Assembly: GCF_003261175.1 (NCBI RefSeq)
Contig: NZ_QLNP01000017.1
Span: forward strand, 89,829-153,828
Reading direction: 5' to 3'
Length of the DNA: 64,000 nucleotides
Source of the DNA: Arthrobacter globiformis
GTDB taxonomy: Bacteria > Actinomycetota > Actinomycetes > Actinomycetales > Micrococcaceae
Shown: positions 1 through 64,000 of the stretch, in pieces
Layout of the letters: every line of letters starts with the position of its first letter
Numbering within the stretch: position 1 is the stretch's first letter
Program-made: the position numbers and the translations under genes
The notes under the pieces: generated by a model
The model's database searches: none
What the model saw: the letters and a program-made list of their open reading frames with translations, nothing else
What the model was told of the DNA's origin: nothing

Positions 1-343
1 CGAGCCGGCGGTTGAGTTCGGCCGCGGACCGGACCCATTCGGGGCCGGAATACTCACTGGCGACGTCGGAAAGCGCCGCGCTGCCGGCACGGACCCGCTC
101 GTTGACCAGCTGCTGCTGCTCGATGCGGCGTCTGGACAGCTTGAAGTTGCCGAAGAGCAGGAAGAGGATCAGCCCCAGCGCCGGCACAAAGAAGATGCCC
201 AGCAGCCAGGCCATGGCCGTGGTGGGCCGCCGGTTGCCCGGGATGATGCCCACGGCCAGGACCCTGATGACCAGATCCACGCCGCTGAGCAGCAGGATCA
301 GCCATGCCGGCAGTGTTTCCGCCAGCGGAAATGGCCACAACAC
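1..343 (-). CDS. cls: Cardiolipin synthase, N-terminal part (partial, runs off the window)
   Basis: Reading leftwards from a GTG at 343, the frame stays open to the window edge (about 114 codons). It starts with an amphipathic stretch and two hydrophobic helices (AWLILLLSGVDLVIRVLAV, then TAMAWLLGIFFVPALGLILF) followed by LLFGNFKLSRRRIEQQQ. The P-x-x-T-x-AWLL-x(5)-P-x-x-G-x(5)-LFG pattern is the PLDc_N membrane anchor found in front of the two HKD phospholipase D domains of bacterial cardiolipin synthases, which join phosphatidylglycerol units at the membrane. The HKD motifs lie outside the window, so activity cannot be checked. GTG 343 is chosen because an in-frame stop lies 24 nt upstream and a GGGGG tract sits about 9 nt before it. 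It is divergent from pabC. Confidence 0.8.
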   Translation of the reverse strand, partial: MLWPFPLAETLPAWLILLLSGVDLVIRVLAVGIIPGNRRPTTAMAWLLGIFFVPALGLILFLLFGNFKLSRRRIEQQQLVNERVRAGSAALSDVASEYSGPEWVRSAAELNRRL

Positions 344-436
344 AGTTGAAACCCCCGTTATTTCTTACCTTCGCAGCCATTCGTTATGGAGCGGTGATGC
401 CAGCCTATCGGGCACCGGCCGCACTAAGCTTGAGGC

Positions 437-1369
437 ATGACGTCTCGTACCTCCCACACAGTGCTGGTGTTCCTGGATCCGGACTATGAGAACGGACGGA
501 TTGCCGACCCCGAAAGGCCGCAGCTGATGGCCACTGATTTGGGTGCCACCCGCGGTGACGGCGTGTTCGAGTCCATGCTCGCCGTCGCCGGCCACACGCG
601 GAAGATCCAGGCCCACCTGGACCGGCTGGCCCGCTCGGCGCAGGCGTTGGACCTTGAAATTCCGGGGCCGGACCGCTGGCGCCGTGCAGTCGAGACGGGC
701 GTCGCGGCGTTCCGCTCCGACAACCCGGCGCCCTCCCCGGAGCTGGACGAGGCCGTGGTCAAGCTCATTGTCACCCGCGGTGTCGAGGGCGCCTCCGCCC
801 CCACCTGCTGGGTTCAGGTCTCCCCGGTCGCCGTCGCCGGACGGCGCCAGCGCGAGACGGGCATCGATGTGATCCTCCTTGACCGCGGCTATGACAGTGA
901 TGCGGCCGAGCGCGCCCCGTGGCTGCTGCTTGGCGCCAAGACCCTGTCATATGCGGTGAACATGGCTGCGCTGCGCCATGCCCACAAGCAAGGGGCGGAT
1001 GATGTCATCTTCACGTCCTCGGACGGCCGCGTGCTGGAGGGCCCCACCTCCACCGTGCTGCTGGCGAATGTGGAGAAGAACGACGCCGGAACAACAGTCA
1101 AGCGCCTCGTCACGCCGCAGCTGGACAGCGGCATTCTCCCCGGAACGTCGCAGGGCGCCCTCTTCGCCGCCGCCAAGGCCGCCGGCTGGGAACTTGGCTA
1201 CGGCCCGCTGAAGCCCCAGGACCTGGCCGACGCCGACGCCGTCTGGCTGATTTCCAGCATCCGCCTCCTGGCGCCGGTCAATCACATCGACGGCCGCGAA
1301 ATCAGCACGCCGGCACTCCGCAAGCAGCTGACCGCCGAGCTGAACGAACTGTTCGCCGGAATCGAGTAG
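437..1369 (+). CDS. pabC: Aminodeoxychorismate lyase (class IV PLP aminotransferase fold)
   Basis: This 310-residue protein belongs to fold-type IV PLP enzymes. Members cleave 4-amino-4-deoxychorismate to p-aminobenzoate and pyruvate for folate synthesis in the cytoplasm. Visible marks are the N-terminal DLGATRGDGVFESM segment (residues 34-47), the putative Schiff-base lysine K168 in LLGAKTLSYAVNM, the GADDVIF element, and the cofactor-phosphate loop VLEGPTSTVLL. The length fits the family. Branched-chain and D-amino-acid aminotransferases share this fold, so the exact substrate is inferred from overall resemblance to actinobacterial PabC proteins. No pabA or pabB neighbours are in the window. 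The ATG at 437 has only a weak GAGGC in front. Confidence 0.8.
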   Translation: MTSRTSHTVLVFLDPDYENGRIADPERPQLMATDLGATRGDGVFESMLAVAGHTRKIQAHLDRLARSAQALDLEIPGPDRWRRAVETGVAAFRSDNPAPSPELDEAVVKLIVTRGVEGASAPTCWVQVSPVAVAGRRQRETGIDVILLDRGYDSDAAERAPWLLLGAKTLSYAVNMAALRHAHKQGADDVIFTSSDGRVLEGPTSTVLLANVEKNDAGTTVKRLVTPQLDSGILPGTSQGALFAAAKAAGWELGYGPLKPQDLADADAVWLISSIRLLAPVNHIDGREISTPALRKQLTAELNELFAGIE

Positions 1370-1392
1370 CCGGACGTCCCGTATAACGAAAA

Positions 1393-1428
1393 GGCACCGT
1401 TCGAAAAAAGCAGGGACAAGCCGGTGCC
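1393..1428 (+). terminator. Possible hairpin downstream of pabC
   Basis: The inverted repeat GGCACCG (1393-1399) / CGGTGCC (1422-1428) has a 22-nt loop and lies 24 nt after the pabC stop. There is no clear U-tract, so a terminator role is weakly supported. Confidence 0.3.
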
Positions 1429-1535
1429 CTGCGTTGTAGTCTTCTTCCACGGCCACTGCCCGCGTCCCGCGGCGGTGATGGCATGTGGCCTGGTTCCGGG
1501 CTCAGCCGGAATGAGTACGTATAAAGGAATAGCCG

Positions 1536-2633
1536 ATGTCTTGGGATGACAACTCCCTGCACGCATTGACAAACTCACTACCCACGGGCTGGGGGGCCCA
1601 GGCAGCGCTGCCGGGGGACATGGGGGAACTTAGTGTGCGCTGGCAAGCCCAGCAGATCATTACCGAACTGCTCGCCGAAACAGATCCGGCCAGCGCACGG
1701 CCCCGCGCCCAGTTGCGTGCCCTGTTCGAGGCCTATCCGGACAATCCCGAACACGTGCTGCTCGAGCACCTCACCGCCACCACAGAACTGGCCAACGCCG
1801 AAAACGGCGCCATCCCGGTAGTCTCCTCCTCCCAGAACGTGACCGTTCCCGAGCCGGTGCCCTTCACCCGGCGCAGCAGGAACCGGATTGAAGCCATCCT
1901 CGCGGACAAGATGCTGATGACCGCGTTCCAGCCGATCCGCCGGCTTCCGGAGGGGCACGTGATCGGGGTCGAGGCCCTGACCCGGTTCGTCAGCGACGAC
2001 GGCGCCAGCGCGGACCACTGGTTCAACGAGGCCGAATCCGTGGGGCTGGGCACCGAGCTAGAAGTGGCGGCGCTGCACCGGGCCCTCACTGCGGCGCAGG
2101 CCGTGCCCGACCACATGTTCGTCGCAGTGAACCTGACGCCGGCCACCTGCACCGATCCTCGGATCCAAGGAATGCTGGAACATTCCCAGCTGGCCATGGG
2201 CCGGATCATCATTGAGTTGAACGGCCCCATCCCCCTCGACCAGTACCCGTCACTGACGGCAGCCCTTGCTCCGTTGCGGCGCTCCGGGCTACGGGTTGCC
2301 GTTGATGGCGCCGGGCACCGCTTCACGTCGATGGACCAGATCCTTGAGCTCAACCCGGACATCATCAAGGTGGACCGGTCCTTCGTTGCGGGCATCGAAA
2401 GCTCGCCGGGCCAGCGGCTGCGTGCTGCGGCCATGGTCGAGCTCGCGGGCGACGTCAACGCAGTGATCGGCGCCCACGGAGTTGAAACACCGGAGGAACT
2501 TGCTGCCCTGACCGAGCTTGGGATGACCTCAGCGCAGGGCTACCTGCTGGGCCGGCCCTCCGTCCACCCGCTGGACTGGAATGCCTGGATCCGTTCGGAG
2601 AGCGAGACGGCCGCCAGCGGCCCTGCCTCCTGA
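1536..2633 (+). CDS. EAL-domain protein with degenerate catalytic motifs
   Basis: This 365-residue protein has an N-terminal region of about 115 residues with no recognised domain, then an EAL-type cyclic-di-GMP phosphodiesterase fold. The substrate and metal motif is kept as V-EAL-TRF (146-151), and IIKVDRSFV (276-284) keeps the conserved lysine. Two metal-site motifs are altered. The usual E-I/L-T-E reads IELNG (226-230), and the usual D-D-F-G-T-G-Y reads V-D-G-A-G-H-R-F (256-263), so the second aspartate is lost. GAHGVETPEE replaces the usual A-E-G-V-E-T. The protein is therefore probably a c-di-GMP-binding or structural domain rather than an active phosphodiesterase. No GGDEF, PAS or membrane segment is visible. 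It ends one base before the convergent PLP-enzyme gene. Confidence 0.8.
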   Translation: MSWDDNSLHALTNSLPTGWGAQAALPGDMGELSVRWQAQQIITELLAETDPASARPRAQLRALFEAYPDNPEHVLLEHLTATTELANAENGAIPVVSSSQNVTVPEPVPFTRRSRNRIEAILADKMLMTAFQPIRRLPEGHVIGVEALTRFVSDDGASADHWFNEAESVGLGTELEVAALHRALTAAQAVPDHMFVAVNLTPATCTDPRIQGMLEHSQLAMGRIIIELNGPIPLDQYPSLTAALAPLRRSGLRVAVDGAGHRFTSMDQILELNPDIIKVDRSFVAGIESSPGQRLRAAAMVELAGDVNAVIGAHGVETPEELAALTELGMTSAQGYLLGRPSVHPLDWNAWIRSESETAASGPAS

Positions 2634-2634
2634 G

Positions 2635-3684
2635 CTAGTCCTCCGCCAGGTCGGCGGCCAGACGGATGTGGTTATCCGCCAGCCACACCGGATTGAAGGC
2701 CTTGCTCTGGTAGTTGCTGCCGGTGTCCGGGGCGATCGCCACCACCACTGACCCCTGCGGTGCCGCCCTGGCCACCCGGATTGCTGCCGCCACCGTCAGC
2801 CCCGACGACGGCCCGAGGGACAGTCCTTCGTCGTTGAGCAGACGGTGCAGCGTGGTGTAGACCTCGTCATTCGGAATCCGCAGGAACCGGTCCAGCAGTC
2901 CGCGGTCGAAGACCTTCGGCCAGTCGGGCTTGGGCCAGGAGTTGCCCACACCGTCCACCAGGATCTGGCCCGGATGCCCGCCGCTGTAAACCGAACCGTA
3001 GGGGTCCGCCCCGATCACTTCCACGTGCCCGCCGGACTTCTCCTTGAGGTACCGTCCGTTCCCGGTGATGGTGCCGCCGGTGCCCACGCCTGCGACGAAG
3101 TGCGTCACCCGGCCGGCCGTCTGCCCCCAGATTTCCGGCGCCGTCCCCTCGTAGTGCGCCCGCGGATTGGCCGGGTTGTCGAACTGCAACGGACGCCACG
3201 CGCCCGGAATTTCGGCCGTGATCCGGGCCGCGACCGCCCGCGCATTGTCCGGCGAGTCCGAGGGCGCGCTCCAGTCCGTAAACACGACCCGCGCCCCGTA
3301 CCTGTTCAGGGCGTCCAGCTTTTCGGAGGAGATGGAATCACCGGTGACCACCACCACCGGATGTCCGGTCAGCGCCCCGATCAGGGCGAGCCCAATTCCC
3401 GTGTTTCCGGAGGTGCTTTCCACGATGGTCCCACCGGGCTGCAGCTCGCCGCTCCGCTCGGCCGCGCGGACCATGCTCAGCGCTGTCCGGTCCTTGATGG
3501 AACCGCCGGGGTTCTCCGATTCAAGCTTGACGAACACGGTGCTCCCCAGCCCGCGGCTCAGCACATTCAGGGGCACCAGCGGAGTGTTCCCCACCCGTGC
3601 CAGCACAACGTCGGCGTCCACGCCCGAATCCACGATCGGCGCCACATGCCTTGGCTGACGGCTGCTTCCCGTCACGGTGGTCAT
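2635..3684 (-). CDS. Cysteine synthase / cystathionine beta-synthase-like PLP enzyme
   Basis: This is a 349-residue fold-type II PLP enzyme. The lysine motif GGSIKDR carries K64, the substrate loop STSGNTG spans residues 90-96, and the phosphate-binding loop GVGTGGT spans 199-205. Family members make cysteine or cystathionine by beta-replacement on O-acetylserine or serine. There is no C-terminal CBS-domain pair and no N-terminal heme segment, so it is a short catalytic-core form. It is the last gene of a three-gene minus-strand operon. Its ATG overlaps the upstream lyase-like gene by 4 nt (ATGA), suggesting coupled translation. The partners (flavin monooxygenase, ammonia-lyase-like protein) and the divergent metZ operon point to sulfur amino-acid metabolism. 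The specific substrate is unknown. Confidence 0.8.
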   Translation of the reverse strand: MTTVTGSSRQPRHVAPIVDSGVDADVVLARVGNTPLVPLNVLSRGLGSTVFVKLESENPGGSIKDRTALSMVRAAERSGELQPGGTIVESTSGNTGIGLALIGALTGHPVVVVTGDSISSEKLDALNRYGARVVFTDWSAPSDSPDNARAVAARITAEIPGAWRPLQFDNPANPRAHYEGTAPEIWGQTAGRVTHFVAGVGTGGTITGNGRYLKEKSGGHVEVIGADPYGSVYSGGHPGQILVDGVGNSWPKPDWPKVFDRGLLDRFLRIPNDEVYTTLHRLLNDEGLSLGPSSGLTVAAAIRVARAAPQGSVVVAIAPDTGSNYQSKAFNPVWLADNHIRLAADLAED

Positions 3685-5402
3685 GATTCTCCTCCCCCAT
3701 GGCCCGGGCCGCCATCCGGAGCAGCGGCATTCAGGCCGCCGTCATCCGGAGCGCCCGGATCCGCTGTCCTTAGTTCCGGCAGTCCTGCGAGCAAATCCCC
3801 CAGCGCAGTACGCGCACTGTCCACCAGCACCGCCGCCGGCAGTTGACCGGCCAGCAGTTCCGACAGCCGCGCCACGACGGCGCCAGTGCCTGCTCCAAGC
3901 TTCCGGATTTCGGCCTCCCGCAGATCCGTGTCCTGCGCCTCCGCCAAAAGGTAGGATGCCGTCAATGCCTCGATGGTGAGGAGTTTGGCGGCAGCCTCCA
4001 CCGAGCGCTGCAGCTGCTGGAGGGCCAGCGGGGCCAGCGTGGAGTGGTCCTCCACGTCGGCGGACAGGGTGGGTGCGCCCAGCGTGGCGGGTGCCGCCAG
4101 GAACTTCAACTCCGCCAGCAGGCCGGCGGCCGAGTACCAAAGCAGCCCCGGCAGGTCCTCGGACGCGAGCGGTGTGCCGGCCCGGGCTGCCTCGAGGTTG
4201 AGCTGCCGGATGAGGCGCTGCGGCGGATAGAGCTTGGCGATCCGCCGCTCGCTGCTGATGCCGACATGGGCCAGTCCCAGCCGCAGCGCCTCAAACGCCA
4301 GTGCCAGCTGCATGGGCTGGAAGTTTCCGCCGGACACCATCCGGCCCGAGGCCACATCCGTCAGCGGGTTGTCGCCGCGGCCGTTGAGTTCCACCTCGAG
4401 CGCGTCGGCCAGGGCAGTTACCTGGGCCCGGAACGCACCGTGCGTCTGCGGCGCGGCCCGGAAGGACAAGGCGTCCTGGACCGACACCCGCCGACGCGGG
4501 TCCTCCAGCCAGCCGCCGCGCACCATGCTCCGGACATTGGCCGCCGAGACGCGCTGGCCGCCCACCGCCTTGGCCGACTGCACGGCCGGCGAAAACGGAC
4601 TGAGGTTCCCGCCGCCGTCGTACCTGGCGGTCGCCTCAAGCGAGAGTGCCAGCGCGGTGTCCGCCAAATCGCCGAGCCACCTGATGCGGCGGAGCTCCAG
4701 CGCGCCTGCACCGACCGAATAGGAGTTGGCGCTGACCAGCGCCAGTGCCTCGCCCGGGGCCAGGACCAGCGGGTCCAGCCCGGCAGCGGCGAGCGCCGCC
4801 GCGCCGTCCTGCAGGCCGCCGTCAGGAGCAAGCGCCTGTCCCTCCCCGATGGCGACGGCGGCAACCGCTGCCAGCTGGGTAAGGTCCGACGAGCCGACGG
4901 ACCCGTCGCGCGGAACGGCGGGCAGCACGCCTCTGTTGAGCAGTTCGGCATAAAACCGGGCAGTTTCCGGGCGGACCCCCGAGCCTCCCCGTGTGAATCC
5001 GATGAGCCTGGCCAGGATCAGGGCCCGGACTTCGCCCCGGTCCAGCAGCGCGCCGACGCCGCTGTGGTGGTAACGCACCACCTGCAGCTGGAAGTCGAGG
5101 ATGGATTCCTGCTCCACGGCCGTGTCCCGGCCGGAGCCGAGGAGGGTGTTCAGTCCGTAGACCCGGTGGCCGGAATCGATGGCCGCCTGCACCACCTCCC
5201 GGGACAGGCCAACTAGCTCGAGGGCGTCGGCGCTGAGGACCACCTCCACTGCGGGATCGTCCGCCGCCTCAGCCACGTCATCGGCACGGATGTGGGCCGT
5301 CCCGATCAGGAAGGTGCCGCGCCGGACACCGGGCATCAGTCCGTCGTATCCCCCGGGCCCATCCATGGAACCAAGCCCTGCCACTGCACCAGCCCCGGCC
5401 AT
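3681..5402 (-). CDS. Histidine/phenylalanine ammonia-lyase family protein with altered MIO motif
   Basis: The protein aligns along its length with the HAL/PAL family, whose members eliminate ammonia from aromatic amino acids using an MIO group formed from Ala-Ser-Gly. Visible are VYGLNT (81-86, family Tyr kept), the RYHHSGVG segment, GSVGSSDLTQL (167-177), the PGEALALVSANS region, QDALSFRAAPQTHGA (309-323) and SGGNFQPMQLALAFEAL (357-373). The family signature is G-S-V-G-A-S-G-D-L-x-P-L. Here it reads G-S-V-G-S-S-D-L-T-Q-L, so the MIO triad is not Ala-Ser-Gly. The usual tyrosine of the Q-D-x-Y-S-x-R motif is leucine. ATG 5402 lies 4 nt after the monooxygenase stop and gives 573 residues. ATGs at 5366 or 5336 are alternatives, the family norm being about 510. 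The frame is open further upstream only as overlap with the monooxygenase. Confidence 0.75.
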   Translation of the reverse strand: MAGAGAVAGLGSMDGPGGYDGLMPGVRRGTFLIGTAHIRADDVAEAADDPAVEVVLSADALELVGLSREVVQAAIDSGHRVYGLNTLLGSGRDTAVEQESILDFQLQVVRYHHSGVGALLDRGEVRALILARLIGFTRGGSGVRPETARFYAELLNRGVLPAVPRDGSVGSSDLTQLAAVAAVAIGEGQALAPDGGLQDGAAALAAAGLDPLVLAPGEALALVSANSYSVGAGALELRRIRWLGDLADTALALSLEATARYDGGGNLSPFSPAVQSAKAVGGQRVSAANVRSMVRGGWLEDPRRRVSVQDALSFRAAPQTHGAFRAQVTALADALEVELNGRGDNPLTDVASGRMVSGGNFQPMQLALAFEALRLGLAHVGISSERRIAKLYPPQRLIRQLNLEAARAGTPLASEDLPGLLWYSAAGLLAELKFLAAPATLGAPTLSADVEDHSTLAPLALQQLQRSVEAAAKLLTIEALTASYLLAEAQDTDLREAEIRKLGAGTGAVVARLSELLAGQLPAAVLVDSARTALGDLLAGLPELRTADPGAPDDGGLNAAAPDGGPGHGGGES

Positions 5403-5406
5403 GGCG

Positions 5407-6735
5407 TTAGAAGTCCAGCAGGTTCCGGCGGAAGCCGCCGTCGCCGTAGCTTGTCCGCAGCAGACCCCGACGGCGGAGCACCGGCGCCAGCCTGTCCAGC
5501 ACGCCGTGAATGGTGGCCGGGTCCACGAAGCCGGAGAAGAGGAACCCGTCGCCGCCCACTGCAGCCCCGGTTTCCTCGAGGTGGTCAGCAATTTCCTCGG
5601 CCGTGCCGATGATGCTGTCGCCCGCGCCACCGCTTCTGGCCTGCAGGATCTGCCGCAGCGTGGAACCCGGAGGCGCAGCCTTGGAGAAGTGCTCCAGGGT
5701 GCCCTGGTTGCTGTTGGTGCTGAGCTCGGGGAGGGGCGCGTCGAGGTCGAACTGCTTGAAGTCGATGACGGACAGGTAGGAGATCGAGTTGAGTTGGCTG
5801 TCGATGTCCCGCTGGGTGAGCTCCCGGCGCGCAGCCCGCAGCTCCTCAGCCTCGGCCCTGGAGCCGGTCACGGTGGGTTTGAGGACGAACAGCACCTTGA
5901 CGTCGTCGGGGTTCCGGCCGGCCTCGGCCGCCTCGGCGCGGATGGAGTCCCGGTACCCCTTCATGCCTTCGGTGCCGCGGGCCAGCGCGATCGCAACATC
6001 CGCGTTCGCGCCGGCGAAGGCTTTGCCCCGGGGGGATGCCCCGGCCTGCACCAGCACAGGCTCCTCCGGCAGCGGTGCCGTGTTCAGCGGTCCCCGGACC
6101 TTAAAGAACTCTCCCTCGTGGTGGATCGGCCGGACCTTGGTATGGTCCGCGAAGACCCCTGCACGGGTGTCCTCCCGGATGGCATCCGGTTCCCAGCTGC
6201 GCCAGAGCTTCCGAACGACGTTCACGAACTCCTCGGCCTTCTCGTAGCGGAGGTCGTGCTCGATCTGCTGGTCCAGTCCGTAGTTCTGCGCGGCAAGATC
6301 ACTGCCGGAGGTCACCACGTTCCAGCCCAGCTGCCCGTTGGAGAAGTGCTGCAGCGTGGCCAGCAGCCGGGCGGCGGTGAACGGCGGGTAGAAGGAGGCG
6401 CTGATGGTGGGCACAATGCCCAGGTGTTCCGTGGCGGAGAGCAGGTACGGCACCAGTGCCAGCGGATCGTGCTTCGGCGCGAAGGACGCCTGCGCCAGCG
6501 AGACCTCCGCGCTGCCGCCGTAGGTGTCGGGGACGGTGAGGGAGTCCTCGATGATGAACAGGTCCAGCCCGGCCCGCTCAAACTCGCGGACCGCATGCTG
6601 GTAGGGGGCGGGCTTCCTCCAGTCGTAGCCGATTCCATAGCCGGGCGTTCCCCAGCCCTGAACCCCGAAGCCATGGCCCACAAACCATCCAAAGTGCAGC
6701 ATGGGAGTCACTGTATTCGGGGTCGAATCATTCAC
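5407..6735 (-). CDS. LLM-class flavin-dependent monooxygenase (NtaA/SnaA/DszA group)
   Basis: This 442-residue bacterial-luciferase-like TIM-barrel protein resembles the NtaA/SnaA/DszA group. Those enzymes use reduced FMN from a separate reductase to oxidise nitrilotriacetate, pristinamycin, sulfones and related compounds. Visible features are HFGWFVGHG near the N-terminus, AGLDLFIIEDS, LGIVPTISASFYPPF, the group-typical GQLGWNVVTS segment, LVQAGASPRGKAFA, and the C-terminal GFLFSGFVDPATI. It is the first gene of the operon with the lyase-like and PLP-enzyme genes (4 nt to the next start). No flavin reductase is adjacent. The ATG at 6735 lacks a strong ribosome site, and an in-frame ATG at 6702 is an alternative. 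The context suggests use of an organosulfur or amino-acid-derived substrate, which is inference. Confidence 0.82.
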   Translation of the reverse strand: MNDSTPNTVTPMLHFGWFVGHGFGVQGWGTPGYGIGYDWRKPAPYQHAVREFERAGLDLFIIEDSLTVPDTYGGSAEVSLAQASFAPKHDPLALVPYLLSATEHLGIVPTISASFYPPFTAARLLATLQHFSNGQLGWNVVTSGSDLAAQNYGLDQQIEHDLRYEKAEEFVNVVRKLWRSWEPDAIREDTRAGVFADHTKVRPIHHEGEFFKVRGPLNTAPLPEEPVLVQAGASPRGKAFAGANADVAIALARGTEGMKGYRDSIRAEAAEAGRNPDDVKVLFVLKPTVTGSRAEAEELRAARRELTQRDIDSQLNSISYLSVIDFKQFDLDAPLPELSTNSNQGTLEHFSKAAPPGSTLRQILQARSGGAGDSIIGTAEEIADHLEETGAAVGGDGFLFSGFVDPATIHGVLDRLAPVLRRRGLLRTSYGDGGFRRNLLDF

Positions 6736-6849
6736 TGCGGCCTGGTTTCATCCGGCGTTACGGCGGTTCATCTCCCGTCATTATCCTCCCGGCCACCGGC
6801 TTTGTAACCGCAACGCGGCGACTGCTGTGACCGTATCCGTTACGGAAGA

Positions 6850-6882
6850 TGACGACGGCGGCGGTGCGCGCCGCCGTCGTCA
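6850..6882. repeat. Perfect 14-bp inverted repeat between divergent operons
   Basis: Arms TGACGACGGCGGCG (6850-6863) and CGCCGCCGTCGTCA (6869-6882) enclose GTGCG. It sits between the minus-strand monooxygenase operon start (6735) and the SAM-IV riboswitch (6899). No plus-strand gene ends just upstream, so a terminator is not needed here. A regulatory hairpin or an operator dyad is possible. A T5 run follows at 6891-6895. Confidence 0.6.
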
Positions 6883-6898
6883 GTGTTACGTTTTTGGG

Positions 6899-6979
6899 GA
6901 GTAATGAGTACCGGCATTAAGCCCTGACTGGCCGGTCGGCAACCCTCCTTCCACGGCGGGGTGCCTCAGGTGAATACTC
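6899..6979 (+). promoter_or_regulatory. SAM-IV type S-adenosylmethionine riboswitch
   Basis: The leader matches, from memory, the SAM-IV pattern of actinobacterial methionine genes. Outer stem arms GAGTA (6899-6903) and TACTC (6975-6979) enclose ATGAGTACCGGCATTAAGCC, the core GGCCGGTCGGCAACCCTCC, CACGGCGGGGTGCC, and the TCAGGTGAA joining segment. The downstream genes (DUF1737, rhodanese, metZ) include a methionine-pathway sulfhydrylase, as expected for SAM-repressed expression. The aptamer ends about 48 nt before the first GTG start, with AAAAGGAG at 7013-7020 as the ribosome site. No separate terminator is obvious, so regulation may act on translation. Confidence 0.85.
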
Positions 6980-7027
6980 GGCATATCGACCACTTCGAGC
7001 TGCAAGCGTGAGAAAAGGAGATCCGTC

Positions 7028-7336
7028 GTGTCAGACGCCCCCGCCGTTGCAACGCTGCCGTCCCAGCAGGATAAACCCGAGGAAAAGCTGTCCTATCGCC
7101 TGATCACGGGGCCGGACGACCGCGCGTTTTGTGAGCGCATCTCGGCGGCCCTGGCCGAGGGATACGTGCTGCACGGCAGCCCTGCCGCCACCTTCAACGG
7201 CACCGGCGTCATCGTGGCCCAGGCCCTCATCCTGCCCGCCGCCATCGCCACCGCAGATGCCGCCGTCGCCACCGCCGTGGACCGGCTGGACTCTGACGAG
7301 GACCTCGCCGAAGAAGCTTACGAGGGCCACGCATGA
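7028..7336 (+). CDS. DUF1737 domain protein
   Basis: This 102-residue protein contains LSYRLITGPDDRAFCERIS followed by LAEGYVLHGSPAATFNG and VIVAQALILP. That layout fits the small DUF1737 family, whose function is unknown. Start GTG 7028 has AAAAGGAG 7 nt upstream. It is the first gene behind the SAM-IV riboswitch and overlaps the rhodanese gene by 4 nt (ATGA). The acidic alanine-rich tail after residue 70 looks disordered. Co-transcription with rhodanese and metZ links it to sulfur or methionine metabolism, without direct evidence of a role. Confidence 0.75.
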   Translation: MSDAPAVATLPSQQDKPEEKLSYRLITGPDDRAFCERISAALAEGYVLHGSPAATFNGTGVIVAQALILPAAIATADAAVATAVDRLDSDEDLAEEAYEGHA

Positions 7337-7752
7337 GCTACGCCGGAGACCTCACCCCGCAGGACGCGTGGGCAAAGCTCGAACAGGGCGCCGTCCTGGT
7401 GGACGTCCGCACCGAGGGCGAATGGGCGCACATCGGCGTCCCGGAAACTGCGTCCGCGAACAGCCAGCGCAACGATCCCCTGTTCATCCAGTGGACCTTC
7501 CCCGGCGGCATTCCCAACCCGAACTTCGTCGAGCAGCTGAAGCAGCAGGCGCCGGAGGACACGGGCGTGGAGCTGGTTTTCCTGTGCCGCTCCGGGCAGC
7601 GCTCCATCGCGGCGGCAATCGCCGCCACCCAGGCGGGTTTCACCGCCTACAACGTCCTCGAAGGCTTCGAGGGCGAACCCGACCGCTACGGTGAGCGCAC
7701 CGTGAACGGCTGGAAGAACCGCGGCCTGCCGACGAATCTGGGAAAGAACTAA
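7333..7752 (+). CDS. Rhodanese-like sulfurtransferase
   Basis: This 139-residue single-domain rhodanese has the CH2A-like motif VLVDVRTEGEWAHIGVP (21-37) and an active loop with C85 in FLCRSGQRS. Rhodaneses carry a persulfide on this cysteine and pass sulfane sulfur to thiophilic acceptors. The gene lies between DUF1737 (ATGA overlap) and metZ (TTG start one base after its TAA). It may deliver or detoxify sulfide for the sulfhydrylase that follows. This partner assignment is inferred from operon order. An insertion (FIQWTFPGGIPNPNFVEQL) before the active loop is common in rhodaneses placed near metZ. Confidence 0.88.
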   Translation: MSYAGDLTPQDAWAKLEQGAVLVDVRTEGEWAHIGVPETASANSQRNDPLFIQWTFPGGIPNPNFVEQLKQQAPEDTGVELVFLCRSGQRSIAAAIAATQAGFTAYNVLEGFEGEPDRYGERTVNGWKNRGLPTNLGKN

Positions 7753-7753
7753 G

Positions 7754-8962
7754 TTGACCTTTAATCACGACGCCGCTGGCTGGGGCCCCGATACCCAGGC
7801 CGTGCGCGGCGGGCTTGACCGTACCAATTTCCAAGAGACCACCGAGCCCGTTTTCCTGAACTCCGGGTTTGTCTACGAGTCCGCCGCAGCCGCGGAGCGC
7901 GCCTTCACCGGCGAGGACGAACGCTTCGTCTACTCGCGCTACGGCAACCCGTCGGTGGCCACCTTTCAGGAACGGCTCCGCCTGCTCGAGGGCACCGAGG
8001 CGTGCTTTGCGACGGCGTCCGGAATGTCCGCAGTATTCACCGCCCTGGGCGCCCTGCTCGGGGCCGGGGACCGCGTGGTCGCCAGCCGTTCCCTCTTCGG
8101 CTCCTGCTTCGTGATCCTCAACGAAATCCTGCCGCGCTGGGGTGTGGAGACGGTGTTCGTCGACGGTCCGGACCTTGAGCAGTGGCGTGCAGCCCTCTCG
8201 GTGCCCACCACGGCCGTCTTCTTTGAATCCCCGTCCAATCCAATGCAGGAAATCGTGGACATTGCGGCCGTTAGCGAACTCGCCCACGCTGCCGGCGCCA
8301 AGGTTGTTGCGGATAACGTCTTCGCCACCCCACTGCTGCAGCGCTGCGGAGACCTCGGCGCGGACGTGGTGGTCTACTCCGGCACCAAGCACATCGACGG
8401 CCAGGGCCGGGTGATGGGCGGAGCCATCCTGGGCACCAAGGAATTCATCGACGGCCCGGTCAAGCAGCTCATGCGCCACACTGGTCCGGCGCTCTCCTCA
8501 TTCAATGCCTGGGTCCTCACCAAGGGCCTGGAGACCATGGCGCTGCGGGTGAACCACTCGTCCGCCACGGCCCTGCGCCTGGCCGAATGGCTGGAGGCAC
8601 AGCCCGCCGTCAACTGGGTGAAGTACCCGCTGCTCAAGTCGCACCCGCAGTACGAACTGGCCGCCAAGCAGATGAAGGCCGGCGGCACCGTCCTCACGCT
8701 GGAGCTTGCGACGATGGCCGGCCAGTCGGGCAAGGAGGCCGCCTTTGCGCTGCTGGACGCCCTGAAGATCATCGACATCTCCAACAACCTGGGTGACGCC
8801 AAGTCGCTGATCACCCACCCCGCCACCACGACGCACCGGGCCATGGGACCGGAAGGACGTGCCGCGATCGGGCTCAGCGATGGAGTGGTGCGGCTGTCCG
8901 TCGGCCTGGAGGACGCGGATGACCTCGTCGCCGATCTGGAGCAGGCACTCAAGCAGATCTGA
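7754..8962 (+). CDS. metZ: O-succinylhomoserine sulfhydrylase
   Basis: This 402-residue Cys/Met-metabolism PLP enzyme (gamma family) has RFVYSRYGNPSVATFQERL (phosphate-contact YSRYGNP), AADNVFATP (187 Asp pairs with the pyridine N), and the Schiff-base lysine K212 in YSGTKHIDGQGRVMGG. C-terminal SLGDAKSL/THPATTTH-like elements are present (NNLGDAKSLITHPATTTHRA). The MetZ subgroup makes homocysteine directly from O-succinylhomoserine and sulfide. O-acetylhomoserine sulfhydrylases are close relatives, so acyl preference is uncertain. The start is TTG 7754, one base after the rhodanese stop. Control by the SAM-IV riboswitch at 6899 fits a methionine-biosynthesis role. Confidence 0.88.
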   Translation: MTFNHDAAGWGPDTQAVRGGLDRTNFQETTEPVFLNSGFVYESAAAAERAFTGEDERFVYSRYGNPSVATFQERLRLLEGTEACFATASGMSAVFTALGALLGAGDRVVASRSLFGSCFVILNEILPRWGVETVFVDGPDLEQWRAALSVPTTAVFFESPSNPMQEIVDIAAVSELAHAAGAKVVADNVFATPLLQRCGDLGADVVVYSGTKHIDGQGRVMGGAILGTKEFIDGPVKQLMRHTGPALSSFNAWVLTKGLETMALRVNHSSATALRLAEWLEAQPAVNWVKYPLLKSHPQYELAAKQMKAGGTVLTLELATMAGQSGKEAAFALLDALKIIDISNNLGDAKSLITHPATTTHRAMGPEGRAAIGLSDGVVRLSVGLEDADDLVADLEQALKQI

Positions 8963-9285
8963 CTTCTTGATCTGGCTCTTCCGGGCCGGCGGTTTCTTAC
9001 TTATGGTGGCGGGCCGTGAACTTGGGTTGCGCTGCACGTCCCTTCGTTTCCGGCGTCCTTGAAATCGCAGGTGCGGCACGGTTGAGTGGGTGGACCAGCA
9101 GGGTTTACCCAGGGTTTACACAGCCGGTCTTTCGGCTTCACAAACGCTGGGCAGACTCTAATAACACCGATGAACCGACCAAGCCCTGTCGGTTCAGCAC
9201 CCCACCCAAGGACAGACGCACCGATGCGTTCGGGGCCGCGGCCGCGAAGACGCTGCGTGCAGCCTCCCTGACCGGAAGGACCGCC
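8963..9285. other. Intergenic stretch with a small hairpin
   Basis: No convincing gene is present in these 323 bases. There are two GGGTTTAC(C/A) copies near 9100-9117, and an inverted repeat TGAACCGAC (9171-9179) / GTCGGTTCA (9188-9196) about 90 nt before the DUF1508 start. It is probably a promoter and leader region. Confidence 0.4.
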
Positions 9286-9669
9286 ATGGCCGGAATATTC
9301 GAAGTTTTTGTTGACGCAGAGTCCCAGTTCCGGTTCCGGCTGAAGGCCCCCGACGGATCCGTGCTGGCCATCTCCGCACCCTTCGAGGACAAGCGCGCGG
9401 CTGCGGCCGGCATCGCTGACGTCCGCGAATGCGCCGGGACTGGGCTCATCACGGACCTCTCCCCGGCTGCAGCTCCGGTGACAGAGTCCGCTCCGGTTCA
9501 GCCGGCCGTTTCGACCCCCGCGCCGGTTCCCGCCCAGGCCCTCCCGGGGTGGCCGGACCACCGCAGGCAGGGTTTCGGCAAAAAGCGCACCCCGTCGGAG
9601 GCTTCCGGTTCGCCGCTGTGCCGGCCGGCGGCCCCGGCAGAGCCGGCCCGGTGGACCGGGGCCGCTTAG
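9286..9669 (+). CDS. DUF1508 (YegP-like) domain protein
   Basis: This 127-residue protein has an N-terminal DUF1508 unit: AGIFEVFVDAESQFRFRLKA, then DGSVLAISAPFEDKRAAAAGI, then ending in TGLITDL at about residue 60. The family (E. coli YegP) is a small beta-alpha fold of unknown function that usually occurs as one or two copies. Here one copy is followed by a proline/alanine-rich, probably disordered tail. Start ATG 9286 has GGAAGGA about 8 nt upstream. The frame is open further upstream but lacks a ribosome site. It is followed by an iron-box-controlled gene that has its own promoter. Confidence 0.72.
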   Translation: MAGIFEVFVDAESQFRFRLKAPDGSVLAISAPFEDKRAAAAGIADVRECAGTGLITDLSPAAAPVTESAPVQPAVSTPAPVPAQALPGWPDHRRQGFGKKRTPSEASGSPLCRPAAPAEPARWTGAA

Positions 9670-9820
9670 CCGCCGTTGCAACCTGCTCCTCAGCAACTGC
9701 CGGACGTCATGAAGAGCCAGCGGGACTCCGCCGGATAGAGCCGCAGGGCCGCCCTGACCTCGTGCGACGCCGTCACAGCTTGAGTACCGCACGACGTAAC
9801 AGGCGCCTGGACGGTTTTAC

Positions 9821-9839
9821 TTAGGCAAGCCTTAACTAA
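9821..9839 (+). promoter_or_regulatory. IdeR/DtxR-type iron box
   Basis: The 19 bases TTAGGCAAGCCTTAACTAA match the DtxR/IdeR consensus (TTAGGTTAGSCTAACCTAA) at 15 of 19 positions by eye. A TAATAT -10-like hexamer (9837-9842) overlaps its right edge, and the GTG start of the next gene is at 9852. An iron-loaded repressor bound here would block that promoter, so the downstream gene is predicted to switch on under iron limitation. Confidence 0.75.
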
Positions 9840-9851
9840 TATCCTCTTCCG

Positions 9852-12410
9852 GTGACCACGCAGCTTGATTTCGCGCGGGTGCCCTTCGCCGCCGATCTGG
9901 CCGGCCACGGGGACAGGCCCGCCGTTATTTCCGACAATTTCACTCTCACCTACCGGGACCTGGTGCGCAGGGTTGATGCGCTCGCCCTCCGGCTGGGCAC
10001 GCAGCGGCGCCTCGTGGCACTGGCTGCAGCGAACGACGTCGACTCGCTGGTCGCCTATCTCGCCGCCCTGGTCGGCGGCCACCCGCTGATCCTGCTGCCG
10101 GAGGACAAGCCGGCGGCACTCGAGTCCCTGGTGGCCGCGTACGACCCGGATGTCGTGCTGCGCTCCGCCAACGGGGAGACCGTGTTTGAGGAGCGCAGGC
10201 CCGGAACCAGGCACGAACTCCATCCGGACCTCGCACTGCTGCTCAGCACGTCCGGTTCCACGGGTTCGCCCAAGCTGGTGCGCCTGTCCTCCGCCAACCT
10301 GCAGGCCAATGCGGAGTCGATTGCCGAGTACCTGGACATCGGCCCGGCAGACCGCGCCGCAACCACTCTGCCGGTGTCCTACTGCTACGGGCTATCCGTA
10401 ATCAACAGCCACCTGCTGCGCGGTGCAGGCCTGGTGCTCACGGACCTGTCCGTTGTTGACCCGTGCTTCTGGGAGCTTTTCCGTACCGGCGGGGCGACGT
10501 CGTTCGCGGCGGTGCCGTACACCTTCGAACTGCTGGAGCGGGTGGGCTTTGCCGATATGGACCTCCCCAGCCTGCGCTATGTCACGCAGGCGGGAGGCCG
10601 GCTTGCCCCCGAACGAGTGCAGAGCTACGCCGAACTCGGCCGGCGGAAGGGCTGGGAGCTGTTCGTGATGTACGGCCAGACTGAGGCCACCGCCCGGATG
10701 GCCTACCTTCCGCCCGCGCTGGCCGCCGAGCACCCCGGCGCCGTCGGCATCCCGGTGCCGGGTGGCGCCTTCCGCATCGAGCCGGTTGACGGCCTCGAGG
10801 ACGGCGAACTCGTCTACACCGGGCCCAATGTCATGCTCGGCTACGCCGAGACACCGGAAGATCTCGGCGCCGGCCGCACGGTCCACGAACTCCGCACCGG
10901 CGATCTGGCCCGGAAACACCCCGCGGGCGTCTATGAAGTGGTCGGGCGGCGCAGCCGGTTCGTCAAGATCGTTGGCCTCCGGGTCGACCTCGGCCAGGTG
11001 GAGCGCATCCTGGGCGATCTCGGCGTCGAAGCGGCGAGTGCCGGAACCGACCAGGGACTCGTGGTCGCCGTCGAGGGCAGCCACGACACCCAGCTGCTGT
11101 CCAAGGTCCTTGCCCAGGGCATCGGGCTGCCGCGTGCGGCCCTGGAGCTGCACGCCGTCGAGCATCTCCCCCGCCTGGCCACCGGAAAGGTGGACTACCC
11201 GGCGGTCCTGGCGCTCTCAACACCAGCGCTCTCTGAGACGGCGCCGGCCGGTGCCGGGGCGGACGGCTCCGGGACGGACCGCTCAGGACCGGACAACGTG
11301 CGGCGGATCTTCCGGGACACCCTGGAGCGCACCGACATCGGAGACAGCGACACGTTCGTTTCGCTCGGCGGCGACTCGCTGTCATACGTGGCCACTTCCG
11401 TACGCCTGGAGCAGCTGCTGGGGCACCTCCCGCCGAACTGGCATGTGACGCCGGTCCGCGACCTGGAACAGCGCACGGACCGGAAAACTGGCGGAACGAT
11501 GCGGCGGTTCTTTGCCCCGGTCGAGACCAGCATCGTGCTGAGGGCGGTGGCGATTGTGCTCATCGTCGGTACCCACGTGGGGCTGATGAAATGGCCGGGC
11601 ATGGCCCATGTGCTCATGGCGGTGGCCGGCTACAACTTTGCCCGGTTCCAGCTCAGCGGGGAACGGCGTCCCCGGTTCAGGCGGCAGCTCACCAGCGTCG
11701 CCAGGGTGGCGCTGCCCAGCATGGCGTTCATCGGAGTGGCCTACCTGATCACCGACCGGTATACGCTGGCCAATGTCCTGCTCCTGAACTCCATCGTCGG
11801 GCCGGAAGCTGTGACCACGGAGTGGCACTTCTGGTTCATCGAGGTGCTGGTCTACATCCTCCTGGGCATGACGGCCCTGCTGGCCATACCCTGGGCGGAA
11901 CGGGCGGAGCGGCGGTTCCCGCTGCTCTTTCCGCTTGCCCTTACGGGCCTCGCGCTGCTCGCGCGCTACGACATCGTGGATCCGGGTGTACCCCACCCGT
12001 CGCCGACCCTGTGGCTGTTCGTCCTGGGTTGGGCCGTTGCCCGGACCCGGACGGTGGTTCAGCGGTGCGCGGTGTCAGTCCTCGCGATCCTCACGGTGCC
12101 CGGGTGCTTCTTCGGGGATACGAACCGTGAGCTGACTCTTGTTGCCGGAATCCTGCTGCTCACCTGGCTGCCCACCCTTCCCGTGCCCAGGGGGCTGCAG
12201 CGCCTGACAGTGCTCCTGGCCAGCGCCTCCCTCTACGCGTACCTGGTGCACTGGCTGGTCTACCCGCTGCTGGCCGCAACCAGCCCGGTCCTTGCCGTGG
12301 CGGCGTCCCTGGCGGCCGGCGTGTCCTACTGGGCGCTATGCACTCGGGTCATGGGCCTGTTGAGCCGGAGTGGCTGGCGGCCGTTCCGCGGAAGGCTCAA
12401 GCAGCCGTAA
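9852..12410 (+). CDS. Adenylation domain + carrier domain + membrane acyltransferase fusion (iron-box controlled)
   Basis: This 852-residue protein has three parts. Residues 1-455 are an acyl/amino-acid adenylation domain: P-loop STSGSTGSPK (132-141), VMYGQTEAT (272-280), RTGD (348-351), GRRSRFVKIVGLRVD (365-379), and the catalytic lysine K446 in ATGKVDY. Residues about 480-540 are a peptidyl/acyl carrier domain with phosphopantetheine serine S509 in LGGDSL. Residues about 556-852 are a multi-helix acyltransferase-3 (OafA-like) membrane domain, with the family histidine H575 in IVLIVGTHVGL and WHFWFIEVLVY. In principle it could activate an acid, hold it as a thioester, and transfer it at the membrane. 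The upstream iron box suggests siderophore modification or an iron-limitation envelope change. No NRPS genes lie nearby. It ends 2 bases before the convergent racemase-like gene. Confidence 0.85.
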   Translation: MTTQLDFARVPFAADLAGHGDRPAVISDNFTLTYRDLVRRVDALALRLGTQRRLVALAAANDVDSLVAYLAALVGGHPLILLPEDKPAALESLVAAYDPDVVLRSANGETVFEERRPGTRHELHPDLALLLSTSGSTGSPKLVRLSSANLQANAESIAEYLDIGPADRAATTLPVSYCYGLSVINSHLLRGAGLVLTDLSVVDPCFWELFRTGGATSFAAVPYTFELLERVGFADMDLPSLRYVTQAGGRLAPERVQSYAELGRRKGWELFVMYGQTEATARMAYLPPALAAEHPGAVGIPVPGGAFRIEPVDGLEDGELVYTGPNVMLGYAETPEDLGAGRTVHELRTGDLARKHPAGVYEVVGRRSRFVKIVGLRVDLGQVERILGDLGVEAASAGTDQGLVVAVEGSHDTQLLSKVLAQGIGLPRAALELHAVEHLPRLATGKVDYPAVLALSTPALSETAPAGAGADGSGTDRSGPDNVRRIFRDTLERTDIGDSDTFVSLGGDSLSYVATSVRLEQLLGHLPPNWHVTPVRDLEQRTDRKTGGTMRRFFAPVETSIVLRAVAIVLIVGTHVGLMKWPGMAHVLMAVAGYNFARFQLSGERRPRFRRQLTSVARVALPSMAFIGVAYLITDRYTLANVLLLNSIVGPEAVTTEWHFWFIEVLVYILLGMTALLAIPWAERAERRFPLLFPLALTGLALLARYDIVDPGVPHPSPTLWLFVLGWAVARTRTVVQRCAVSVLAILTVPGCFFGDTNRELTLVAGILLLTWLPTLPVPRGLQRLTVLLASASLYAYLVHWLVYPLLAATSPVLAVAASLAAGVSYWALCTRVMGLLSRSGWRPFRGRLKQP

Positions 12411-12412
12411 GC

Positions 12413-13066
12413 TCAAACGGCCTGAAGCTCGCGGGCTGCCACGGCGGAGATGAGTACGGAGCCGGCAGCCGTGACGGGGTCAATGACGGGAATCCCCAGC
12501 CTGCGCCGCAGGACGTCCGTCATGCCGATGCTCGTCAGCCCGGTGCTGGCCTCGAGAATGACAGCCGCGCCGGCATCCACCAGCATCTGAGCCGCCGCAA
12601 GCGCGTCGAAGATGCCTGTTGGCAGGAGGAAGCCGTCCGGCGTCTCCACACTGTCGGGGCCGTCGATCAGGAGCATGCGGTCGCCAAGGGCGTCGGAAAT
12701 GGGGCCGGGCACTGAGTGCTTGAGGCCAAGCACTCCCACCCGGCCGCCGAGGGCGAGGGCTGCGGCAGCCGCCGCGGAGCCGGCACCGATCACGGGAATG
12801 TCCAGCAGGGCGCGCACCTCCGGCAAACCGGGATCGGCGGCGCAGCTGATGACCAGTGCGTCGACGTCCGGCGCCATATCCAGGGCGAGCTCCACAACCT
12901 TGGGCACCGCACGCTGAAGCGAGTCAGCGTCATGGACTCCCGAGGGCTGGTCCGGAATGCACCGGGTGGTGACATCGAAGCCGAAGGTGTCGCGGAGCAG
13001 CTTTCCGTGCGAGTTGAGCAGTCGCCGGTCTGTGGTGGTTAAGGCCCTGATGATTCCTACGCGCAT
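12413..13066 (-). CDS. Asp/Glu/hydantoin racemase superfamily protein lacking the second cysteine
   Basis: Starting from ATG 13066 (GGAAGGA 8 nt upstream) it has 217 residues. It begins MRVGIIRALTT, carries a first active-site cysteine in LVISCAADPG (C75 counting from this ATG minus 11 residues of the longer open frame, about residue 64), then a glycine-rich VIGAGSAAA loop and GGRVGVLGL. Cofactor-independent racemases use two cysteines. The second motif (usually G-C-T/A-G-M) here reads EASTGL, with serine or alanine instead. It could be an inactive or one-cysteine isomerase/decarboxylase (maleate isomerase and arylmalonate decarboxylase belong to the same superfamily). The substrate is unknown. 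Confidence 0.7.
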   Translation of the reverse strand: MRVGIIRALTTTDRRLLNSHGKLLRDTFGFDVTTRCIPDQPSGVHDADSLQRAVPKVVELALDMAPDVDALVISCAADPGLPEVRALLDIPVIGAGSAAAAAALALGGRVGVLGLKHSVPGPISDALGDRMLLIDGPDSVETPDGFLLPTGIFDALAAAQMLVDAGAAVILEASTGLTSIGMTDVLRRRLGIPVIDPVTAAGSVLISAVAARELQAV

Positions 13067-13200
13067 GGTCTGTTCCTTCCGCCGCGCGGTGCTTGTCATG
13101 CCACACTAGCCAGCCGACGTTTCACGTGGTTTACCGGAAAATGACCATCGGAAACATCCCGGCCCAACGAGCGAGGACTGCGCGCGGTCACTGCGCGGAG

Positions 13201-14436
13201 TCAGAGCTGCCGGACGCGCAGGAGTTCCGGGGCGTCCGCGGCATCCGGGCCGACGTACTCCTCGGTTCCCTTGTGGGTGGCGCGCACGGCGTGCGCGACG
13301 ACGGCGCCCAGCCCACCGTCGTCGGGCTCTGCCTTGGCCAGCACCACCTGGCGGATGCCGCGCTGTTCAGCAGCGCCGGTGCCGCGTGCGAAGATGGCCT
13401 CGACGCCGTGCCGGGCCAGTTCAATTTCGCCGTTCTCGGTCAGCACGGGCTCCAGGAAATCGACCAGCGAGTTCACCACGTCCCGGGCAGGCACGGGCCG
13501 GAAGCTGCCGAAATCCAGGAGCTCGCCGCGCAGCCCAAAGTTGCTGGCCTGCCAGGCGGCCATCCGCAGCAGCACCGTTGGCACGGGTGCCGGCTCCACA
13601 CCCTCACGCCATTCCCGGCATGCCGATTCCACGAGCGCACGGACCAGGACGGCGATCAGCGCCGCATCCTCGGCGCGGAGGCAGACGTCCGCCACCCGCA
13701 CCTCCACGGTGGGATGGTTCCGGGAGAGACGTGCGTCGAAGTAGATCATCCCCTCGTCCAGCACCACTCCGGTATCCAGCAGCCGGCCCACCACGCGGCG
13801 GTAAGTGGACAGGTTGCCGTAGATGGCGGACGGGCCCGACGACGGCCAGCGGTTCCACGCCTGCGTCCGGTAGCTCTCGAATCCGGTTGCAACGCCGTTC
13901 CAGAACGGGGAGTTGGCACTGAGCGCGATCAGGACGGCCAGCTTGTCCCGGATCCTGTCCAGCACGGCCACGCCTTCGTCCGGGGATTCGATGTAGGTGT
14001 GCACATGGAAGCCGCAGGTGAGCTGCTCCTGGGCGGTCAGGCCGAACCGTTCGAGCATCCTGGCGTAGCGCGGATCCGGCGTGGTGTGGCTGGAGAGGGC
14101 CAGCGGCGAGGTGGCCAGGGCGGCAATCCGGGCACCGTGGCCTTGCGCGGCTTCGTCCGCCAGTGCCCTGCCGGCGCGGATCTGGCGCAGCAGTTCCGCA
14201 TGGTCCAGGCACGGACGGGTCTGCGTCTCGATCTGTTCGAGCTTGAGTTCTGCGCTCAGGCCCATCTCGTCGTCGTCGCACTTGGGTTCGGTCTTTTTCT
14301 TCAGCAACCGGGGCCTGCCCGGGGCGTCGTCGGCAGCGAGTTTGCGTCGCGCCAGCAAGGCATCGGCGAGCGCCAGCGGCTCGCCGCTGTCCGGATCAAC
14401 GATCAGGAGCTCTTCCTCAACGCCAAAAGTCCGCAT
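13201..14436 (-). CDS. Carboxylate-amine ligase, YbdK / glutamate-cysteine ligase type 2 family
   Basis: This 411-residue protein opens with [20 protein letters not shown], the usual start of the YbdK (GCS2) family. It also has [53 protein letters not shown] and [12 protein letters not shown]. These set up the ATP- and Mg-binding saddle of glutamate-cysteine ligase-like enzymes. YbdK proteins have weak gamma-glutamylcysteine ligase activity, and many actinobacterial members have unproved substrates. An unusual Lys/Asp-rich insertion ([14 protein letters not shown]) sits at about residues 46-59. A palindrome lies between it and the upstream HTH-MurA gene, so the two may or may not be co-transcribed. 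Confidence 0.82.
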
Positions 14437-14483
14437 GCCTACATTGTGCGCCAGACCAGCGGAAACGTCCCCGACATGACGAA

Positions 14484-14546
14484 GCGCGAACTGGCAGGTA
14501 ACGCCCTCAAAATCGCTCGGAGGGGTCGTTATCTGCCAGTTCGCGC
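14484..14546. repeat. 63-nt imperfect palindrome (20-bp arms)
   Basis: Left arm 14484-14503 (GCGCGAACTGGCAGGTAACG) and right arm 14527-14546 are reverse complements at 19 of 20 positions. The loop itself contains pairing CCCTC/GAGGGG segments, so the whole element can fold into one long hairpin. It lies 18 bases beyond the stop of the HTH-MurA gene (minus strand) and before ybdK. It may be a U-poor terminator or a member of a dispersed REP-like family. A genome search would decide. Confidence 0.6.
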
Positions 14547-14564
14547 AGCGGTTTCGGGAGAACG

Positions 14565-16088
14565 TCAGTCCTGGAAGTACTCGATCTTGGCGCCGATGGT
14601 GTTGAGCCGCTCCGCGAGGTCCTCGTAGCCGCGCTCAATGACGTAGATGTTGCGCAGCTCGGAAACTCCGCGGGCCGCCAGCATCGCCAGGAGGAGGCAG
14701 GCGGCGGGACGCAGCGCGGGCGGGCAGCCAACCTCAGCGGCACGCCAGCGCGTGGGGCCGTTGACATAGATGCGGTGTGGGTCCAGCAGCTGGACCCGGG
14801 CACCCAGCTTGTTCAGCTCCGTCAGGTAGATCGCACGGTTCTCGTAGACCCAGTCGTGGATCATGGTCTGGCCCTCGGCGTTGCCCGCGATCACCGCGAA
14901 GAACGGCAGGTTGTCGATGTTCAGCCCGGGGAACGGCATCGGGTGGATCTTGTCCTCCGGCGCGCGCAGCTCGGAGGGCTTCGTGGTCACGTCCACCAGC
15001 CGGGTGCGCCCGTTGCGGGCCATGTACTCGCCGGAGACCTCCAGCCGCTGGCCCATCTGCTCCAGGGTGGCCAGCTCGATCTCCATGAATTCGATGGGCA
15101 CCCGGCGGATGGTCACCTCTGAGTTGGTGACAATGCCGGCGGTGATGAGGCTCATCGCCTCGATGGGGTCTTCCGAGGGGAAGTACTCGATGTCGACGTC
15201 GATGGTCGTTTTGCCGGTGATCTTCAGCGTGGTGGTTCCGACGCCCTCGATCTCCACGCCCAGCCGCTGCAGGTAGAAGCAGAGGTCCTGGACCATGTAG
15301 TTGGGGCTGGCGTTGCGGATGACCGTGGTGCCGCAGCGGTGGGCGGCGGCCATGATGGCGTTCTCCGTAACGGTGTCGCCGCGCTCGGTCAGCACGAAGG
15401 ACCTGTCAAGTTGGTCCGTGGGAGGTGCCTGCACGCTGTAGAAGCCCGAGCTGGCCTCAACGGACAGACCGAACTGCCGCAGTGCCTGCATGTGCGGCTC
15501 AACGGTCCGGATACCCAGATCGCAGCCGCCGGCGTAGGGCAGCCGGTATTCATCGGTCACATCAAGCAGCGGACCCAGCAGCATGATGACGCTGCGGGTC
15601 CGGCGCGCAGCCTCGGCGTCCATGGAGGCCAGGTCGAGATTCGCGGGCCGGCGGAGGCGGAGGTCGTTGTCGTTGAGCCAGGTGCATTCGACGCCGATGC
15701 TGCTAAGAACCTCGACGATTCGGTTGACTTCCTCGATGCGGGCCAGCCGGCGCAGCGTCGTGGTGCCGCGGTTGATGAGGCTGGCACACAGAAGAGCGAC
15801 CCCGGCGTTCTTGCTGGTGTTGACGTCGACGGACCCCGACAGCGTCCTGCCGCCCTCGACGCGGAGGTGGGTCATCTGCGATTTGCCGAGCTGGACAAAG
15901 CTGCGGCCGAAGATGGCCTCCAGGCGCTGGATCATTTTCAGGCTCATGTTTTGCTTGCCTTGTTCCATGCGGGCCACGGCGCTTTGGCTGGTGCCGAGTT
16001 CCGCGGCCAACTGGCCCTGGGTCCACCCCTTCTGACCGCGGGCGTCGCGGAGCAGAAGACCAACATGTTCAACAGTCTGTTGTGTCAT
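14565..16088 (-). CDS. XRE helix-turn-helix / UDP-GlcNAc enolpyruvyl transferase (MurA-like) fusion
   Basis: This 507-residue protein begins with a Cro/CI-type HTH (residues about 9-65: [39 protein letters not shown]). A MurA-type EPSP-fold domain follows from about residue 72. It keeps the lysine-asparagine pair (VNTSKNAG, K93-N94) and a cysteine at the catalytic loop ([12 protein letters not shown]189, usually G-G-C-x-I-G-x-R-P). MurA transfers enolpyruvate to UDP-GlcNAc in peptidoglycan synthesis. [10 protein letters not shown] stands where MurA has its F-P-T-D segment. The fusion suggests a DNA-binding regulator that also senses or makes a peptidoglycan precursor. A separate housekeeping murA presumably lies elsewhere. 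The transcript may be leaderless: the TATATT box is only 6 nt before the ATG. Confidence 0.85.
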
Positions 16089-16097
16089 GCGAAAAAT

Positions 16098-16108
16098 ATA
16101 TCAGATAT
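16098..16108 (-). promoter_or_regulatory. Dyad ATATC-A-GATAT overlapping a -10-like box of the HTH-MurA gene
   Basis: On the minus strand, the sequence just before the ATG (16088) reads TATCTGATATATTTTTCGC, containing the perfect dyad ATATC/GATAT and a TATATT hexamer. No Shine-Dalgarno sequence lies between this box and the ATG. That suggests a leaderless mRNA and a site where the encoded XRE domain could act on its own promoter (inference). Confidence 0.45.
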
Positions 16109-16326
16109 GAGTTATTTCGTCGCCTCGTGGGGCTGCGACAGGGCACCCAAGCCCGCGGTGTACCCGTTACGCGCATAAGCATTCAATAACTGTCTGCGGC
16201 AGTGGGACACTACCTGTGACGGCCTCCGTAGCCCCGGCCAAGGACGGTGTCCGGCCTTGACCGGGCCCTGCATCCGGGAGCAAGCTAGCGGTACGTGTTG
16301 CGGCCATAAGGGGATGGGAGGCCGCC

Positions 16327-17298
16327 GTGTCCATTTTCAGGTCCGCCGCGCTCGGCAGGCTCCGCCCCTCCGGGCGTCCGGCTTCAGCGCTGCTGTCCTT
16401 CGTGGTGGCTACAGCCATAGGCTTCATCCCGGGACCGAGGCTCGACGACGGCGCGTCGCCGGCACCCGAATCAACCGTCACCCAGGCCTCGCCCCGGGCT
16501 TCAGCCACTTCCAGCAGCGCCGCGCAGGCGCAGCCGCCCGCGTCCCCGCAATCCCCCGGGCCGGCGGCCCGTCAGCCCACAGAGCCGCCAGAGTCCGGCA
16601 GGGTCCCCTTGGGCAACGATGTCTCCTGGCCGCAGTGCAGCGGCGAGCTGCCCGACGACCCTGCGTTCGCGATTGTCGGAGTCAACAACGGGCGCGCCAA
16701 CACCACCAACCCCTGCCTCCACCAGCAGCTTGACTGGGGGGACGACGCAGTTGGCGGGACCGGCCAGCCCCGCCTTGCGCTCTATGTGAACACTGCGAAT
16801 CCCGGGCTGCGGGGCTCCTGGTGGCCGGTAAGCAACGAGTACGGCGGCAAGGCCGTGGCCAACCCCTACGGCACCTGCCAGGGCAAGGAGGACGCGGCCT
16901 GCGCTTACATGTACGGGTACGCAAAGGCCTTCGACGACGCCTACCTTCGGACCATCTCCGTCCCAGAGACATACCTCTGGTGGCTGGATGTCGAGACCGG
17001 CAACAGCTGGTCAGGCGACAGGAACGCCAATCGGGCGGACCTCGAGGGCATGACCGATTTTTTCCACAGCATCGGGGCCAGGGTGGGCATCTACTCCGCG
17101 GCGCGGCAGTGGGGACAGATCGTGGGCGAGGTCGGTTCTGCCAGCAGCCTCTACTCCCTGCCAAGCTGGCTGGCCGGGGCCCGCACTGCCGCCGACGCCA
17201 GGGGCATGTGTTCCGCACCGCCCCTTACGGCGGGCGGCCAAGTAGTCCTCACCCAGTTCGTGGCCGGCGGCTTCGACTACAACCACTCCTGCACTTGA
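16327..17298 (+). CDS. Secreted or membrane-anchored GH25-like glycosidase-fold protein
   Basis: This 323-residue protein starts at GTG 16327 with GGGAGG upstream. It has an N-terminal hydrophobic signal/anchor (ASALLSFVVATAIGFIP), a Pro/Ala/Ser/Gln-rich spacer at residues about 40-95, then a TIM-barrel-like domain. That domain begins GNDVSWPQCSG and contains FAIVGVNNGRANTTNPC, YLWWLDVETGNSW, GARVGIYSA and LTQFVAGGFDYNHSC. The D-V-S-W-P-Q-C opening and WWLDVE strand resemble actinobacterial GH25/DUF1906-like proteins. Whether it hydrolyses peptidoglycan is not established. It stands alone, 29 nt before a GNAT gene on the same strand. Confidence 0.65.
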   Translation: MSIFRSAALGRLRPSGRPASALLSFVVATAIGFIPGPRLDDGASPAPESTVTQASPRASATSSSAAQAQPPASPQSPGPAARQPTEPPESGRVPLGNDVSWPQCSGELPDDPAFAIVGVNNGRANTTNPCLHQQLDWGDDAVGGTGQPRLALYVNTANPGLRGSWWPVSNEYGGKAVANPYGTCQGKEDAACAYMYGYAKAFDDAYLRTISVPETYLWWLDVETGNSWSGDRNANRADLEGMTDFFHSIGARVGIYSAARQWGQIVGEVGSASSLYSLPSWLAGARTAADARGMCSAPPLTAGGQVVLTQFVAGGFDYNHSCT

Positions 17299-17327
17299 CG
17301 CACGCCGCGAACATTTAGACTCTGCCC

Positions 17328-17822
17328 ATGGATCACACCTGCAGCGTCCGCCCGGCCGCCCCCGAGGACGCCGAGGCCCTGGCCCGGCTCCACTTGGAAT
17401 GCTGGCGCGAAACGTACACCCACCTGCTGTCACCCGGCTTCATGGCCAGGCAAGGCGTGGAAGAGCGGCTGGCCATGTGGCGGCAGCTATTGGCTGGCCC
17501 GCATGTGGGCCGGCAGTTCGTAGCGGACGACGCCGGGAAACTGGTGGGGTTTGCCGGTTCCCTTCCGCCCGCGGAGGGGCTGCGGGAGCAGACCGAGCTC
17601 TGGGGCATCTATGTCCTCGCGTCCCACCATGGCAGGGGGCTCGGCCGGGCCCTGCTCGAGGCTGCAATCGGGAGCGAGGCGGCTGCGCTGTGGGTCGCCG
17701 AGGACAACCCGCGCGCCCAGGCCTTCTACCAGCGGCACGGCTTTGTCTTCACCGGCGCCAGGGACACGATCAAAGACTGGGAGGGGCTGGCCGAGGTCCG
17801 GATGGCGCGCCCGGCGGGTTAG
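17328..17822 (+). CDS. GNAT family N-acetyltransferase
   Basis: This 164-residue GNAT protein has CSVRPAAPEDAEALARLHLE at the N-terminus and the acetyl-CoA pyrophosphate loop LASHHGRGLGRALLEAAI (motif A, Q/R-x-x-G-x-G/A as H-G-R-G-L-G-R). The later strand is AALWVAEDNPRAQAFYQRHGF (motif B with the A-x-x-F-Y-x-x-x-G-F signature). Members acetylate small amines or proteins with acetyl-CoA. The acceptor cannot be told from sequence. Its 3' end overlaps the convergent ecfT gene by 4 nt. Confidence 0.88.
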   Translation: MDHTCSVRPAAPEDAEALARLHLECWRETYTHLLSPGFMARQGVEERLAMWRQLLAGPHVGRQFVADDAGKLVGFAGSLPPAEGLREQTELWGIYVLASHHGRGLGRALLEAAIGSEAAALWVAEDNPRAQAFYQRHGFVFTGARDTIKDWEGLAEVRMARPAG

Positions 17823-18622
17823 GTGCCCTCCAGCCACACCATGTTCCAGGTGCCGGCCCACAGCGCCGCAGCCACGGCACCGGCAGCGATCAGCACTCCG
17901 CCGAGCACCACCCAGACGTCCAGCACGCTGAAGGTGGACACGCGGGCCCAGGTCCGGCTGGCCCCGCCGAACCCACGGGCCTCCATCGTCACGGCAAGCC
18001 GGGTGGCGCGGCGGATGGCCTGGACCAGGAGGCCGAAGCTCTGCCCCAGGGTGGCCCGCATCCGTTGCCACGGGTTGCCGCGCGATCCGACGCCGCGGGC
18101 GCGCCGGGCCATGCCGATGGTCTGCCATTCCTCGGCCATCAGTCCGACCAGCCGCAAGGCCGCCAGGGTACCCAGCACAAAGCGGTGCGGCAGCCGCGCC
18201 TTTTGCGCCAGGGCGTCCGCGAGGTCGGTGGGATCGGTGCAGCTCATCAGCAGCACCGCAGGCAGGGCAATGGCCAGCCCCCGCAGCAGAAAACCCAGCC
18301 CCAGCTGAAGGGAACCTTCACTCACGGACCAGATGCCGACGTCGAGCAGTATCCTCCCGCTGTCCGGCGACAGGATGGAGGTGCTCCAGCCGCCCACGGC
18401 GGCCGCAAGGATCAGCGGCCAGCCGCGCTGCCACAGCAGCGAAAACGTCAGCCCTGCCAGCGGGAAGACCAGCAGCTCGCACGCGAGAGCCACCGACGCC
18501 GACATCCAGTCGATGGACAGCGCCAAAACCAGGGTGATCAGGAAGACTGCTGCGAATTTGGCCAGCGGATTGGCGCGCGTCAGTACCGCCCGGTTTCCGG
18601 CAAGTGTCAGTGCGTCCCTCAT
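17819..18622 (-). CDS. ECF transporter transmembrane (T) component, YkoC-like
   Basis: This 267-residue CbiQ/EcfT-type membrane protein begins MRDALTLAGNRAVLTRANPL, a typical short N-terminus before the first helix. Hydrophobic segments follow (AAVFLITLVLALSI, VALACELLVFPLAGL). The cytoplasmic coupling segment contains ARRARGVGSRGNP, in place of the A-R-G-type coupling motif. It is the third gene of an ECF operon (S, A, T). It joins the ATPase to the substrate-binding S unit at the membrane. Its ATG overlaps the ATPase stop by 4 nt. With the YkoE-like S unit and the TPP riboswitch, the system should import thiamine or a thiamine precursor. Confidence 0.82.
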   Translation of the reverse strand: MRDALTLAGNRAVLTRANPLAKFAAVFLITLVLALSIDWMSASVALACELLVFPLAGLTFSLLWQRGWPLILAAAVGGWSTSILSPDSGRILLDVGIWSVSEGSLQLGLGFLLRGLAIALPAVLLMSCTDPTDLADALAQKARLPHRFVLGTLAALRLVGLMAEEWQTIGMARRARGVGSRGNPWQRMRATLGQSFGLLVQAIRRATRLAVTMEARGFGGASRTWARVSTFSVLDVWVVLGGVLIAAGAVAAALWAGTWNMVWLEGT

Positions 18623-20226
18623 GTTGCAGCCTGCTCTGGCGTCGGTTCGGCAGGACCTGGCGCGTTGTTGCCCAGCCCGGACCCCAGCCGCAGCTCAGTG
18701 CCGCCGAGCACCTGGGTGAACTCCTCGTCGTGGGTCACGGACACCACGGCTGTGCCGGCATCGAGCAGCTCCGAAAGGAATGAGGCAAGCTCCGCCCAGG
18801 TGTTGGCATCCTGGCCGAAGGTGGGCTCGTCCAGCACCAGTACCTGCGGGTGTGCCGCCAGGACGGTGGCCACGGACAGTCTGCGTTTCTCCCCGCCGGA
18901 GAGGGTGTACGGGTTGGCGTCCACGAGATGCGTGAGGCGCAGCCGCTCCAGCAACTCGTCGACGCGCTCTTCCCCGTGGCCCAGATGGCGGGGGCCGAAC
19001 TGCAGCTCGTCCAGGACGCGGCCGGTGACGAACTGGTGTTCGGGTTCCTGGAACACCGTGCCGATCCGGGCGATCAGCTGCTCGGCCCTCCACTTGTAGG
19101 GGTCAATACCGGCCCCGCCGCTCAGTTCAACCGTCGCGGAGACCCTGCCGTCCACCGGCGGCAATAGCCCGGCCAGGGTCAGCGCAAAGGTCGACTTACC
19201 GGCACCGTTGGGACCTGTGACGGTCAGCGCCTCGCCCGCCCGGACCTGCGCTGTGACGTCACGCAGAACGGGCTCAGGGGGTACGGGGCGGAAGCCGCGT
19301 CGGCGTGGACGTTCCCGCGACACGGAAAGCTTTTCGGCCGCCAGCAGCAGCTGGCCGGTGCTATGTCCGGAGGACGGCGGAGCGCCGGTGGCCGATCGGC
19401 GTCGGGTCTCGGGAACGTAGCCGGGGACCCAGACGCCGGCGGCAATGAGCATCCCGCGCGCCTGCTCGAGAACCTCGTCCGGGGTCCCGTCGATCAGCAC
19501 CGCGCCATCCGAGGCGGACCCCGGCTGCAGGACCACGATGCGGTCCACCAGGTCTTTCCAGGCAGCTACCCGGTGCTCCACCACCACCAGGGTGGCCCCG
19601 GTCTTGTCGAGGCAGCGGCCCACGGCATCCCGGACTTCGAGGACGCCGTCCGGGTCGAGGTTCGCGGTGGGCTCATCCAGCAGGATGAGTCCCGGCCGCA
19701 TCGCCAGGATGCCGGCGAGCGCCAGGCGCTGCTTCTGGCCGCCGGACAGGGCCGACGTCGGGTGGGTCAGGGGAAGGTGCGAGAGTCCGACGTCGTCCAG
19801 CGCCTCATGCACGCGGCGCCAGATCTCCTCGCGGGGCACCGACAGATTCTCGGCGCCGAAGGCGACGTCGTCGCCGAGGCGCGAGAGCACCACCTGCGTT
19901 TCCGGGTCCTGCTGCATGAGCCCGGCGCGGCCGCGCCGGGAACGGGGCGGCGCGCCGTCGATGAACAGCTCTCCGCTCTCGTCGGCGTCGTCCCGGTCGG
20001 GAGTCCCGGCGTCGTCCGCGTCATTGTCCCCCAGCACGCCGGCCAGGGCGTGAAGCAGCGTGGACTTGCCGGCTCCGGAAGGGCCCAGCAACATGACCCG
20101 CTCACCGGGGCGGATGTCCAGGTCGAGGGCATGGACGGCCGGTTTGGTGCGGCCGGCGTGGCGCCAGCCCCAGCCGCGGGCGGTGACCGCGGCGGGGCGA
20201 ACGCCGGCGTCGTCTTGTCCGGGCAT
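18619..20226 (-). CDS. ECF transporter ATPase, two fused ABC domains (YkoD-like)
   Basis: This 535-residue protein carries two nucleotide-binding domains in one chain. Domain 1 has Walker A GPSGAGKSTLL, signature LSGGQKQRLALAG and Walker B LILLDEPTANLD. Domain 2 has Walker A GPNGAGKSTF, signature LSGGEKRRLSVATV and Walker B VLVLDEPTFGQD. Such fused EcfA1-A2 proteins power ECF vitamin importers. An acidic insertion (DNDADDAGTPDRDDADESG) follows Walker A of domain 1. The ATG overlaps the S-component stop by one base (TAATG), and the stop overlaps ecfT by 4 nt, so the three subunits are probably translated together under TPP-riboswitch control. Confidence 0.88.
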   Translation of the reverse strand: MPGQDDAGVRPAAVTARGWGWRHAGRTKPAVHALDLDIRPGERVMLLGPSGAGKSTLLHALAGVLGDNDADDAGTPDRDDADESGELFIDGAPPRSRRGRAGLMQQDPETQVVLSRLGDDVAFGAENLSVPREEIWRRVHEALDDVGLSHLPLTHPTSALSGGQKQRLALAGILAMRPGLILLDEPTANLDPDGVLEVRDAVGRCLDKTGATLVVVEHRVAAWKDLVDRIVVLQPGSASDGAVLIDGTPDEVLEQARGMLIAAGVWVPGYVPETRRRSATGAPPSSGHSTGQLLLAAEKLSVSRERPRRRGFRPVPPEPVLRDVTAQVRAGEALTVTGPNGAGKSTFALTLAGLLPPVDGRVSATVELSGGAGIDPYKWRAEQLIARIGTVFQEPEHQFVTGRVLDELQFGPRHLGHGEERVDELLERLRLTHLVDANPYTLSGGEKRRLSVATVLAAHPQVLVLDEPTFGQDANTWAELASFLSELLDAGTAVVSVTHDEEFTQVLGGTELRLGSGLGNNAPGPAEPTPEQAAT

Positions 20227-20846
20227 TAGGAGAAGACGGGCTCCGTGGCTGCCTTGCGGGACGCGAAGGAACTCAGCACGCCGGTCCTGGCCAGGCCTCG
20301 GGCGGCGATCCAGGACAGGGCGCCGGCGATGACCGCACCGGAAATGGCGCAGAACACGATGTATGCGAGCTTGTCGCCGGCGGCGTAGGCGATGTTCCAG
20401 CCCCAGGGGGCGAAGGAGTCGTTGAGCCCGCAGAACAGTCCGGCGCCGGCCCCCGCAAGCAGTGAGGTGGGCAGGTTGAACTTCTTGTATGCGAAGGCGG
20501 CGAACACAAGTTCCGCCCCCAGGCCTTGGAGAACTCCGGAAATGAGCACCGTGGTGCCGTACTGCGAGCCCATGAGCAGCTCGCCGGTGGCAGCCACACC
20601 CTCGCAGAACAGGGCCGCGCCGGGCTTGCGGATGATGAGCATCCCCAGGACCGCCGGAATCATCCAGCCGCCGGCGTAAAGGCCGGTCAGCGGAGGGTAG
20701 ACGGCGTTGACTGGGGTGGAGATGAGGTTCGCGCCCTGGGACCAGGCCCAGAAGATGACGCCGCCGGCAACGGCGATGAGCGCCGCCACGACGATGTCCG
20801 CCACGCGCCAGCTGTGGCTGGTCTTCTTGATTGCTGCAGTTGTCAT
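20226..20846 (-). CDS. ECF transporter substrate (S) component, YkoE family (thiamine or precursor)
   Basis: From ATG 20846 (ribosome site GGAGG 9 nt upstream) the protein has 206 residues with about five to six hydrophobic helices. These include IVVAALIAVAGGVIFWAWSQ, a loop VNAVYPPLTGLYAGGWMIP, and ELVFAAFAYKKFN. The pattern W-x-W-x-Q-G, P-L-x-G-L-Y and L-N-D near APWGWN is typical of YkoE-type S units that bind hydroxymethylpyrimidine or thiamine. The longer open frame upstream lies inside the TPP riboswitch and is not coding. It heads the operon S-A-T. Confidence 0.82.
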   Translation of the reverse strand: MTTAAIKKTSHSWRVADIVVAALIAVAGGVIFWAWSQGANLISTPVNAVYPPLTGLYAGGWMIPAVLGMLIIRKPGAALFCEGVAATGELLMGSQYGTTVLISGVLQGLGAELVFAAFAYKKFNLPTSLLAGAGAGLFCGLNDSFAPWGWNIAYAAGDKLAYIVFCAISGAVIAGALSWIAARGLARTGVLSSFASRKAATEPVFS

Positions 20847-20931
20847 GATGGTCCTCCTGAGGAACAGGAGGGGAAAGCGTTCCCCCGGCTGCGGGTGGCT
20901 GGGCCTCGCGCTGCCGGGCACTCTGAGAACT

Positions 20932-21053
20932 CGACTCCCTTGCGCCGGTACTAGCCGGATCAGGTTCGAGGGTCTGCGGCTGTCCGCACTCTCAGCGCCC
21001 TTCCGCGGTTGCGCTGGCAGTTGCCTTTGCATCCCGACGGCGGCGCTCCCCTG
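20932..21053 (-). promoter_or_regulatory. TPP (THI-box) riboswitch
   Basis: Read on the minus strand, the leader holds the thi-box elements in order: ACAGGGGAGCGCC at the 5' side, GCGCTGAGAGTGCGG, ACCCTCGAACCTGATC, and CCGGCTAGTACCGGCGCAAGGGAGT. These match the CUGAGA and ACCUGAUC recognition helices of TPP riboswitches, with an enlarged P3 arm between 5' stem and core. It lies 85 nt before the S-component start. It should shut the ykoEDC-like operon when thiamine pyrophosphate is plentiful. Confidence 0.9.
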
Positions 21054-21181
21054 TCGTGATAAATCTGCCCTTGTGGGCTGATCCAGTTTACACCTCGCCC
21101 GGCCCGGAAACCGGGGACCGCTGTCACAATGCGGGAGTTTTCATGCGGCGTCGCGACAGCGGTCCGGAGTAGATTGGGGCC

Positions 21182-21733
21182 ATGACGCAACAGGACTCCG
21201 GCAGCGCTGCCCTGCCCGCCTTTGACCCCGATTCCTCCGCGGAACAGCCGACGGGAGCCTTGGAAGCCCTGATTGGGCAGATCGAAGGGGAGGTCGCTGA
21301 ACTGCAGTTCCCAAGATTCAGCAAGGACGATGCACTGGCACTGGGCCTGGAACTCGTGGAACGGGGCAAGGAGGACAACCTGCCCATCGCCATCGACATC
21401 ACCAAGGGGGAGCAGGTGCTCTTCCATGTGGCACTCGAGGGTGCCACCCCGGACAACGAAGGCTGGGTGCGGGCCAAGCAGCGGACTGCGGTGCGCTACG
21501 AGGAACCGTCGCTGCTGGTGGGCCTGCGCGGCAGGGCCGGCGGCGGACGGATCGAGGACAACGCCTGGTTTGACCAGTCGACCTACGCTGCCCACGGCGG
21601 AGCCTTCCCCGTCTATGTGCGGGATGTGGGGGCGGTGGCTGTGGTCACCGTATCCGGGCTGCCGCAGAAGGCGGACCACGACCTCGTGGTACAGGCGTTG
21701 CGGGAGATCCACCGGTCCATGCGGCTAGGCTAA
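21182..21733 (+). CDS. UPF0303 / heme-degrading-domain (DUF336-like) protein
   Basis: This 183-residue protein has the family pattern FSKDDALALGLELVERGKE, LPIAIDITKGEQVLFHVALE, DNEGWVRAKQRTAVRYEEPS, HGGAFPVYVRD and VAVVTVSGLPQKADHDLVV. That layout is typical of the UPF0303 group in the GlcG/HbpS-like superfamily. Relatives bind small ligands or heme, and no reaction is established for this group. An N-terminal extension of about 40 acidic residues precedes the domain. ATG 21182 follows a divergent region shared with the TPP riboswitch leader. Confidence 0.78.
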   Translation: MTQQDSGSAALPAFDPDSSAEQPTGALEALIGQIEGEVAELQFPRFSKDDALALGLELVERGKEDNLPIAIDITKGEQVLFHVALEGATPDNEGWVRAKQRTAVRYEEPSLLVGLRGRAGGGRIEDNAWFDQSTYAAHGGAFPVYVRDVGAVAVVTVSGLPQKADHDLVVQALREIHRSMRLG

Positions 21734-21769
21734 GGAAAGACCAGTGTTCATCACGCGAGGAGTTCCGCA

Positions 21770-22033
21770 ATGAGTTTCTTCATCAAACTGCTTGGCACGG
21801 GCATCAGCCTGCTGGCAGGGTTCGCCGGCACCAAGGCCGTCGACACCATCTGGGAAAAAATCACGGGCCGGAAGCCCCCCAAGGGTGACAAGGACGACGT
21901 ACCCACCACGCTGCGCACCGCCCTCACGTTCGCCCTCGTCTCCGCCTCCGTGAGCGCGGTCATCCAGGTGCTGGCCAACCGGGGCACCCAGCGGGCCATC
22001 ACCCGCTTCGCCAAGACCCAGGACATCGTCTAG
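21770..22033 (+). CDS. DUF4235 small membrane protein
   Basis: This 87-residue protein has two hydrophobic helices (LLGTGISLLAGFAGTKAV and LTFALVSASVSAVIQVLA) separated by the polar stretch KITGRKPPKGDKDDVP, as in DUF4235 proteins of actinobacteria. It ends ITRFAKTQDIV. Function is unknown. The start ATG follows CGAGGAGTTCCGCA, a good ribosome site. It is 36 nt after the UPF0303 gene and probably co-transcribed with it. Confidence 0.78.
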   Translation: MSFFIKLLGTGISLLAGFAGTKAVDTIWEKITGRKPPKGDKDDVPTTLRTALTFALVSASVSAVIQVLANRGTQRAITRFAKTQDIV

Positions 22034-22205
22034 GCCTCCCCGTTCGTCGCGTCTGTCGCGACCGACCCGTTGCGGCCCCCCACACGGGGGTGGTTTGCCC
22101 GCAGCCCATTCCGGGCCGAGACCGGGTTTCTCCAAGCACGGCAGGCCATACTGTTTCCGTTGTGGACCTGGCAGTGCTGATGACCTCGGCCGGGCTCACA
22201 ACAGC

Positions 22206-22240
22206 CGGACCCGGCACCGCAGCCCGCGGTGCCGGGTCCG
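22206..22240. terminator. Perfect 15-bp GC-rich hairpin downstream of the DUF4235 gene
   Basis: Arms CGGACCCGGCACCGC (22206-22220) and GCGGTGCCGGGTCCG (22226-22240) enclose AGCCC. It lies 170 nt beyond the DUF4235 stop with no U-tract, so it could be a terminator or an mRNA-end structure. The stretch 22034-22435 otherwise holds no gene. Confidence 0.5.
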
Positions 22241-22352
22241 TTCGCGTCCTGCCCCGGCGGCCCACCGCGTGCCCCTGGAAGGCCGTGAGCACGGTCTCTG
22301 CAAGAGCAGCGCGGGTCCCCCCACGGCACGGGAAGAAGCCTTGAATGCCAAG

Positions 22353-22388
22353 GTTTTTCCAACCTGGAAACCGAACGTTTTTCCAACC
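22353..22388 (+). repeat. Two direct copies of GTTTTTCCAACC, 24 nt apart
   Basis: Copies at 22353-22364 and 22377-22388 lie 48-83 nt upstream of the secreted-protein start at 22436. A partial mirror TGGAAACC (22364-22371) lies between them. The spacing of about two helical turns suggests a transcription-factor or RNA-binding site (inference). Confidence 0.5.
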
Positions 22389-22435
22389 CCCACGATTTTT
22401 AGTGGATGCCATCAGCGTCTTACGAGGAGACAAAA

Positions 22436-24454
22436 ATGGTACCCACACCACATTTCCTGTCAGCCCAACGCCTGACCTCCCTGCATCGCGGCCCCAGCCC
22501 TGCGTCCCGCCGCCGCGGCATTGCTGCCGCAACTGCCGTCCTGCTTGCGGCGACTGGGGCAGGAGCGTCCTTGGCGGCAACCCAGGTAACCCAGACGAAC
22601 CCGACCAAGCTGACCGCCGTCGGACCCGTCAACACCGAGTACGGCTTCCCGTCCTGGTACGAGGACAGCAACAAGACGCGCCTCGAGCTGTGCCTGGACG
22701 CGGAGAACCCGCTTTGCGGTTTCCTGCCCGGGGACATCCCGGACGAGACTGCGCCCATTTCGTTCCCGGGAAACTTCCCGGAAGAGGCGTTCTACATGCT
22801 GGCCGGCTCCGAGCTGACCTTTCCCAACGGCGGCCGCGCCGTCCTGGTCCTTGGCCTGGAGGCGGCGTTCGCCAACACGGTCACCGAAGGCGACCAGGTG
22901 GTGTTCGGCCGGCAGCGTATCGTCGTCAAGGGTGGTCCGGCCAACGCCACCCTGACCTTCCAGCACCCCTACGGCACCATCACCATCGACACCGACGGCG
23001 CCGGTGACGGCAAGCTCGTCGAGGACGTCTCACCCGCAGCAGGCAACTTCACCACAGCGCTGAAGAGCAACATCGGCCCGTTCCTGAAATGGGATCCGGC
23101 CACCGCCCCGGCAGCGCCCAACGGGTACCTCGGAGACCCGGGCCAGGACCACACCGTCACCGGAAGCCCCACGGGCTACAACAAGTTCTCGGTCAACGGC
23201 GGTGGCCTGGCGCTGGAAACGGACCAGTTCACCGTGCAGGGCAAGATCTCCACCAACCAGGGCGTCAACACTGACAGCGCCGTCCTGAACGGCAACATGA
23301 TCGACGTGTTCGCCAGCAGCGGCAACGGTGCCCAACTCCAAATCGATGGACAGGCCGGCGCCTTCAAAACCACCCCCATGCTCAGCGACCCCGACACCGG
23401 ACGGTACTACGCCCGGGTCCAGGTCACCGGCACCGCACCGACGTCGGTCAAGGTCACCAACATTGGCGACAAACCCGCCAGCAGCAGCCAGATCAACGTC
23501 ACCAAACCCAGCGGCGTCATGATCACCAAAGCCATCTACGACGGCACCAACCTGACCGTGGGTGCCACCTCCACAGTTGGCTACCCGCTCACCGTCACCG
23601 GTCTCGGAACCATGGAAGCATCGACCACCGGAACCGGCGCCGAGAAATCATGGCCAGTGAAAGCCCCACCGGCAACCGTCACCGTGAAAACGGCAGCAGG
23701 CGGCAGCGCCACCCTGCCCGTCACCATCTCGGGCGGCGCAGCGACCCCGATTGGGCTGGACCCGGTCACTCCCGCCCCGGACCCCGGACCCGTCACTGAG
23801 ACCGGCGGCGGCACAGGCACCGGCACCGGCACCGGCACCGTACCCGGCGGAACCCAGCCCACCGCGGCGGTGGCCACCGCCGCTTCAACCACCATCACCC
23901 GCGGCGGAACCGTCCAGCTTGACGGCAGCGCCTCAACGGGCGCCGCCAGCTACAAGTGGCTCCAGGTCGGCGGACCCACCGTCACCATTTCCAGCGACAC
24001 TGCCGCCAAGCCCACTGTCACGCTGCCGTTCTATGCCAAGAACACGGACATCGCTCCCCTTGCGGCCACCACCAACGGCCCGGTCCAGCTCCAGCTGGTC
24101 GTCACGGACAAGAACGGCATCGGCAGCGCCCCGGCAACAGTGAACCTGACGGTCCAGACCGATACAGTCACCGTCGCCGGCTCCCGGCACCGGCTCGGCA
24201 CCGAGCTACGGATCACGGGCACCTCGACGCTGGCCGGCAACGCCGCCGTCCTGGTCCCGGCCACCACAGTGGTCATCTACGACACCACCCCGGTCAGGGG
24301 CGTCGTCACCTACACCAAGATCGGCACCGCGCAGGTGGACACCCTCGGCGCCTGGTCCTACCGGGCCAAGCCCGGGCCGAACCGGCAGATCACCAGTGTG
24401 ATGGTCCAGTCCAGCCGCGGCGGCACCGCCACCGGAGTGCTCGCCACCCGGTAG
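22436..24454 (+). CDS. Large secreted protein with a C-terminal PKD-like domain
   Basis: ATG 22436 has GAGGAG 8 nt upstream and gives 672 residues. A long signal peptide (basic segment RGPSPASRRR, then GIAAATAVLLAATGAGASLAA) ends near residue 48. The next 400 residues are rich in Gly, Thr and Asn and resemble no domain I recognise. They include two cysteines in CLDAENPLCGF, repeated beta-strand-like segments and GYNKFSVNGGG. A (Gly-Thr)n linker encoded by GGCACC repeats near 23813-23840 precedes a PKD/Ig-like unit (TTITRGGTVQLDGSASTGA, SYKWLQVGGP, VQLQLVVTDKNGIGSAP). A final beta domain has VYTKIG-like and GAWSYRAKPGPNR segments. It is probably an exported surface or matrix protein. A strong terminator follows. 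Confidence 0.65.
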   Translation: MVPTPHFLSAQRLTSLHRGPSPASRRRGIAAATAVLLAATGAGASLAATQVTQTNPTKLTAVGPVNTEYGFPSWYEDSNKTRLELCLDAENPLCGFLPGDIPDETAPISFPGNFPEEAFYMLAGSELTFPNGGRAVLVLGLEAAFANTVTEGDQVVFGRQRIVVKGGPANATLTFQHPYGTITIDTDGAGDGKLVEDVSPAAGNFTTALKSNIGPFLKWDPATAPAAPNGYLGDPGQDHTVTGSPTGYNKFSVNGGGLALETDQFTVQGKISTNQGVNTDSAVLNGNMIDVFASSGNGAQLQIDGQAGAFKTTPMLSDPDTGRYYARVQVTGTAPTSVKVTNIGDKPASSSQINVTKPSGVMITKAIYDGTNLTVGATSTVGYPLTVTGLGTMEASTTGTGAEKSWPVKAPPATVTVKTAAGGSATLPVTISGGAATPIGLDPVTPAPDPGPVTETGGGTGTGTGTGTVPGGTQPTAAVATAASTTITRGGTVQLDGSASTGAASYKWLQVGGPTVTISSDTAAKPTVTLPFYAKNTDIAPLAATTNGPVQLQLVVTDKNGIGSAPATVNLTVQTDTVTVAGSRHRLGTELRITGTSTLAGNAAVLVPATTVVIYDTTPVRGVVTYTKIGTAQVDTLGAWSYRAKPGPNRQITSVMVQSSRGGTATGVLATR

Positions 24455-24476
24455 ATTCAGCGATCCGCCACCACGG

Positions 24477-24511
24477 GTGAGGCCCCGTCTGCACAGCAGA
24501 CGGGGCCTCAC
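24477..24511. terminator. Bidirectional hairpin terminator
   Basis: A perfect 16-bp stem (GTGAGGCCCCGTCTGC / GCAGACGGGGCCTCAC) with an ACA loop lies between the plus-strand secreted-protein stop (24454) and the minus-strand mnhG stop (24516). It can serve both transcripts. U-tracts are weak. Confidence 0.8.
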
Positions 24512-24515
24512 CGTT

Positions 24516-24929
24516 CTAAGCGGTGCGGTTGCCGCCGTCGTCGGCCTCTGATTCCCGGGCCGCCTTGGCCGCCTTTTGTACCACGGCCTCCAGCTCGTCT
24601 TTGCTGAGCAGCTCCTTGTGGAGGTGCTTGGTACGGTAGCCTGCGCGGCCCACCATATGAGCGGAAACGGGGACGGTGAGCAGCTGGAAGATCCAGGCCA
24701 CGAGCAACACCGGCCACACCCACCACGTCCGCAGCTGCAGGCCTACGGAGGCAAGGAGCAGGAACAGCCCCAGTACCTGGGGCTTGGTGGCGGCATGCAT
24801 GCGGCTCATCAGGTCGGGAAAGCGCAGCAGGCCGATGGCGGCGGCAAGGGACATCAGCGCGCCCACCACCATGAATACGGCCGACACCGCGTCGATCACC
24901 GCGTCCACGAGATTGGGTTCAGGGTTCAC
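24516..24929 (-). CDS. mnhG: Mrp/Mnh Na+/H+ antiporter subunit G
   Basis: This 137-residue membrane protein has three helices: DAVSAVFMVVGALMSLAAAI, LGLFLLLASVGLQL, and WPVLLVAWIFQLLTVPVSAH. The family segment LLRFPDLMSRMHAATKPQVLG marks MnhG/PhaG. The C-terminal 45 residues are charged (DELEAVVQKAAKAARESEADD). It is the last gene of the six-gene mrp operon, overlapping mnhF by 11 nt. The complex sits in the cytoplasmic membrane and exchanges Na+ (or K+) for H+, helping pH and salt tolerance. Confidence 0.9.
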   Translation of the reverse strand: MNPEPNLVDAVIDAVSAVFMVVGALMSLAAAIGLLRFPDLMSRMHAATKPQVLGLFLLLASVGLQLRTWWVWPVLLVAWIFQLLTVPVSAHMVGRAGYRTKHLHKELLSKDELEAVVQKAAKAARESEADDGGNRTA

Positions 24930-25197
24930 TGGGCTGCTCCCGCCTGTCGGCCACGAACCGGGCCACCGTCACTGAGCCGATAAAGCCGATAACGGAGACG
25001 GCAACCACCAGCATCAGGTTGTTCAGGTGCCGGTTCACGGCCATGTCGATGCACAGCGCCGCGCCGAGGATGGCCAGCAGCACGTCCGCTGCGAGGACCC
25101 GGTCCAAGAGCGACGGGCCGCGGGCGATGCGGATGATCGCCCCCGCGGCGGCGAGGGCCAGCGCCACAGCCGTGACGGTGAGGACAACCCCCATCAT
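24919..25197 (-). CDS. mnhF: Mrp/Mnh antiporter subunit F
   Basis: This 92-residue protein with three helices (VVLTVTAVALALAAAGAII, VLAADVLLAILGAALCIDM, LMLVVAVSVIGFIGSVTVA) carries the MnhF segment RIARGPSLLDRVLAADVL. ATG 25197 forms a 4-nt ATGA overlap with the mnhE stop, so this short frame is the real gene. The much longer open frame upstream is a shadow of mnhE. Its stop overlaps mnhG by 11 nt. Confidence 0.9.
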   Translation of the reverse strand: MMGVVLTVTAVALALAAAGAIIRIARGPSLLDRVLAADVLLAILGAALCIDMAVNRHLNNLMLVVAVSVIGFIGSVTVARFVADRREQPSEP

Positions 25198-25739
25198 GCG
25201 CCGACCTCCTGGTTCAGGGCGGAAAGCTCTTCCTTCGTTCCCATGATCCGGATGAGCCCCGCCTCGGTGTCCCTGACTTCCTTGCGCAGTTTGATGACGT
25301 CCTCCCCGTTCCGTACGTTCAGTCCGTGGATGTAGAGGGTGGACGTGGACCTGTCCACCTCCACCACCAGTGATCCCGGAATCAGGGAGATCACGTGGCC
25401 GGTGGCCGTCACCATCAGGTCCGAATGGCTCCGCAACGGAACGGCGACGACGGCGTTGGTCACTTTGGGCCCCTGGGCCACCGCCAGGTAGAACACCTGG
25501 CAGCTCGCGGCCACCACCCGGCCGAGGAACGCCACTGCGAACGGAACGGCCCGCAGTACGTTGAAGCGTCCGCTCAGCTCCACCGGCGGAAGGTAGAACA
25601 GGCGCGCCACGGCAACGGCCAGCAGGGCGCCGAAGAGCAGGTTGCCCGGGCTGAAGTCCTGCCAGAGTGCTCCCCAGACGATGACCAGCCAGACCAGCAG
25701 CGGCAGTTCCTGCCGCAGGGACACCCTCCGCCGGCTCAC
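25194..25739 (-). CDS. mnhE: Mrp/Mnh antiporter subunit E
   Basis: This 181-residue subunit has two N-terminal helices (LPLLVWLVIVWGALW, LLFGALLAVAVARLFY) and the family segment FSPGNLLFG. A cytoplasmic domain follows with VPLRSHSDLMVTATGHVISL, PGSLVVEVD and LYIHGLNV, all typical of MnhE/PhaE. It overlaps mnhD and mnhF by 4 nt each. MnhE is thought to help assemble the antiporter complex. Confidence 0.9.
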   Translation of the reverse strand: MSRRRVSLRQELPLLVWLVIVWGALWQDFSPGNLLFGALLAVAVARLFYLPPVELSGRFNVLRAVPFAVAFLGRVVAASCQVFYLAVAQGPKVTNAVVAVPLRSHSDLMVTATGHVISLIPGSLVVEVDRSTSTLYIHGLNVRNGEDVIKLRKEVRDTEAGLIRIMGTKEELSALNQEVGA

Positions 25740-27337
25740 TTTCCGCCTCCGCCCAGCGCCGCGGCCGGGACGAGCGCGGCGTCACCGAGCACCGCCTGGA
25801 TGTAGGCGGACCTGTCGAGCATGGCTGCGGCAGACTGGTCCGCCACTCGGAAGAGCGGCCCGGCGAAGACGGTGAGCGCCACTCCCAGCACCACAAGGCC
25901 CAGCGTGGACCCCACCATGGTCCGCGGCAGCAAGCGAACCGCCGTCGCGCCGCCCTCCGGGGCGGTTTCCGTGGCGGGAACTGCCAGGAGTACCGGGTCG
26001 GGGTGCTCCGCGTCCTCGGCCTTGCGCCAGAACGCGCGGTTCCACACCCTGGCGACGGCCAGGAGGGTCAGGAGGCTCGTCAGCACGCCGCCGATCACCA
26101 GTGCGTAGGCCAGCGGGGTTCCGAGGCCGATACCGGCCTGCATCAGGCCGAGCTTGCCCAGGAAGCCCGAGAACGGCGGGATGCCGGCAAGGTTCATGGC
26201 GGGAACGAAGAACAGCAGCGCCAGCAGCGGGGACAGTTTGGCCAGCCCGGCCAGCCGGTCCACCGAGGAACTGCCGCCGCGGCGCTCAATGAGCCCGGTG
26301 ACCAGGAAAAGGCTCGTCTGGATGGTGATGTGGTGCGCCACGTAAAACACGGCCGCCGCCAGGCCGGCCACCGAGGACATCGCCAAGCCGAACACCATGT
26401 AGCCGATGTGGCTGACCAGGGTGAAGGACAGTAGACGCTTGATGTCGCTTTGGGCGAGGGCGCCCAGGATGCCGACAATCATCGTCAGTAGCGCCACCAC
26501 CATCAGGGGCGTGTTGAGGCTGTCCCCGGGGAACAGCAGGGTTTCCGTGCGGACCATCGCGTACACACCCACCTTGGTCAGCAGGCCGGCGAACACCGCC
26601 GTGACGGGAGCCGGCGCGGTGGGGTAGGAGTCCGGCAGCCAAAAGGACAGCGGGAACACGGCGGCCTTAATGCCGAAGGCCACCAGCAGCATGACGTGCA
26701 GGAGCGTCTTGGTGCCCTCGTCCAGCTCCGAGAGCTTGATGGCCAGGTCCGCCATGTTAATGGTGCCCGTTGCGCCGTAGACCATCGCGATGGCAATCAG
26801 GAACAGCACCGACGACACCACCGAGACCACCACGTACGTGACGCCTGCCCGGATGCGCGGGCCCGTGCCGCCGAGGGTCATCAGCACGTAGCTGGCGGTC
26901 AGCAGGATCTCGAAGCCGACGTACAGGTTGAACAGGTCCCCGGAGAGGAACGCGTTGGAGACGCCGGCCACGAGGATCAGGTACGTGGGGTGGAAGATCG
27001 ACACCGGGGCGTCCTGGTCGCCGTCGGCCATGCCCTGCCCGGTGGCATACACGAGGACGGCGAGGCTCACCGCCGAGGACACCACGAGCATGAGCGATGA
27101 GAACTGGTCCACCACCAGGACAATCCCCCACGGCGGCACCCAGCCGCCGATGTTCACCGCTGCGGTGCCGCCGTTCCAGACGGACGCCAGGAGCAGGCAC
27201 TCCAACAGCAGGGTGAGCGAGAGCAGGGCAATGCTCACCGCGCGCTGCGCGCGGGAATGCCGGATGAGCACGAACGTCAGCGCCGCCCCCAGGATGGGAA
27301 GTACGACGGCGAGCGGGGCAAGGCTTGCGAGGTTCAC
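25736..27337 (-). CDS. mnhD: Mrp/Mnh antiporter subunit D (proton-translocating, NuoN/M-like)
   Basis: This 533-residue polytopic protein of the proton-antiporter (NADH dehydrogenase ND2/4/5-like) family has about 14 helices. It carries SSLMLVVSSAVSLAVLVYA, FNLYVGFEILLTASYVLM with the conserved glutamate, AFGIKAAVFPLSFWLPDSYP with the conserved lysine, PAPVTAVFAGLLTKVGVYA, and DIKRLLSFTLVSHIGYMVFG. A cytoplasmic stretch after the last core helices holds KAEDAEHPDPVLLAVPATE. Both neighbours overlap it by 4 nt. Confidence 0.9.
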   Translation of the reverse strand: MNLASLAPLAVVLPILGAALTFVLIRHSRAQRAVSIALLSLTLLLECLLLASVWNGGTAAVNIGGWVPPWGIVLVVDQFSSLMLVVSSAVSLAVLVYATGQGMADGDQDAPVSIFHPTYLILVAGVSNAFLSGDLFNLYVGFEILLTASYVLMTLGGTGPRIRAGVTYVVVSVVSSVLFLIAIAMVYGATGTINMADLAIKLSELDEGTKTLLHVMLLVAFGIKAAVFPLSFWLPDSYPTAPAPVTAVFAGLLTKVGVYAMVRTETLLFPGDSLNTPLMVVALLTMIVGILGALAQSDIKRLLSFTLVSHIGYMVFGLAMSSVAGLAAAVFYVAHHITIQTSLFLVTGLIERRGGSSSVDRLAGLAKLSPLLALLFFVPAMNLAGIPPFSGFLGKLGLMQAGIGLGTPLAYALVIGGVLTSLLTLLAVARVWNRAFWRKAEDAEHPDPVLLAVPATETAPEGGATAVRLLPRTMVGSTLGLVVLGVALTVFAGPLFRVADQSAAAMLDRSAYIQAVLGDAALVPAAALGGGGK

Positions 27338-27915
27338 TTCGCGCCTCCTTCCGTGTCCGTGTCTGTGTCTGTGTCCGTGGTGAAGTTTGCGGAGCCGGGT
27401 TTCTCCTCCAGCGCCGCGTGCTCCGCCAGCAGCGTCCGCCCGCCTGCTTCGACGGTCGCCGTCGACTCGGCTGCTGCGGAACCGTCCGAGCCGAGCATGG
27501 GCAACGGGAACTCGGAGGTTTCCACGGGGATGACGGCGTCGTCCTCCGCATCGAAGCTGGGCGTTTCGGCAACGCGGCGGTCCTCGATGTCGTCCTGGAT
27601 GTCGTCCTGCCGGGCAAGCAGCCAGGTCCGGTAGATGATGCCCAGCATGAAGGCCGTGACTGCGAAGGAAATGACGATGGACGTCAGGATCAGTGCCTGC
27701 GGCAGGGGGTCGTTGTAGGACCCGGGGTCCGTGTCCTTGCTGAAGAAGGGAGCCAGGCCGGCGTAGCCGCCGGTGGCGAGGATCAGCAGGTTGGTGGCGT
27801 TGGCCAGCAGCATCAGCCCCAGCAGCACGCGAGTGAGGCTGCGTTCCAGGATCAGGTAGATGCCGCAGGCGTAGAGCGCGCCCATGACGGTCAGCAGGGT
27901 CAGGTTAACGGTCAT
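27334..27915 (-). CDS. mnhC: Mrp/Mnh antiporter subunit C with long acidic tail
   Basis: Residues 1-105 are a normal NuoK-like MnhC with three helices (VMGALYACGIYLILERSL, VLLGLMLLANATNLLILATG, QALILTSIVISFAVTAFML). The protein then continues for about 90 residues that are acidic and probably disordered, ending TTDTDTDTDTEGGAK. MnhC subunits are usually about 110-130 residues. The tail's TDTDTDTDT is encoded by a hexanucleotide-type repeat near 27350-27379. It overlaps mnhA and mnhD by 4 nt each. Confidence 0.9.
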   Translation of the reverse strand: MTVNLTLLTVMGALYACGIYLILERSLTRVLLGLMLLANATNLLILATGGYAGLAPFFSKDTDPGSYNDPLPQALILTSIVISFAVTAFMLGIIYRTWLLARQDDIQDDIEDRRVAETPSFDAEDDAVIPVETSEFPLPMLGSDGSAAAESTATVEAGGRTLLAEHAALEEKPGSANFTTDTDTDTDTEGGAK

Positions 27916-30900
27916 GCAGTGCCGCCTCGGGTTGATTCGGCCGGGACGCCGCCGGGCACTTCTTCGCTGGCCTCGTCCTGGATGCCCGCGGCGCCCTCCT
28001 GCGCGGCGCCGTCCTGCCCGTCCAGCTGCAGGGGACGTTCTTCAAAGTGCTCGTCGATCTCGGCGCCAAGGCTGCGCAGCACATCCAGCACCAGGCCGAC
28101 GACCACGATGTAGACGCCGGTGTCGAAAATAGTGGAGGTGACGAACTTGATGTCCCCGAAGACCGGCAGCCAGAACTCGATAATGGCGCTCTGGAACACC
28201 TGGCCGCCCAGCAGCACTGGCGCGGCACCGGACAACGCGGCGGTGGCCAGGCCGATCCCGAGCAGGGTGCCGGCGCTGATGGGGGTGGCTTCGTGCAGTT
28301 CGAAGCGGCCACCCGCCAGGTAGCGCAGCGTGAGGGCCAGCCCGGCCATGAGCCCGCCCGCGAAGCCGCCGCCGGGGAGGTTGTGCCCGGCCAGCAGCAG
28401 GTAGAGCGAGAAGATGATCATCGAGTGGAAGACCAGGCGGGTGACCACTTCGAAGATGATGGAGCGGCGTTCCGGTGCCAGCGTGCGCCCGGCAACGAGC
28501 CAGGGGTCCCGTGCGGCCGCGGCGAACTTGCGGGTCAGCGCCAGGGCGGCACCGTCCCGAGATGATTTGTCCACGCCGTGGCGCCGGCCGACGGTCCCCT
28601 CAGCCACGGCGGACGCTGTGCGCAGCCGGTCCCCGCGGCCCCGGACGAAGATGAGGCTCGCCACGCCGGTCGCGGCGAGCGCCAGCACGGAGATTTCACC
28701 GAAGGTGTCCCACGCGCGGATGTCCACCAGGGTGACGTTGACGATGTTGAGCCCGCCGCCGCCCTCGTAGGCCAGCTGCGGGAACTCGAGGGAGACGGGC
28801 GTGGCGATCCGGGCACCCATGGCGTGGATGGCGGCGAAGACCATGGTGGCGCCGAAGGCCAGGCCGATGATCACGCGGACCACCCGGTACTTGCCGCCGG
28901 TGCGGTCGCGCAGCTCCGCCGGGAGGCTGCGCATGGCCAGCACGAACGCCACCAGGATGATTGTTTCCACGAGCATCTGCGTCAGGGCCAGGTCCGGGGC
29001 GCCCTGCAGCGCGAACATCAGGGCGATGCCGTAGCCGGTGACCGAGACCATGAGCACGGCAAGGAACCGCTTGTTGGCCCGGACGGCGGCTAGCGCCCCG
29101 ATCACGATCCCGGCGCCTGCCACCAGCTGCAGTGGCGAGTTGGGGTCGACGAAATACAGCCCTTCGGGAAGTGGCTTGTTCGCGGCGATCAGGGCGGCCA
29201 TGGGCAGGACGAAGGCAACGCTGAGGATCACGGCCAGGTAGAAGTACAGCGAACCGCGCTGCGTGCGTCCGGTGATCCACACTGCGACGTCGTCCAGGGC
29301 ACCGATCGTAAGCTGGTAGCCGCGGTCGGCGTCGAACCAGGGCGGAATGGCGCTCTGGATCCGGTCCACCAGCCGGCGTCCGTAGAACATCGCCGCGCCG
29401 GCGGCGAACGTGATGGCAGTCAGTCCCAAGGCTGGTGTCAGCCCGTGCCACAGCGCCAGGTGCCCCGCGGCACCCGCCGTGGAGCCGGCGTCGGACGTTC
29501 CTTCCGTCAGCTGCGTTCCCTCGATAAACAGGGCCGCGTACGGCTGGATCCAGGCGTCCACAGGCGCCGGCCACAGGCCGTACACGATAGTGAGGACGCT
29601 CAGGGCTGCCGGGGCTGCCAGGAAGGAGGGGCGAATGGCCTTGAACGGGGTGCGCTCGACGCCCGGCTTCACCGCGAAGGCGCCCCACATGAAGCGCGCG
29701 CTGTAGGCGAAGGTTAACACCGAGCCGAGCACCACGCCCGCCAGGATCACTGCGCCCCAGGGGCCGTAGCCGGGCGCCGAGGCGAAGTGCAGGAACGCCT
29801 CGAGCACCGATTCCTTGGCCACGAACCCGCCCAGCAGCGGGATGCCGGCCATGGATGCGGCGCCGATGCCGGCCACAATGCCGAGGGCCCGGGAGGAGCG
29901 GAAAACACCCGAGAGTTTGCGGATGTCGCGCGTGCCGGACTGGTGGTCGATGATGCCCACTACGAGGAAGAGGGTGGCCTTGAAGAGCCCGTGAGCGAGC
30001 AGCATGGCGAGGCCTGCGAGGGCGGCGTCGGGCTTTCCGAGCCCCACCACCATGGTGATGAATCCCAGCTGGCTTACGGTGCCGTAGGCCAGGATGAGCT
30101 TGATGTCCGTCTGCCGCAGGGCGCGGTAGCCGCCCACCAGCATCGTGGCCAGGCCGAGCCCGAGGACCATCGGCAGCCAGTAGGCAGTGTCGGTGAAGCC
30201 CGGGGCGAGGCGTGCCACGATGTACACGCCGGCCTTCACCATGGCGGCGGCGTGCAGGTACGCACTCACGGGAGTTGGCGCGGCCATGGCGCCAGGCAGC
30301 CAGAAGTGGAACGGGACCAGCGCGGATTTGGTCACCGCACCGACCAGGATGAGGACGACGGCGGCGGCCACGGCTCCCGCTGCCGGCCCGGAAACCAGCC
30401 CTGGTGCCTGTTCGAGAATGGCGGAGATCCGGTAAGTGCCGGCGCTGGCGCCGAGCATAATCAGGCCAACGAGCATGGCCAGGCCGCCGGCGGTGGTGAC
30501 CATGAGGGCCTGCAGCGCGGAGCGGCGGGCCGCCAGCCTTGTCCGTGCATAGCCGATCAGGAGGTAGGACAGGACCGTGGTGAGTTCCCAGAAGATGAAC
30601 ATCATGAGCAGGTCGTCCGCGGTGACGAGGCCGAACATCGCTCCGGCGAACGCCAGCAGCTGCGCGCCGAACCCGCCGAGGTAGCTGTCCTTGTCCTTGA
30701 AATACCGTGCGCAGTACACCAGCACCAGGGCGCCCACGCCGAGGACCAGCAGGGACATGACCCAAGCCAAGGCATCCATGCGGAAGGCGAATTCGAGGCC
30801 GAGGCCTGGAATCCACGGGACTGTTTCGACGGGTGCGCCGGTTTCTGCGGGGGATCCGATTGCTACAGGGGCGCCGGCGCCGTAGACCGCGGCATGCTGG

Positions 30901-31028
30901 AACAACAGCCACACAAACGAACCGGCCGGCACAGCGGCCAGCGCATAAAACGAGTTGCGCCCGAACTTCCGGAAGACGAACGGCGCCACAGCGGCCACCG
31001 CGAAGTGCACGGCAAGGACTGTGATCAC
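27912..31028 (-). CDS. mnhA: Mrp/Mnh antiporter fused subunits A and B
   Basis: This 1038-residue protein starts at GTG 31028 with GGAGAT upstream. The N-terminal two thirds are an ND5-like MnhA: LGVGALVLVYCARYFKDKD, LMMFIFWELTTVLSYLLIGY with the key glutamate, TKSALVPFHFWLPGAMAAPT with the key lysine, LHAAAMVKAGVYIVARL, and DIKLILAYGTVSQLGFITM. The C-terminal third adds the MnhB domain (FHSMIIFSLYLLLAGHNLPG, GGFAGGLMAGLALTLRYLAG). Fusion of A and B is common in actinobacteria and explains the absence of a separate mnhB. It is the first gene of the operon. Confidence 0.92.
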   Translation of the reverse strand: MITVLAVHFAVAAVAPFVFRKFGRNSFYALAAVPAGSFVWLLFQHAAVYGAGAPVAIGSPAETGAPVETVPWIPGLGLEFAFRMDALAWVMSLLVLGVGALVLVYCARYFKDKDSYLGGFGAQLLAFAGAMFGLVTADDLLMMFIFWELTTVLSYLLIGYARTRLAARRSALQALMVTTAGGLAMLVGLIMLGASAGTYRISAILEQAPGLVSGPAAGAVAAAVVLILVGAVTKSALVPFHFWLPGAMAAPTPVSAYLHAAAMVKAGVYIVARLAPGFTDTAYWLPMVLGLGLATMLVGGYRALRQTDIKLILAYGTVSQLGFITMVVGLGKPDAALAGLAMLLAHGLFKATLFLVVGIIDHQSGTRDIRKLSGVFRSSRALGIVAGIGAASMAGIPLLGGFVAKESVLEAFLHFASAPGYGPWGAVILAGVVLGSVLTFAYSARFMWGAFAVKPGVERTPFKAIRPSFLAAPAALSVLTIVYGLWPAPVDAWIQPYAALFIEGTQLTEGTSDAGSTAGAAGHLALWHGLTPALGLTAITFAAGAAMFYGRRLVDRIQSAIPPWFDADRGYQLTIGALDDVAVWITGRTQRGSLYFYLAVILSVAFVLPMAALIAANKPLPEGLYFVDPNSPLQLVAGAGIVIGALAAVRANKRFLAVLMVSVTGYGIALMFALQGAPDLALTQMLVETIILVAFVLAMRSLPAELRDRTGGKYRVVRVIIGLAFGATMVFAAIHAMGARIATPVSLEFPQLAYEGGGGLNIVNVTLVDIRAWDTFGEISVLALAATGVASLIFVRGRGDRLRTASAVAEGTVGRRHGVDKSSRDGAALALTRKFAAAARDPWLVAGRTLAPERRSIIFEVVTRLVFHSMIIFSLYLLLAGHNLPGGGFAGGLMAGLALTLRYLAGGRFELHEATPISAGTLLGIGLATAALSGAAPVLLGGQVFQSAIIEFWLPVFGDIKFVTSTIFDTGVYIVVVGLVLDVLRSLGAEIDEHFEERPLQLDGQDGAAQEGAAGIQDEASEEVPGGVPAESTRGGTA

Positions 31029-31218
31029 TGGTATCTCCGCAAAGTCAGAATTCGGTTATCAAAAGTTGGAGCTGGCGGTCATTCGTTGGGTTCGGTTCCG
31101 ACAGTTTATCAAGGGGTACTGACAGTTTTCCCCGCGCTGGCCGGGCGCAGGGTAAGTTTCGCGAGATCACGGGAGGGTTGTTGGGTCCCTGTTCGCCACG
31201 GGCGGATAGCATCGGCCT

Positions 31219-32622
31219 ATGAACTCCGCAGCCGCATCCGAGGCAACGCAGCCGCCGTCGGAACTTGAAGCAGGGGCGCAGGCGTCCAGCAAGGGCCGCG
31301 TCCTTGCCTGGGCAGCCTGGGACTGGGGATCGGCGGCGTTCAACGCGGTCATGACGACGTTCGTCTTCACCGTCTACCTGACGTCCCAGGCGTTCGGCGG
31401 CGAAGACCGCGCCTCGGCGGTGCTCGGTGGAGCCCTGGCCATTGCGGGCGCCGCCATTGCCCTGCTCGCGCCCGTCACGGGCCAGCGGTCCGATACCGGG
31501 GGCCGCCGCAAGCTCTGGCTGGGAGTCAACACGGCCGCCGTCGCAATCCTGACAGCACTGTGCTTCTTCGTCTTTCCCCGGCCCGAATTCCTCCTCCTGG
31601 GCGTGTCCCTGATCGCCCTGGCCAACGTGTTCTTCGAGTTCGCGGGCGTGAACTACAACGCCATGCTGGCGCAGATTTCCACGCCCCGGAACATCGGCAA
31701 GGTCAGCGGGTTCGGCTGGGGCATGGGCTACCTCGGCGGCATCGTGGCTCTGCTCATCGTGCTCCAGCTTTTCGTGCAGCCGCGCTTCGAGTGGTTTGGC
31801 GCCTCCACGCAGGACAGCCTCAATATCCGGCTGGTGGCCGTGTTCTCGGCCCTGTGGTTCGTCATCTTCGCGCTGCCGGTCATGTTCGCCGTTCCGGAGC
31901 TGCCCAAGCCCAAGCGGGCCGCAAGTCTCGGTTTCCTGGCCTCCTATGGACTGCTGGCGCGCAGGATCAAGGCGATCTACCGGACCAGCCCGCACACCAT
32001 CTTCTTCCTGCTGGCCAGCGCCATCTTCCGGGACGGGCTGGCGGCGGTCTTCACCTTCGGCGGGATCATCGCGGCCGGTACCTTCGGCTTCGAACTGCCG
32101 CAGGTCATCTTCTTCGCCATATTCGGCAACATCGTGGCGGCCGCAGGCGCGGTCATCGGCGGTTTCCTGGACGACAGGGTGGGGCCCAAGGCCGTGATCA
32201 TCGGGTCCCTCACCGGCCTGCTGGTCGCCGGAACAGTCATCCTGGTACTGGGCAACGACAACCACACGCTCTTCGGGGTGCCGTGGTCAGGGGCCACGAC
32301 GTTCTGGGTTTTCGGCCTGTTCCTTTGCCTGTTTGTTGGGCCGGCGCAGTCCTCGTCCCGCGCATACCTGGCACGGCTGGCCCCGCAGGGCGAATCCGGT
32401 GAGCTCTTCGGCCTGTACGCGACCACCGGCCGCGCCGTCAGCTTCCTCGCCCCGGCCCTGTTCACGCTGTGCATCACCGTTGCCACTCCCCTGGTGGCTC
32501 AGGGGGACGCGCAGCGCTGGGGCATTTTGGGCATCATGGTGGTGCTGCTCGCCGGGCTGCTGGTCCTCGTGCCGGTCAAGGCCCCGAGCGACGTCGAGGT
32601 CGCCGTCGTCCCCCAGTCCTAG
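31219..32622 (+). CDS. MFS transporter, UMF1/Atg22-like family
   Basis: This 467-residue polytopic protein has 12 predicted hydrophobic segments. LAWAAWDWGSAAFNAVMTTF near the N-terminus is the hallmark of the UMF1/Atg22-like group (W-A-x-Y/W-D-x-x-x-x-x-F). It also has PVTGQRSDTGGRRKLW (the MFS loop 2-3 motif), GKVSGFGWGMGYLGGI and GPAQSSSRAYLARLAPQGESGELFGLY. Yeast Atg22 exports vacuolar amino acids. Bacterial substrates are unknown. It is divergent from the mrp operon and followed by the KhtT-like gene 87 nt later. Confidence 0.82.
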   Translation: MNSAAASEATQPPSELEAGAQASSKGRVLAWAAWDWGSAAFNAVMTTFVFTVYLTSQAFGGEDRASAVLGGALAIAGAAIALLAPVTGQRSDTGGRRKLWLGVNTAAVAILTALCFFVFPRPEFLLLGVSLIALANVFFEFAGVNYNAMLAQISTPRNIGKVSGFGWGMGYLGGIVALLIVLQLFVQPRFEWFGASTQDSLNIRLVAVFSALWFVIFALPVMFAVPELPKPKRAASLGFLASYGLLARRIKAIYRTSPHTIFFLLASAIFRDGLAAVFTFGGIIAAGTFGFELPQVIFFAIFGNIVAAAGAVIGGFLDDRVGPKAVIIGSLTGLLVAGTVILVLGNDNHTLFGVPWSGATTFWVFGLFLCLFVGPAQSSSRAYLARLAPQGESGELFGLYATTGRAVSFLAPALFTLCITVATPLVAQGDAQRWGILGIMVVLLAGLLVLVPVKAPSDVEVAVVPQS

Positions 32623-32709
32623 CCCACCCCTAGCGCGAACGTACACTTGCGGCCCCGGAGGGCGCGAAGTTTCAGCCGAAATCGCGGGTTCGCAGACTAG
32701 GCTGATGTT

Positions 32710-33192
32710 ATGAACGTGGAAGAGACGGACCTCCCGGGTTTGGGCCGGCGCAAGGACTTCATGACAGCATCCGGCCGGCGCATCGGGGTGGTGGAACTCC
32801 GCGAGGGCCAGACCGAACTGTTCGTCTCCACGTGGGATGACCCGGACACCTGCCAGGCCTCGATACCGCTGACCGGCGACGAGGCGGCAACACTGGGGAA
32901 TCTGCTCGGCGGTCAGCACCTCGCGATGAAGCTGACGGAGGCGCACAGGGAAGTTCCGGGGATCACCACGAGGCAGTTCTCCATCGCCCCGGATTCCCCG
33001 TTCCAGAACCAGCCCATGGGCAAGGCCTGCATCCGCACCCGGTGCGGTGTTTCGATTGTGGCGATCATGCGTGAAGGTGAGGTGGTTCCCTCACCAGGTC
33101 CCGACGTCCTCCTTCACCCCGGTGACCTGCTGGTCGCCGTCGGCACCCAAGAAGGCCTGGACGCTGCGGCCGACATCCTGCGCAACGGCTGA
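32710..33192 (+). CDS. Cation:proton antiporter regulatory subunit (KhtT/TrkA-C type)
   Basis: This 160-residue cytosolic protein has an N-terminal beta-rich KhtT-like region (DLPGLGRRKDFMTASGRRIG, a pattern seen in KhtT proteins). A C-terminal TrkA-C/RCK-C domain follows (GVSIVAIMREGEVVPSPGPD, LLHPGDLLVAVGTQEGLD). KhtT-type subunits gate the partner antiporter in response to nucleotides. The partner gene begins 5 nt downstream, so the two form a KhtTU-like K+/H+ efflux unit. Confidence 0.85.
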   Translation: MNVEETDLPGLGRRKDFMTASGRRIGVVELREGQTELFVSTWDDPDTCQASIPLTGDEAATLGNLLGGQHLAMKLTEAHREVPGITTRQFSIAPDSPFQNQPMGKACIRTRCGVSIVAIMREGEVVPSPGPDVLLHPGDLLVAVGTQEGLDAAADILRNG

Positions 33193-33197
33193 CCGTC

Positions 33198-34382
33198 ATG
33201 GACCGCGTGGCCCTGACGCTCATCGAACTGGGGGCGGTCGTGTTCTGCCTCGGCCTGCTGGCCAGGCTGGCGGGGCGGATCGGGATGTCCCCCATTCCGC
33301 TGTACCTGGTGGGCGGGCTGTGCTTCGGTGCGGGCGGCGTGGTGGAACTGAGCGGCATGAAGGAGTTCTCCCACCTCGCGGGGGAGATCGGCGTCATCCT
33401 GCTCCTGCTTATGCTCGGTCTGGAATATACGGCAACGGAACTGGTGACCGGCCTCCGCAGATCGTGGAAGGGCGGCATCCTCGACTTCGTCCTGAATTTC
33501 GTGCCGGGGGCTGCGCTGGCTGCGCTGCTCGGGTGGGGAGTCGTCGGCGCCATGGTCATGGGCGGCGTCACATATATATCGTCGTCGGGCATTGCGGCCA
33601 AGGTCATCACGGACCTTGGCCGTATCGGTAACAGGGAAACGCCCGTGGTCCTCTCGATCCTCGTTTTCGAGGACCTGGCCATGGCGATTTACCTGCCGAT
33701 CCTCACCGCCACGCTTGCCGGGGTCAGCTTCCTCGGCGGCATGCAGACCGTGGGCGTCTCGCTGGCCGTTGTCACCGTGGTGCTGCTGGTGGCCCTGCGG
33801 CACGGACACCACGTCTCCAAAGCCGTGCACAGCGAGAATTCCGAGGTTTTCCTGCTCAACCTGCTCGGCGCCGCCCTTCTCGTGTCCGGCCTGGCGGCCG
33901 CGCTCCAGGTGTCCGCCGCGGTGGGCGCCTTCATGCTCGGCATCGCCATCTCCGGCGCCACGGCGCACAGCGCAACGCGGATCCTCGAGCCGCTGCGTGA
34001 CCTCTTCGCGGCCATCTTCTTCGTGGCGTTCGGGCTCAACACCGACCCCGCCTCCATCCCGCCGGTGCTGGCCTGGGCGCTTGTCCTGGCGGTTGTCACC
34101 GCTGCCACCAAGATCATCACCGGAGCCTGGGCCGCGAAGCACGCAGGCATCGCACGTCCGGGTCGTTTCCGCGCCGGAGCCGCGCTGATAGCACGCGGCG
34201 AGTTCTCCATCGTCATCGCCGGCCTCGCCGTGACCTCCGGAGTGGTGGCGGACGAGCTCGCCGCCCTGGCCACAGCCTACGTCCTGATCATGGCGGTCCT
34301 CGGCCCGTTGGCTGCCCGCTACATCGAGCCGCTCGTCAAGAAGTTCTCCCGCCCGGCGCGGCCGGAGCCGGTCCCGGCCTAG
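33198..34382 (+). CDS. Cation:proton antiporter, CPA2 family (KhtU-like)
   Basis: This 394-residue membrane protein has about 12-13 helices of the Na+/H+ exchanger (CPA2, KefB/KhtU) fold. Visible are SPIPLYLVGGLCFGAGG, LAGEIGVILLLLMLGLEY, YISSSGIAAKVITDLGRIGNRETPV (divided here as helix and loop), VLSILVFEDLAMA with the conserved acidic pair, VGAFMLGIAISG and ARGEFSIVIAGLA. There is no TrkA-N domain attached. The separate KhtT-like subunit encoded just upstream fills the regulatory role. The likely job is K+ (or Na+) export against H+ at the cytoplasmic membrane. Confidence 0.88.
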   Translation: MDRVALTLIELGAVVFCLGLLARLAGRIGMSPIPLYLVGGLCFGAGGVVELSGMKEFSHLAGEIGVILLLLMLGLEYTATELVTGLRRSWKGGILDFVLNFVPGAALAALLGWGVVGAMVMGGVTYISSSGIAAKVITDLGRIGNRETPVVLSILVFEDLAMAIYLPILTATLAGVSFLGGMQTVGVSLAVVTVVLLVALRHGHHVSKAVHSENSEVFLLNLLGAALLVSGLAAALQVSAAVGAFMLGIAISGATAHSATRILEPLRDLFAAIFFVAFGLNTDPASIPPVLAWALVLAVVTAATKIITGAWAAKHAGIARPGRFRAGAALIARGEFSIVIAGLAVTSGVVADELAALATAYVLIMAVLGPLAARYIEPLVKKFSRPARPEPVPA

Positions 34383-34431
34383 ACTTGTGCGCACGTGACC
34401 GCCTCGGATTGGGCCGCGGCGTTCGTCGAAA

Positions 34432-34489
34432 CGTGAGCTCTCGACGGTTTCGAAGCCGTTAAGCGATGAGATCTCACCTCTCGGCGCGC
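34432..34489 (+). repeat. Palindromic repeat, copy 1
   Basis: A 58-nt element starting CGTGAGCTCTCGACGG and ending ACCTCTCGGCGCGC, about 88% identical to copy 2 at 35502. It contains a near-perfect dyad (GTGAGCTCTCG... / ...TGAGATCTCAC) and holds the last codons of the DUF559-like gene. Same orientation as copy 2. Confidence 0.8.
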
Positions 34490-35415
34490 CACCCGCACCG
34501 CACCAACGCGTCCAGCACACGCTGAGCGCACCCGTCGAAGCCCCATGTCCTCACCTGCGACGCCGTGATCGTCACCGAAGTCCAGCCGATCGCCGCGATG
34601 GACTCATCCCGGCGGATGTCTGATTCGCGCTGGCGCGGTTCAAGGTGGTGCCTGCCGTCGTAGTTCACGGCCACTTTGAATTCGGGAAAAGCCTGATCCG
34701 GCCAGGCCAGTTCCCAGCCAGTTTCATCCGTGACCACGTAACCCAACTTCGGTTCGGGGAGACCCAGCCTGCCCAGTGCCAGCCGGAGCCGGGTTTCGGG
34801 CGCCGAGTCCGAGCCAACCCTGGCCAATCCCAGAGCCCTTTTGGCCTTGCGGATTCCCCGCGCACCGCTGCGGCCCTCCACCTGCTGCTGCAGATCGGCC
34901 AGGGAACACAGGGCAATTTTCCGTGGGCCAAAGCTTCGGGACTGGCTGCAGACGAAAAAATCAGCTGCAACCACCAGATCCTCGAGCTTAAGGATGGCGG
35001 CGAGATCCAGCCATGTCCGTGCCGGGCTCGTGACCGGAATGCCGTTGAGCTCCGTGACGTCGGCACCGAGTAACTCAAGCCGGTGGCCAGCCACCCCCTT
35101 CCGCACGGGCCGGTTTCCGCCGTCGAACCTCGCCAAATGCACCCGCAAGTCGGTCTGGACGCTCCACGGAAGCGGGCATCGCCACAGGCGGCCGGCGGTA
35201 CCGAGGCAGCAGGCGGATGACGGACACAGCCCGGACAGTAGCCGACATGTGTGCGCGAAGTCCTGTTCGATGCCCCACGGCACGCGCACTCCACGGCTCG
35301 CCACCCGTAGGTCGCTGCGCCAGGCGCGGTGCGCGGCAACACCCGCAGAACGTTGCTCGTCGAGGGTGAAGGACCGGCCCGCGAGCTGGCCAGGCAGTGG
35401 CGACGGCTTTCTCAT
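34474..35415 (-). CDS. DUF559/PD-(D/E)XK nuclease-like protein, AbiEi-like
   Basis: From ATG 35415 the protein has 313 residues. The frame is open upstream but runs into a repeat element, so that part is excluded. The N-terminal part (LAGRSFTLDEQRSAGVAAHR) resembles the winged-helix segment of actinobacterial AbiEi/DUF559 proteins. The middle has VTELNGIPVTSPARTWLDLA, a phrase typical of the group. The C-terminal 100 residues (SDSAPETRLRLALGRLGLPE, VAVNYDGRHHL, RDESIAAIGW) look like a vsr/DUF559 PD-(D/E)XK nuclease core. No AbiEii toxin partner is adjacent. The gene lies between two directly repeated palindromic elements, and its last five codons are inside one of them. Confidence 0.65.
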   Translation of the reverse strand: MRKPSPLPGQLAGRSFTLDEQRSAGVAAHRAWRSDLRVASRGVRVPWGIEQDFAHTCRLLSGLCPSSACCLGTAGRLWRCPLPWSVQTDLRVHLARFDGGNRPVRKGVAGHRLELLGADVTELNGIPVTSPARTWLDLAAILKLEDLVVAADFFVCSQSRSFGPRKIALCSLADLQQQVEGRSGARGIRKAKRALGLARVGSDSAPETRLRLALGRLGLPEPKLGYVVTDETGWELAWPDQAFPEFKVAVNYDGRHHLEPRQRESDIRRDESIAAIGWTSVTITASQVRTWGFDGCAQRVLDALVRCGWRAER

Positions 35416-35501
35416 GGGCCATTGTGTGCACGTCCGGGCTGGTCCCCTGCGGTTATCCCCAGTGTGGAGGAGAGGTGACCAGGGCGCTCGTGCTACCGAG
35501 A

Positions 35502-35559
35502 CGTGAGATCTCGACGCTTCCGAGGCTGCTAAGCGACGAGATCTCACCTCTCGGCGCGC
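35502..35559 (+). repeat. Palindromic repeat, copy 2
   Basis: A 58-nt element parallel to copy 1 at 34432. Inner arms GTGAGATCTCGACGCTT (35503-35519) and AAGCGACGAGATCTCAC (35531-35547) pair with a single mismatch. It lies between the DUF559-like gene start and the dcd stop (35573). Confidence 0.8.
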
Positions 35560-35572
35560 AGAGCCCCGCGGG

Positions 35573-36148
35573 CTAAATGTCCGTGCGGTGGAAGTTCAGG
35601 TGGCTGCGGCTGGCGGTGGGCCCGCGCTGGCCCTGGTACCGGTTGCCGTACTCGCCGGAGCCGTAGGGGTACTCGGCAGCGGACGTCAGCCGGAAAAAAC
35701 AGAGCTGGCCGATCTTCATGCCGGGCCAGAGCTTGATGGGCAGCGTGGCCATGTTGGACAGCTCCAGCGTGACGTGTCCGGAAAAGCCGGGGTCGATGAA
35801 GCCGGCCGTGGAGTGCGTCAGCAGGCCGAGGCGGCCCAGCGAGGACTTGCCCTCAAGGCGCGCGGCGATGTCGTCCGGCAGCGAGACGGTCTCGTAGGTG
35901 GAGCCGAGCACAAACTCGCCGGGGTGCAGGATGAACGCTTCACCCTCCTCCACCTCCACCAGCCGGGTCAGGTCGGGCTGATCCTCGGCGGGGTCGATGT
36001 GGGCGTACTTGTGGTTGTCGAACAGCCGGAAGAAGCGGTCGATCCGGACATCCACCGAGGACGGCTGGACCATCGCGGCGTCGAACGGATCGAGGACGAT
36101 CCGTTCGGAATCAATTTCGGCACGAATGTCGCGGTCAGAGATCAGCAC
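35573..36148 (-). CDS. dcd: dCTP deaminase (possibly the dUMP-forming type)
   Basis: This 191-residue protein of the dUTPase-like trimeric fold starts at GTG 36148 with GAGGG upstream. It has [55 protein letters not shown] and the active-site segment [16 protein letters not shown] with the catalytic glutamate. The enzyme deaminates dCTP to dUTP. The mycobacterial enzyme of the same length also hydrolyses dUTP to dUMP, and this protein may do likewise. It supplies dUMP for thymidylate synthesis. Confidence 0.92.
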
Positions 36149-36287
36149 ACCCTCAAAAATACCAGCCCCGTGCAGTACCGGAGTCTCGACGGCGAAGTCC
36201 TGTCACCGCCGTCGGCCGTCCCCGGCACGTGGGCGGGCGAGCGGCTACCCAGTAAATGCGCCCCAGCACAAGCGGAAAAGCCGGGTC

Positions 36288-36734
36288 TCAGTCTGCCGTC
36301 GTACGCTCTTCGATAACGCCGGGCAGCTTCTCAAGCTGCCGCACCGCTGCGCGAAGCCGGCCCCGGTATGCCGGGCGGACAAAGCTCCAGAAACTCTTGG
36401 ACGGGGCCTCCAGCGCGAACCGCACCCGGGTTCCGGCGCGCTCGGTGCTGAGGTAAAAACCGCCGCGTAGGAGGGACGGGCCGGACACCACCTGGAACTG
36501 GATTTCGGCGCCGGGCCGGGCTTGGGTGATCTGGTAATCCCGTGCCACGGGGCGGCCCCGGGGACCGTCCATGGTGACCTGGTACCCGGCTCCCACGCTG
36601 CCGGCGCTGCCCGAACTGAGCCCTACGCTCCGGACATCGGTCTGCCATCTCGGTAGATTGGCGCCGTCCAGGAGGAATGAGTACACCGTCATGGCGTCGC
36701 GCGCAACGAGGACCTCGTGTTCTGCACCTGCCAT
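36288..36734 (-). CDS. SRPBCC/START-like lipid-binding fold protein
   Basis: From ATG 36734 (AAGGA 8 nt upstream) the protein has 148 residues. It follows the polyketide-cyclase/dehydrase SRPBCC layout: EHEVLVARDAMTVYSFLLDG, NLPRWQTDVRSV, GSVGAGYQVTMDGPRGRPVA, ARPGAEIQFQVVSGP, GTRVRFALEAP. Members have a deep hydrophobic cavity for small lipophilic ligands. The ligand is unknown. It precedes no obvious partner gene. Confidence 0.72.
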   Translation of the reverse strand: MAGAEHEVLVARDAMTVYSFLLDGANLPRWQTDVRSVGLSSGSAGSVGAGYQVTMDGPRGRPVARDYQITQARPGAEIQFQVVSGPSLLRGGFYLSTERAGTRVRFALEAPSKSFWSFVRPAYRGRLRAAVRQLEKLPGVIEERTTAD

Positions 36735-36979
36735 GGGGATCCTTATCCGACGTCGGGCCCTGTCTTGCGTAGCCCGTTCCCCTGTACTGCAACTAACGAG
36801 ATTCAGGATAGCCACCTGCGCCGGTCCGCGGCCGCGCACCGCCCGGGCCTTTACCGAACAGTTACGGGAGCCTCCGTGTCTGGGTTTGCCGATGCGCCCC
36901 GGGCCGCATCAAAGATGGCCGGCGGCGCCGCACAACTACGCTAAGCTAGGTTCTGCCCCGGGCAGTTTCCGGTGCGACT

Positions 36980-37050
36980 GCGGCTGTAGCTCAATGGTAG
37001 AGCGCTAGCTTCCCAAGCTTGATACGCGGGTTCGATTCCCGTCAGCCGCT
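36980..37050 (+). tRNA. tRNA-Gly (anticodon CCC)
   Basis: The 71-nt cloverleaf has acceptor arms GCGGCTG (36980-36986) / CAGCCGC (37043-37049), a D-arm GCTC-AATGGTA-GAGC, an anticodon loop TTCCCAA, and a T-arm GCGGG-TTCGATT-CCCGT. Discriminator T 37050 is followed by encoded CCA (37051-37053). The anticodon stem CTAGC/GCTTG contains one T-T mismatch. The CCC anticodon reads GGG glycine codons. Confidence 0.93.
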
Positions 37051-37079
37051 CCAAACCTTCCTTGAATGCGCCTCTGGCG

Positions 37080-38408
37080 TCACGCCGCCCGGCGCACCAC
37101 CCGCAGCAGTCCCCGCCGGTTCCGCAGGTCCACCTTCAGCGTCAGCTCGCCTTTGCGGGCAAGCACGACGGCGACAGTCGCCGCCGCGAGCGCCGGCACC
37201 CCTCCCGCCACCAGCAGCCCGGCGTGCGGATCCACGTGCTCGGCGATGAACCCGATGATGGGTCCGCCGAGGGCCTGTCCGCCGATCAGCACCATGATGT
37301 ACAGGCTCATCACGCGGCCGCGGATGCCCATGTTGGAGCTGGTCTGCACCAGCTGGTTGGATGCGGTGAGGAACATCAGGCACCAGAAGCCGGACAGCAC
37401 CAGGGCGGCGCCGAAGAGCGGCAGGGTGGGCACGGCCGCTGAAAGGCACAGCATCAGCCCGTACATGCCGGCCGCCAGGACCACGGACCGCAGCCGCAGC
37501 TGCCGCCGCCGGGTGGAGGCGATCGCCCCGGTCAGCGCCCCGAGGGCCACAAGTGCATTCAGCATCCCGTAGCCGCCGGCGCCGATGCTATACACGCGGT
37601 CCGCGAACGCGGCGAGCAGCACCGGCAGGCTCATGGCGAACACGGAGATGAAGCCCACCATGAGCCACGGCCAATAAATGGTGGGCTTGCTCAGCGCGTA
37701 CCGCAGCCCTTCCCGCAGCATGCCCTTGGACTTGGGCGCCGGCGCGCTGACGAACAGCTCGTCGCGCCGCAGCAGCAGGAGCATGGCCACGGTGGAACAG
37801 CAGGCCGCGGCGTTGGCAGCGAACGCCCAGCCGGCGCCGACGGCGGTCAGCAGCACCCCGGCGATTGCCGGACCGATCAGGCCGCCCAGCTGGAACGTCG
37901 TCGAGTTCACGCTGATGGCATTGCGCAGATACCGGGGCCCCACCAGCTCATGGACGAACACCTGCCGGGCCGGCTGGTCCAGCACTGTGACGAGGCCAAG
38001 TACCAGCGCGATGGCGTAGACATGCCAGACCTCGATCATCCCGCTGAGCGCCAGGACGGCAAGAGCCGCGGCGAGGACAGCCGCGGCCGACTGACACGCA
38101 ATGAGGATTTTGCGCTTGGAGAACCGGTCCGCGATCATTCCGCCCCACGGTCCCAGCAGAAGCGATGGCAGGAACTGCAGTGCCACTGTGAAGCCGACGG
38201 CGGTGACGGAGCCGGAGAGCTGGAGCACCAGCCAGTCCTGGGCGATCCGCTGCATCCAGATGGCAATAACGGCAACGAAGTGACCCATGGCGAAGAGGCG
38301 GAAGTTGGGAACCCGGAGTGAGATGAAGGTGTGACGCCACGGAAGGCGTTCACTGGCGACGGCGACGGGCTGGGTGACGGTGGCCAGTGGCGGCGGTGGG
38401 GGTGTCAC
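37080..38408 (-). CDS. MFS transporter, DHA3/EntS-like family
   Basis: This 442-residue protein has 12 hydrophobic segments, starting at GTG 38408. It carries FRLFAMGHFVAVIAIWMQRI, the loop 2-3 motif GGMIADRFSKRKIL, VTVLDQPARQVFVHELVG and AISVNSTTFQLGGLIGPAIAG, all typical of the MFS_3 (DHA3) group that includes EntS-like exporters of siderophores and drugs. The substrate is unknown. It is divergent from a LysR regulator gene with a 133-bp shared promoter region, so it is a likely target of that regulator. Confidence 0.85.
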   Translation of the reverse strand: MTPPPPPLATVTQPVAVASERLPWRHTFISLRVPNFRLFAMGHFVAVIAIWMQRIAQDWLVLQLSGSVTAVGFTVALQFLPSLLLGPWGGMIADRFSKRKILIACQSAAAVLAAALAVLALSGMIEVWHVYAIALVLGLVTVLDQPARQVFVHELVGPRYLRNAISVNSTTFQLGGLIGPAIAGVLLTAVGAGWAFAANAAACCSTVAMLLLLRRDELFVSAPAPKSKGMLREGLRYALSKPTIYWPWLMVGFISVFAMSLPVLLAAFADRVYSIGAGGYGMLNALVALGALTGAIASTRRRQLRLRSVVLAAGMYGLMLCLSAAVPTLPLFGAALVLSGFWCLMFLTASNQLVQTSSNMGIRGRVMSLYIMVLIGGQALGGPIIGFIAEHVDPHAGLLVAGGVPALAAATVAVVLARKGELTLKVDLRNRRGLLRVVRRAA

Positions 38409-38491
38409 AGGGGTTCCTCAGGTGAGCGGGCCGGCGGGGATGTCCTCAACGCTATGGCGCGCACCTTCAATTGTGGAAGACTATTGCTCCT

Positions 38492-38502
38492 ATAACTATT
38501 AT
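38492..38502. promoter_or_regulatory. Candidate LysR operator in the MFS/LysR divergent promoter
   Basis: The dyad ATAA-CTA-TTAT lies in the AT-rich centre of the 133-bp region between the divergent MFS (start 38408) and LysR (start 38542) genes. T-N11-A-type dyads in such places often bind LysR proteins. Supported only by position and symmetry. Confidence 0.35.
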
Positions 38503-38541
38503 TGCCGAACGTAATGGTCGCCCGCCCTCGAGGAGCCCTCA

Positions 38542-39396
38542 ATGTTCGAACCGGCCCAGCTCCGATCGTTCCTGGCCGTTGCCGAAACACTGAGCTTCAC
38601 CAAAGCAGCAGAACGCCTGGGCCTGGCCCAGCCGACGGTCAGCCAGCACGTGCGCAAGCTCGAGGCCGCGGCCAAGCGGACGCTCATCAGCCGCGACACG
38701 AGGGACGTCAGGCTGACGGACAACGGCGATGCCATGGCCGGCTTCGCACGGAGCATCCTCGCGGCCCACGATGCCGCAGCCCGCTACTTTTCCGGTTCGG
38801 CCATGCGCGGACGGCTGCGCTTCGGCACGGCCGATGACCTCGCCATCACCGGGCTGCCGCGCATCCTGCGCGAGTTCCGGCAGATCTACCCGCAGATCAA
38901 CCTCGAGCTCACCGTCGGCCAGAGCGACCAGCTGTACAAGCGCCTGAATTCCGGCCAGCTGGACCTCGTGTTCGTGAAGTGGGTGGCCGGCGCGAAGGAC
39001 GGCACGGTGGTCCAGCACGATACGTTTTCCTGGGTGGGCCTCGAACAGACAGTGCTGGAACCCGGCCATCCGGTGCCGCTGATCGCCTATCCCGCGCCCA
39101 GCCTGAGCCGCAAGCTTGCCATCGACGCGCTCGAATCCGTGGGCCGGACCTGGCGCATTACCTGCACCACCAAGCAGATCAGCGGCGTGCTGGCGGCAGT
39201 CCGCGCCGGCATCGGGGTGGCCGTGATGCCGTCGTCGCTGGTGCCCGAGGACCTGAAAACCATCACCCGACGCTTCGAGCTGCCGCCGGTAGGGGATGTC
39301 GATTTCACGCTGATCAGGAACCCGCTGGCGAACGCCGAAGTCATCGACGCCCTGACCCAGGCCATCATGGGAAGAGCCCTCAAGAAGCCTGTTTGA
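38542..39396 (+). CDS. LysR-family transcriptional regulator
   Basis: This 284-residue regulator has an N-terminal winged HTH (FEPAQLRSFLAVAETLSFTK, AERLGLAQPTVSQHVRKLEA) and a substrate-binding-protein-like effector domain (LRFGTADDLAITGLPRILRE, INLELTVGQSDQLYKRLNSG, GVLAAVRAGIGVAVMPSSLV). It is divergent from the EntS-like MFS exporter and probably controls it and itself. The effector is unknown. ATG 38542 is preceded by GAGGAG. Confidence 0.9.
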   Translation: MFEPAQLRSFLAVAETLSFTKAAERLGLAQPTVSQHVRKLEAAAKRTLISRDTRDVRLTDNGDAMAGFARSILAAHDAAARYFSGSAMRGRLRFGTADDLAITGLPRILREFRQIYPQINLELTVGQSDQLYKRLNSGQLDLVFVKWVAGAKDGTVVQHDTFSWVGLEQTVLEPGHPVPLIAYPAPSLSRKLAIDALESVGRTWRITCTTKQISGVLAAVRAGIGVAVMPSSLVPEDLKTITRRFELPPVGDVDFTLIRNPLANAEVIDALTQAIMGRALKKPV

Positions 39397-39555
39397 GCCG
39401 GCCCGGCGCGGGGTACGGCAGCAAAAATGATTGATAACGGTTCGCAGCTGGCCTATGCTGTGACTGTTGCGGTCATGCAGCGGCCGATAACATGCACAGG
39501 TTTCGATTACGAACATGCCAGGTAATGACGCCCGTGTGTTCGGGATAGGTACGCC

Positions 39556-39810
39556 GTGACAACAGCCGCAAACCCCCGCTTTACCCGCCACTCCATGACT
39601 GTGGACGCCGAATACGTCGGCCAGCCCAACTGCGAAAAATGCGGAACAGACGAGTTCATCTACCTTGAGTCCTTCGTGCCGCCCAAGCACCGCCAGGACG
39701 GCACCGTCCGGAAACTGGGCGAAGTCGCGTACACCTGCACGCGCTGCGAGGACTTCTCCGCACACAGCGTCCCCGCGTCGTGGGCTCCACCCGGCTGGTA
39801 TCTGGGCTAG
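39556..39810 (+). CDS. Small zinc-ribbon protein, function unknown
   Basis: This 84-residue protein starts at GTG 39556. It carries CEKCGTDEF and TCTRCEDFSAH, two C-x-x-C knuckles about 35 residues apart, and ends ASWAPPGWYLG. The layout fits a zinc ribbon. Homologous small proteins are common in Arthrobacter-like genomes, but no function is known to me. A strong terminator follows at 39837. Confidence 0.65.
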   Translation: MTTAANPRFTRHSMTVDAEYVGQPNCEKCGTDEFIYLESFVPPKHRQDGTVRKLGEVAYTCTRCEDFSAHSVPASWAPPGWYLG

Positions 39811-39836
39811 GCAGCAAAAGCTAAGCAACAAAGCAA

Positions 39837-39875
39837 GAGAACGGGCGGGCACCTGGAGGGTGCCCGCCCGTTCTC
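39837..39875 (+). terminator. Strong hairpin terminator after the zinc-ribbon gene
   Basis: A perfect 17-bp stem (GAGAACGGGCGGGCACC / GGTGCCCGCCCGTTCTC) with a TGGAG loop, followed by TCGTCTT. It lies between the zinc-ribbon stop and the convergent putA end, so it may serve both strands. Confidence 0.85.
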
Positions 39876-39894
39876 TCGTCTTATCAGCCTCGCT

Positions 39895-39958
39895 GGATCA
39901 GCGAGGCCCTGGATCGGCGAGGCCCTGGATCGGCGAGTAACTAGATCAGTGAATCGGA
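39895..39958. repeat. 16-bp tandem repeat, four units, spanning the putA stop codon
   Basis: The units GGATCAGCGAGGCCCT (39895), GGATCGGCGAGGCCCT (39911), GGATCGGCGAGTAACT (39927) and AGATCAGTGAATCGGA (39943) follow with exact 16-nt period. The third unit contains part of the putA stop and the fourth lies inside its last codons. Successive copies look like a recent duplication of the gene end. Confidence 0.75.
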
Positions 39959-42900
39959 CAGGTGGTTGGGCGTGCCGAACCGGTGCGCCGTGATGCTGAC
40001 GGCCTGCTCGTGCAGGAACGGCAGCATTTCAATACGGCCGGCCTCCGTCACCTCGTGGGCGTAGATGGCCAGGTCCGGACGGCCGCCGGTCGCTTCGGCC
40101 AGGTCAGCCGCGGAGCCGCCGATCAGGCGGATGCGTCCGCCGGAAAGCTTGTCCGCCGCGGCGAGATGTCCCGCGGATGCCAGCCACTCGGCGTCGTTCT
40201 CCACCGTCACAGGGATGTCCAGCCCGGTGAGCACGGAACGCAGCTGGGCGGGAAGTTCAACGCCGGAGGAGACGGTGAGCGGGGCAGCGGGCAGAACGCC
40301 GGCGGCTACTGTCCGGACGAGCGCCCGGAGGGAACCGCCGTCGGACAGCCGGACGGTGACCGGCAGCGCCCGGTAGCGGAAAATGTTCCGCTCGGCGCTC
40401 AGGCCCGAGACGTCCTTGGCGGTGCCGAATTCGTCCGCCCAGGCGAGGGCGTCAGAGCCGAGCGACCGCCGCAGGGCCTCAATGTCAGCAGCGTTGAGTT
40501 CGCCCTTCACGGCGTCCACGAGCCGCTGCACCCTGCGGTTCGAGATGCCCGCCGCGGCACCCTGGGTGCTCTCGGCGGTGGTCCAGCCGCCGAGGCCGGC
40601 GAGGTAGTTAGGGCCGCCCGCCTTGGTGCCGGCGCCAACTGCCGACTTCTTCCAGCCGCCGAACGGCTGGCGCTGCACGATGGCACCGGTGATGCCGCGG
40701 TTGATGTAGAGGTTGCCGGCCTGGATGGTGTCCAGCCACAGCCCCAGCTCATCGGTGTTGAGGGAGTGCAGGCCGGCGGTGAGGCCGTACTCGATCTGGT
40801 TCTGGATGGCGATGGCCTCTTCCAGGGTGTCCGCGGTCATGACGCCGAGGACGGGACCGAAGAACTCGGTCAGGTGGAAGTAGGAACCGCGCTTGACGCC
40901 GTAACGCACGCCCGGGCTCCAAAGCCGGCCGGTGTCATCGAGCTTGCGGGGCTCGACGGCCCAGTTCTCACCGTCACCGAGGGTGGTCAGCGCGTTGAGC
41001 AGCTTGCCCTTCGCCGGCTCAATGATCGGGCCCATCTGGCTGGTGGGGTCCTCCGGGTAACCGACCTTCAGCGAGGTGACGGCGTCGATCAGCTGGTTGT
41101 GGAACCGCTTGGACTTGGCAACCGAGCCCACCAGGATCACCAGTGAGGCGGCGGAGCACTTCTGCCCGGCGTGGCCGAAGGCCGAGTAGGCAACGTCTTT
41201 CGCGGCGAGGTCCAGGTCTGCGCTGGGGGTGACGATGATGGCGTTCTTGCCGCTGGTCTCCGCGAGCAGCGGCAGGTCCTTGCGGAAGGAGCGGAACAGT
41301 TCGGCGGTTTCGTAGCCGCCGGTCAGGATCACGCGGTCCACGGCCGGGTGGGAGATCAGCTGCTGGCCGAGCTCGCGTTCGCCCAGCTGGACCATGGTGA
41401 GCACGTCGCGGGGCACGCCGGCCTCCCACAGCGCCTCAATCATCACGGCACCGCTGCGGCGGGCCTGCTTGGCAGGCTTGATCACGACGGCGGAGCCGGC
41501 GGCGAGTGCCGCGAGCGTGGAACCGGCGGGGATGGCCACCGGGAAGTTCCACGGCGGGGTGACCACGGTGAGCTTCGCCGGAACGAAGGTGGCGCCGTCG
41601 ACTTGGTCCAGCTTGCGGGCGGACTCGGCGTAGTAGTGGGCGAAGTCCACGGCCTCGCTGACTTCGGGGTCGCCCTGGTCGATGGTCTTGCCGGTCTCGC
41701 TGGCCATGACCTCGAGCAGGTCGGCGCGGCGGGCCTCGAGGACGTCGCCGGCGCGGTGCAGGATTTCGGCACGCTCGGCGCCGGACAGCGCACCCCAGGC
41801 CTTGCCCTTCTCGACGGCCGTGGCAATCACGGTGTTGAGGGTGTCCGCGTCGGTGATGGTGGCGGCCTCAACGGCTGCGTTGCCCAGGGTGGACGTGGGG
41901 ACTCGCTCAAGGATGGCCCGGCCCCAGTCGCGGTTGGCGGGCAGGGACGGGTCCGTGTCCGGGGTGTTGTGGAATCCGGTCCGGGGCATCAGCTCCGCCG
42001 GGAGGCTGCGGTTCTGCTGCCGGTTGGGCGGCGGGACCTCGTCGTCGAGCTCTTCCAGGGAGGACAGGAAGCGCTGCTTTTCGCGCTCGAACAATCCTTC
42101 GTTTTCGCTGAGTTCGAAGACGGCGGACATGAAGTTTTCCTGGCTGGCGCCCTCTTCGAGGCGGCGGATCAGGTAGGCGATGGCGACGTCGAATTCGGCC
42201 GGGTGCACCACGGGCGTGTAGAGCAGCAGCGAGCCGACGTCCTTCTTGACCGCCTCGGCCTGGCCCTGTGCCATGCCGAGCAGCATCTCGAATTCGATAC
42301 TCTGCTGTGCGGTATCCGCGATGCCGCGCTGCTTGGCCAGCAGCCAGGCGAAGGCAATGTCGAACAGGTTGTGCCCGGCGACGCCGATGCGGACGTTGCC
42401 GATCCGGTCCGGGTGCAGCGCGTAGTTGATGACGCGCTTGTAGTTGATGTCCGAGTCCAGCTTGGTGCCCCAGGTGGCCAGCGGCCAGTCGTGCAGCGAG
42501 GACTCCACCTGCTCCATGGGAAGGTTTGCACCCTTGACCACGCGGACCTTGATGGCCGCGCCGCCGTCTGCGCGGCGGGCGGCTGCCCATTCCTGCAGCC
42601 GGATCATGGCGGCGAGCGCGTCCGGGAGGTAGGCCTGGAGCACGATGCCGGCCTCCAGGTTCTTGAACTCGGGCTTGTCCAGGATCCGGGTGAAGACCGC
42701 GATGGTCATGTCCAGGTCCTTGTACTCCTCCATGTCCAGGTTGATGAACTTATTCTTTTGCCCGGCGGCGGAGTAGGAGGCGGCGCGGGCGAACAGCGGG
42801 GTGAGCTTTTCGACGACGTGCTCCACGGCCTCGTCGAAGGCCCAGGCGGAGTGCGGGGCCACGGTGGAGGACACTTTAATGGAAACATAGTCCACGTCCG

Positions 42901-43489
42901 GGCGGGCCAGCAGGGTGTGGGTTCCCTCGAGCCGGCGGGAGGCTTCGTGTTCGCCGAGCACGGCCTCGCCGAGCAGGTTCACGTTGAGCTTGATGCCGTC
43001 CTTGCGGATCTTGGCGATGGCCGGGCCCAGCTTGGAGTCGGTGGCGTCAACGATGAGGTGGCCCACCATCTCGCGGAGGACTTTGCGGGCCACGGGAATG
43101 ACAACCTGCGGCAGGACCGGGGCCATGAGGCCGCCCGCCTGGACAGCGCTGCGCATGTACCAGGGCAGGAAGGCGGGAACCTTCGGGGCGAGGGCTGCGA
43201 GGTTGCGGGCAGCGACGTGCAGGTCCTCGGGACGGACCACGCCGTCGACGAAGCCCACGGTGAAGTCCAGGCCGTTGGGGTCCTTCAGGACGCCGGCGAG
43301 CTGCTCTGCGGAAGCGTCTACGGGCACCTTCGCGGCTTCGGTCAGCCAGCGGCGGACGAGGGCGATTGCGTCAGCGGCCAGGGCGGTCGCTTCGGCGACG
43401 TCGGACCCTGCCGAGGGAGTGGCGACGGCGCCGGCTACAGCGGCGTCCTTGCCTGCCTGCACGCGGTGATCCGTGGCGGTGTTGGTCAT
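39941..43489 (-). CDS. putA: Bifunctional proline dehydrogenase / L-glutamate gamma-semialdehyde dehydrogenase
   Basis: This 1182-residue PutA oxidises proline to glutamate in two linked steps. The N-terminal part is an FAD TIM barrel (VDYVSIKVSSTVAPHSAWAF, FINLDMEEYKDLDMTI, VRVVKGANLPMEQ, and the proline-binding YLIRRLEEGASQENF). The ALDH part has VTPPWNFPVAIPAGS, LTGGYETAELFRSFRKD, LLAETSGKNAIIV with the catalytic glutamate, and GHAGQKCSAASL with the catalytic cysteine. Residues after about 1000 form a C-terminal ALDH-like unit typical of long PutA proteins. No N-terminal ribbon-helix-helix DNA-binding domain is visible, so it is probably not its own repressor. Confidence 0.94.
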   Translation of the reverse strand: MTNTATDHRVQAGKDAAVAGAVATPSAGSDVAEATALAADAIALVRRWLTEAAKVPVDASAEQLAGVLKDPNGLDFTVGFVDGVVRPEDLHVAARNLAALAPKVPAFLPWYMRSAVQAGGLMAPVLPQVVIPVARKVLREMVGHLIVDATDSKLGPAIAKIRKDGIKLNVNLLGEAVLGEHEASRRLEGTHTLLARPDVDYVSIKVSSTVAPHSAWAFDEAVEHVVEKLTPLFARAASYSAAGQKNKFINLDMEEYKDLDMTIAVFTRILDKPEFKNLEAGIVLQAYLPDALAAMIRLQEWAAARRADGGAAIKVRVVKGANLPMEQVESSLHDWPLATWGTKLDSDINYKRVINYALHPDRIGNVRIGVAGHNLFDIAFAWLLAKQRGIADTAQQSIEFEMLLGMAQGQAEAVKKDVGSLLLYTPVVHPAEFDVAIAYLIRRLEEGASQENFMSAVFELSENEGLFEREKQRFLSSLEELDDEVPPPNRQQNRSLPAELMPRTGFHNTPDTDPSLPANRDWGRAILERVPTSTLGNAAVEAATITDADTLNTVIATAVEKGKAWGALSGAERAEILHRAGDVLEARRADLLEVMASETGKTIDQGDPEVSEAVDFAHYYAESARKLDQVDGATFVPAKLTVVTPPWNFPVAIPAGSTLAALAAGSAVVIKPAKQARRSGAVMIEALWEAGVPRDVLTMVQLGERELGQQLISHPAVDRVILTGGYETAELFRSFRKDLPLLAETSGKNAIIVTPSADLDLAAKDVAYSAFGHAGQKCSAASLVILVGSVAKSKRFHNQLIDAVTSLKVGYPEDPTSQMGPIIEPAKGKLLNALTTLGDGENWAVEPRKLDDTGRLWSPGVRYGVKRGSYFHLTEFFGPVLGVMTADTLEEAIAIQNQIEYGLTAGLHSLNTDELGLWLDTIQAGNLYINRGITGAIVQRQPFGGWKKSAVGAGTKAGGPNYLAGLGGWTTAESTQGAAAGISNRRVQRLVDAVKGELNAADIEALRRSLGSDALAWADEFGTAKDVSGLSAERNIFRYRALPVTVRLSDGGSLRALVRTVAAGVLPAAPLTVSSGVELPAQLRSVLTGLDIPVTVENDAEWLASAGHLAAADKLSGGRIRLIGGSAADLAEATGGRPDLAIYAHEVTEAGRIEMLPFLHEQAVSITAHRFGTPNHLSDSLI

Positions 43490-43836
43490 GGCTTTCCTCG
43501 TTCTTTCAGTGCGAAGTGATCGTCTTATTCATCAGTATGAGCCTCGCTTCCCTTAAGATAAAGCGATCTTTCCTTAGCAATACACGTTAGAAATACCGAT
43601 CGTTCTGTATCTCGTTCGGACGCCCATTAACCACGCCGCCCAGGGCCCCGCGAGGGACGTGAGGACGCGTTGGGAGAATCCCTGCAGGACGTGACGAAGG
43701 GTCGAGGGAAATGCTGCAGGAACTGATAGAGCGTTGAAGACCCCAAACGCTCTCTCAGCTTCTGCAATCCCTCCGGCAACCCCCTCTCAGCTCTCGCCGC
43801 CAAAACCCCAACGCGTCCTCAGCTCTTGCCGCCAAA
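43490..43836. other. Intergenic region upstream of putA with a dyad and imperfect direct repeats
   Basis: No gene is seen. Near putA, AAGAT (43555-43559) / ATCTT (43566-43570) form a small dyad that could bind a regulator. From about 43737 to 43836 there are three related units containing CTCAGCT(C/T)(T/C)(C/T)GC and CCAAA(A)CC, about 31-45 nt apart. They end at the terminator of the permease gene. Confidence 0.4.
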
Positions 43837-43878
43837 CGACGAACCCTCCCGCACCGGGGGGTACGGGAGGGTTCGTCG
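43837..43878 (-). terminator. Terminator of the APC permease gene
   Basis: A perfect 15-bp stem CGACGAACCCTCCCG (43837-43851) / CGGGAGGGTTCGTCG (43864-43878) with a 12-nt loop lies 24 nt beyond the permease stop (43902) on the minus strand. Confidence 0.8.
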
Positions 43879-43901
43879 GATACGCGTCAGAGATGAGCGG
43901 G

Positions 43902-45362
43902 CTACACCTGCGTGTGCATCTCCACTGCCTCGTCATGCCGGGGGCTGTTCGGGTTCATCAGCGAGTGCCGCTTGCCGTAGCCGAAGTAAATCACCAGGCC
44001 GATCACGAGCCAGATGCCGAAGCGCAGCCAGGTCTCCCAGTGCAGCTGGAACATCAGGAAGGCGGAGGCCAGGACACCAAATGCGGGAACCACCGGCATC
44101 AGCGGCAGGCGGAAGGTCCGGGGTGCCTCCGGCTTGGTGTAGCGGAAGATAATCACGGACACGCACACCACCACGAATGCTGCGAGGATGCCGATGTTGG
44201 TGAGGTCGGCGACAGCCTTGATGGGGAATACACCGGCCAGCAGCGCCGAGGCGATGCCGCCGATCCAGGTCACGCGCTGCGGCGTACCGTGCCGGTCAGT
44301 CTTGGAGAACCAGCCGGGGAGAAGACCGTCGCGGCTCATGGAGAACCACACGCGGGTAACGCCGAGGAGGAACGTGAGCATCACGGTGAGGATGGAGAGC
44401 ACGGCGAAAACGGAGATGATGGTGGCGATGACGGGAAGGCCGACACCCTGGAACGCCGAGGCGAAGCCAGCGGCGGGATCGATGTCCTTGTAGTTCTGCA
44501 TGCCTGTGAGCACGAGGGTGGCGGCAACGTAGAGCAGCATGGCGATGATGAGGGAGAGGATGATGGCCTTGGGCATGTGCTTCTTGCCGTCGGTTGCCTC
44601 TTCGGCCGCGGTACTCATGGCGTCATACCCGAACACCGCGAAGAACACGGTTGCCGATCCTGCCAAGACCGGTCCGAAGCCGCTGGGCATGAACGGGTTG
44701 AAGTTCTCGGTGTTGATGTAGAAGACACCCAGCCCGATGATGAACAGGATCAGAACAACTTTGATGGCAACGGCAATCAGTTCAAACCGGCCGAAAGTCT
44801 TGGTGCCGCGGGAGAGGATCCAGGTCACCAGCAGGCAGACAAGGATGGCGGGAAGGTTGATGATGCCACCCTTCCCCTCGTCCGGCGTCGACGTCATCCA
44901 GACCGGCATATGAATTCCGATGCCGGAGAGGAAGGCGTCGAAGTAGCCCGAAATGCCGATGGCCACCACGGCTACGATGGCAATGTATTCCAGCAGCAGG
45001 TCCCAGCCGATGAACCAGCCGATGATTTCGCCCAGGGCCACGTAGCCGTAGGTGTACGCCGAGCCCGCACGCGGGATCATGCCCGCGAACTCTGCGTAGG
45101 AGAGCGCCGCGGCAGCTGAGGCCAGGCCGGCGATCAGGAAGGAAATGAGCACCGCAGGCCCGACGCCGGGCGTGTCAGCACTGCCGTGCGCCACAAGGCC
45201 GGCCAGCGAGAAGATGCCGACGCCGATGATGCCGCCGACGCCGATGGCGGTCAACTGCCACAGCCCCAGGGACTTAAAAAGCCCGCTGTGCTTGTTCTCT
45301 ACTTCGATGTCGTCAATGGGCTTGCGCCTCAAGATTGACTGCGATGGATCTGTTGTACTCAT
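43902..45362 (-). CDS. APC-family amino acid permease
   Basis: From ATG 45362 (AGGAGT 9 nt upstream) the protein has 486 residues and 12-13 hydrophobic helices. The first helix has GLWQLTAIGVGGIIGVGIFS, with the APC G-x-G-I-F substrate motif. Also visible are SYAEFAGMIPRAGSAYTYGY (the family P-R-A-G-S-A-Y motif) and FFAVFGYDAMSTAAEEATDG, the F-A-(F/Y)-x-G-(F/Y)-(D/E) region of cationic amino-acid transporter (CAT)-like APC proteins. It probably imports or exchanges amino acids across the cytoplasmic membrane. It is divergent from a LysR-type gene. Confidence 0.88.
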   Translation of the reverse strand: MSTTDPSQSILRRKPIDDIEVENKHSGLFKSLGLWQLTAIGVGGIIGVGIFSLAGLVAHGSADTPGVGPAVLISFLIAGLASAAAALSYAEFAGMIPRAGSAYTYGYVALGEIIGWFIGWDLLLEYIAIVAVVAIGISGYFDAFLSGIGIHMPVWMTSTPDEGKGGIINLPAILVCLLVTWILSRGTKTFGRFELIAVAIKVVLILFIIGLGVFYINTENFNPFMPSGFGPVLAGSATVFFAVFGYDAMSTAAEEATDGKKHMPKAIILSLIIAMLLYVAATLVLTGMQNYKDIDPAAGFASAFQGVGLPVIATIISVFAVLSILTVMLTFLLGVTRVWFSMSRDGLLPGWFSKTDRHGTPQRVTWIGGIASALLAGVFPIKAVADLTNIGILAAFVVVCVSVIIFRYTKPEAPRTFRLPLMPVVPAFGVLASAFLMFQLHWETWLRFGIWLVIGLVIYFGYGKRHSLMNPNSPRHDEAVEMHTQV

Positions 45363-45426
45363 CGGGACTCCTGCGTAGGTGCGGCCCCACCATTTCGCCC
45401 TGTGATGGGGGTAACTCAATCTGTTT

Positions 45427-45464
45427 AGTATGCAAGCACTGTTGCATTAGATAAAGTGCATACT
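45427..45464. promoter_or_regulatory. Nested inverted repeats in the permease/LysR divergent promoter
   Basis: Outer arms AGTATGCA (45427-45434) and TGCATACT (45457-45464) are perfect reverse complements. Inner arms GCACT (45436-45440) and AGTGC (45455-45459) are nested inside. The region lies between the permease ATG (45362) and the LysR ATG (45520), so it is a strong candidate operator for that regulator. Confidence 0.55.
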
Positions 45465-45519
45465 TCTAACCAGTATTCATTAGCCCAACTATTCATTTGT
45501 GCAAACCAAGGAACAGCCC

Positions 45520-46539
45520 ATGCTTGATGTCCGCCGGTTGAGGCTGCTCCGCGAGCTGAAGATCCGGGGCACGCTCGCCGAGGTAGCCGCAGCCCTGCAG
45601 TACAGTCCATCCTCAGTTTCCCAACAATTGGCCCTGCTTGAGAAGGAAGTGGGCGTGGAACTGTTGAGGAAAACAGGCCGCCGCGTGCAGCTGACCCCGC
45701 AGGCTGAGGTTCTGGTGGCGCATACAGCCCACTTGCTCGAAACCCTGGAGCAGGCCGAGGCGGACCTTGCCGCGTCCCTGACCACCGTCTCGGGTACCGT
45801 GCGGATCGCCGTCTTCCAGTCCGCGGCGCTGGCACTCATGCCGGATGCGCTGACCCGCCTTGCCGCGACCTATCCCGAGGTCCGGATCGAAATGACGCAG
45901 CGCGAGCCCGAGACGGCGCTGCATGAGACATGGGCCCGTGACTTCGACCTGGTCATCGCCGAGCAGTACCCCGGCCACGCCGCGCCCCGCTACCCCGAGC
46001 TGGACCGCGTCCGCCTCACGAGCGACGCCATCCGCCTCGCGGTGCCGCCGGCCGCCGAGGGCAGGGCTAAAGTCGACTCGCTCTCGGACACGGCCGAGAT
46101 GCCCTGGGTGATGGAACCGCGCGGCGCGGCCTCACGCCACTGGGCGGAACAGGCCTGCAGGAGTGCAGGCTTCGAGCCCGACGTCCGCTTTGAAACAGCA
46201 GACCTCCAGGCCCAGATCCGCCTGATCGAGTCGGGGAACGCCGTTGCCCTGATGCCGGATTTGGTGTGGACCGGCCGGGGCACAACGGCCCAACTGCTGG
46301 ACCTTCCCGGCAAGCCGCGGCGGACGGTCTTCACTTCCGTGCGGCGCTCCGGCGCGCAGCGGCCCGCCATCCTCGCGGCCCGCGAAATCCTTGCCTCCAC
46401 CGCCGCCTCCATTGCGGCCGCCCAGGAAATCGATACGGGAGCGGACGCCTCCGGCGCCCCGGCGGGAGCAGCAGCCGCAGCGGCAGAGGCAACAGCAGAA
46501 GGATCAGCAGCTGCCAGAAAAGGCGGAGAAGCGGTTTAG
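45520..46539 (+). CDS. LysR-family transcriptional regulator
   Basis: From ATG 45520 (AAGGAA upstream) it has 339 residues. The HTH is MLDVRRLRLLRELKIRGTLA, EVAAALQYSPSSVSQQLALL, and the effector domain contains VRIAVFQSAALALMPDALTR, DFDLVIAEQYPG and AVALMPDLVWTGRG. A low-complexity Ala/Gly-rich tail (SGAPAGAAAAAAEATAEGSA) ends the protein. It is divergent from the amino-acid permease and has a nested inverted repeat between them, so it likely controls the permease in response to an amino acid. The GTG at 45499 is a weaker start. Confidence 0.87.
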   Translation: MLDVRRLRLLRELKIRGTLAEVAAALQYSPSSVSQQLALLEKEVGVELLRKTGRRVQLTPQAEVLVAHTAHLLETLEQAEADLAASLTTVSGTVRIAVFQSAALALMPDALTRLAATYPEVRIEMTQREPETALHETWARDFDLVIAEQYPGHAAPRYPELDRVRLTSDAIRLAVPPAAEGRAKVDSLSDTAEMPWVMEPRGAASRHWAEQACRSAGFEPDVRFETADLQAQIRLIESGNAVALMPDLVWTGRGTTAQLLDLPGKPRRTVFTSVRRSGAQRPAILAAREILASTAASIAAAQEIDTGADASGAPAGAAAAAAEATAEGSAAARKGGEAV

Positions 46540-46595
46540 CAGATGTTCCCTGGCTCACAGCCAAGCGTTGACCCCGGCGTTAGACTGTTGTCGTT

Positions 46596-47024
46596 ATGAA
46601 TCGCACAATGTTTAAGTCCAAAATCCATCGGGCCACTGTCACGCACGCGGACCTGCACTACGTGGGTTCGGTCACCGTTGACCTTGACCTGCTCGATGCT
46701 GCCGACATCCTGCCCGGCGAACTCGTGGCCATTGTGGACGTAACCAACGGTGCCCGCCTCGAGACCTACACCATCGCCGGCGAGCGCGGTTCCGGCGTCA
46801 TCGGGATCAACGGCCCCGCAGCCCACCTGGTGCACGAGAACGACACCGTCATTCTGATCACGTACGCGCAGATGACAACCGACGAAGCCAAGGCCTACGA
46901 ACCCAAGGTTGTCCACGTGGACAAGGACAACCGCATCATCCAGTTGGGCAACGACCCGGCAGAAGGCCTCACCCCCGGTCTGCTGCGGCCGCCGTTCGCA
47001 CTCAACAACGCCGCGCTGAGCTAA
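46596..47024 (+). CDS. panD: Aspartate 1-decarboxylase (pyruvoyl enzyme proenzyme)
   Basis: This 142-residue PanD makes beta-alanine for pantothenate. It has [20 protein letters not shown] and the self-cleavage site Gly24-Ser25 in HYVGSVTVD, which creates the pyruvoyl group. [40 protein letters not shown] and [14 protein letters not shown] complete the family pattern. Length is normal. panB and panC are not in the window. The gene follows the LysR gene by 57 nt and its promoter region is short. Confidence 0.93.
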
Positions 47025-47179
47025 GGCCGTCGCGGGCCGTCGGCCAGCACGGACCTTGCACAACAGCGAGATCCCTGCCACAAAGGTGACCCGCGGCTGA
47101 ATAAATCTGATTAGGCTGGGATGGTGGATGCCACCCCCTGCCCGAGCCTGCCCCTGGCGGCAACCCCGTCGGCAACCCC

Positions 47180-48106
47180 GTGCTAGGCGTCCTCGCAGGC
47201 TTTTTCGTGGTCTGGTCCATCATTCTGGTGGGCATGTTCGTGGGCAGGCGCAAAATCCTGGGCGAGAATGCCCGCCAGGTCCTGAGCGGGCTTACCTTCT
47301 TCGTCGCCAGCCCCGCGCTGCTCTTCGAGACGCTGAGCAGGGCAAGCCTGCGTGAAGTTTTCGCCGCCCCGCTCCTCGTTGCAGCAGTTGGCGCCGCCAC
47401 CACCGCCGCGCTGTTCTTTGTCATCGTCAGGTTCCTGCTCAAGCGCACCGTCCCCGAATCGCTGATGTCGTCCATGAGCGCCTCGCTGGCGAACTCCGCC
47501 AACCTTGGCATCCCGATTGCCGTGTACGTACTCGGCGATGCCAGCCACGTCGCTCCCCTGCTGATCTTCCAGCTGGCGTTTTTCACGCCGATGTTCCTCA
47601 TGGCCCTGGATGCCACCACCAGCTCGCACCGCACCACGCCGCTGCGGTTCGTCATGCTGATCCTGAAAAACCCCATGATTGTGGGTTCGGCCCTTGGGCT
47701 GCTGGTCGCCGGAACGGGATGGCAGCTCCCGCCGCTGCTCCTGGAACCGATCCATCTGATCGGCGGCGCCGCAATTCCGGCCATGCTGATGGCCTTCGGC
47801 ATGAGCCTGAACGGGTCAAAGCCGCTGCAGGCAGCCGCCGGCCGGAGAACCGATGCCCTGCTGGCCAGCGGCTTCAAGCTCTTCGTGCACCCGGCCATCG
47901 CGTATCTCTTTGCCCGCTTCGCCCTCGGGCTGGACGGCCCGGCGCTGTTTGCCGTCGTGGTCACATCTGCCCTGCCCACCGCGCAAAATGTTTTCGTCGC
48001 CGCGAGCCGGTACAAAGCCGGGCTCACGGTCGCGAAGGACACCGTCCTGATCACCACGATCGTGGCCGTGCCTGCGATGATCGGTGTGGCCCTGCTTCTG
48101 GCATAA
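47180..48106 (+). CDS. AEC-family (auxin-efflux-carrier-type) permease
   Basis: This 308-residue membrane protein has about 10 hydrophobic helices. It has VWSIILVGMFVGRRKIL, VLSGLTFFVASPALLFETL, SLANSANLGIPIAVYVLGD (the N-x-G-x-P-I motif of the AEC family), GAAIPAMLMAFGMSLNG and a closing LPTAQNVFVAASRYKAG. Bacterial AEC proteins move malonate, malate or similar small carboxylates. The substrate is unknown. GTG 47180 is the likely start. It is followed by a sarcosine-oxidase-like gene 52 nt later on the same strand. Confidence 0.83.
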   Translation: MLGVLAGFFVVWSIILVGMFVGRRKILGENARQVLSGLTFFVASPALLFETLSRASLREVFAAPLLVAAVGAATTAALFFVIVRFLLKRTVPESLMSSMSASLANSANLGIPIAVYVLGDASHVAPLLIFQLAFFTPMFLMALDATTSSHRTTPLRFVMLILKNPMIVGSALGLLVAGTGWQLPPLLLEPIHLIGGAAIPAMLMAFGMSLNGSKPLQAAAGRRTDALLASGFKLFVHPAIAYLFARFALGLDGPALFAVVVTSALPTAQNVFVAASRYKAGLTVAKDTVLITTIVAVPAMIGVALLLA

Positions 48107-48158
48107 CTGCCGCCGCGTCCCCGACCGCTCCGCCGCTGCCGCCCGAACTGGAGGAACA

Positions 48159-49280
48159 TTGAACACCACCCTGGACACCGTGATCATCGGAGGCGGAGCC
48201 ATGGGTTCCGCTGCCGCCTGGGCGCTGGCCGACCGCGGGCGTGAAGTGACCCTGCTGGAGCAGTTCACGCCCGGCCACCTCAAAGGTGCATCGCACGGCG
48301 CTACACGGAACCTGAGCCTCGCCTACGCCGAGCCCGAGTACGTCGCCATGCTGGCCGAAACACTGAAGCTGTGGGCCGAGCTCGAAGACGCGAGCGGCGA
48401 ACGGCTGCTGGCGCGCACCGGCGTCGTCAACCACGGCCCCGACCCGCGCCTCGGCGAGATCCACGCAGCACTGAACAACGCAGGCCTCCGGGCGGACTTC
48501 GTTCCGCTCGCTGAAGCCGGCGAGCGCTGGAGCGGCATCCGCTTCGACCAGCAGGTTCTCCACATGCCCGACGGCGGCCAGCTCAATCCCGAGGCTGCCC
48601 TTCCGGCGTTCCAGCGGCTCGCGGCCCGGAACGGCGCAGCCATCCGGCACGGCGTGGCGGTTGTGGGGCTGGAAATACTCGACGGCGGCGTCCGGCTGAC
48701 CGTGGACGACGGCGGGCGGACGGAGGTGCTCACCGCCCGGCAGGCGGTGGTCACCGCGGGCGGCTGGACCTCCAAGCTGCTGGCAGGATCGATCGCCACG
48801 CCGCGCCTGACCGTCACGCAGGAGCAGCCGGCCCACTTCGGCATCACCGACGACGGCGCCATCTGGCCGGGCTTCAACCACTTCCCCGGCGAGGGCGGGG
48901 ACTACGCGGGCTTCTACTCCCCCGTCTACGGCATGCTGACCCCCGGCGAGGGCGTTAAGGCGGGCTGGCACGGAGTGGGCCCTGTGGTGGACCCGGACCG
49001 GAGGTCCTACCTTCCCGAGCCGCGCCAGCGCGCAGCGCTGCAGCAGTATGCGAGGGACTGGCTACCCGGCGTGGACGCCGACGCGATGACCGACATCAGC
49101 TGCACCTACACCACCGCCCCGGACCACAACTTCGTGCTGGACCGGATCGGACCCGTGGTCATCGGGGCGGGCTTCGCCGGCCACGGCTTCAAGTTCACGC
49201 CGGTGGTGGGCCGGATCCTGGCCGACCTCGCCACCGGAGAGGGCCCCGCACCATCGATCTTCGCCGCCTCCCGAGGCTAA
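48159..49280 (+). CDS. Monomeric sarcosine oxidase / N-methyltryptophan oxidase-like flavoenzyme
   Basis: Starting at TTG 48159 (GGAGGAAC just upstream), this 373-residue protein opens with the FAD-binding TVIIGGGAMGSAAAWALADRG and the RNLSLAYAEPEY region. C315 in DISCTYTTAPDHNFVLD matches the cysteine that covalently binds FAD in monomeric sarcosine oxidase. PVVIGAGFAGHGFKFTPVVG is the C-terminal FAD contact. The family oxidises N-methyl amino acids to the amine, formaldehyde and H2O2. The exact substrate is uncertain. The adjacent AEC permease may supply a substrate (inference from location). It ends 14 nt before the convergent trehalase-like gene. Confidence 0.85.
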   Translation: MNTTLDTVIIGGGAMGSAAAWALADRGREVTLLEQFTPGHLKGASHGATRNLSLAYAEPEYVAMLAETLKLWAELEDASGERLLARTGVVNHGPDPRLGEIHAALNNAGLRADFVPLAEAGERWSGIRFDQQVLHMPDGGQLNPEAALPAFQRLAARNGAAIRHGVAVVGLEILDGGVRLTVDDGGRTEVLTARQAVVTAGGWTSKLLAGSIATPRLTVTQEQPAHFGITDDGAIWPGFNHFPGEGGDYAGFYSPVYGMLTPGEGVKAGWHGVGPVVDPDRRSYLPEPRQRAALQQYARDWLPGVDADAMTDISCTYTTAPDHNFVLDRIGPVVIGAGFAGHGFKFTPVVGRILADLATGEGPAPSIFAASRG

Positions 49281-49294
49281 GAATCCGCCCCCGA

Positions 49295-51952
49295 CTAACC
49301 GCGCTGGTGCCGGTCCAGGAGCCGGGCGCAGCGGATGAACCCGAGGTGTGAGTACGCCTGCGGGTGGTTCCCGAGGTGCGTCTCGGTGCCAGGGTCGTAC
49401 TCCTCCGGGAGCAGCCCGGTGGGTCCGAACAGATTCACCAGCTGGTCGAAGAGGTCCCAGGCGTCGGCGATCCGGCCTACCGCTACGTACGCCTCGATCA
49501 GCCAGGTGGTGCAGATGTGGAAGCCGCCCTCCAGCCCCGGCAGGCCGTCGTCGTACTTGTACCTGAAGACCGTGGGTCCCACCCGCAGTTCCCTCTCCAC
49601 TGCCGTGACGGTGTCCAGGAACCGCTGGTCGCCGACATCGAGCAGGCCGGACAGCCCTATGTGCAGGACCGCGGCGTCAAGGTCGGGGCTGTCGTAGGCG
49701 ACGGTGTAGGACGCCGCACCGTCGTCCCAGCCCTCGCGGAGCACCTCGTCCCGGATGGTGGCGGCGGTCTCCGCCCAGGCAGGCTCCGGGCTGCGGCCGT
49801 GGCGGGCTGCGGCGCGGAGGGCCCGGTCCAGCGTGACCCAGCACATCACCTTGGTGTAGACGTGGTGCCTCGGTGCGCGGCGCGCCTCCCAGATGCCGTG
49901 GTCGGCCTCATGCCACCGCGCCAGCACGGCACTGGCCATCTGGACCAGCAGCTCCCAGTGCCCGTCTGCCAGCGATCCCCGGGACTCACTCAGCCCGTGG
50001 ATGAGCTCGGCGATCGGGCCGAAGACGTCCAGCTGGACCTGGTGGTCCGCTGCGTTGCCGATCCGCACTGGACGCGATCCGGCGTAACCGGGCAGGCTCT
50101 CGATGATGGCTTCCGTGGACAGCGGCGCGCCGGTCACGGAATACAGCGGATGCAGCCACTCCGGGCCCGGAGCGTTCGCCAGGATGCCGGTCAGCCACCT
50201 GAGGAAACCGTCGGCCTCCGCCGTTGACCCCAAGTCCACCAGCGCGTTGACGGTCATGGAGCCGTCACGCAGCCAGCAGTACCGATAATCCCAGTTTCGG
50301 GTTCCCCCGATGCCCTCCGGGAGGGACGTGGTGGGGGCCGCAAGTACTGCTCCGGTCGGTTCATGGACCAGGGCCCGCAGCACCAGGGCCGAGCGCCGCA
50401 CCAGGGATGGCTTGACGGAGGGCAGAGTCAGGGCCTGCACCCAGCGTCGGGAATGAAGGGCGACGGCGGCCCGGCGGTCCGCTTCGTCCGTCGCCGCTTG
50501 GTCCGTCCCCGCCATGTCCCGCCAGGAAGGGTGCTGTGGTTCCGTATCGCCGCACCGGAGGTTGAGGACTATCGGTCCGTGCTGCAAGTTGACTTCGGCG
50601 GTGGCCGTCGCGTGCCGCCCGTCAGATGTGATGGCGAAGCTTATGTCCGGCGCCAGCAGGATGATGGGGTCGGACGTGCCGACGACGTGGAGCTCACCGC
50701 CGCGGGCTTCCATGCTGAACGGCGCGTTGGCGTAATCCGGCCGGGGTGCGAACACGATCCGCGCCGCCCCGGCCCCGGACAGTACCCGGACGAGGCTGGT
50801 GATGCCTTCCGGGGCGGGCTCAAGGTAATCCGTCACGGTCACATCCGCCCACCGTGTTTCCACGATCATGGTGCTGTCCACGTAGCGCTGCCCGAGCACC
50901 CGAGACGCTTTGACCGGTTCCACGGAGAAGTGCCCGGCGGCGTCACCGCCGAGGATATGGGCGAACAGCGAGCCCGAGTCCGGCAAAGGATGGCTCATCC
51001 AGCAAATCTTGGCCTCGGGTGTCACCAGTGCAGTGGAGGAGCCATTCCCGATCATGGAATGCCGTTCCAGGCCGACGGCGTCCTCACCGAAAAGCCATGC
51101 ACGCCGCAGCTCAAAGAGGATTCCCAATACCCTCGCGAACGATTCCGGATCCTTTAGCCGGTGTTTGGCCGAGGTGGGCAGGTCCCCCACCCACAGCCCC
51201 ATGTCCGGGCCACGAAGCGTGGCCATGGCCAGTTCATCGCTAGTGGCATCACCCGCATACAGCGCGGCGCTCGCGCCCAGGCGAGCGCGCAGGTGGTCCA
51301 GGGCATCGGCTTTGGCCGGTTGCACGACGGACAGGTCCAGGACGGATCCATCCACAATGAAGAACAGCCCGAGCGCGCGCGCCACTTCCTCTGCCTTCCC
51401 GGCACACTTGGCCACGACATCCGGGGCGGCGGACCTGGTGTGGACCGAGACCGCCACGGGCTTCCGTTCGATACTGATTCCCTTGTACGCGCCCACCGCT
51501 TCGAGCAGTGCCTGGTTGGCCTGCTGCAGGACCGACTCGGTGGCCAGGGACAGTCCGTGGGCGAAGCCCATGTCGAACTCCGCCCCGTGCGAACCCACCA
51601 GGTGGACCTCGGCAGGAAGCCTGGAAACTGCAGCCAGGTCACGCAGAGACCGTCCAGAGATAACGGCGGCATGAGTGTTGGGCAGGGCTGCCAGGGCCCT
51701 GAGTGCAATGGCAGCGCTGCCCAGCGGCAGCGTTTCTGTCGATATGCCTTCGGCGGCACAGAGGGTTCCGCCGTAATTGCAGGCGACCAGCAGCCCCGGC
51801 GTACGGGCCAGAATCTTCAGCTCACCGAGCAGCTGGGGTGTGAGCCCGTCATCGGCGGCATCTGACTGGACGAACGCCCGCAGCAGGCCCAGAGGAAGCG
51901 ATTTGGTCAGCAGTGCGGAATCGGCCACCGTCTGGTTGAGCGGAGTGGGCAT
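49295..51952 (-). CDS. Degenerate trehalose-phosphatase (OtsB-like) domain fused to GH15 trehalase/glucoamylase
   Basis: From ATG 51952 (AAGGAT 8 nt upstream) it has 885 residues. Residues 50-260 are an OtsB/HAD-like domain (VISGRSLRDLAAVSRLPAEV, HLVGSHGAEFDMGF), but its nucleophile motif reads N59-Y60-G61-G62-T63 instead of D-x-D-G-T. The last motif is GDATSDE in place of G-D-D-x-T-D-E. The phosphatase site is therefore probably dead. The C-terminal 590 residues are GH15: GGTRNWDYRYCWLRDGSM, GIWEARRAPRHHVYTKVMCW with the candidate catalytic glutamate, and GLLPEEYDPGTETHLGNHPQ with the base. GH15 members split trehalose or alpha-glucans. The dead domain may bind trehalose phosphate. It is a cytoplasmic protein with no signal peptide. 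Confidence 0.82.
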   Translation of the reverse strand: MPTPLNQTVADSALLTKSLPLGLLRAFVQSDAADDGLTPQLLGELKILARTPGLLVACNYGGTLCAAEGISTETLPLGSAAIALRALAALPNTHAAVISGRSLRDLAAVSRLPAEVHLVGSHGAEFDMGFAHGLSLATESVLQQANQALLEAVGAYKGISIERKPVAVSVHTRSAAPDVVAKCAGKAEEVARALGLFFIVDGSVLDLSVVQPAKADALDHLRARLGASAALYAGDATSDELAMATLRGPDMGLWVGDLPTSAKHRLKDPESFARVLGILFELRRAWLFGEDAVGLERHSMIGNGSSTALVTPEAKICWMSHPLPDSGSLFAHILGGDAAGHFSVEPVKASRVLGQRYVDSTMIVETRWADVTVTDYLEPAPEGITSLVRVLSGAGAARIVFAPRPDYANAPFSMEARGGELHVVGTSDPIILLAPDISFAITSDGRHATATAEVNLQHGPIVLNLRCGDTEPQHPSWRDMAGTDQAATDEADRRAAVALHSRRWVQALTLPSVKPSLVRRSALVLRALVHEPTGAVLAAPTTSLPEGIGGTRNWDYRYCWLRDGSMTVNALVDLGSTAEADGFLRWLTGILANAPGPEWLHPLYSVTGAPLSTEAIIESLPGYAGSRPVRIGNAADHQVQLDVFGPIAELIHGLSESRGSLADGHWELLVQMASAVLARWHEADHGIWEARRAPRHHVYTKVMCWVTLDRALRAAARHGRSPEPAWAETAATIRDEVLREGWDDGAASYTVAYDSPDLDAAVLHIGLSGLLDVGDQRFLDTVTAVERELRVGPTVFRYKYDDGLPGLEGGFHICTTWLIEAYVAVGRIADAWDLFDQLVNLFGPTGLLPEEYDPGTETHLGNHPQAYSHLGFIRCARLLDRHQRG

Positions 51953-52104
51953 GCGTGGCAATCCTTCGGATCATCCCCAGTCGGTCTTGGACACCTCCAG
52001 TGTCCAGCCCGGCCATTTCCTCTGGATATCCCGGTTATTGCGTTCGTGTAACTTCACTTCGGGTCACGTGATGATGCTGGCAGGTGAACTCCGGCGGGCC
52101 GCAC

Positions 52105-52150
52105 CAAAAGGCCCGCCATGCTACGTAGACCGTGAGCCCGGCGGGCTTTC
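52105..52150 (-). terminator. Terminator downstream of the beta-helix gene
   Basis: On the minus strand, AAAGCCCGCCGGG and the reversed CGGGCCTTTTGG form a stem (GGCGGGC / GCCCGCC) with a loop of about 22 nt. It is followed by CTTTTGG, 26 bases beyond the stop at 52176. Confidence 0.6.
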
Positions 52151-52175
52151 TGCTGCGGCGCCGCAGGCGCCGGAA

Positions 52176-53501
52176 TCAGCAGTTGGGCGAATCGTATTCG
52201 TAGGCTCCGGCATCTGCGGCAGCCGTGCCGGCGCAGTCCCCGTTCTGCACTGAAGGCTTGCTCATGAGATCAACCTTGTAGGGCGTGGTGCCCGCACGGT
52301 CGATGGCGGGACTGGTGCCGGTCAGGCGGAGGTCGGCCGGCGCACCGGCGAAGCGGGCCGGCGCCGTGGTCGACGTGCTGTTCGGGGTGACGTTCGCGGG
52401 ACCGTTCAGGACGTTCTGCTTCTCGGTCCAGCCCGAACCGTTGATCCACAGGGAGTTCTTGACGCCCACCAGGATGTTGGCGCGGATCACCGTTGACGCG
52501 GGACAGGCCGCGTGGCAAACGATCGCCGCGGACTCGGGGCCGGTCAGGTAGACAGTGTTGAACTCAAAGACGGTGCCGTTGTTGGGGCCGTATGAGCTTC
52601 CGTTTCCACGGGCAATCAAGCCCTTCGCCTCGGAGCAATTCGCACCGCAGGTTGAGCGAATGAGGTTGTAGCGGAACGCGTTGCCGTCGGCCGTCCCCGA
52701 GGACCTTCCGAGCTCGGAGAAGTTGTTGTTGTCCACTGAGACGTTGTGGTGGATGTTGTTGCGGTTGCCGTTGTAGATTTCGAACGCGCCGCCGTCCTGG
52801 TTGTAGTCGTAGGACTTGCCGGTGGATCCACTGACGGTGTTGTTGGAAAACTCGTTGTCGCTGCCGTTAATCAGCACGCCAAAAGCACCGGAGTCGTCGC
52901 CGCAGTTCACCGCGGCGGACGTACCGCAATTGGCGCCCGGCGTATTCACATTCATGATGTTGTTGTTGGTGAGTGAATTTCCCGTGTATTTGCCGAAGTC
53001 GGAGCCAGTGCCGACCTTCAGTCCGGCTGCGTTATTGGACGCACTGGAGTTCCGCACGATGTTCCGGTCGCCCGTGACGCTGATCCCGGCATAGCCGCAG
53101 GCCACGGCGCGGAGGCCGTCAACAGTGGTGTAGTTGCCGTTGATCCTGATGCAGTTGCCGGATTTTCCGCCGGTGACTGTGGGGGCGTTGCCCGTGCCGT
53201 AGCTGTTCAGCGTGATGGGAGCGGTGGACGTTCCGCTCTGTGCGGTGACGATGCCGCCGCTGAAGGTGTCGCCCCTGCGGAAGCTGACGGTGTCTCCCGG
53301 CTTGAGCACCGCCTGGTTGACCTTGGACAGCGTCTTCCAGGCCGACGTGCCAGCGGTCCCGGAGTTACTGTCACTGCCGGCGGCGCTGACATAGAACGTG
53401 GTGCCCGCCGCGGACGCCGGAACAGCGGCTCCGGCAACAAATCCGCTGACCATCAGGAAAGTCATGAGAATAGCGACGACTGCCGTTGATTTGATCTTCA
53501 T
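52176..53501 (-). CDS. Secreted right-handed parallel beta-helix protein
   Basis: From ATG 53501 (GTGGGGG upstream) the protein has 441 residues. A signal peptide (VAILMTFLMVSGFVAGAAVP, ASAAGTT) ends near residue 32. The mature part begins FYVSAAGSDSNSGTAGTSAW, the family start for beta-helix (NosD/CASH) polysaccharide-binding proteins. Many short N-rich rungs follow (RNIVRNSSASNNAAGL, NEFSNNTVSG, NNIHHNVSVDNNNF) with AVNCGDDSGAF and paired cysteines. Such proteins bind or cleave polysaccharides outside the cell. No catalytic signature was recognised. The GTG at 53510 is a weaker start. A hairpin lies at 53550-53575 in its leader. Confidence 0.72.
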   Translation of the reverse strand: MKIKSTAVVAILMTFLMVSGFVAGAAVPASAAGTTFYVSAAGSDSNSGTAGTSAWKTLSKVNQAVLKPGDTVSFRRGDTFSGGIVTAQSGTSTAPITLNSYGTGNAPTVTGGKSGNCIRINGNYTTVDGLRAVACGYAGISVTGDRNIVRNSSASNNAAGLKVGTGSDFGKYTGNSLTNNNIMNVNTPGANCGTSAAVNCGDDSGAFGVLINGSDNEFSNNTVSGSTGKSYDYNQDGGAFEIYNGNRNNIHHNVSVDNNNFSELGRSSGTADGNAFRYNLIRSTCGANCSEAKGLIARGNGSSYGPNNGTVFEFNTVYLTGPESAAIVCHAACPASTVIRANILVGVKNSLWINGSGWTEKQNVLNGPANVTPNSTSTTAPARFAGAPADLRLTGTSPAIDRAGTTPYKVDLMSKPSVQNGDCAGTAAADAGAYEYDSPNC

Positions 53502-53549
53502 ATCCCCCACCAGGAAAATCTGCTTTTGCAGAACTTTGGAGCATCACGA

Positions 53550-53575
53550 ATTGCGGGCGTGATTCCGCCCGCAAT
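53550..53575. other. Perfect 10-bp hairpin in the beta-helix gene leader
   Basis: Arms ATTGCGGGCG (53550-53559) and CGCCCGCAAT (53566-53575) enclose TGATTC. It lies 49-74 nt upstream of the ATG of the beta-helix gene on the minus strand. It could stabilise the mRNA or regulate it. No further evidence. Confidence 0.4.
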
Positions 53576-53767
53576 CCGGAGCAAATTGAGACCTTGCGCC
53601 CTTAAAGCTAGGTTCCGCACTCGCCGAAGTCAAAAGATATCGGTTGAATAACGAGGCAATTTACTGTCCCGTTCTTGGGCCGCCATTCCCGGCTCCACGC
53701 ACTGACCTGCAGGTTTAGTCCAAAAGGAACACCGGCAGACCGGCAAATTATTTCGCTGCCGTGGGCG

Positions 53768-54757
53768 TCAGGTGCGGACCAGTCCGGCTGCCTCCGCAAG
53801 GAGCTCCACCGAACGCAGCCGCTCAGCGGTTCCGTTGCTCTGGTGCGCCACGATGAGCTCGTCGGCGTCGGCGTGCCGGGCGAAGCCCTCCAGGTAGTCC
53901 AGCACGACGTCCGGGGTGCCCACAGCCGAGTACTTCATCATCTGCGAGACGTGCTGTCCCTGCGGCGAGTCCAGGATCATGTCCGCTTCGTCGTCGGTGA
54001 ATTCCCGCCCGCCGCCGAAGAACAGCGAGACGCGGGCCCGCATCGTGGCGCGCAGCATCTCCTGGGCGTCCGAGGCAGCATCCGCAGCCACCACATTGAC
54101 GCCGGCGATGACGTGCGGGGCGGACAGCTGCTCCGACGGTTTGAACTCCCGCCGGTACACGGCGACGGCGTCCTGCAGCGCATTCGGGGCGAAGTGGGAG
54201 GCGAAGGCGTACGGCAGTCCCAGCTGGGCCGCCAGCCGCGCTCCGAAGAGGGAGGACCCCAAAATGTAGAGGGGCACGTTGGTTCCCCTGCCCGGCGTAG
54301 CCTCCACTCCCTGCACGCGGGTGGGCCCGGTGAGGTAGCCCTGCAGTTCCAGGACGTCCTGGGGGAAGGTATCGGCCGACTGCGGGTCACGGCGCAGTGC
54401 CCGCATGGTGTTCTGGTCGCTGCCGGGCGCACGTCCCAGGCCCAGGTCGATCCGGCCGGGGTGCAGGGTCTCCAGGGTGCCGAACTGCTCGGCGATGGTG
54501 AGCGGAGAATGGTTGGGCAGCATCACGCCGCCTGCTCCCAGCCTGATGCTCTCGGTGTGCGCGGCGACATGGGCGATCAGCACGGACGTGGCCGACGACG
54601 CGATGGAAGACATGTTGTGGTGCTCGGCGTACCAGACGCGCCGGTACCCGAGCTTTTCGGCCAGCTGCGCCATGGCGACACTCCCGGCAAAGCTCTCCGC
54701 CGCCGTCTGGCCCTTGCCGATGGTTGCCAGGTCGAGGATGGAGAGGGGAACAGTCAC
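53768..54757 (-). CDS. LLM-class flavin-dependent oxidoreductase (luciferase-like)
   Basis: From GTG 54757, this 329-residue protein has [60 protein letters not shown] and [20 protein letters not shown]. These are the usual marks of the MsnO8-like LLM group of FMN/F420-dependent oxidoreductases. The partner reductase and the substrate are unknown. It is divergent from the HerA-like ATPase gene. The long open frame continuing upstream on this strand is a shadow of that gene and of the start region. Confidence 0.85.
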
Positions 54758-54910
54758 GGCAGGACGGCCTTTCGTAGGGGGTTGCGCAGCTGCCGGCCCA
54801 GGAGTGGTCCGGCACATAGGGAACAACGACGGCGGCACCCGGGTTATTTCTGTCCGGCCGGTGACGCTGTCCACATATCCCGTCCATCCGCCGGCCGCTA
54901 TGCTGGCGGC

Positions 54911-56638
54911 ATGGCCAACAAGTCCACCGCAGATAAAGTAGCCACCATCCAAAAGGGCTACGCCCTGGAGGGTGCCACCATCGAGCTGGGCGCCGCCATC
55001 GTCGACGGCGAACTGCACAAGGACGCTCCGGTCCGGCTGCCGCTGTCCATGATGAACCGGCACGGGCTCGTGGCCGGGGCCACCGGCACGGGCAAGACTG
55101 TCACCCTGCACATGATGGCGGAACAGCTCTCGACCGCCGGGGTGCCCGTGTTCCTGGCGGATATTAAGGGCGACCTTTCCGGGCTTGCCACGGCGGCAGC
55201 CGGAAGCGACAAGCTGGCCAAGCGGACCGAAAGCATCGGGCAGGCATGGTCCGGCAAGACGTTTCCGGTGGAGTTCCTGGCCCTCGGCGGGGACGGTGAC
55301 GGCATCCCGGTCCGCGCCACGATCACGTCGTTCGGGCCCATCCTGCTCTCCCGCGTACTGGAGCTCAACGACACCCAGGAATCCAGCCTCCAGCTCGTGT
55401 TTCATTTTGCGGACAAGAACAACCTCGAGCTGGTGGACCTGAAGGACCTGCGCGCCGTCATCCAGTTCCTCATCTCCGACGAGGGCAAGGAACCGCTTAA
55501 GGAACTGGGCGGCCTGTCCAAGGCCACGGCCGGCGTCATCCTCCGGGAACTTGTGGGTCTCGAGGCGCAGGGCATGGAGCGGTTCTTCGGCGAGCCGGAG
55601 TTCGACACCGCCGAGCTGCTCCGCACGGCGCCCGACGGGCGCGGCGTCATCAGCTGCCTGGAGCTCCCCACCCTGCAGACCAAGCCGATGGTTTTCTCCA
55701 CCTTCCTCATGTGGCTTCTCGCTGATCTGTTCGAGGACCTGCCCGAAGCCGGCGACCTCGACAAACCCAAGCTCGTGTTTTTCCTCGACGAGGCGCACCT
55801 GCTCTTCAACGACGCATCGAAGGCCTTCCTGGAAGCCATCACCACCACCGTCCGCCTCATCCGCTCCAAGGGAGTAGGCATCTTCTTCGTCACGCAGACC
55901 CCGAAGGACGTCCCGGCGGATGTCCTCGGGCAGTTGGCCAACCGGGTCCAGCACGCCCTCAGGGCATTCACGCCGGAGGATGCGAAGGCGCTCAAGGCAA
56001 CCGTCTCCACGTTTCCGGTCAGCGACTACGACCTCGAGGAGACCCTGACTTCCGCGGGCATTGGTGAAGCCGTCATCACGGTCATGAACGAGCGAGGCGC
56101 CCCGACGCCGGTTGCCCTGACCCGCCTCCGGGCACCGGAGTCCGTCATGGGTCCCAGCGCCGCCGAACTGGTCAGGAGCACCGTGGCGGGGTCGGCGCTG
56201 CTGGCGAAGTACGGCACTGCGGTGGACAACGTCTCCGCGTACGAGAAGCTGACCGGCAAGGCCGCGGCTCCCACCGGCGCCGCGGCAGCCGGGCAGCCGC
56301 CGTCGCCTTCGCCCGAAGTGTTCGTCCCGGGCAGTCCTGGCCCAACGGCGATCGACGACGAAGCCCGCCGGATCGAGGAGGAGATCCTCGGCCGTCCCAG
56401 CAGCCGGCAGCCCGGCAGCGGGCGGGCCGAAAACGGACGGCCTGACGGCGGGCGGGTATCGGCGCCCCCGGCCGGACGCCAGGCTCCCCAGCCCGGCGGG
56501 ATGATGGAGGACATCACCGGCGCCCTCGGCGGGGCCCTTGGCAGTGGCCTGAAAAGCATGGCCCGTTCCATGGGAACGCAGCTCGGCCGGGAACTCCTGC
56601 GGGGCGTTTTCGGCACCTCGTCCCGGCGCCGCCGCTAG
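54911..56638 (+). CDS. HerA-like/DUF853 ATPase
   Basis: This 575-residue protein has the DUF853 (HerA-like helicase) layout. Walker A is [20 protein letters not shown] (56-63 core), followed by [29 protein letters not shown] (Walker B with D293-E294), [20 protein letters not shown] and a closing ATPase segment with [18 protein letters not shown] Pro/Gly-rich spacer (about 440-520) leads to a short amphipathic tail ending [18 protein letters not shown]. HerA proteins pump or unwind DNA with NurA nuclease partners. This lone, NurA-less form has an unknown role. ATG 54911 is the start. The frame is open upstream but overlaps the LLM gene on the other strand. Confidence 0.85.
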
Positions 56639-56760
56639 CGGAAAGCAGCGCCGACAGCGGCGGCTGAGTCCCGCCGTCGGGCGTTCCTGCACGGAGGGCG
56701 GGCGTCACGGGGACCGGCGCTACTCCAGAGTTGCCTGACGTTGCAGGTAACGTGGGGTGC

Positions 56761-57759
56761 GTGCAAATGAGTCAAGCGTTGGTGAAGACGGCGGCCGGAT
56801 GGCTGCTGGGCCTCATGCTTGCCATTGTTGGCGCCATCGTTTCGGTCAACCTGGTCAACTCCTCCGTGGCCAGTCCCCAGCAGCCCGTGCGCGAATATCT
56901 GGAGGCCCTGCAGCACGGCGAAGGTGAACGGGCGCTGGGCCTGCTCCGCGCGTCGGTACCGGACGCCGACGCCTCCATGCTCGACGGCACCGCCCTGCAG
57001 ACGTCTGCGGCACGGATCACGAACGTCAAGCTCGGAGCCGCGGTGGGGCGTGGCGGCAACCGGGTGATGGTGCCCATGGACTACACCATCGACGGCAGTC
57101 AGCTGCACACCGAGTTCCTGCTGGAGAGCACCGGCACAGAATGGCTGTTCTTCCACAAGTGGTCCTTCGTGCCGGCCACACTGCCCACCGTTGACGTGAC
57201 GGTGGTCAACTCCAGCGAGGCAACGTTCAACGGCGTGCCGGTGAACATACCCGGCGGCCACAACAGCTTCGCGGTGTTCTATCCGGGCGAGTACGAGGCG
57301 TCCCTCAACGGCCAGTACTTCGCCGCTCCGCCCACGCGGGCCACGGTCTCCGGACGGGAGGCTCCCGCCGCACCGCTGAACCTGCTCACACATGCCACGG
57401 ACGAACTGAATCGGGCGGTCTCCGCACGGGTCAAGGAATTCCTCGACAAGTGCGCCGCCGAAGCCGGCCAGCAGCAGCGGCTCCAGCCCGACTGCCCGTT
57501 CTACCACGTCACCAACAACCGCGTGGTGCCCGGAACCATCAAGTGGAGCATCACCGACTACCCGAAGATCACCATCGAGCCCTTTGACGGCAGGTGGGTG
57601 GTGGCGCCGCTGGACGGCAAGGCAAAGCTCACTGCCGAGCAGATCGACCTGTTCAGCGGGGCCGTCTCGCCCCTGGACGTGGAGCACGATTTCAGCTTCA
57701 CGACGCGTCTGGACATCTCCGGCGACACCATCAAGGTCACACCGCTCCTCACCTTCTAG
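56761..57759 (+). CDS. Membrane-anchored protein of unknown function
   Basis: This approximately 332-residue protein has an N-terminal helix (TAAGWLLGLMLAIVGAIVSV) that anchors or exports it. A first domain of about 100 residues (QQPVREYLEALQHGEGERAL, SVPDADASMLDGTALQTSAA) resembles the YkuD-associated/DUF4878-like lumenal fold. Further beta-rich parts follow (VDVTVVNSSEATFNGVPVNI, NSFAVFYPGEYEASLNGQYF). I do not recognise the family. GTG 56761 or ATG 56767 may be the start. It follows the HerA-like ATPase with a 122-nt gap. Confidence 0.6.
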   Translation: MQMSQALVKTAAGWLLGLMLAIVGAIVSVNLVNSSVASPQQPVREYLEALQHGEGERALGLLRASVPDADASMLDGTALQTSAARITNVKLGAAVGRGGNRVMVPMDYTIDGSQLHTEFLLESTGTEWLFFHKWSFVPATLPTVDVTVVNSSEATFNGVPVNIPGGHNSFAVFYPGEYEASLNGQYFAAPPTRATVSGREAPAAPLNLLTHATDELNRAVSARVKEFLDKCAAEAGQQQRLQPDCPFYHVTNNRVVPGTIKWSITDYPKITIEPFDGRWVVAPLDGKAKLTAEQIDLFSGAVSPLDVEHDFSFTTRLDISGDTIKVTPLLTF

Positions 57760-57894
57760 GTCTGAACCTGCTGCTTGGGGGGTCCGCGTCACGCGGAGCG
57801 GCTTTTCAGGCGGCCGGGTCGGTGCGACGCCCGCGAATCCGGGGCACAGCGACGGATTCCGGCCAAAAACCTGCCTGACGTGACACTGTTCTGC

Positions 57895-58731
57895 TCACCT
57901 CGGCGCCTGCCGCGCTCCCCCAGCGCCGGAGAGGACCGCCAGAACCTCGGCCAGCATCTGTTCGGGCCGGTGCACCACGTCTGCGTAGTAGTAGCGCAGC
58001 ACTGTGTAGCCTTGGACCACTGACCTGTTGTTCCGCTGGTGGTCCTTCCTCACCTGTGCCCATTCGCCGTGCTGGCGGCCATCCAACTCCACGACCAGCC
58101 AGCCCTCAAGCAACAGGTCAACATAACCCACTCCCTCGATGTACACCTGGGCATCCACGTGTATTCCAGCCTGGCGGAACGTTGTCCTTGCCAGCGTTTC
58201 GAGCAGCGACTCGGCGCCCCGGTCCACCCAGCCCAACACTTGGCGGGCCTTGCCGTTGCGCCGACCCGGCAGCCGCTCCTGCAGGAACTGCACACTCATA
58301 TCCCCGCGTTGCACAGCGCACTCCACCATCACCAGCGACTCGCGGGGCGGCAGACAGCGGAGCGCATGGATCAGGACATCGCCGAGGGCAGCCACGGGGC
58401 GGTGCGGATGCGGCGGCAGGATTAGTTCCCGGTGGGCCACCTCGTCTTCAGCAGCTATCCCCCGTTGGTAGCAGACGTGCCGCAATCCGGCCGGCGTCAC
58501 AGCCCAAAGCCCGTAGAAGGGCGCCGCGCTGATGCACGTCAGAACTTGCCGGCGAAGGAGCAGCGCTACGTCTGCCGGTGCCGCAGAGGGGAGTGCGTAG
58601 AGCCCCCGGGCAGGCTGGGGAAGCCCCGCCCGCACTGCCCGGCGCAGGGCAGCGTCGCTGACGCCAAGCTTGGCCAACGCGGGCCGCCTGGCCACGCCGC
58701 CGCATAGAGTGAGCGCCCTGGTGACCTCCAT
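57895..58731 (-). CDS. AbiEi-like HTH / DUF559 nuclease-like protein
   Basis: From ATG 58731 it has 278 residues. An N-terminal winged helix (MEVTRALTLCGGVARRPALA, KLGVSDAALRRAVRAG, then GLYALPSAA) matches the AbiEi antitoxin start. The middle region follows (LLRRQVLTCISAAPFYGLWA, and PPRESLVMVECAVQRGDM). The C-terminal nuclease-like core is RGAESLLETLARTTFRQAGI, VGYVDLLLEGWLVVELDGRQ with the D...E-x-D/E core, and VVQGYTVLRYYYADV. This two-part layout is common in actinobacteria. No AbiEii toxin is adjacent, so it may not be an antitoxin. It is the second such gene in the window (the other is at 34474). Confidence 0.7.
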   Translation of the reverse strand: MEVTRALTLCGGVARRPALAKLGVSDAALRRAVRAGLPQPARGLYALPSAAPADVALLLRRQVLTCISAAPFYGLWAVTPAGLRHVCYQRGIAAEDEVAHRELILPPHPHRPVAALGDVLIHALRCLPPRESLVMVECAVQRGDMSVQFLQERLPGRRNGKARQVLGWVDRGAESLLETLARTTFRQAGIHVDAQVYIEGVGYVDLLLEGWLVVELDGRQHGEWAQVRKDHQRNNRSVVQGYTVLRYYYADVVHRPEQMLAEVLAVLSGAGGARQAPR

Positions 58732-58943
58732 GGCGCCATGGTGCGCCTCCCCGGCAGATCCGGGCAGCAGCCTCTTCCCGTATGTGGATTCCGGGGCGTC
58801 ACGCCGGGCAGGCTTTTGCGTCCCGGGCGGAGCACCGGCCGCGGTTTTCAGCGGTTGCCTCCGTCTGGATCGGCAAAAGGCTGCCGCCCGTGACGAAATG
58901 GTCAAGGGCAGCAGCCTTTAAGGTACTTCTTTGCGGAGGGACC

Positions 58944-60944
58944 TTAGTCCATGCCGCGCAGGTCCAGCACCAGGTCGGTGTCGCCGTCGGCCTGCAGCAC
59001 CACCGGGATGCCCCAGTCCTGCTGGTAGAGGTGGCACGCGGCGTGGTCCGGGATCTCGCCATCCTCGGTTTCCGGGCCGTCGCAGGCGGCAGCGCGTGCC
59101 GTGATGTGCAGGACGCCCTCCGGAACATCGGTGGCCAGCTCAAGCGTGCGGAGCAGGCCCACGGAGGTCCCGCCGCCGGACACGAGCAGCTCCGGCGGGG
59201 TGGAGGAGATCTTGAGCTGGGTGGGATCGCCCCAGCGGTCATCGAGCTTCTGGCCGGTGGGCGCCGCGAAGCGGACCGTGAGCTCCAGCAGGCCAGGCGC
59301 CACAGGGCTCTTGGGCCGGTGCGTCTGGGCGGCCCCCTCGTCCACCTGCTGCGCTTCCTTGGGAATGGGCACGTACACGAGCTGGTGCTTGTTCGCCTCG
59401 ACCACCACAAGCAGCGGCTCGGAGCCCGCCACCTGGGTGTGGTCGACGATCACGTCGGACGGCTCGGCCAGCCCGCGCGCCAGCGTGGACACGGTGCCGG
59501 AGGCCGGGTCGTAACGGCGCACCGCACCGTTGTAGGTGTCGGCGATCGCCACGGAGCCATCCGGCAGCACGGTGACGCCCAGCGGGTGCTGCAGGCGCGC
59601 CTCGGAAGCCTGGCCATCGCGGAAGCCGAAGTCGAAGAGGCCCTTGCCCACCGCTGATTCAACGGTGACGGTTCCGTCGTCGTCGATCACCAGCTTGCGC
59701 AGGGCAGAGGTCTCAGAGTCGGCCACCCAGATGCTTCCGTCGGCGTCTTCGGCCAGACCTGACGGCTGTGCGAACCAGGCTTCGTGGGCGGCCCCGTCCA
59801 ACAGGCCTTCCAGCCCGTTGCCGGCGACGATTGAAACATCCCCGGCGAGCGGTTCGTAGCTGAAGATCTGGTGGACGCCGGCCATGGCGATCACCACGGC
59901 GTTCAGCTTGCTGGACCAGACGACGTCCCACGGCGAGCTGAGGGCCACGTCCAGAGGGTGGACTCCCAGTCGTCCGGTGAAGCCGGCCGCGTCCTCATCC
60001 ACGCGGGCGGGTCCGGTCTCGAGGAGCCGCTGCACGCCGCTGCCAACGAGTGTGGTGACGGTCCCGTCAGTGAGCGACAGTCCCCGCAGGCGGTGGTTGA
60101 CGGAGTCGGCAATCACGACGTCGTAGCCCGTCTTCGCTGCCACATCTTCCGGTAGCAGGACAAGACCCTGCGGTTCGTTGAACCGGGCGGTGCCGGCGTC
60201 ACCGTCGGCGTGGCCCTTCTCCCCGGAACCGTACGTGCTCAGCACGGTGTGGAAGTCGGTGCCGAGCTCCAGAACGCGGTGGTGGCCGGTATCGGTGACC
60301 AGCCAGGTGCCGGCGTCGGACCCGCTGCCGGCGGCAGCACCGGCGTCAGACGCTGAACTGGCGGACGCTGAACCACGGCCGGCGGGAAGGTAGAGCGCCT
60401 TGCCCGGGAACCGCAGGGTTCCCGACGTCGGCTCCGGGGCGACGTAGGGGCCGTTGCCGCGGTGCAGGGTGCCGCGGGCCTCGTGCTCGGCGATCAGCTC
60501 GGGGATGAGCACGCCCAGGCCGTCGGCGTGGCCTTCGCCCGAGAGGTGCGCCACGATGTAGCCCTCGGGGTCAATGACCACCAGTGTGGGCCAGGCACGG
60601 GCTGTGTAGGCCTTCCAGGTTTCCAGCTCGGGGTCATCCAGGACCGGGTGGTGGATCTCGTAGCGCTCCACGGCGGCGGCCAGCGCCACGGGATCGGCCT
60701 CGTGCTCGAACTTCGGGGAGTGCACGCCCACGGTGACCAGGACGTCGGAGTACTTTTCCTCCAGCGGCCGGAGTTCGTCCAGCACGTGCAGGCAGTTGAT
60801 GCAGCAGAAGGTCCAGAAGTCCAGGAGCACGATCTTGCCGCGCAGGGCTTCCAGGTCCAAAGACTTGCCGCCGGTGTTCAGCCAGTTGCGGCCGACCAGT
60901 TCGGAGGCGCGGACCCGGTGGTGGGTGCGTACGGTTTCGCTCAT
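58944..60944 (-). CDS. Thioredoxin-fold / NHL-repeat protein
   Basis: This 666-residue protein has an N-terminal thioredoxin/AhpC-TSA-like domain (GRNWLNTGGKSLDLEALRGK, IVLLDFWTFCCINCLHVLDE with C48-I-N-C51). Then come five to six NHL beta-propeller repeats (about 190-480: GTARFNEPQGLVLLPEDVAA, YDVVIADSVNHRLRGLSLTD, DGSVAIADTYNGAVRRYDPA). A C-terminal beta domain ends the chain. Such proteins act in thiol-disulfide exchange, and the propeller may bind a partner. No signal peptide is seen. Its ATG overlaps the CopD-CtaG stop by one base (TGATG), linking it to copper/cytochrome-oxidase assembly. Confidence 0.82.
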   Translation of the reverse strand: MSETVRTHHRVRASELVGRNWLNTGGKSLDLEALRGKIVLLDFWTFCCINCLHVLDELRPLEEKYSDVLVTVGVHSPKFEHEADPVALAAAVERYEIHHPVLDDPELETWKAYTARAWPTLVVIDPEGYIVAHLSGEGHADGLGVLIPELIAEHEARGTLHRGNGPYVAPEPTSGTLRFPGKALYLPAGRGSASASSASDAGAAAGSGSDAGTWLVTDTGHHRVLELGTDFHTVLSTYGSGEKGHADGDAGTARFNEPQGLVLLPEDVAAKTGYDVVIADSVNHRLRGLSLTDGTVTTLVGSGVQRLLETGPARVDEDAAGFTGRLGVHPLDVALSSPWDVVWSSKLNAVVIAMAGVHQIFSYEPLAGDVSIVAGNGLEGLLDGAAHEAWFAQPSGLAEDADGSIWVADSETSALRKLVIDDDGTVTVESAVGKGLFDFGFRDGQASEARLQHPLGVTVLPDGSVAIADTYNGAVRRYDPASGTVSTLARGLAEPSDVIVDHTQVAGSEPLLVVVEANKHQLVYVPIPKEAQQVDEGAAQTHRPKSPVAPGLLELTVRFAAPTGQKLDDRWGDPTQLKISSTPPELLVSGGGTSVGLLRTLELATDVPEGVLHITARAAACDGPETEDGEIPDHAACHLYQQDWGIPVVLQADGDTDLVLDLRGMD

Positions 60945-63106
60945 CAGCGTCCTTCCAGCTTTGAGTTGCGTTCAGCCAGCTTGGCGTCGCGTTCAGCCAA
61001 TTTGGCAAACATATCGTTGTAAGCGGTGAGATCGGCGTCGTTATTCCTGTCCGCCGCCCGGTCGGTGCGCCGGGTTTCGCGTTCATCGGACCTTGACCAC
61101 ATGATGGCGACGCCGATCGCCACCAGCAGTGTGGGCACTTCCCCGATGCCCCAGGCCACTGCACCGCCCATTTGCTGGTCCAGGAGCGCCGAGGGCCCCC
61201 AGCTGCGGCCGAGATTGCCGAAGTAGTCTGCGGCCAGCAGGTTGGTGCCGCCCATGATGGCCACGCCGAAGAAGGCGTGGAAGCCCATGGTGGCCAGCAG
61301 GAGCAGGAGCCGCAGGGGGTACGGCGCGCGGCGCGGCAGCGGGTCGGTGCCGATCATGCTGAGCACGAAGATGTAGCCCGTCAGCGCAAAGTGCAGGTTC
61401 ATCAGCTCGTGGCCCACGTGCTCCCGCATCGCCAGGCTGAAGGCGTCCGAGTAGTAGAACAGCACGATGGAACCGGCAAAGTTGGCGGCAGCGAACAGCG
61501 GGTGGGTGACCACCTGCGAGAACTTCGAGTGGACGAACAGCAGGAGCCATTCCCGGGGGCCGCGGGAGCCGTCCCCCCGTGCCGGAAGGGCCCGGAGCGC
61601 GAGCGTGACGGGGGCGCCGAGCACCAGGAAGATGGGAGCCACCATGGTGAGGGCCATGTGGTCCACCATGTGTGCGGAGAACAGTACGCGGCCGTATACC
61701 GACGGCGGTCCCGACGTGATGTAGGTCAGCACCAGCAGGCCGATAATCCAGTTTGCGGTGCGGAACCAGGACCACTTGTCCCCGCGTGCGCGGACCTTGG
61801 CTACGCCCAGGAGGTAGGACACCAGCCCGAAGATAGCCACGGCAATCCAGAGCCAGTCCAGGCGCCACTCGGTGAGCCAGCGTTCGGGCGTCAGTTCAGG
61901 GGGCAGCTCGTAGCCGGAGAGGATGAATGCGGGCGAGGCGTCCGGGGCGTAGGAAGTAGGTTCAGGCGGCGCTGAACGCCCCAGTGCGACGGCGATGCCT
62001 GACGTGGCGCCCATGATCAGGACTTCGATGAGAATCAGCTGCCAGAGCACGCGCCGCGCGGACATGGCCGCTCCTGCACGCCCCAGCTGCGGGATGACCC
62101 ACTGCCGGTGCATGAAGCCGATTCCGCCGAGCACCAGTGTGGCGGCGGACTTCGCGAGGATCAGCTGGCCGTAGGCCGAGCCAAAGAGGTCACCCCAGCT
62201 GGTCACCCGGATGCTGGCGTTAACGACGCCCGACGCGAAGACCAGCGCAAATGCGAAACCTGCGAGCGAGGAGAACCGGCGGAGGACCGGTTCGGTGATG
62301 TCGTGGCCTCCCGGCAGGACCGCCTGGCCGCTGCGGGCCTGGTTGCCCGGGGCGAGGATGCCGGAGAGCAGAGCCAGCAGGATGATTCCGCCCACCCAGA
62401 CGCTGACCCCCACCAGGTGCAGGCCCAGCGAGTTGATGGCGCCCTCATGGTCGTTGGAGCTGGCGGAGTGGCCGATCAGGGCAGTGGGAACCAGCCCGAT
62501 CAGTGCCAGCAGCAACGTAAACGCCAGACCGGTCAGCGATCGCACCCCGAAGAGGGCCGTTGTCACTACAGCGGCGATGATCGTCACAGCCAGCCAGGCG
62601 CGCCCGGTTTCGATGTCCGTCATGAAGTACACGAGGGCACGGGTGAATTCGGCATCCCCCGAGATGCCCTGTCCCGCCACGTCGGAGTACGTCAGCACCA
62701 GGACGGCGATGGCGGACAGCGTCCACGCCACGCCGGCGGCGGCCGCGATGGCCAGGGCACGGGTAAAGGCCGGGTGCTCGGGTGCGTCATTGTCCTTCGA
62801 CCGTGCACCACCGAGCTTGTGCGGCAGGATACCTGCCGCAAAGACGAGCCCGCCTATTACAGCGGCAAGGGAGACGTTGTGGATGGCCTTGCTGACCGGA
62901 AGTCCCCAACGTACCAGCGCGCCGGGGTCGGAGACTTCACGGGCGGCTGAGGCACCGGAGAACAGCAGCGCGGCCACCAGCCCCAGGAACAGGGCACCGA
63001 GTCCGGCCAGCTGCCATGGCCGCTGGATGCCGAAGGCACTGTCAGTGGCCCGGGTTCCCGAATCGGGCGCGGGTTGCGGAGTAAGGGGTTTTGCTGCTGA
63101 AGGCAC
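60944..63106 (-). CDS. Fused CopD-type copper and CtaG-type cytochrome c oxidase assembly membrane protein
   Basis: This 720-residue protein has an N-terminal CopD-like half with helices and VRWGLPVSKAIHNVSLAAVI, LIGHSASSNDHEGAINSLGL and LILAKSAATLVLGGIGFMHR. The C-terminal half is caa3_CtaG-like: YDITSG-like segments, VLFSAHMVDHMALTMVAPIF with conserved histidines, AMREHVGHELMNLHFALTGY and MGFHAFFGVAIMGGTNLLAA. CopD and CtaG proteins handle copper for cytochrome oxidase. The charged tail (DAKLAERNSKLEGR) has repeated KLAER units. It is co-translated with the thioredoxin-NHL gene. Confidence 0.88.
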   Translation of the reverse strand: MPSAAKPLTPQPAPDSGTRATDSAFGIQRPWQLAGLGALFLGLVAALLFSGASAAREVSDPGALVRWGLPVSKAIHNVSLAAVIGGLVFAAGILPHKLGGARSKDNDAPEHPAFTRALAIAAAAGVAWTLSAIAVLVLTYSDVAGQGISGDAEFTRALVYFMTDIETGRAWLAVTIIAAVVTTALFGVRSLTGLAFTLLLALIGLVPTALIGHSASSNDHEGAINSLGLHLVGVSVWVGGIILLALLSGILAPGNQARSGQAVLPGGHDITEPVLRRFSSLAGFAFALVFASGVVNASIRVTSWGDLFGSAYGQLILAKSAATLVLGGIGFMHRQWVIPQLGRAGAAMSARRVLWQLILIEVLIMGATSGIAVALGRSAPPEPTSYAPDASPAFILSGYELPPELTPERWLTEWRLDWLWIAVAIFGLVSYLLGVAKVRARGDKWSWFRTANWIIGLLVLTYITSGPPSVYGRVLFSAHMVDHMALTMVAPIFLVLGAPVTLALRALPARGDGSRGPREWLLLFVHSKFSQVVTHPLFAAANFAGSIVLFYYSDAFSLAMREHVGHELMNLHFALTGYIFVLSMIGTDPLPRRAPYPLRLLLLLATMGFHAFFGVAIMGGTNLLAADYFGNLGRSWGPSALLDQQMGGAVAWGIGEVPTLLVAIGVAIMWSRSDERETRRTDRAADRNNDADLTAYNDMFAKLAERDAKLAERNSKLEGR

Positions 63107-63174
63107 CTATCCATTGTCCGCTACCGTCGCCACGGCGGCGAATCGGGGGTTCGGCGAACCGAGGGTTAAGTGCA

Positions 63175-63209
63175 AGAGGAGCGGCAACCCCGTGGGTTGC
63201 CGCTCCTCT
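63175..63209 (-). terminator. Terminator of the hup gene
   Basis: A perfect 16-bp stem AGAGGAGCGGCAACCC / GGGTTGCCGCTCCTCT with a CGT loop lies 14 nt beyond the hup stop on the minus strand. Confidence 0.85.
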
Positions 63210-63222
63210 GAGATGCGAAAGA

Positions 63223-63507
63223 CTACTTCTTGGAGACAGCGGCCTTCAGCTTGGAGCCAGCGGTCAGCTTGACGCTGTGGCCGGCTGCAATCTGGATGGT
63301 CTCGCCGGTCTGCGGGTTGCGGCCAGTGCGGGCTGCACGGTCGGTGCGCTCAACTGCGAGCCAGCCCGGGATGGTGATCTTCTCGCCGGCGGCGACAGAA
63401 GATTCGAAAACCTCGAACAGTGCATCGAGCACGGAGTTGACGGCTGCCTGGCTGGTGCCGGCCTTGCCTGCTACCTCGGAAACAAGTTCACTACGGTTCT
63501 TAGCCAT
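63223..63507 (-). CDS. hup: HU-family DNA-binding protein
   Basis: This 94-residue HU has MAKNRSELVSEVAGKAGTSQ, VNSVLDALFEVFESSVAAGE and the minor-groove arm RTGRNPQTGETIQIAA with the conserved proline. It ends in the LKAAVSKK tail. HU bends and compacts the chromosome. ATG 63507 has AGGAGG 8 nt upstream. Its long leader and strong terminator show a single-gene transcript. The arm start reads IPGWLAVERTDRAARTGRNP, where family members often have a G-F-G-x-F. Actinobacterial HU proteins vary here. Confidence 0.93.
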   Translation of the reverse strand: MAKNRSELVSEVAGKAGTSQAAVNSVLDALFEVFESSVAAGEKITIPGWLAVERTDRAARTGRNPQTGETIQIAAGHSVKLTAGSKLKAAVSKK

Positions 63508-63892
63508 GTATGTCCTCCTGGACGCTCTTGATTCTGGAGCCTGCACGCGGCGTGCGTGCAAGCCACTGTTCGAAAACTTACCAGCTTGCACCCATGAGGG
63601 GGATAAATTCCGCGTGTTTCCGCGACTTTTTGACCTAAATCACCGGTATTTTAGGGATTTCCAGCCCTGTTGGGCCTTCGGGCCGGGTCCCCCCGCAGGT
63701 TCGGGCACCTCCCAGCCGCACGCTTCCTCACGTCCCGTCGCCTCACTCGCGATGCTTCCCCGCCCTTGGTGGGGAACTGCAGAAGGGTCGACGGCAAGGC
63801 GGCAGGAGCTAAGGGGGGGTGTGGGAGGGTGCGTTGGTTGAGCCGGCCGGGACCGGGCTCCTGTCAGGGACTGCCTGGGGGTTTTAAAAGGG
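63508..63892. other. Intergenic region between hup and the rRNA terminator
   Basis: No gene is seen. The part next to hup is AT-richer and should hold its promoter. The rest, from about 63660, is GC-rich with G-runs (AGCTAAGGGGGGG-like near 63808) and shows no repeat or RNA that I recognise. Confidence 0.4.
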
Positions 63893-63922
63893 TCAGGCCC
63901 CGACGTTATCGTCGGGGCCTGA
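63893..63922 (-). terminator. rRNA operon terminator
   Basis: A perfect 12-bp stem TCAGGCCCCGAC / GTCGGGGCCTGA with a GTTATC loop, followed on the minus strand by CCCTTTTAAAA. It sits 11 nt beyond the 5S rRNA 3' end. Confidence 0.88.
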
Positions 63923-63933
63923 GCCGTAAATAG

Positions 63934-64000
63934 TGTCCGGCGGTGACCTACTCTCCCACACCCTCCCGGGTGCAGTACCATCGGCGCTGTGGGTCTTAGC
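63934..64000 (-). rRNA. rrf: 5S ribosomal RNA, 3' part (runs off the window)
   Basis: Read on the minus strand, the last bases are GCTAAGACCCACAGCGCCGA, then TGGTACTGCACCCGGGAGGG, TGTGGGAGAGTAGGTCACCG and CCGGACAC. This is the 3' part of an actinobacterial 5S rRNA, including the GGTACTGC and GGGAGAGTAGG elements. The 5' part lies beyond the window, so an rRNA operon continues to the right. Confidence 0.95.

Follow-up and report, generated by a model that had tools for sequence, protein, structure and literature searches.

The 852-residue protein described here probably helps the cell to gather iron by a route not yet described. We consider it reasonably likely that this protein, as part of the iron-starvation response, activates and exports an acyl group on its own and that its product would serve Fe(III) uptake. 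The domains of the protein, its catalytic residues, the iron box in front of its gene and the linkage of the gene to iron importers are established by sequence comparison. In the window, i.e. the whole 64-kb stretch of DNA that was analysed, the gene and its control region comprise the following features:

9821..9839, no strand assigned: IdeR/DtxR-type iron box TTAGGCAAGCCTTAACTAA, matching the published consensus TWAGGTWAGSCTWACCTWA at 17 of 19 positions
9837..9842, + strand: -10-like TAATAT over the 3' end of the box, a putative promoter
9852..12410, + strand: ORF of 852 aa with a GTG start, encoding adenylation, carrier and AT3 membrane acyltransferase domains
9891..11216, + strand: adenylation domain (residues 14-455) with the catalytic Lys446 at 11187-11189 and the pocket residues C178, Y179 and R282
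11298..11423, + strand: carrier (PP-binding) domain (residues 483-524) with the phosphopantetheine Ser509 at 11376-11378
11499..12407, + strand: AT3/TmAT membrane acyltransferase domain (residues 550-852) with R564-x10-H575 at 11541-11576

The original prediction was that a single chain combines these three activities, and the Pfam profiles return them in the predicted order, the carrier domain included, all above the curated cut-offs: AMP-binding at residues 14-331 (E 9.3e-44, 150 bits versus a cut-off of 29.9), PP-binding at residues 483-524 (E 1.4e-5, 25.7 bits versus 20.8) and, in a narrow pass, Acyl_transf_3 at residues 562-814 (E 2.9e-8, 33.6 bits versus 31). The catalytic residues named at the outset, K446, S509 (in GGDSL) and H575, are borne out as well, and together with R564 they are identical in 101/101 actinobacterial proteins, the window's included, and in 7/7 alphaproteobacterial homologues. 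Profile and conserved residue together place the first part of the chain in the ANL adenylation family (PF00501, K446) and the second among the carrier domains (PF00550, S509). Pfam finds in the chain no condensation domain, as a modular NRPS would have, and no thioesterase, reductase or SGNH domain. An O-succinylhomoserine sulfhydrylase gene lies upstream and a convergent gene of the Asp/Glu racemase family downstream; as had been stated, no NRPS or siderophore gene adjoins the ORF, none being present among the seven neighbour proteins scanned. An ORF at 9016-9669, between the sulfhydrylase gene and the 852-aa ORF, contains a DUF1508 domain (window 9313-9450, + strand, E 9.6e-10).

A scan of named genomes identified 397 loci that encode a relative, and in the best 80 of these 397 the match always begins no later than residue 19 and extends at least to residue 807. 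Of the genomes drawn from the phylum, 16/296, the window's own included, have a match at E<=1e-50, and the gene is therefore patchy. It is found in Arthrobacter and its kin, Kocuria, Sinomonas, Actinotalea, Micromonospora, Streptomyces, Rhodococcus and Mycolicibacterium, also on plasmids, while phage records gave no match. Plasmid homologues with 35-38% identity over 80-98% of the query are present in Rhizobium, Phyllobacterium, Paracoccus, Leisingera and a further Rhizobiaceae strain. For the comparisons below, 114 loci were gene-called, and no target was called at L053, L147, L154 and L156, which gives 110; at least L147 (in G168) is a miss of the gene caller because it has an open frame without stops. 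With nine non-actinobacterial loci counted apart, 101 loci remain, the window's own among them; L078 and L105, both within the loci analysed, encode identical proteins. One copy (G009:C57:7531-9952) is split over two frames and lies beside two intact copies, and another (G030:C1:2992581-2995078) is in pieces with a stop, which suggests that the gene is sometimes lost. The plasmid copies L103, L104, L105 and L128 lie among genes for cation/cadmium transport, an ArsR-type or winged-helix regulator and signal peptidase II, and the trait may travel with metal resistance on plasmids.

Sequence evidence of several kinds strongly supports that the gene is under iron control. The box TTAGGCAAGCCTTAACTAA matches a strict consensus at 14/19 positions and has two mismatches to the published one; the 15/19 match claimed originally falls between these 14/19 and 17/19. 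The published IdeR consensus, TWAGGTWAGSCTWACCTWA, and the limit of at most five mismatches for a site are those given in the sections of PMC9505556 available to us. In the 64-kb window, the box at 9821 is the best site, and the next best (14) is an overlapping register of it. Throughout the genome (4.88 Mb), there are four distinct sites with at most three mismatches, while a reversed control pattern gives one, and the box at 9821 is one of two sites with two mismatches. The other precedes an SfuA/FbpA-type ferric importer operon, which lies elsewhere in the genome, away from the target, and whose binding protein matches 1xvy with an E of 1.1e-140. The third site (three mismatches) has the gene of a Peripla_BP_2 protein on one side and an MFS gene on the other. 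The fourth (three mismatches; G000:C67:100647, L165:5148) is next to two unnamed ORFs of 431 and 632 aa, neither of which has an NCBIfam or Pfam match. A looser box pattern, allowing one mismatch, gave seven matches in this genome and seven for its reversed control. The genome also encodes two regulators of the DtxR family (Fe_dep_repr_C proteins over the cut-off) and thus holds both the two-mismatch box and the regulator expected of an IdeR/DtxR regulon.

The box is conserved in front of the orthologues. At 77/101 loci, the 200 nt that precede the gene contain a site with at most five mismatches, compared to 16/1,620 upstream regions of other genes (taken from all 110 loci, minus target-operon genes and labelled importer genes) and 75/10,100 shuffled target upstreams. 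We reject chance as an explanation on account of this difference from the controls and the genome-wide scarcity of sites (four), although the looser pattern did no better than its control. If the starts of co-directional upstream genes, i.e. operon starts, are also counted, the number rises to 92/101, a count for which more regions were tried at each target than at each control; the like-for-like figure is 77/101. With the strict consensus, the corresponding numbers are 72/101 and 86/101 versus 1.1% of 1,673 controls. At 51 of the 77 loci with an upstream site, the box is positioned at -30 to -33; nine of the 101 have no box at this threshold even when operon starts are counted. In a search of five further genomes or records at two mismatches or fewer, G351 and G352 each have two sites, one of each pair being, by sequence, that of the target or its operon, and G350, W01 and W02 have none. 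The GTG begins 9 nt past the -10-like TAATAT, and the mRNA is therefore probably leaderless or nearly so; the aligned DNA of near relatives has the same succession of box, TAATA(T/A) and start codon. No iron box was found upstream at 9/9 non-actinobacterial loci, including those of the seven alphaproteobacterial homologues; L124 and L130, which encode stand-alone relatives of the adenylation domain, have none. For the alphaproteobacterial homologues, we take TGA-N9-TCA to be a candidate iron motif; it is present at -63 in the rhizobial L101 and L122 and at -207 in L127, and absent from the other four loci.

The gene is also linked to iron importers. At 38/101 loci, an Fe(III) ABC importer or EfeO-EfeB, as assigned by BLAST to representatives, is encoded within four genes of the target. 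These are FutA-type importers at 20 loci (L064 and L092 being counted by permease and ATPase, without a called FutA), FbpA-type importers at 13 and EfeO-EfeB at five. Representative binding proteins match solved ferric-binding proteins with E of 1.9e-85 and 2.4e-88, and EfeO and EfeB of L026 are over the NCBIfam cut-offs, the other four EfeO-EfeB loci being assigned by BLAST. The annotation of the records agrees on the importers in Rhodococcus opacus B4, R. fascians D188, R. gordoniae and Mycolicibacterium chubuense. The importer can be upstream, downstream or divergent of the target. In a tree of 107 proteins (without L092, L124 and L130), the neighbourhood label changes 10 times, FutA-type linkage alone four times and FbpA-type linkage five times; this is a quick tree with some long branches unsure, and its starred branches force three and four of these changes, respectively. 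By this comparison, the importer linkage lies on several branches. No iron importer is encoded within four genes of the target in the window or at 62 further loci of the 101. Among 20 proteins beside orthologues, two of which are EfeO and EfeB of L026, Pfam pointed to no other shared pathway. Thus, an iron link that was at first deduced from the box alone now has the rarity of this box in the genome, its conservation in orthologues and the importer operons on its side. A FutA of more than 50% identity is found in 3/59 genomes (G025, G045 and G051), all three of which carry the target; strict co-occurrence with FutA is weak, the window's genome having the target without such a FutA.

The seven alphaproteobacterial homologues have no annotated iron-transport gene in the stretches covered, where the plasmid gene tables are incomplete, and because they also have no IdeR-type box, the reaction as such is perhaps not specific to iron. 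On the Leisingera plasmids (L121 and L127), genes with the annotations zinc ABC transporter and 'transcriptional repressor' lie some 6 kb away from the homologue. The main rival to our proposal is that the enzyme remodels the envelope in iron starvation by acylating a cell-wall glycan, a teichoic acid or a lipid head group, thereby changing charge or permeability, with a product that does not bind iron. The alphaproteobacterial homologues, outside any annotated iron context, fit this explanation, as do the AT3 proteins reviewed in PMC9558356, which in the sections available mostly modify surface carbohydrates. It also draws support from two stand-alone relatives of the adenylation domain, both of which are encoded among glycosyltransferase genes in polysaccharide-type clusters, the one in Deinococcus with an annotated acyl carrier protein beside it and the one in Rhizobium beringeri with an unnamed 80-aa protein beside the ligase. 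However, importer linkage that recurs in differing orders and on several branches exceeds what iron control alone would bring about, and we regard envelope remodelling as somewhat unlikely.

Position 178 of the adenylation domain is C in 98 and S in three of the 101 actinobacterial proteins. In the printed alignments, C178 aligns with the alpha-amino-binding Asp of the first A domain of LgrA, a position that we take to be that of GrsA 235, while the second A domain of LgrA aligns two residues over, at G180. None of the 101 proteins has an Asp at residues 178-180, 182 or 183, as an amino-acid-activating A domain would. Because there is no Asp at the alpha-amino-binding position, an alpha-amino acid such as D-Ala is unlikely, and the acid is probably not an alpha-amino acid. 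On this point the original interpretation needs correction. The domain presumably also lacks the aryl-acid pocket pattern of DHB enzymes, and as candidate substrates neither an aryl acid (DHB or salicylate) nor D-Ala finds support in the pocket.

R282 is invariant across the family and present in the two stand-alone relatives, and with an Arg at this place the pocket would be suited to an acid that has a second carboxylate or a hydroxyl. The two relatives also share the motifs Y(C/S)YGxSV and YG(Q/A)TEAx(A/P)R with the 852-aa protein, the top NCBIfam match of which is TIGR03098 (142 bits, under the cut-off of 592). That stand-alone ligases of polysaccharide clusters share the pocket makes a common acid a better guess than a dedicated metal ligand. 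The stand-alone relative at L130 (R. beringeri pRlX1, 1-17239) is accompanied by acyl-CoA reductase, FabZ and acyltransferase genes, with a TonB siderophore receptor encoded about 3 kb away and FhuB 6 kb away; this is possibly another iron-linked acylation cluster.

The membrane domain belongs to the AT3/TmAT proteins by profile (PF01757), R-x10-H and 10-helix fold. In AT3 proteins, R-x10-H in TMH1 is absolutely and RxxR in TMH3 highly conserved according to the available sections of PMC9833829, and those of PMC12423673 describe a CoA site of the TmAT superfamily that also involves FxxxxG in TMH2 and SxxxY in TMH9. In the 101 actinobacterial proteins, R564-x10-H575 is kept throughout, and SxxxY is largely kept (S793 in 100/101, Y797 in 99/101, one row being a gap). 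The Phe of FxxxxG is replaced by Leu at 588 in 101/101, and the first Arg of RxxR, at position 615, by S, G, T, A or V in 101/101, with R618 in 94/101. Of the five other AT3s of the window's genome, as read from the alignment, four have the first Arg of RxxR and all five the Phe of FxxxxG. The two missing residues are exceptions within AT3, neither of them being called absolute in the sections of PMC9833829 and PMC12423673 available to us. A structural aligner finds the fold of this part to resemble the acyl-CoA transferases HGSNAT and GWT1; Foldseek alone gave no significant PDB match for the domain (best E 0.83). Loss of the cytosolic CoA contacts with retention of the thiol-end contact would fit a carrier-bound donor, a pattern that is suggestive rather than proof. 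Another AT3 of this genome (L162, G000:C51:29796-30914) has an N-terminal part of about 450 residues.

If, instead, the AT3 domain used ordinary acyl-CoA, as the AT3/TmAT proteins in the available sections of PMC9833829 and PMC12423673 do, the A-T part would serve another step and the fusion would merely co-localise the two. We consider this highly improbable: all 101 actinobacterial and all seven alphaproteobacterial proteins retain S509 and K446 alongside the Arg and His of AT3, and Pfam detects no other domain in the chain (condensation, thioesterase or reductase) that could accept the acyl group. It is improbable, too, that the enzyme tailors an existing siderophore by acylating desferrioxamine or another siderophore during export, an idea that is favoured by an NIS synthetase (PF04183) in the window's genome, at C32:122909, and by the iron box of the enzyme. 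Across 37 genomes of the genus, the presence of PF04183 shows no association with that of the target (13 with both, 11 with the target only, six with PF04183 only and seven with neither; tallied by hand, with G030, which has a copy in pieces with a stop, counted as target-bearing), and the linked importers are mostly of free-Fe(III) and not of siderophore type. On the same tally, we reject the idea that the target replaces the NIS siderophore.

We therefore return to the enzyme as an acyl activation-and-export device for Fe(III) uptake and to its relation to known systems. In the Dlt system, DltA adenylates the acid, the DltC carrier holds it and a membrane acyltransferase, the MBOAT protein DltB, moves it across. 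The protein described here is similar in that the acid would be adenylated, held by a carrier and moved across the membrane by an integral acyltransferase, and the predicted order of DltA-DltC plus a membrane transferase holds as logic and order. However, Pfam identifies only AMP-binding, PP-binding and Acyl_transf_3, so that an AT3/TmAT domain takes the place of the MBOAT transferase of D-alanylation and the protein is Dlt-like by analogy only. It also differs from Dlt in being one chain rather than several proteins, in having no alpha-amino-acid Asp, and in its iron control and linkage to iron importers. With OafA/OafB and HGSNAT it shares R-x10-H in TMH1, SxxxY in TMH9 and the fold, but it has its own adenylation and carrier domains and lacks the first Arg of RxxR, the Phe of FxxxxG and an SGNH domain. 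NRPS-like A-T enzymes of siderophore paths, of the EntE-EntB and VibE-VibB type, similarly combine A-T loading with iron control; here a membrane acyltransferase stands where their condensation domain would be. Finally, the exosortase-associated acyl ligases of TIGR03098 and the stand-alone ligases of polysaccharide clusters are, unlike this protein, not fused to a carrier or AT3 domain.

In the model that we suggest, the IdeR/DtxR repressor would leave the box at 9821 when iron is scarce, and a leaderless mRNA would be made. The A domain would adenylate a carboxylic acid other than an alpha-amino acid and transfer it to the Ppant arm of the carrier next to it; these activation and thioester steps are backed by conserved domains and motifs. 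The Ppant arm would then enter the cytosolic mouth of the AT3 domain, replacing acyl-CoA, and R564-x10-H575 would pass the acyl group on to an acceptor that lies beyond the membrane, a hand-over and an acceptor site that we infer from known AT3 biology. The product would be a small chelator, or else a glycan or lipid of the envelope that has been acylated, and would bind or help to release Fe(III), as box conservation and importer linkage lead us to expect, and Fe(III) would be taken up by ABC importers of the FbpA, FutA or SfuA type or by EfeUOB. Activation of an acid, a thioester, a membrane transferase and iron control, as predicted originally, are all in keeping with the conserved domains and residues, the conserved box and the importer operons. 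More tentatively, we raise the possibility of a one-enzyme metallophore pathway that is neither modular NRPS nor NIS: an iron-regulated membrane protein would make an acyl-based ferric ligand and deliver it outside, either released or as an iron trap fixed to the envelope, and thus feed FbpA/FutA-type importers.

Each domain is known singly, and the A-T-AT3 chain in an iron regulon appears to be a new combination. Among the matches listed from full-text open papers, which take in a minority of subscription journals, no A-T-AT3 fusion is named. The phrase 'carrier protein' is absent from the main text of the AT3 papers PMC9833829 and PMC12423673 and occurs twice in that of PMC9558356. If the one-enzyme metallophore reading is right, then within the literature searched no earlier example is known of an AT3 that draws its acyl group from a tethered carrier instead of CoA. 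The 852-aa protein is also a natural test of whether AT3 acyltransferases accept acyl groups from a carrier protein.

Importers of the Fe(III)-binding FbpA/FutA type are widespread, and we know of no clear account of how ferric iron is delivered to them in Gram-positive soil bacteria. A one-gene partner that moves with different importers, also on plasmids, would answer this question directly and with compact chemistry. If the more tentative one-enzyme metallophore pathway is real, FbpA/FutA-type importers, which are otherwise thought to take bare Fe(III), would be fed by an acyl-based ligand.
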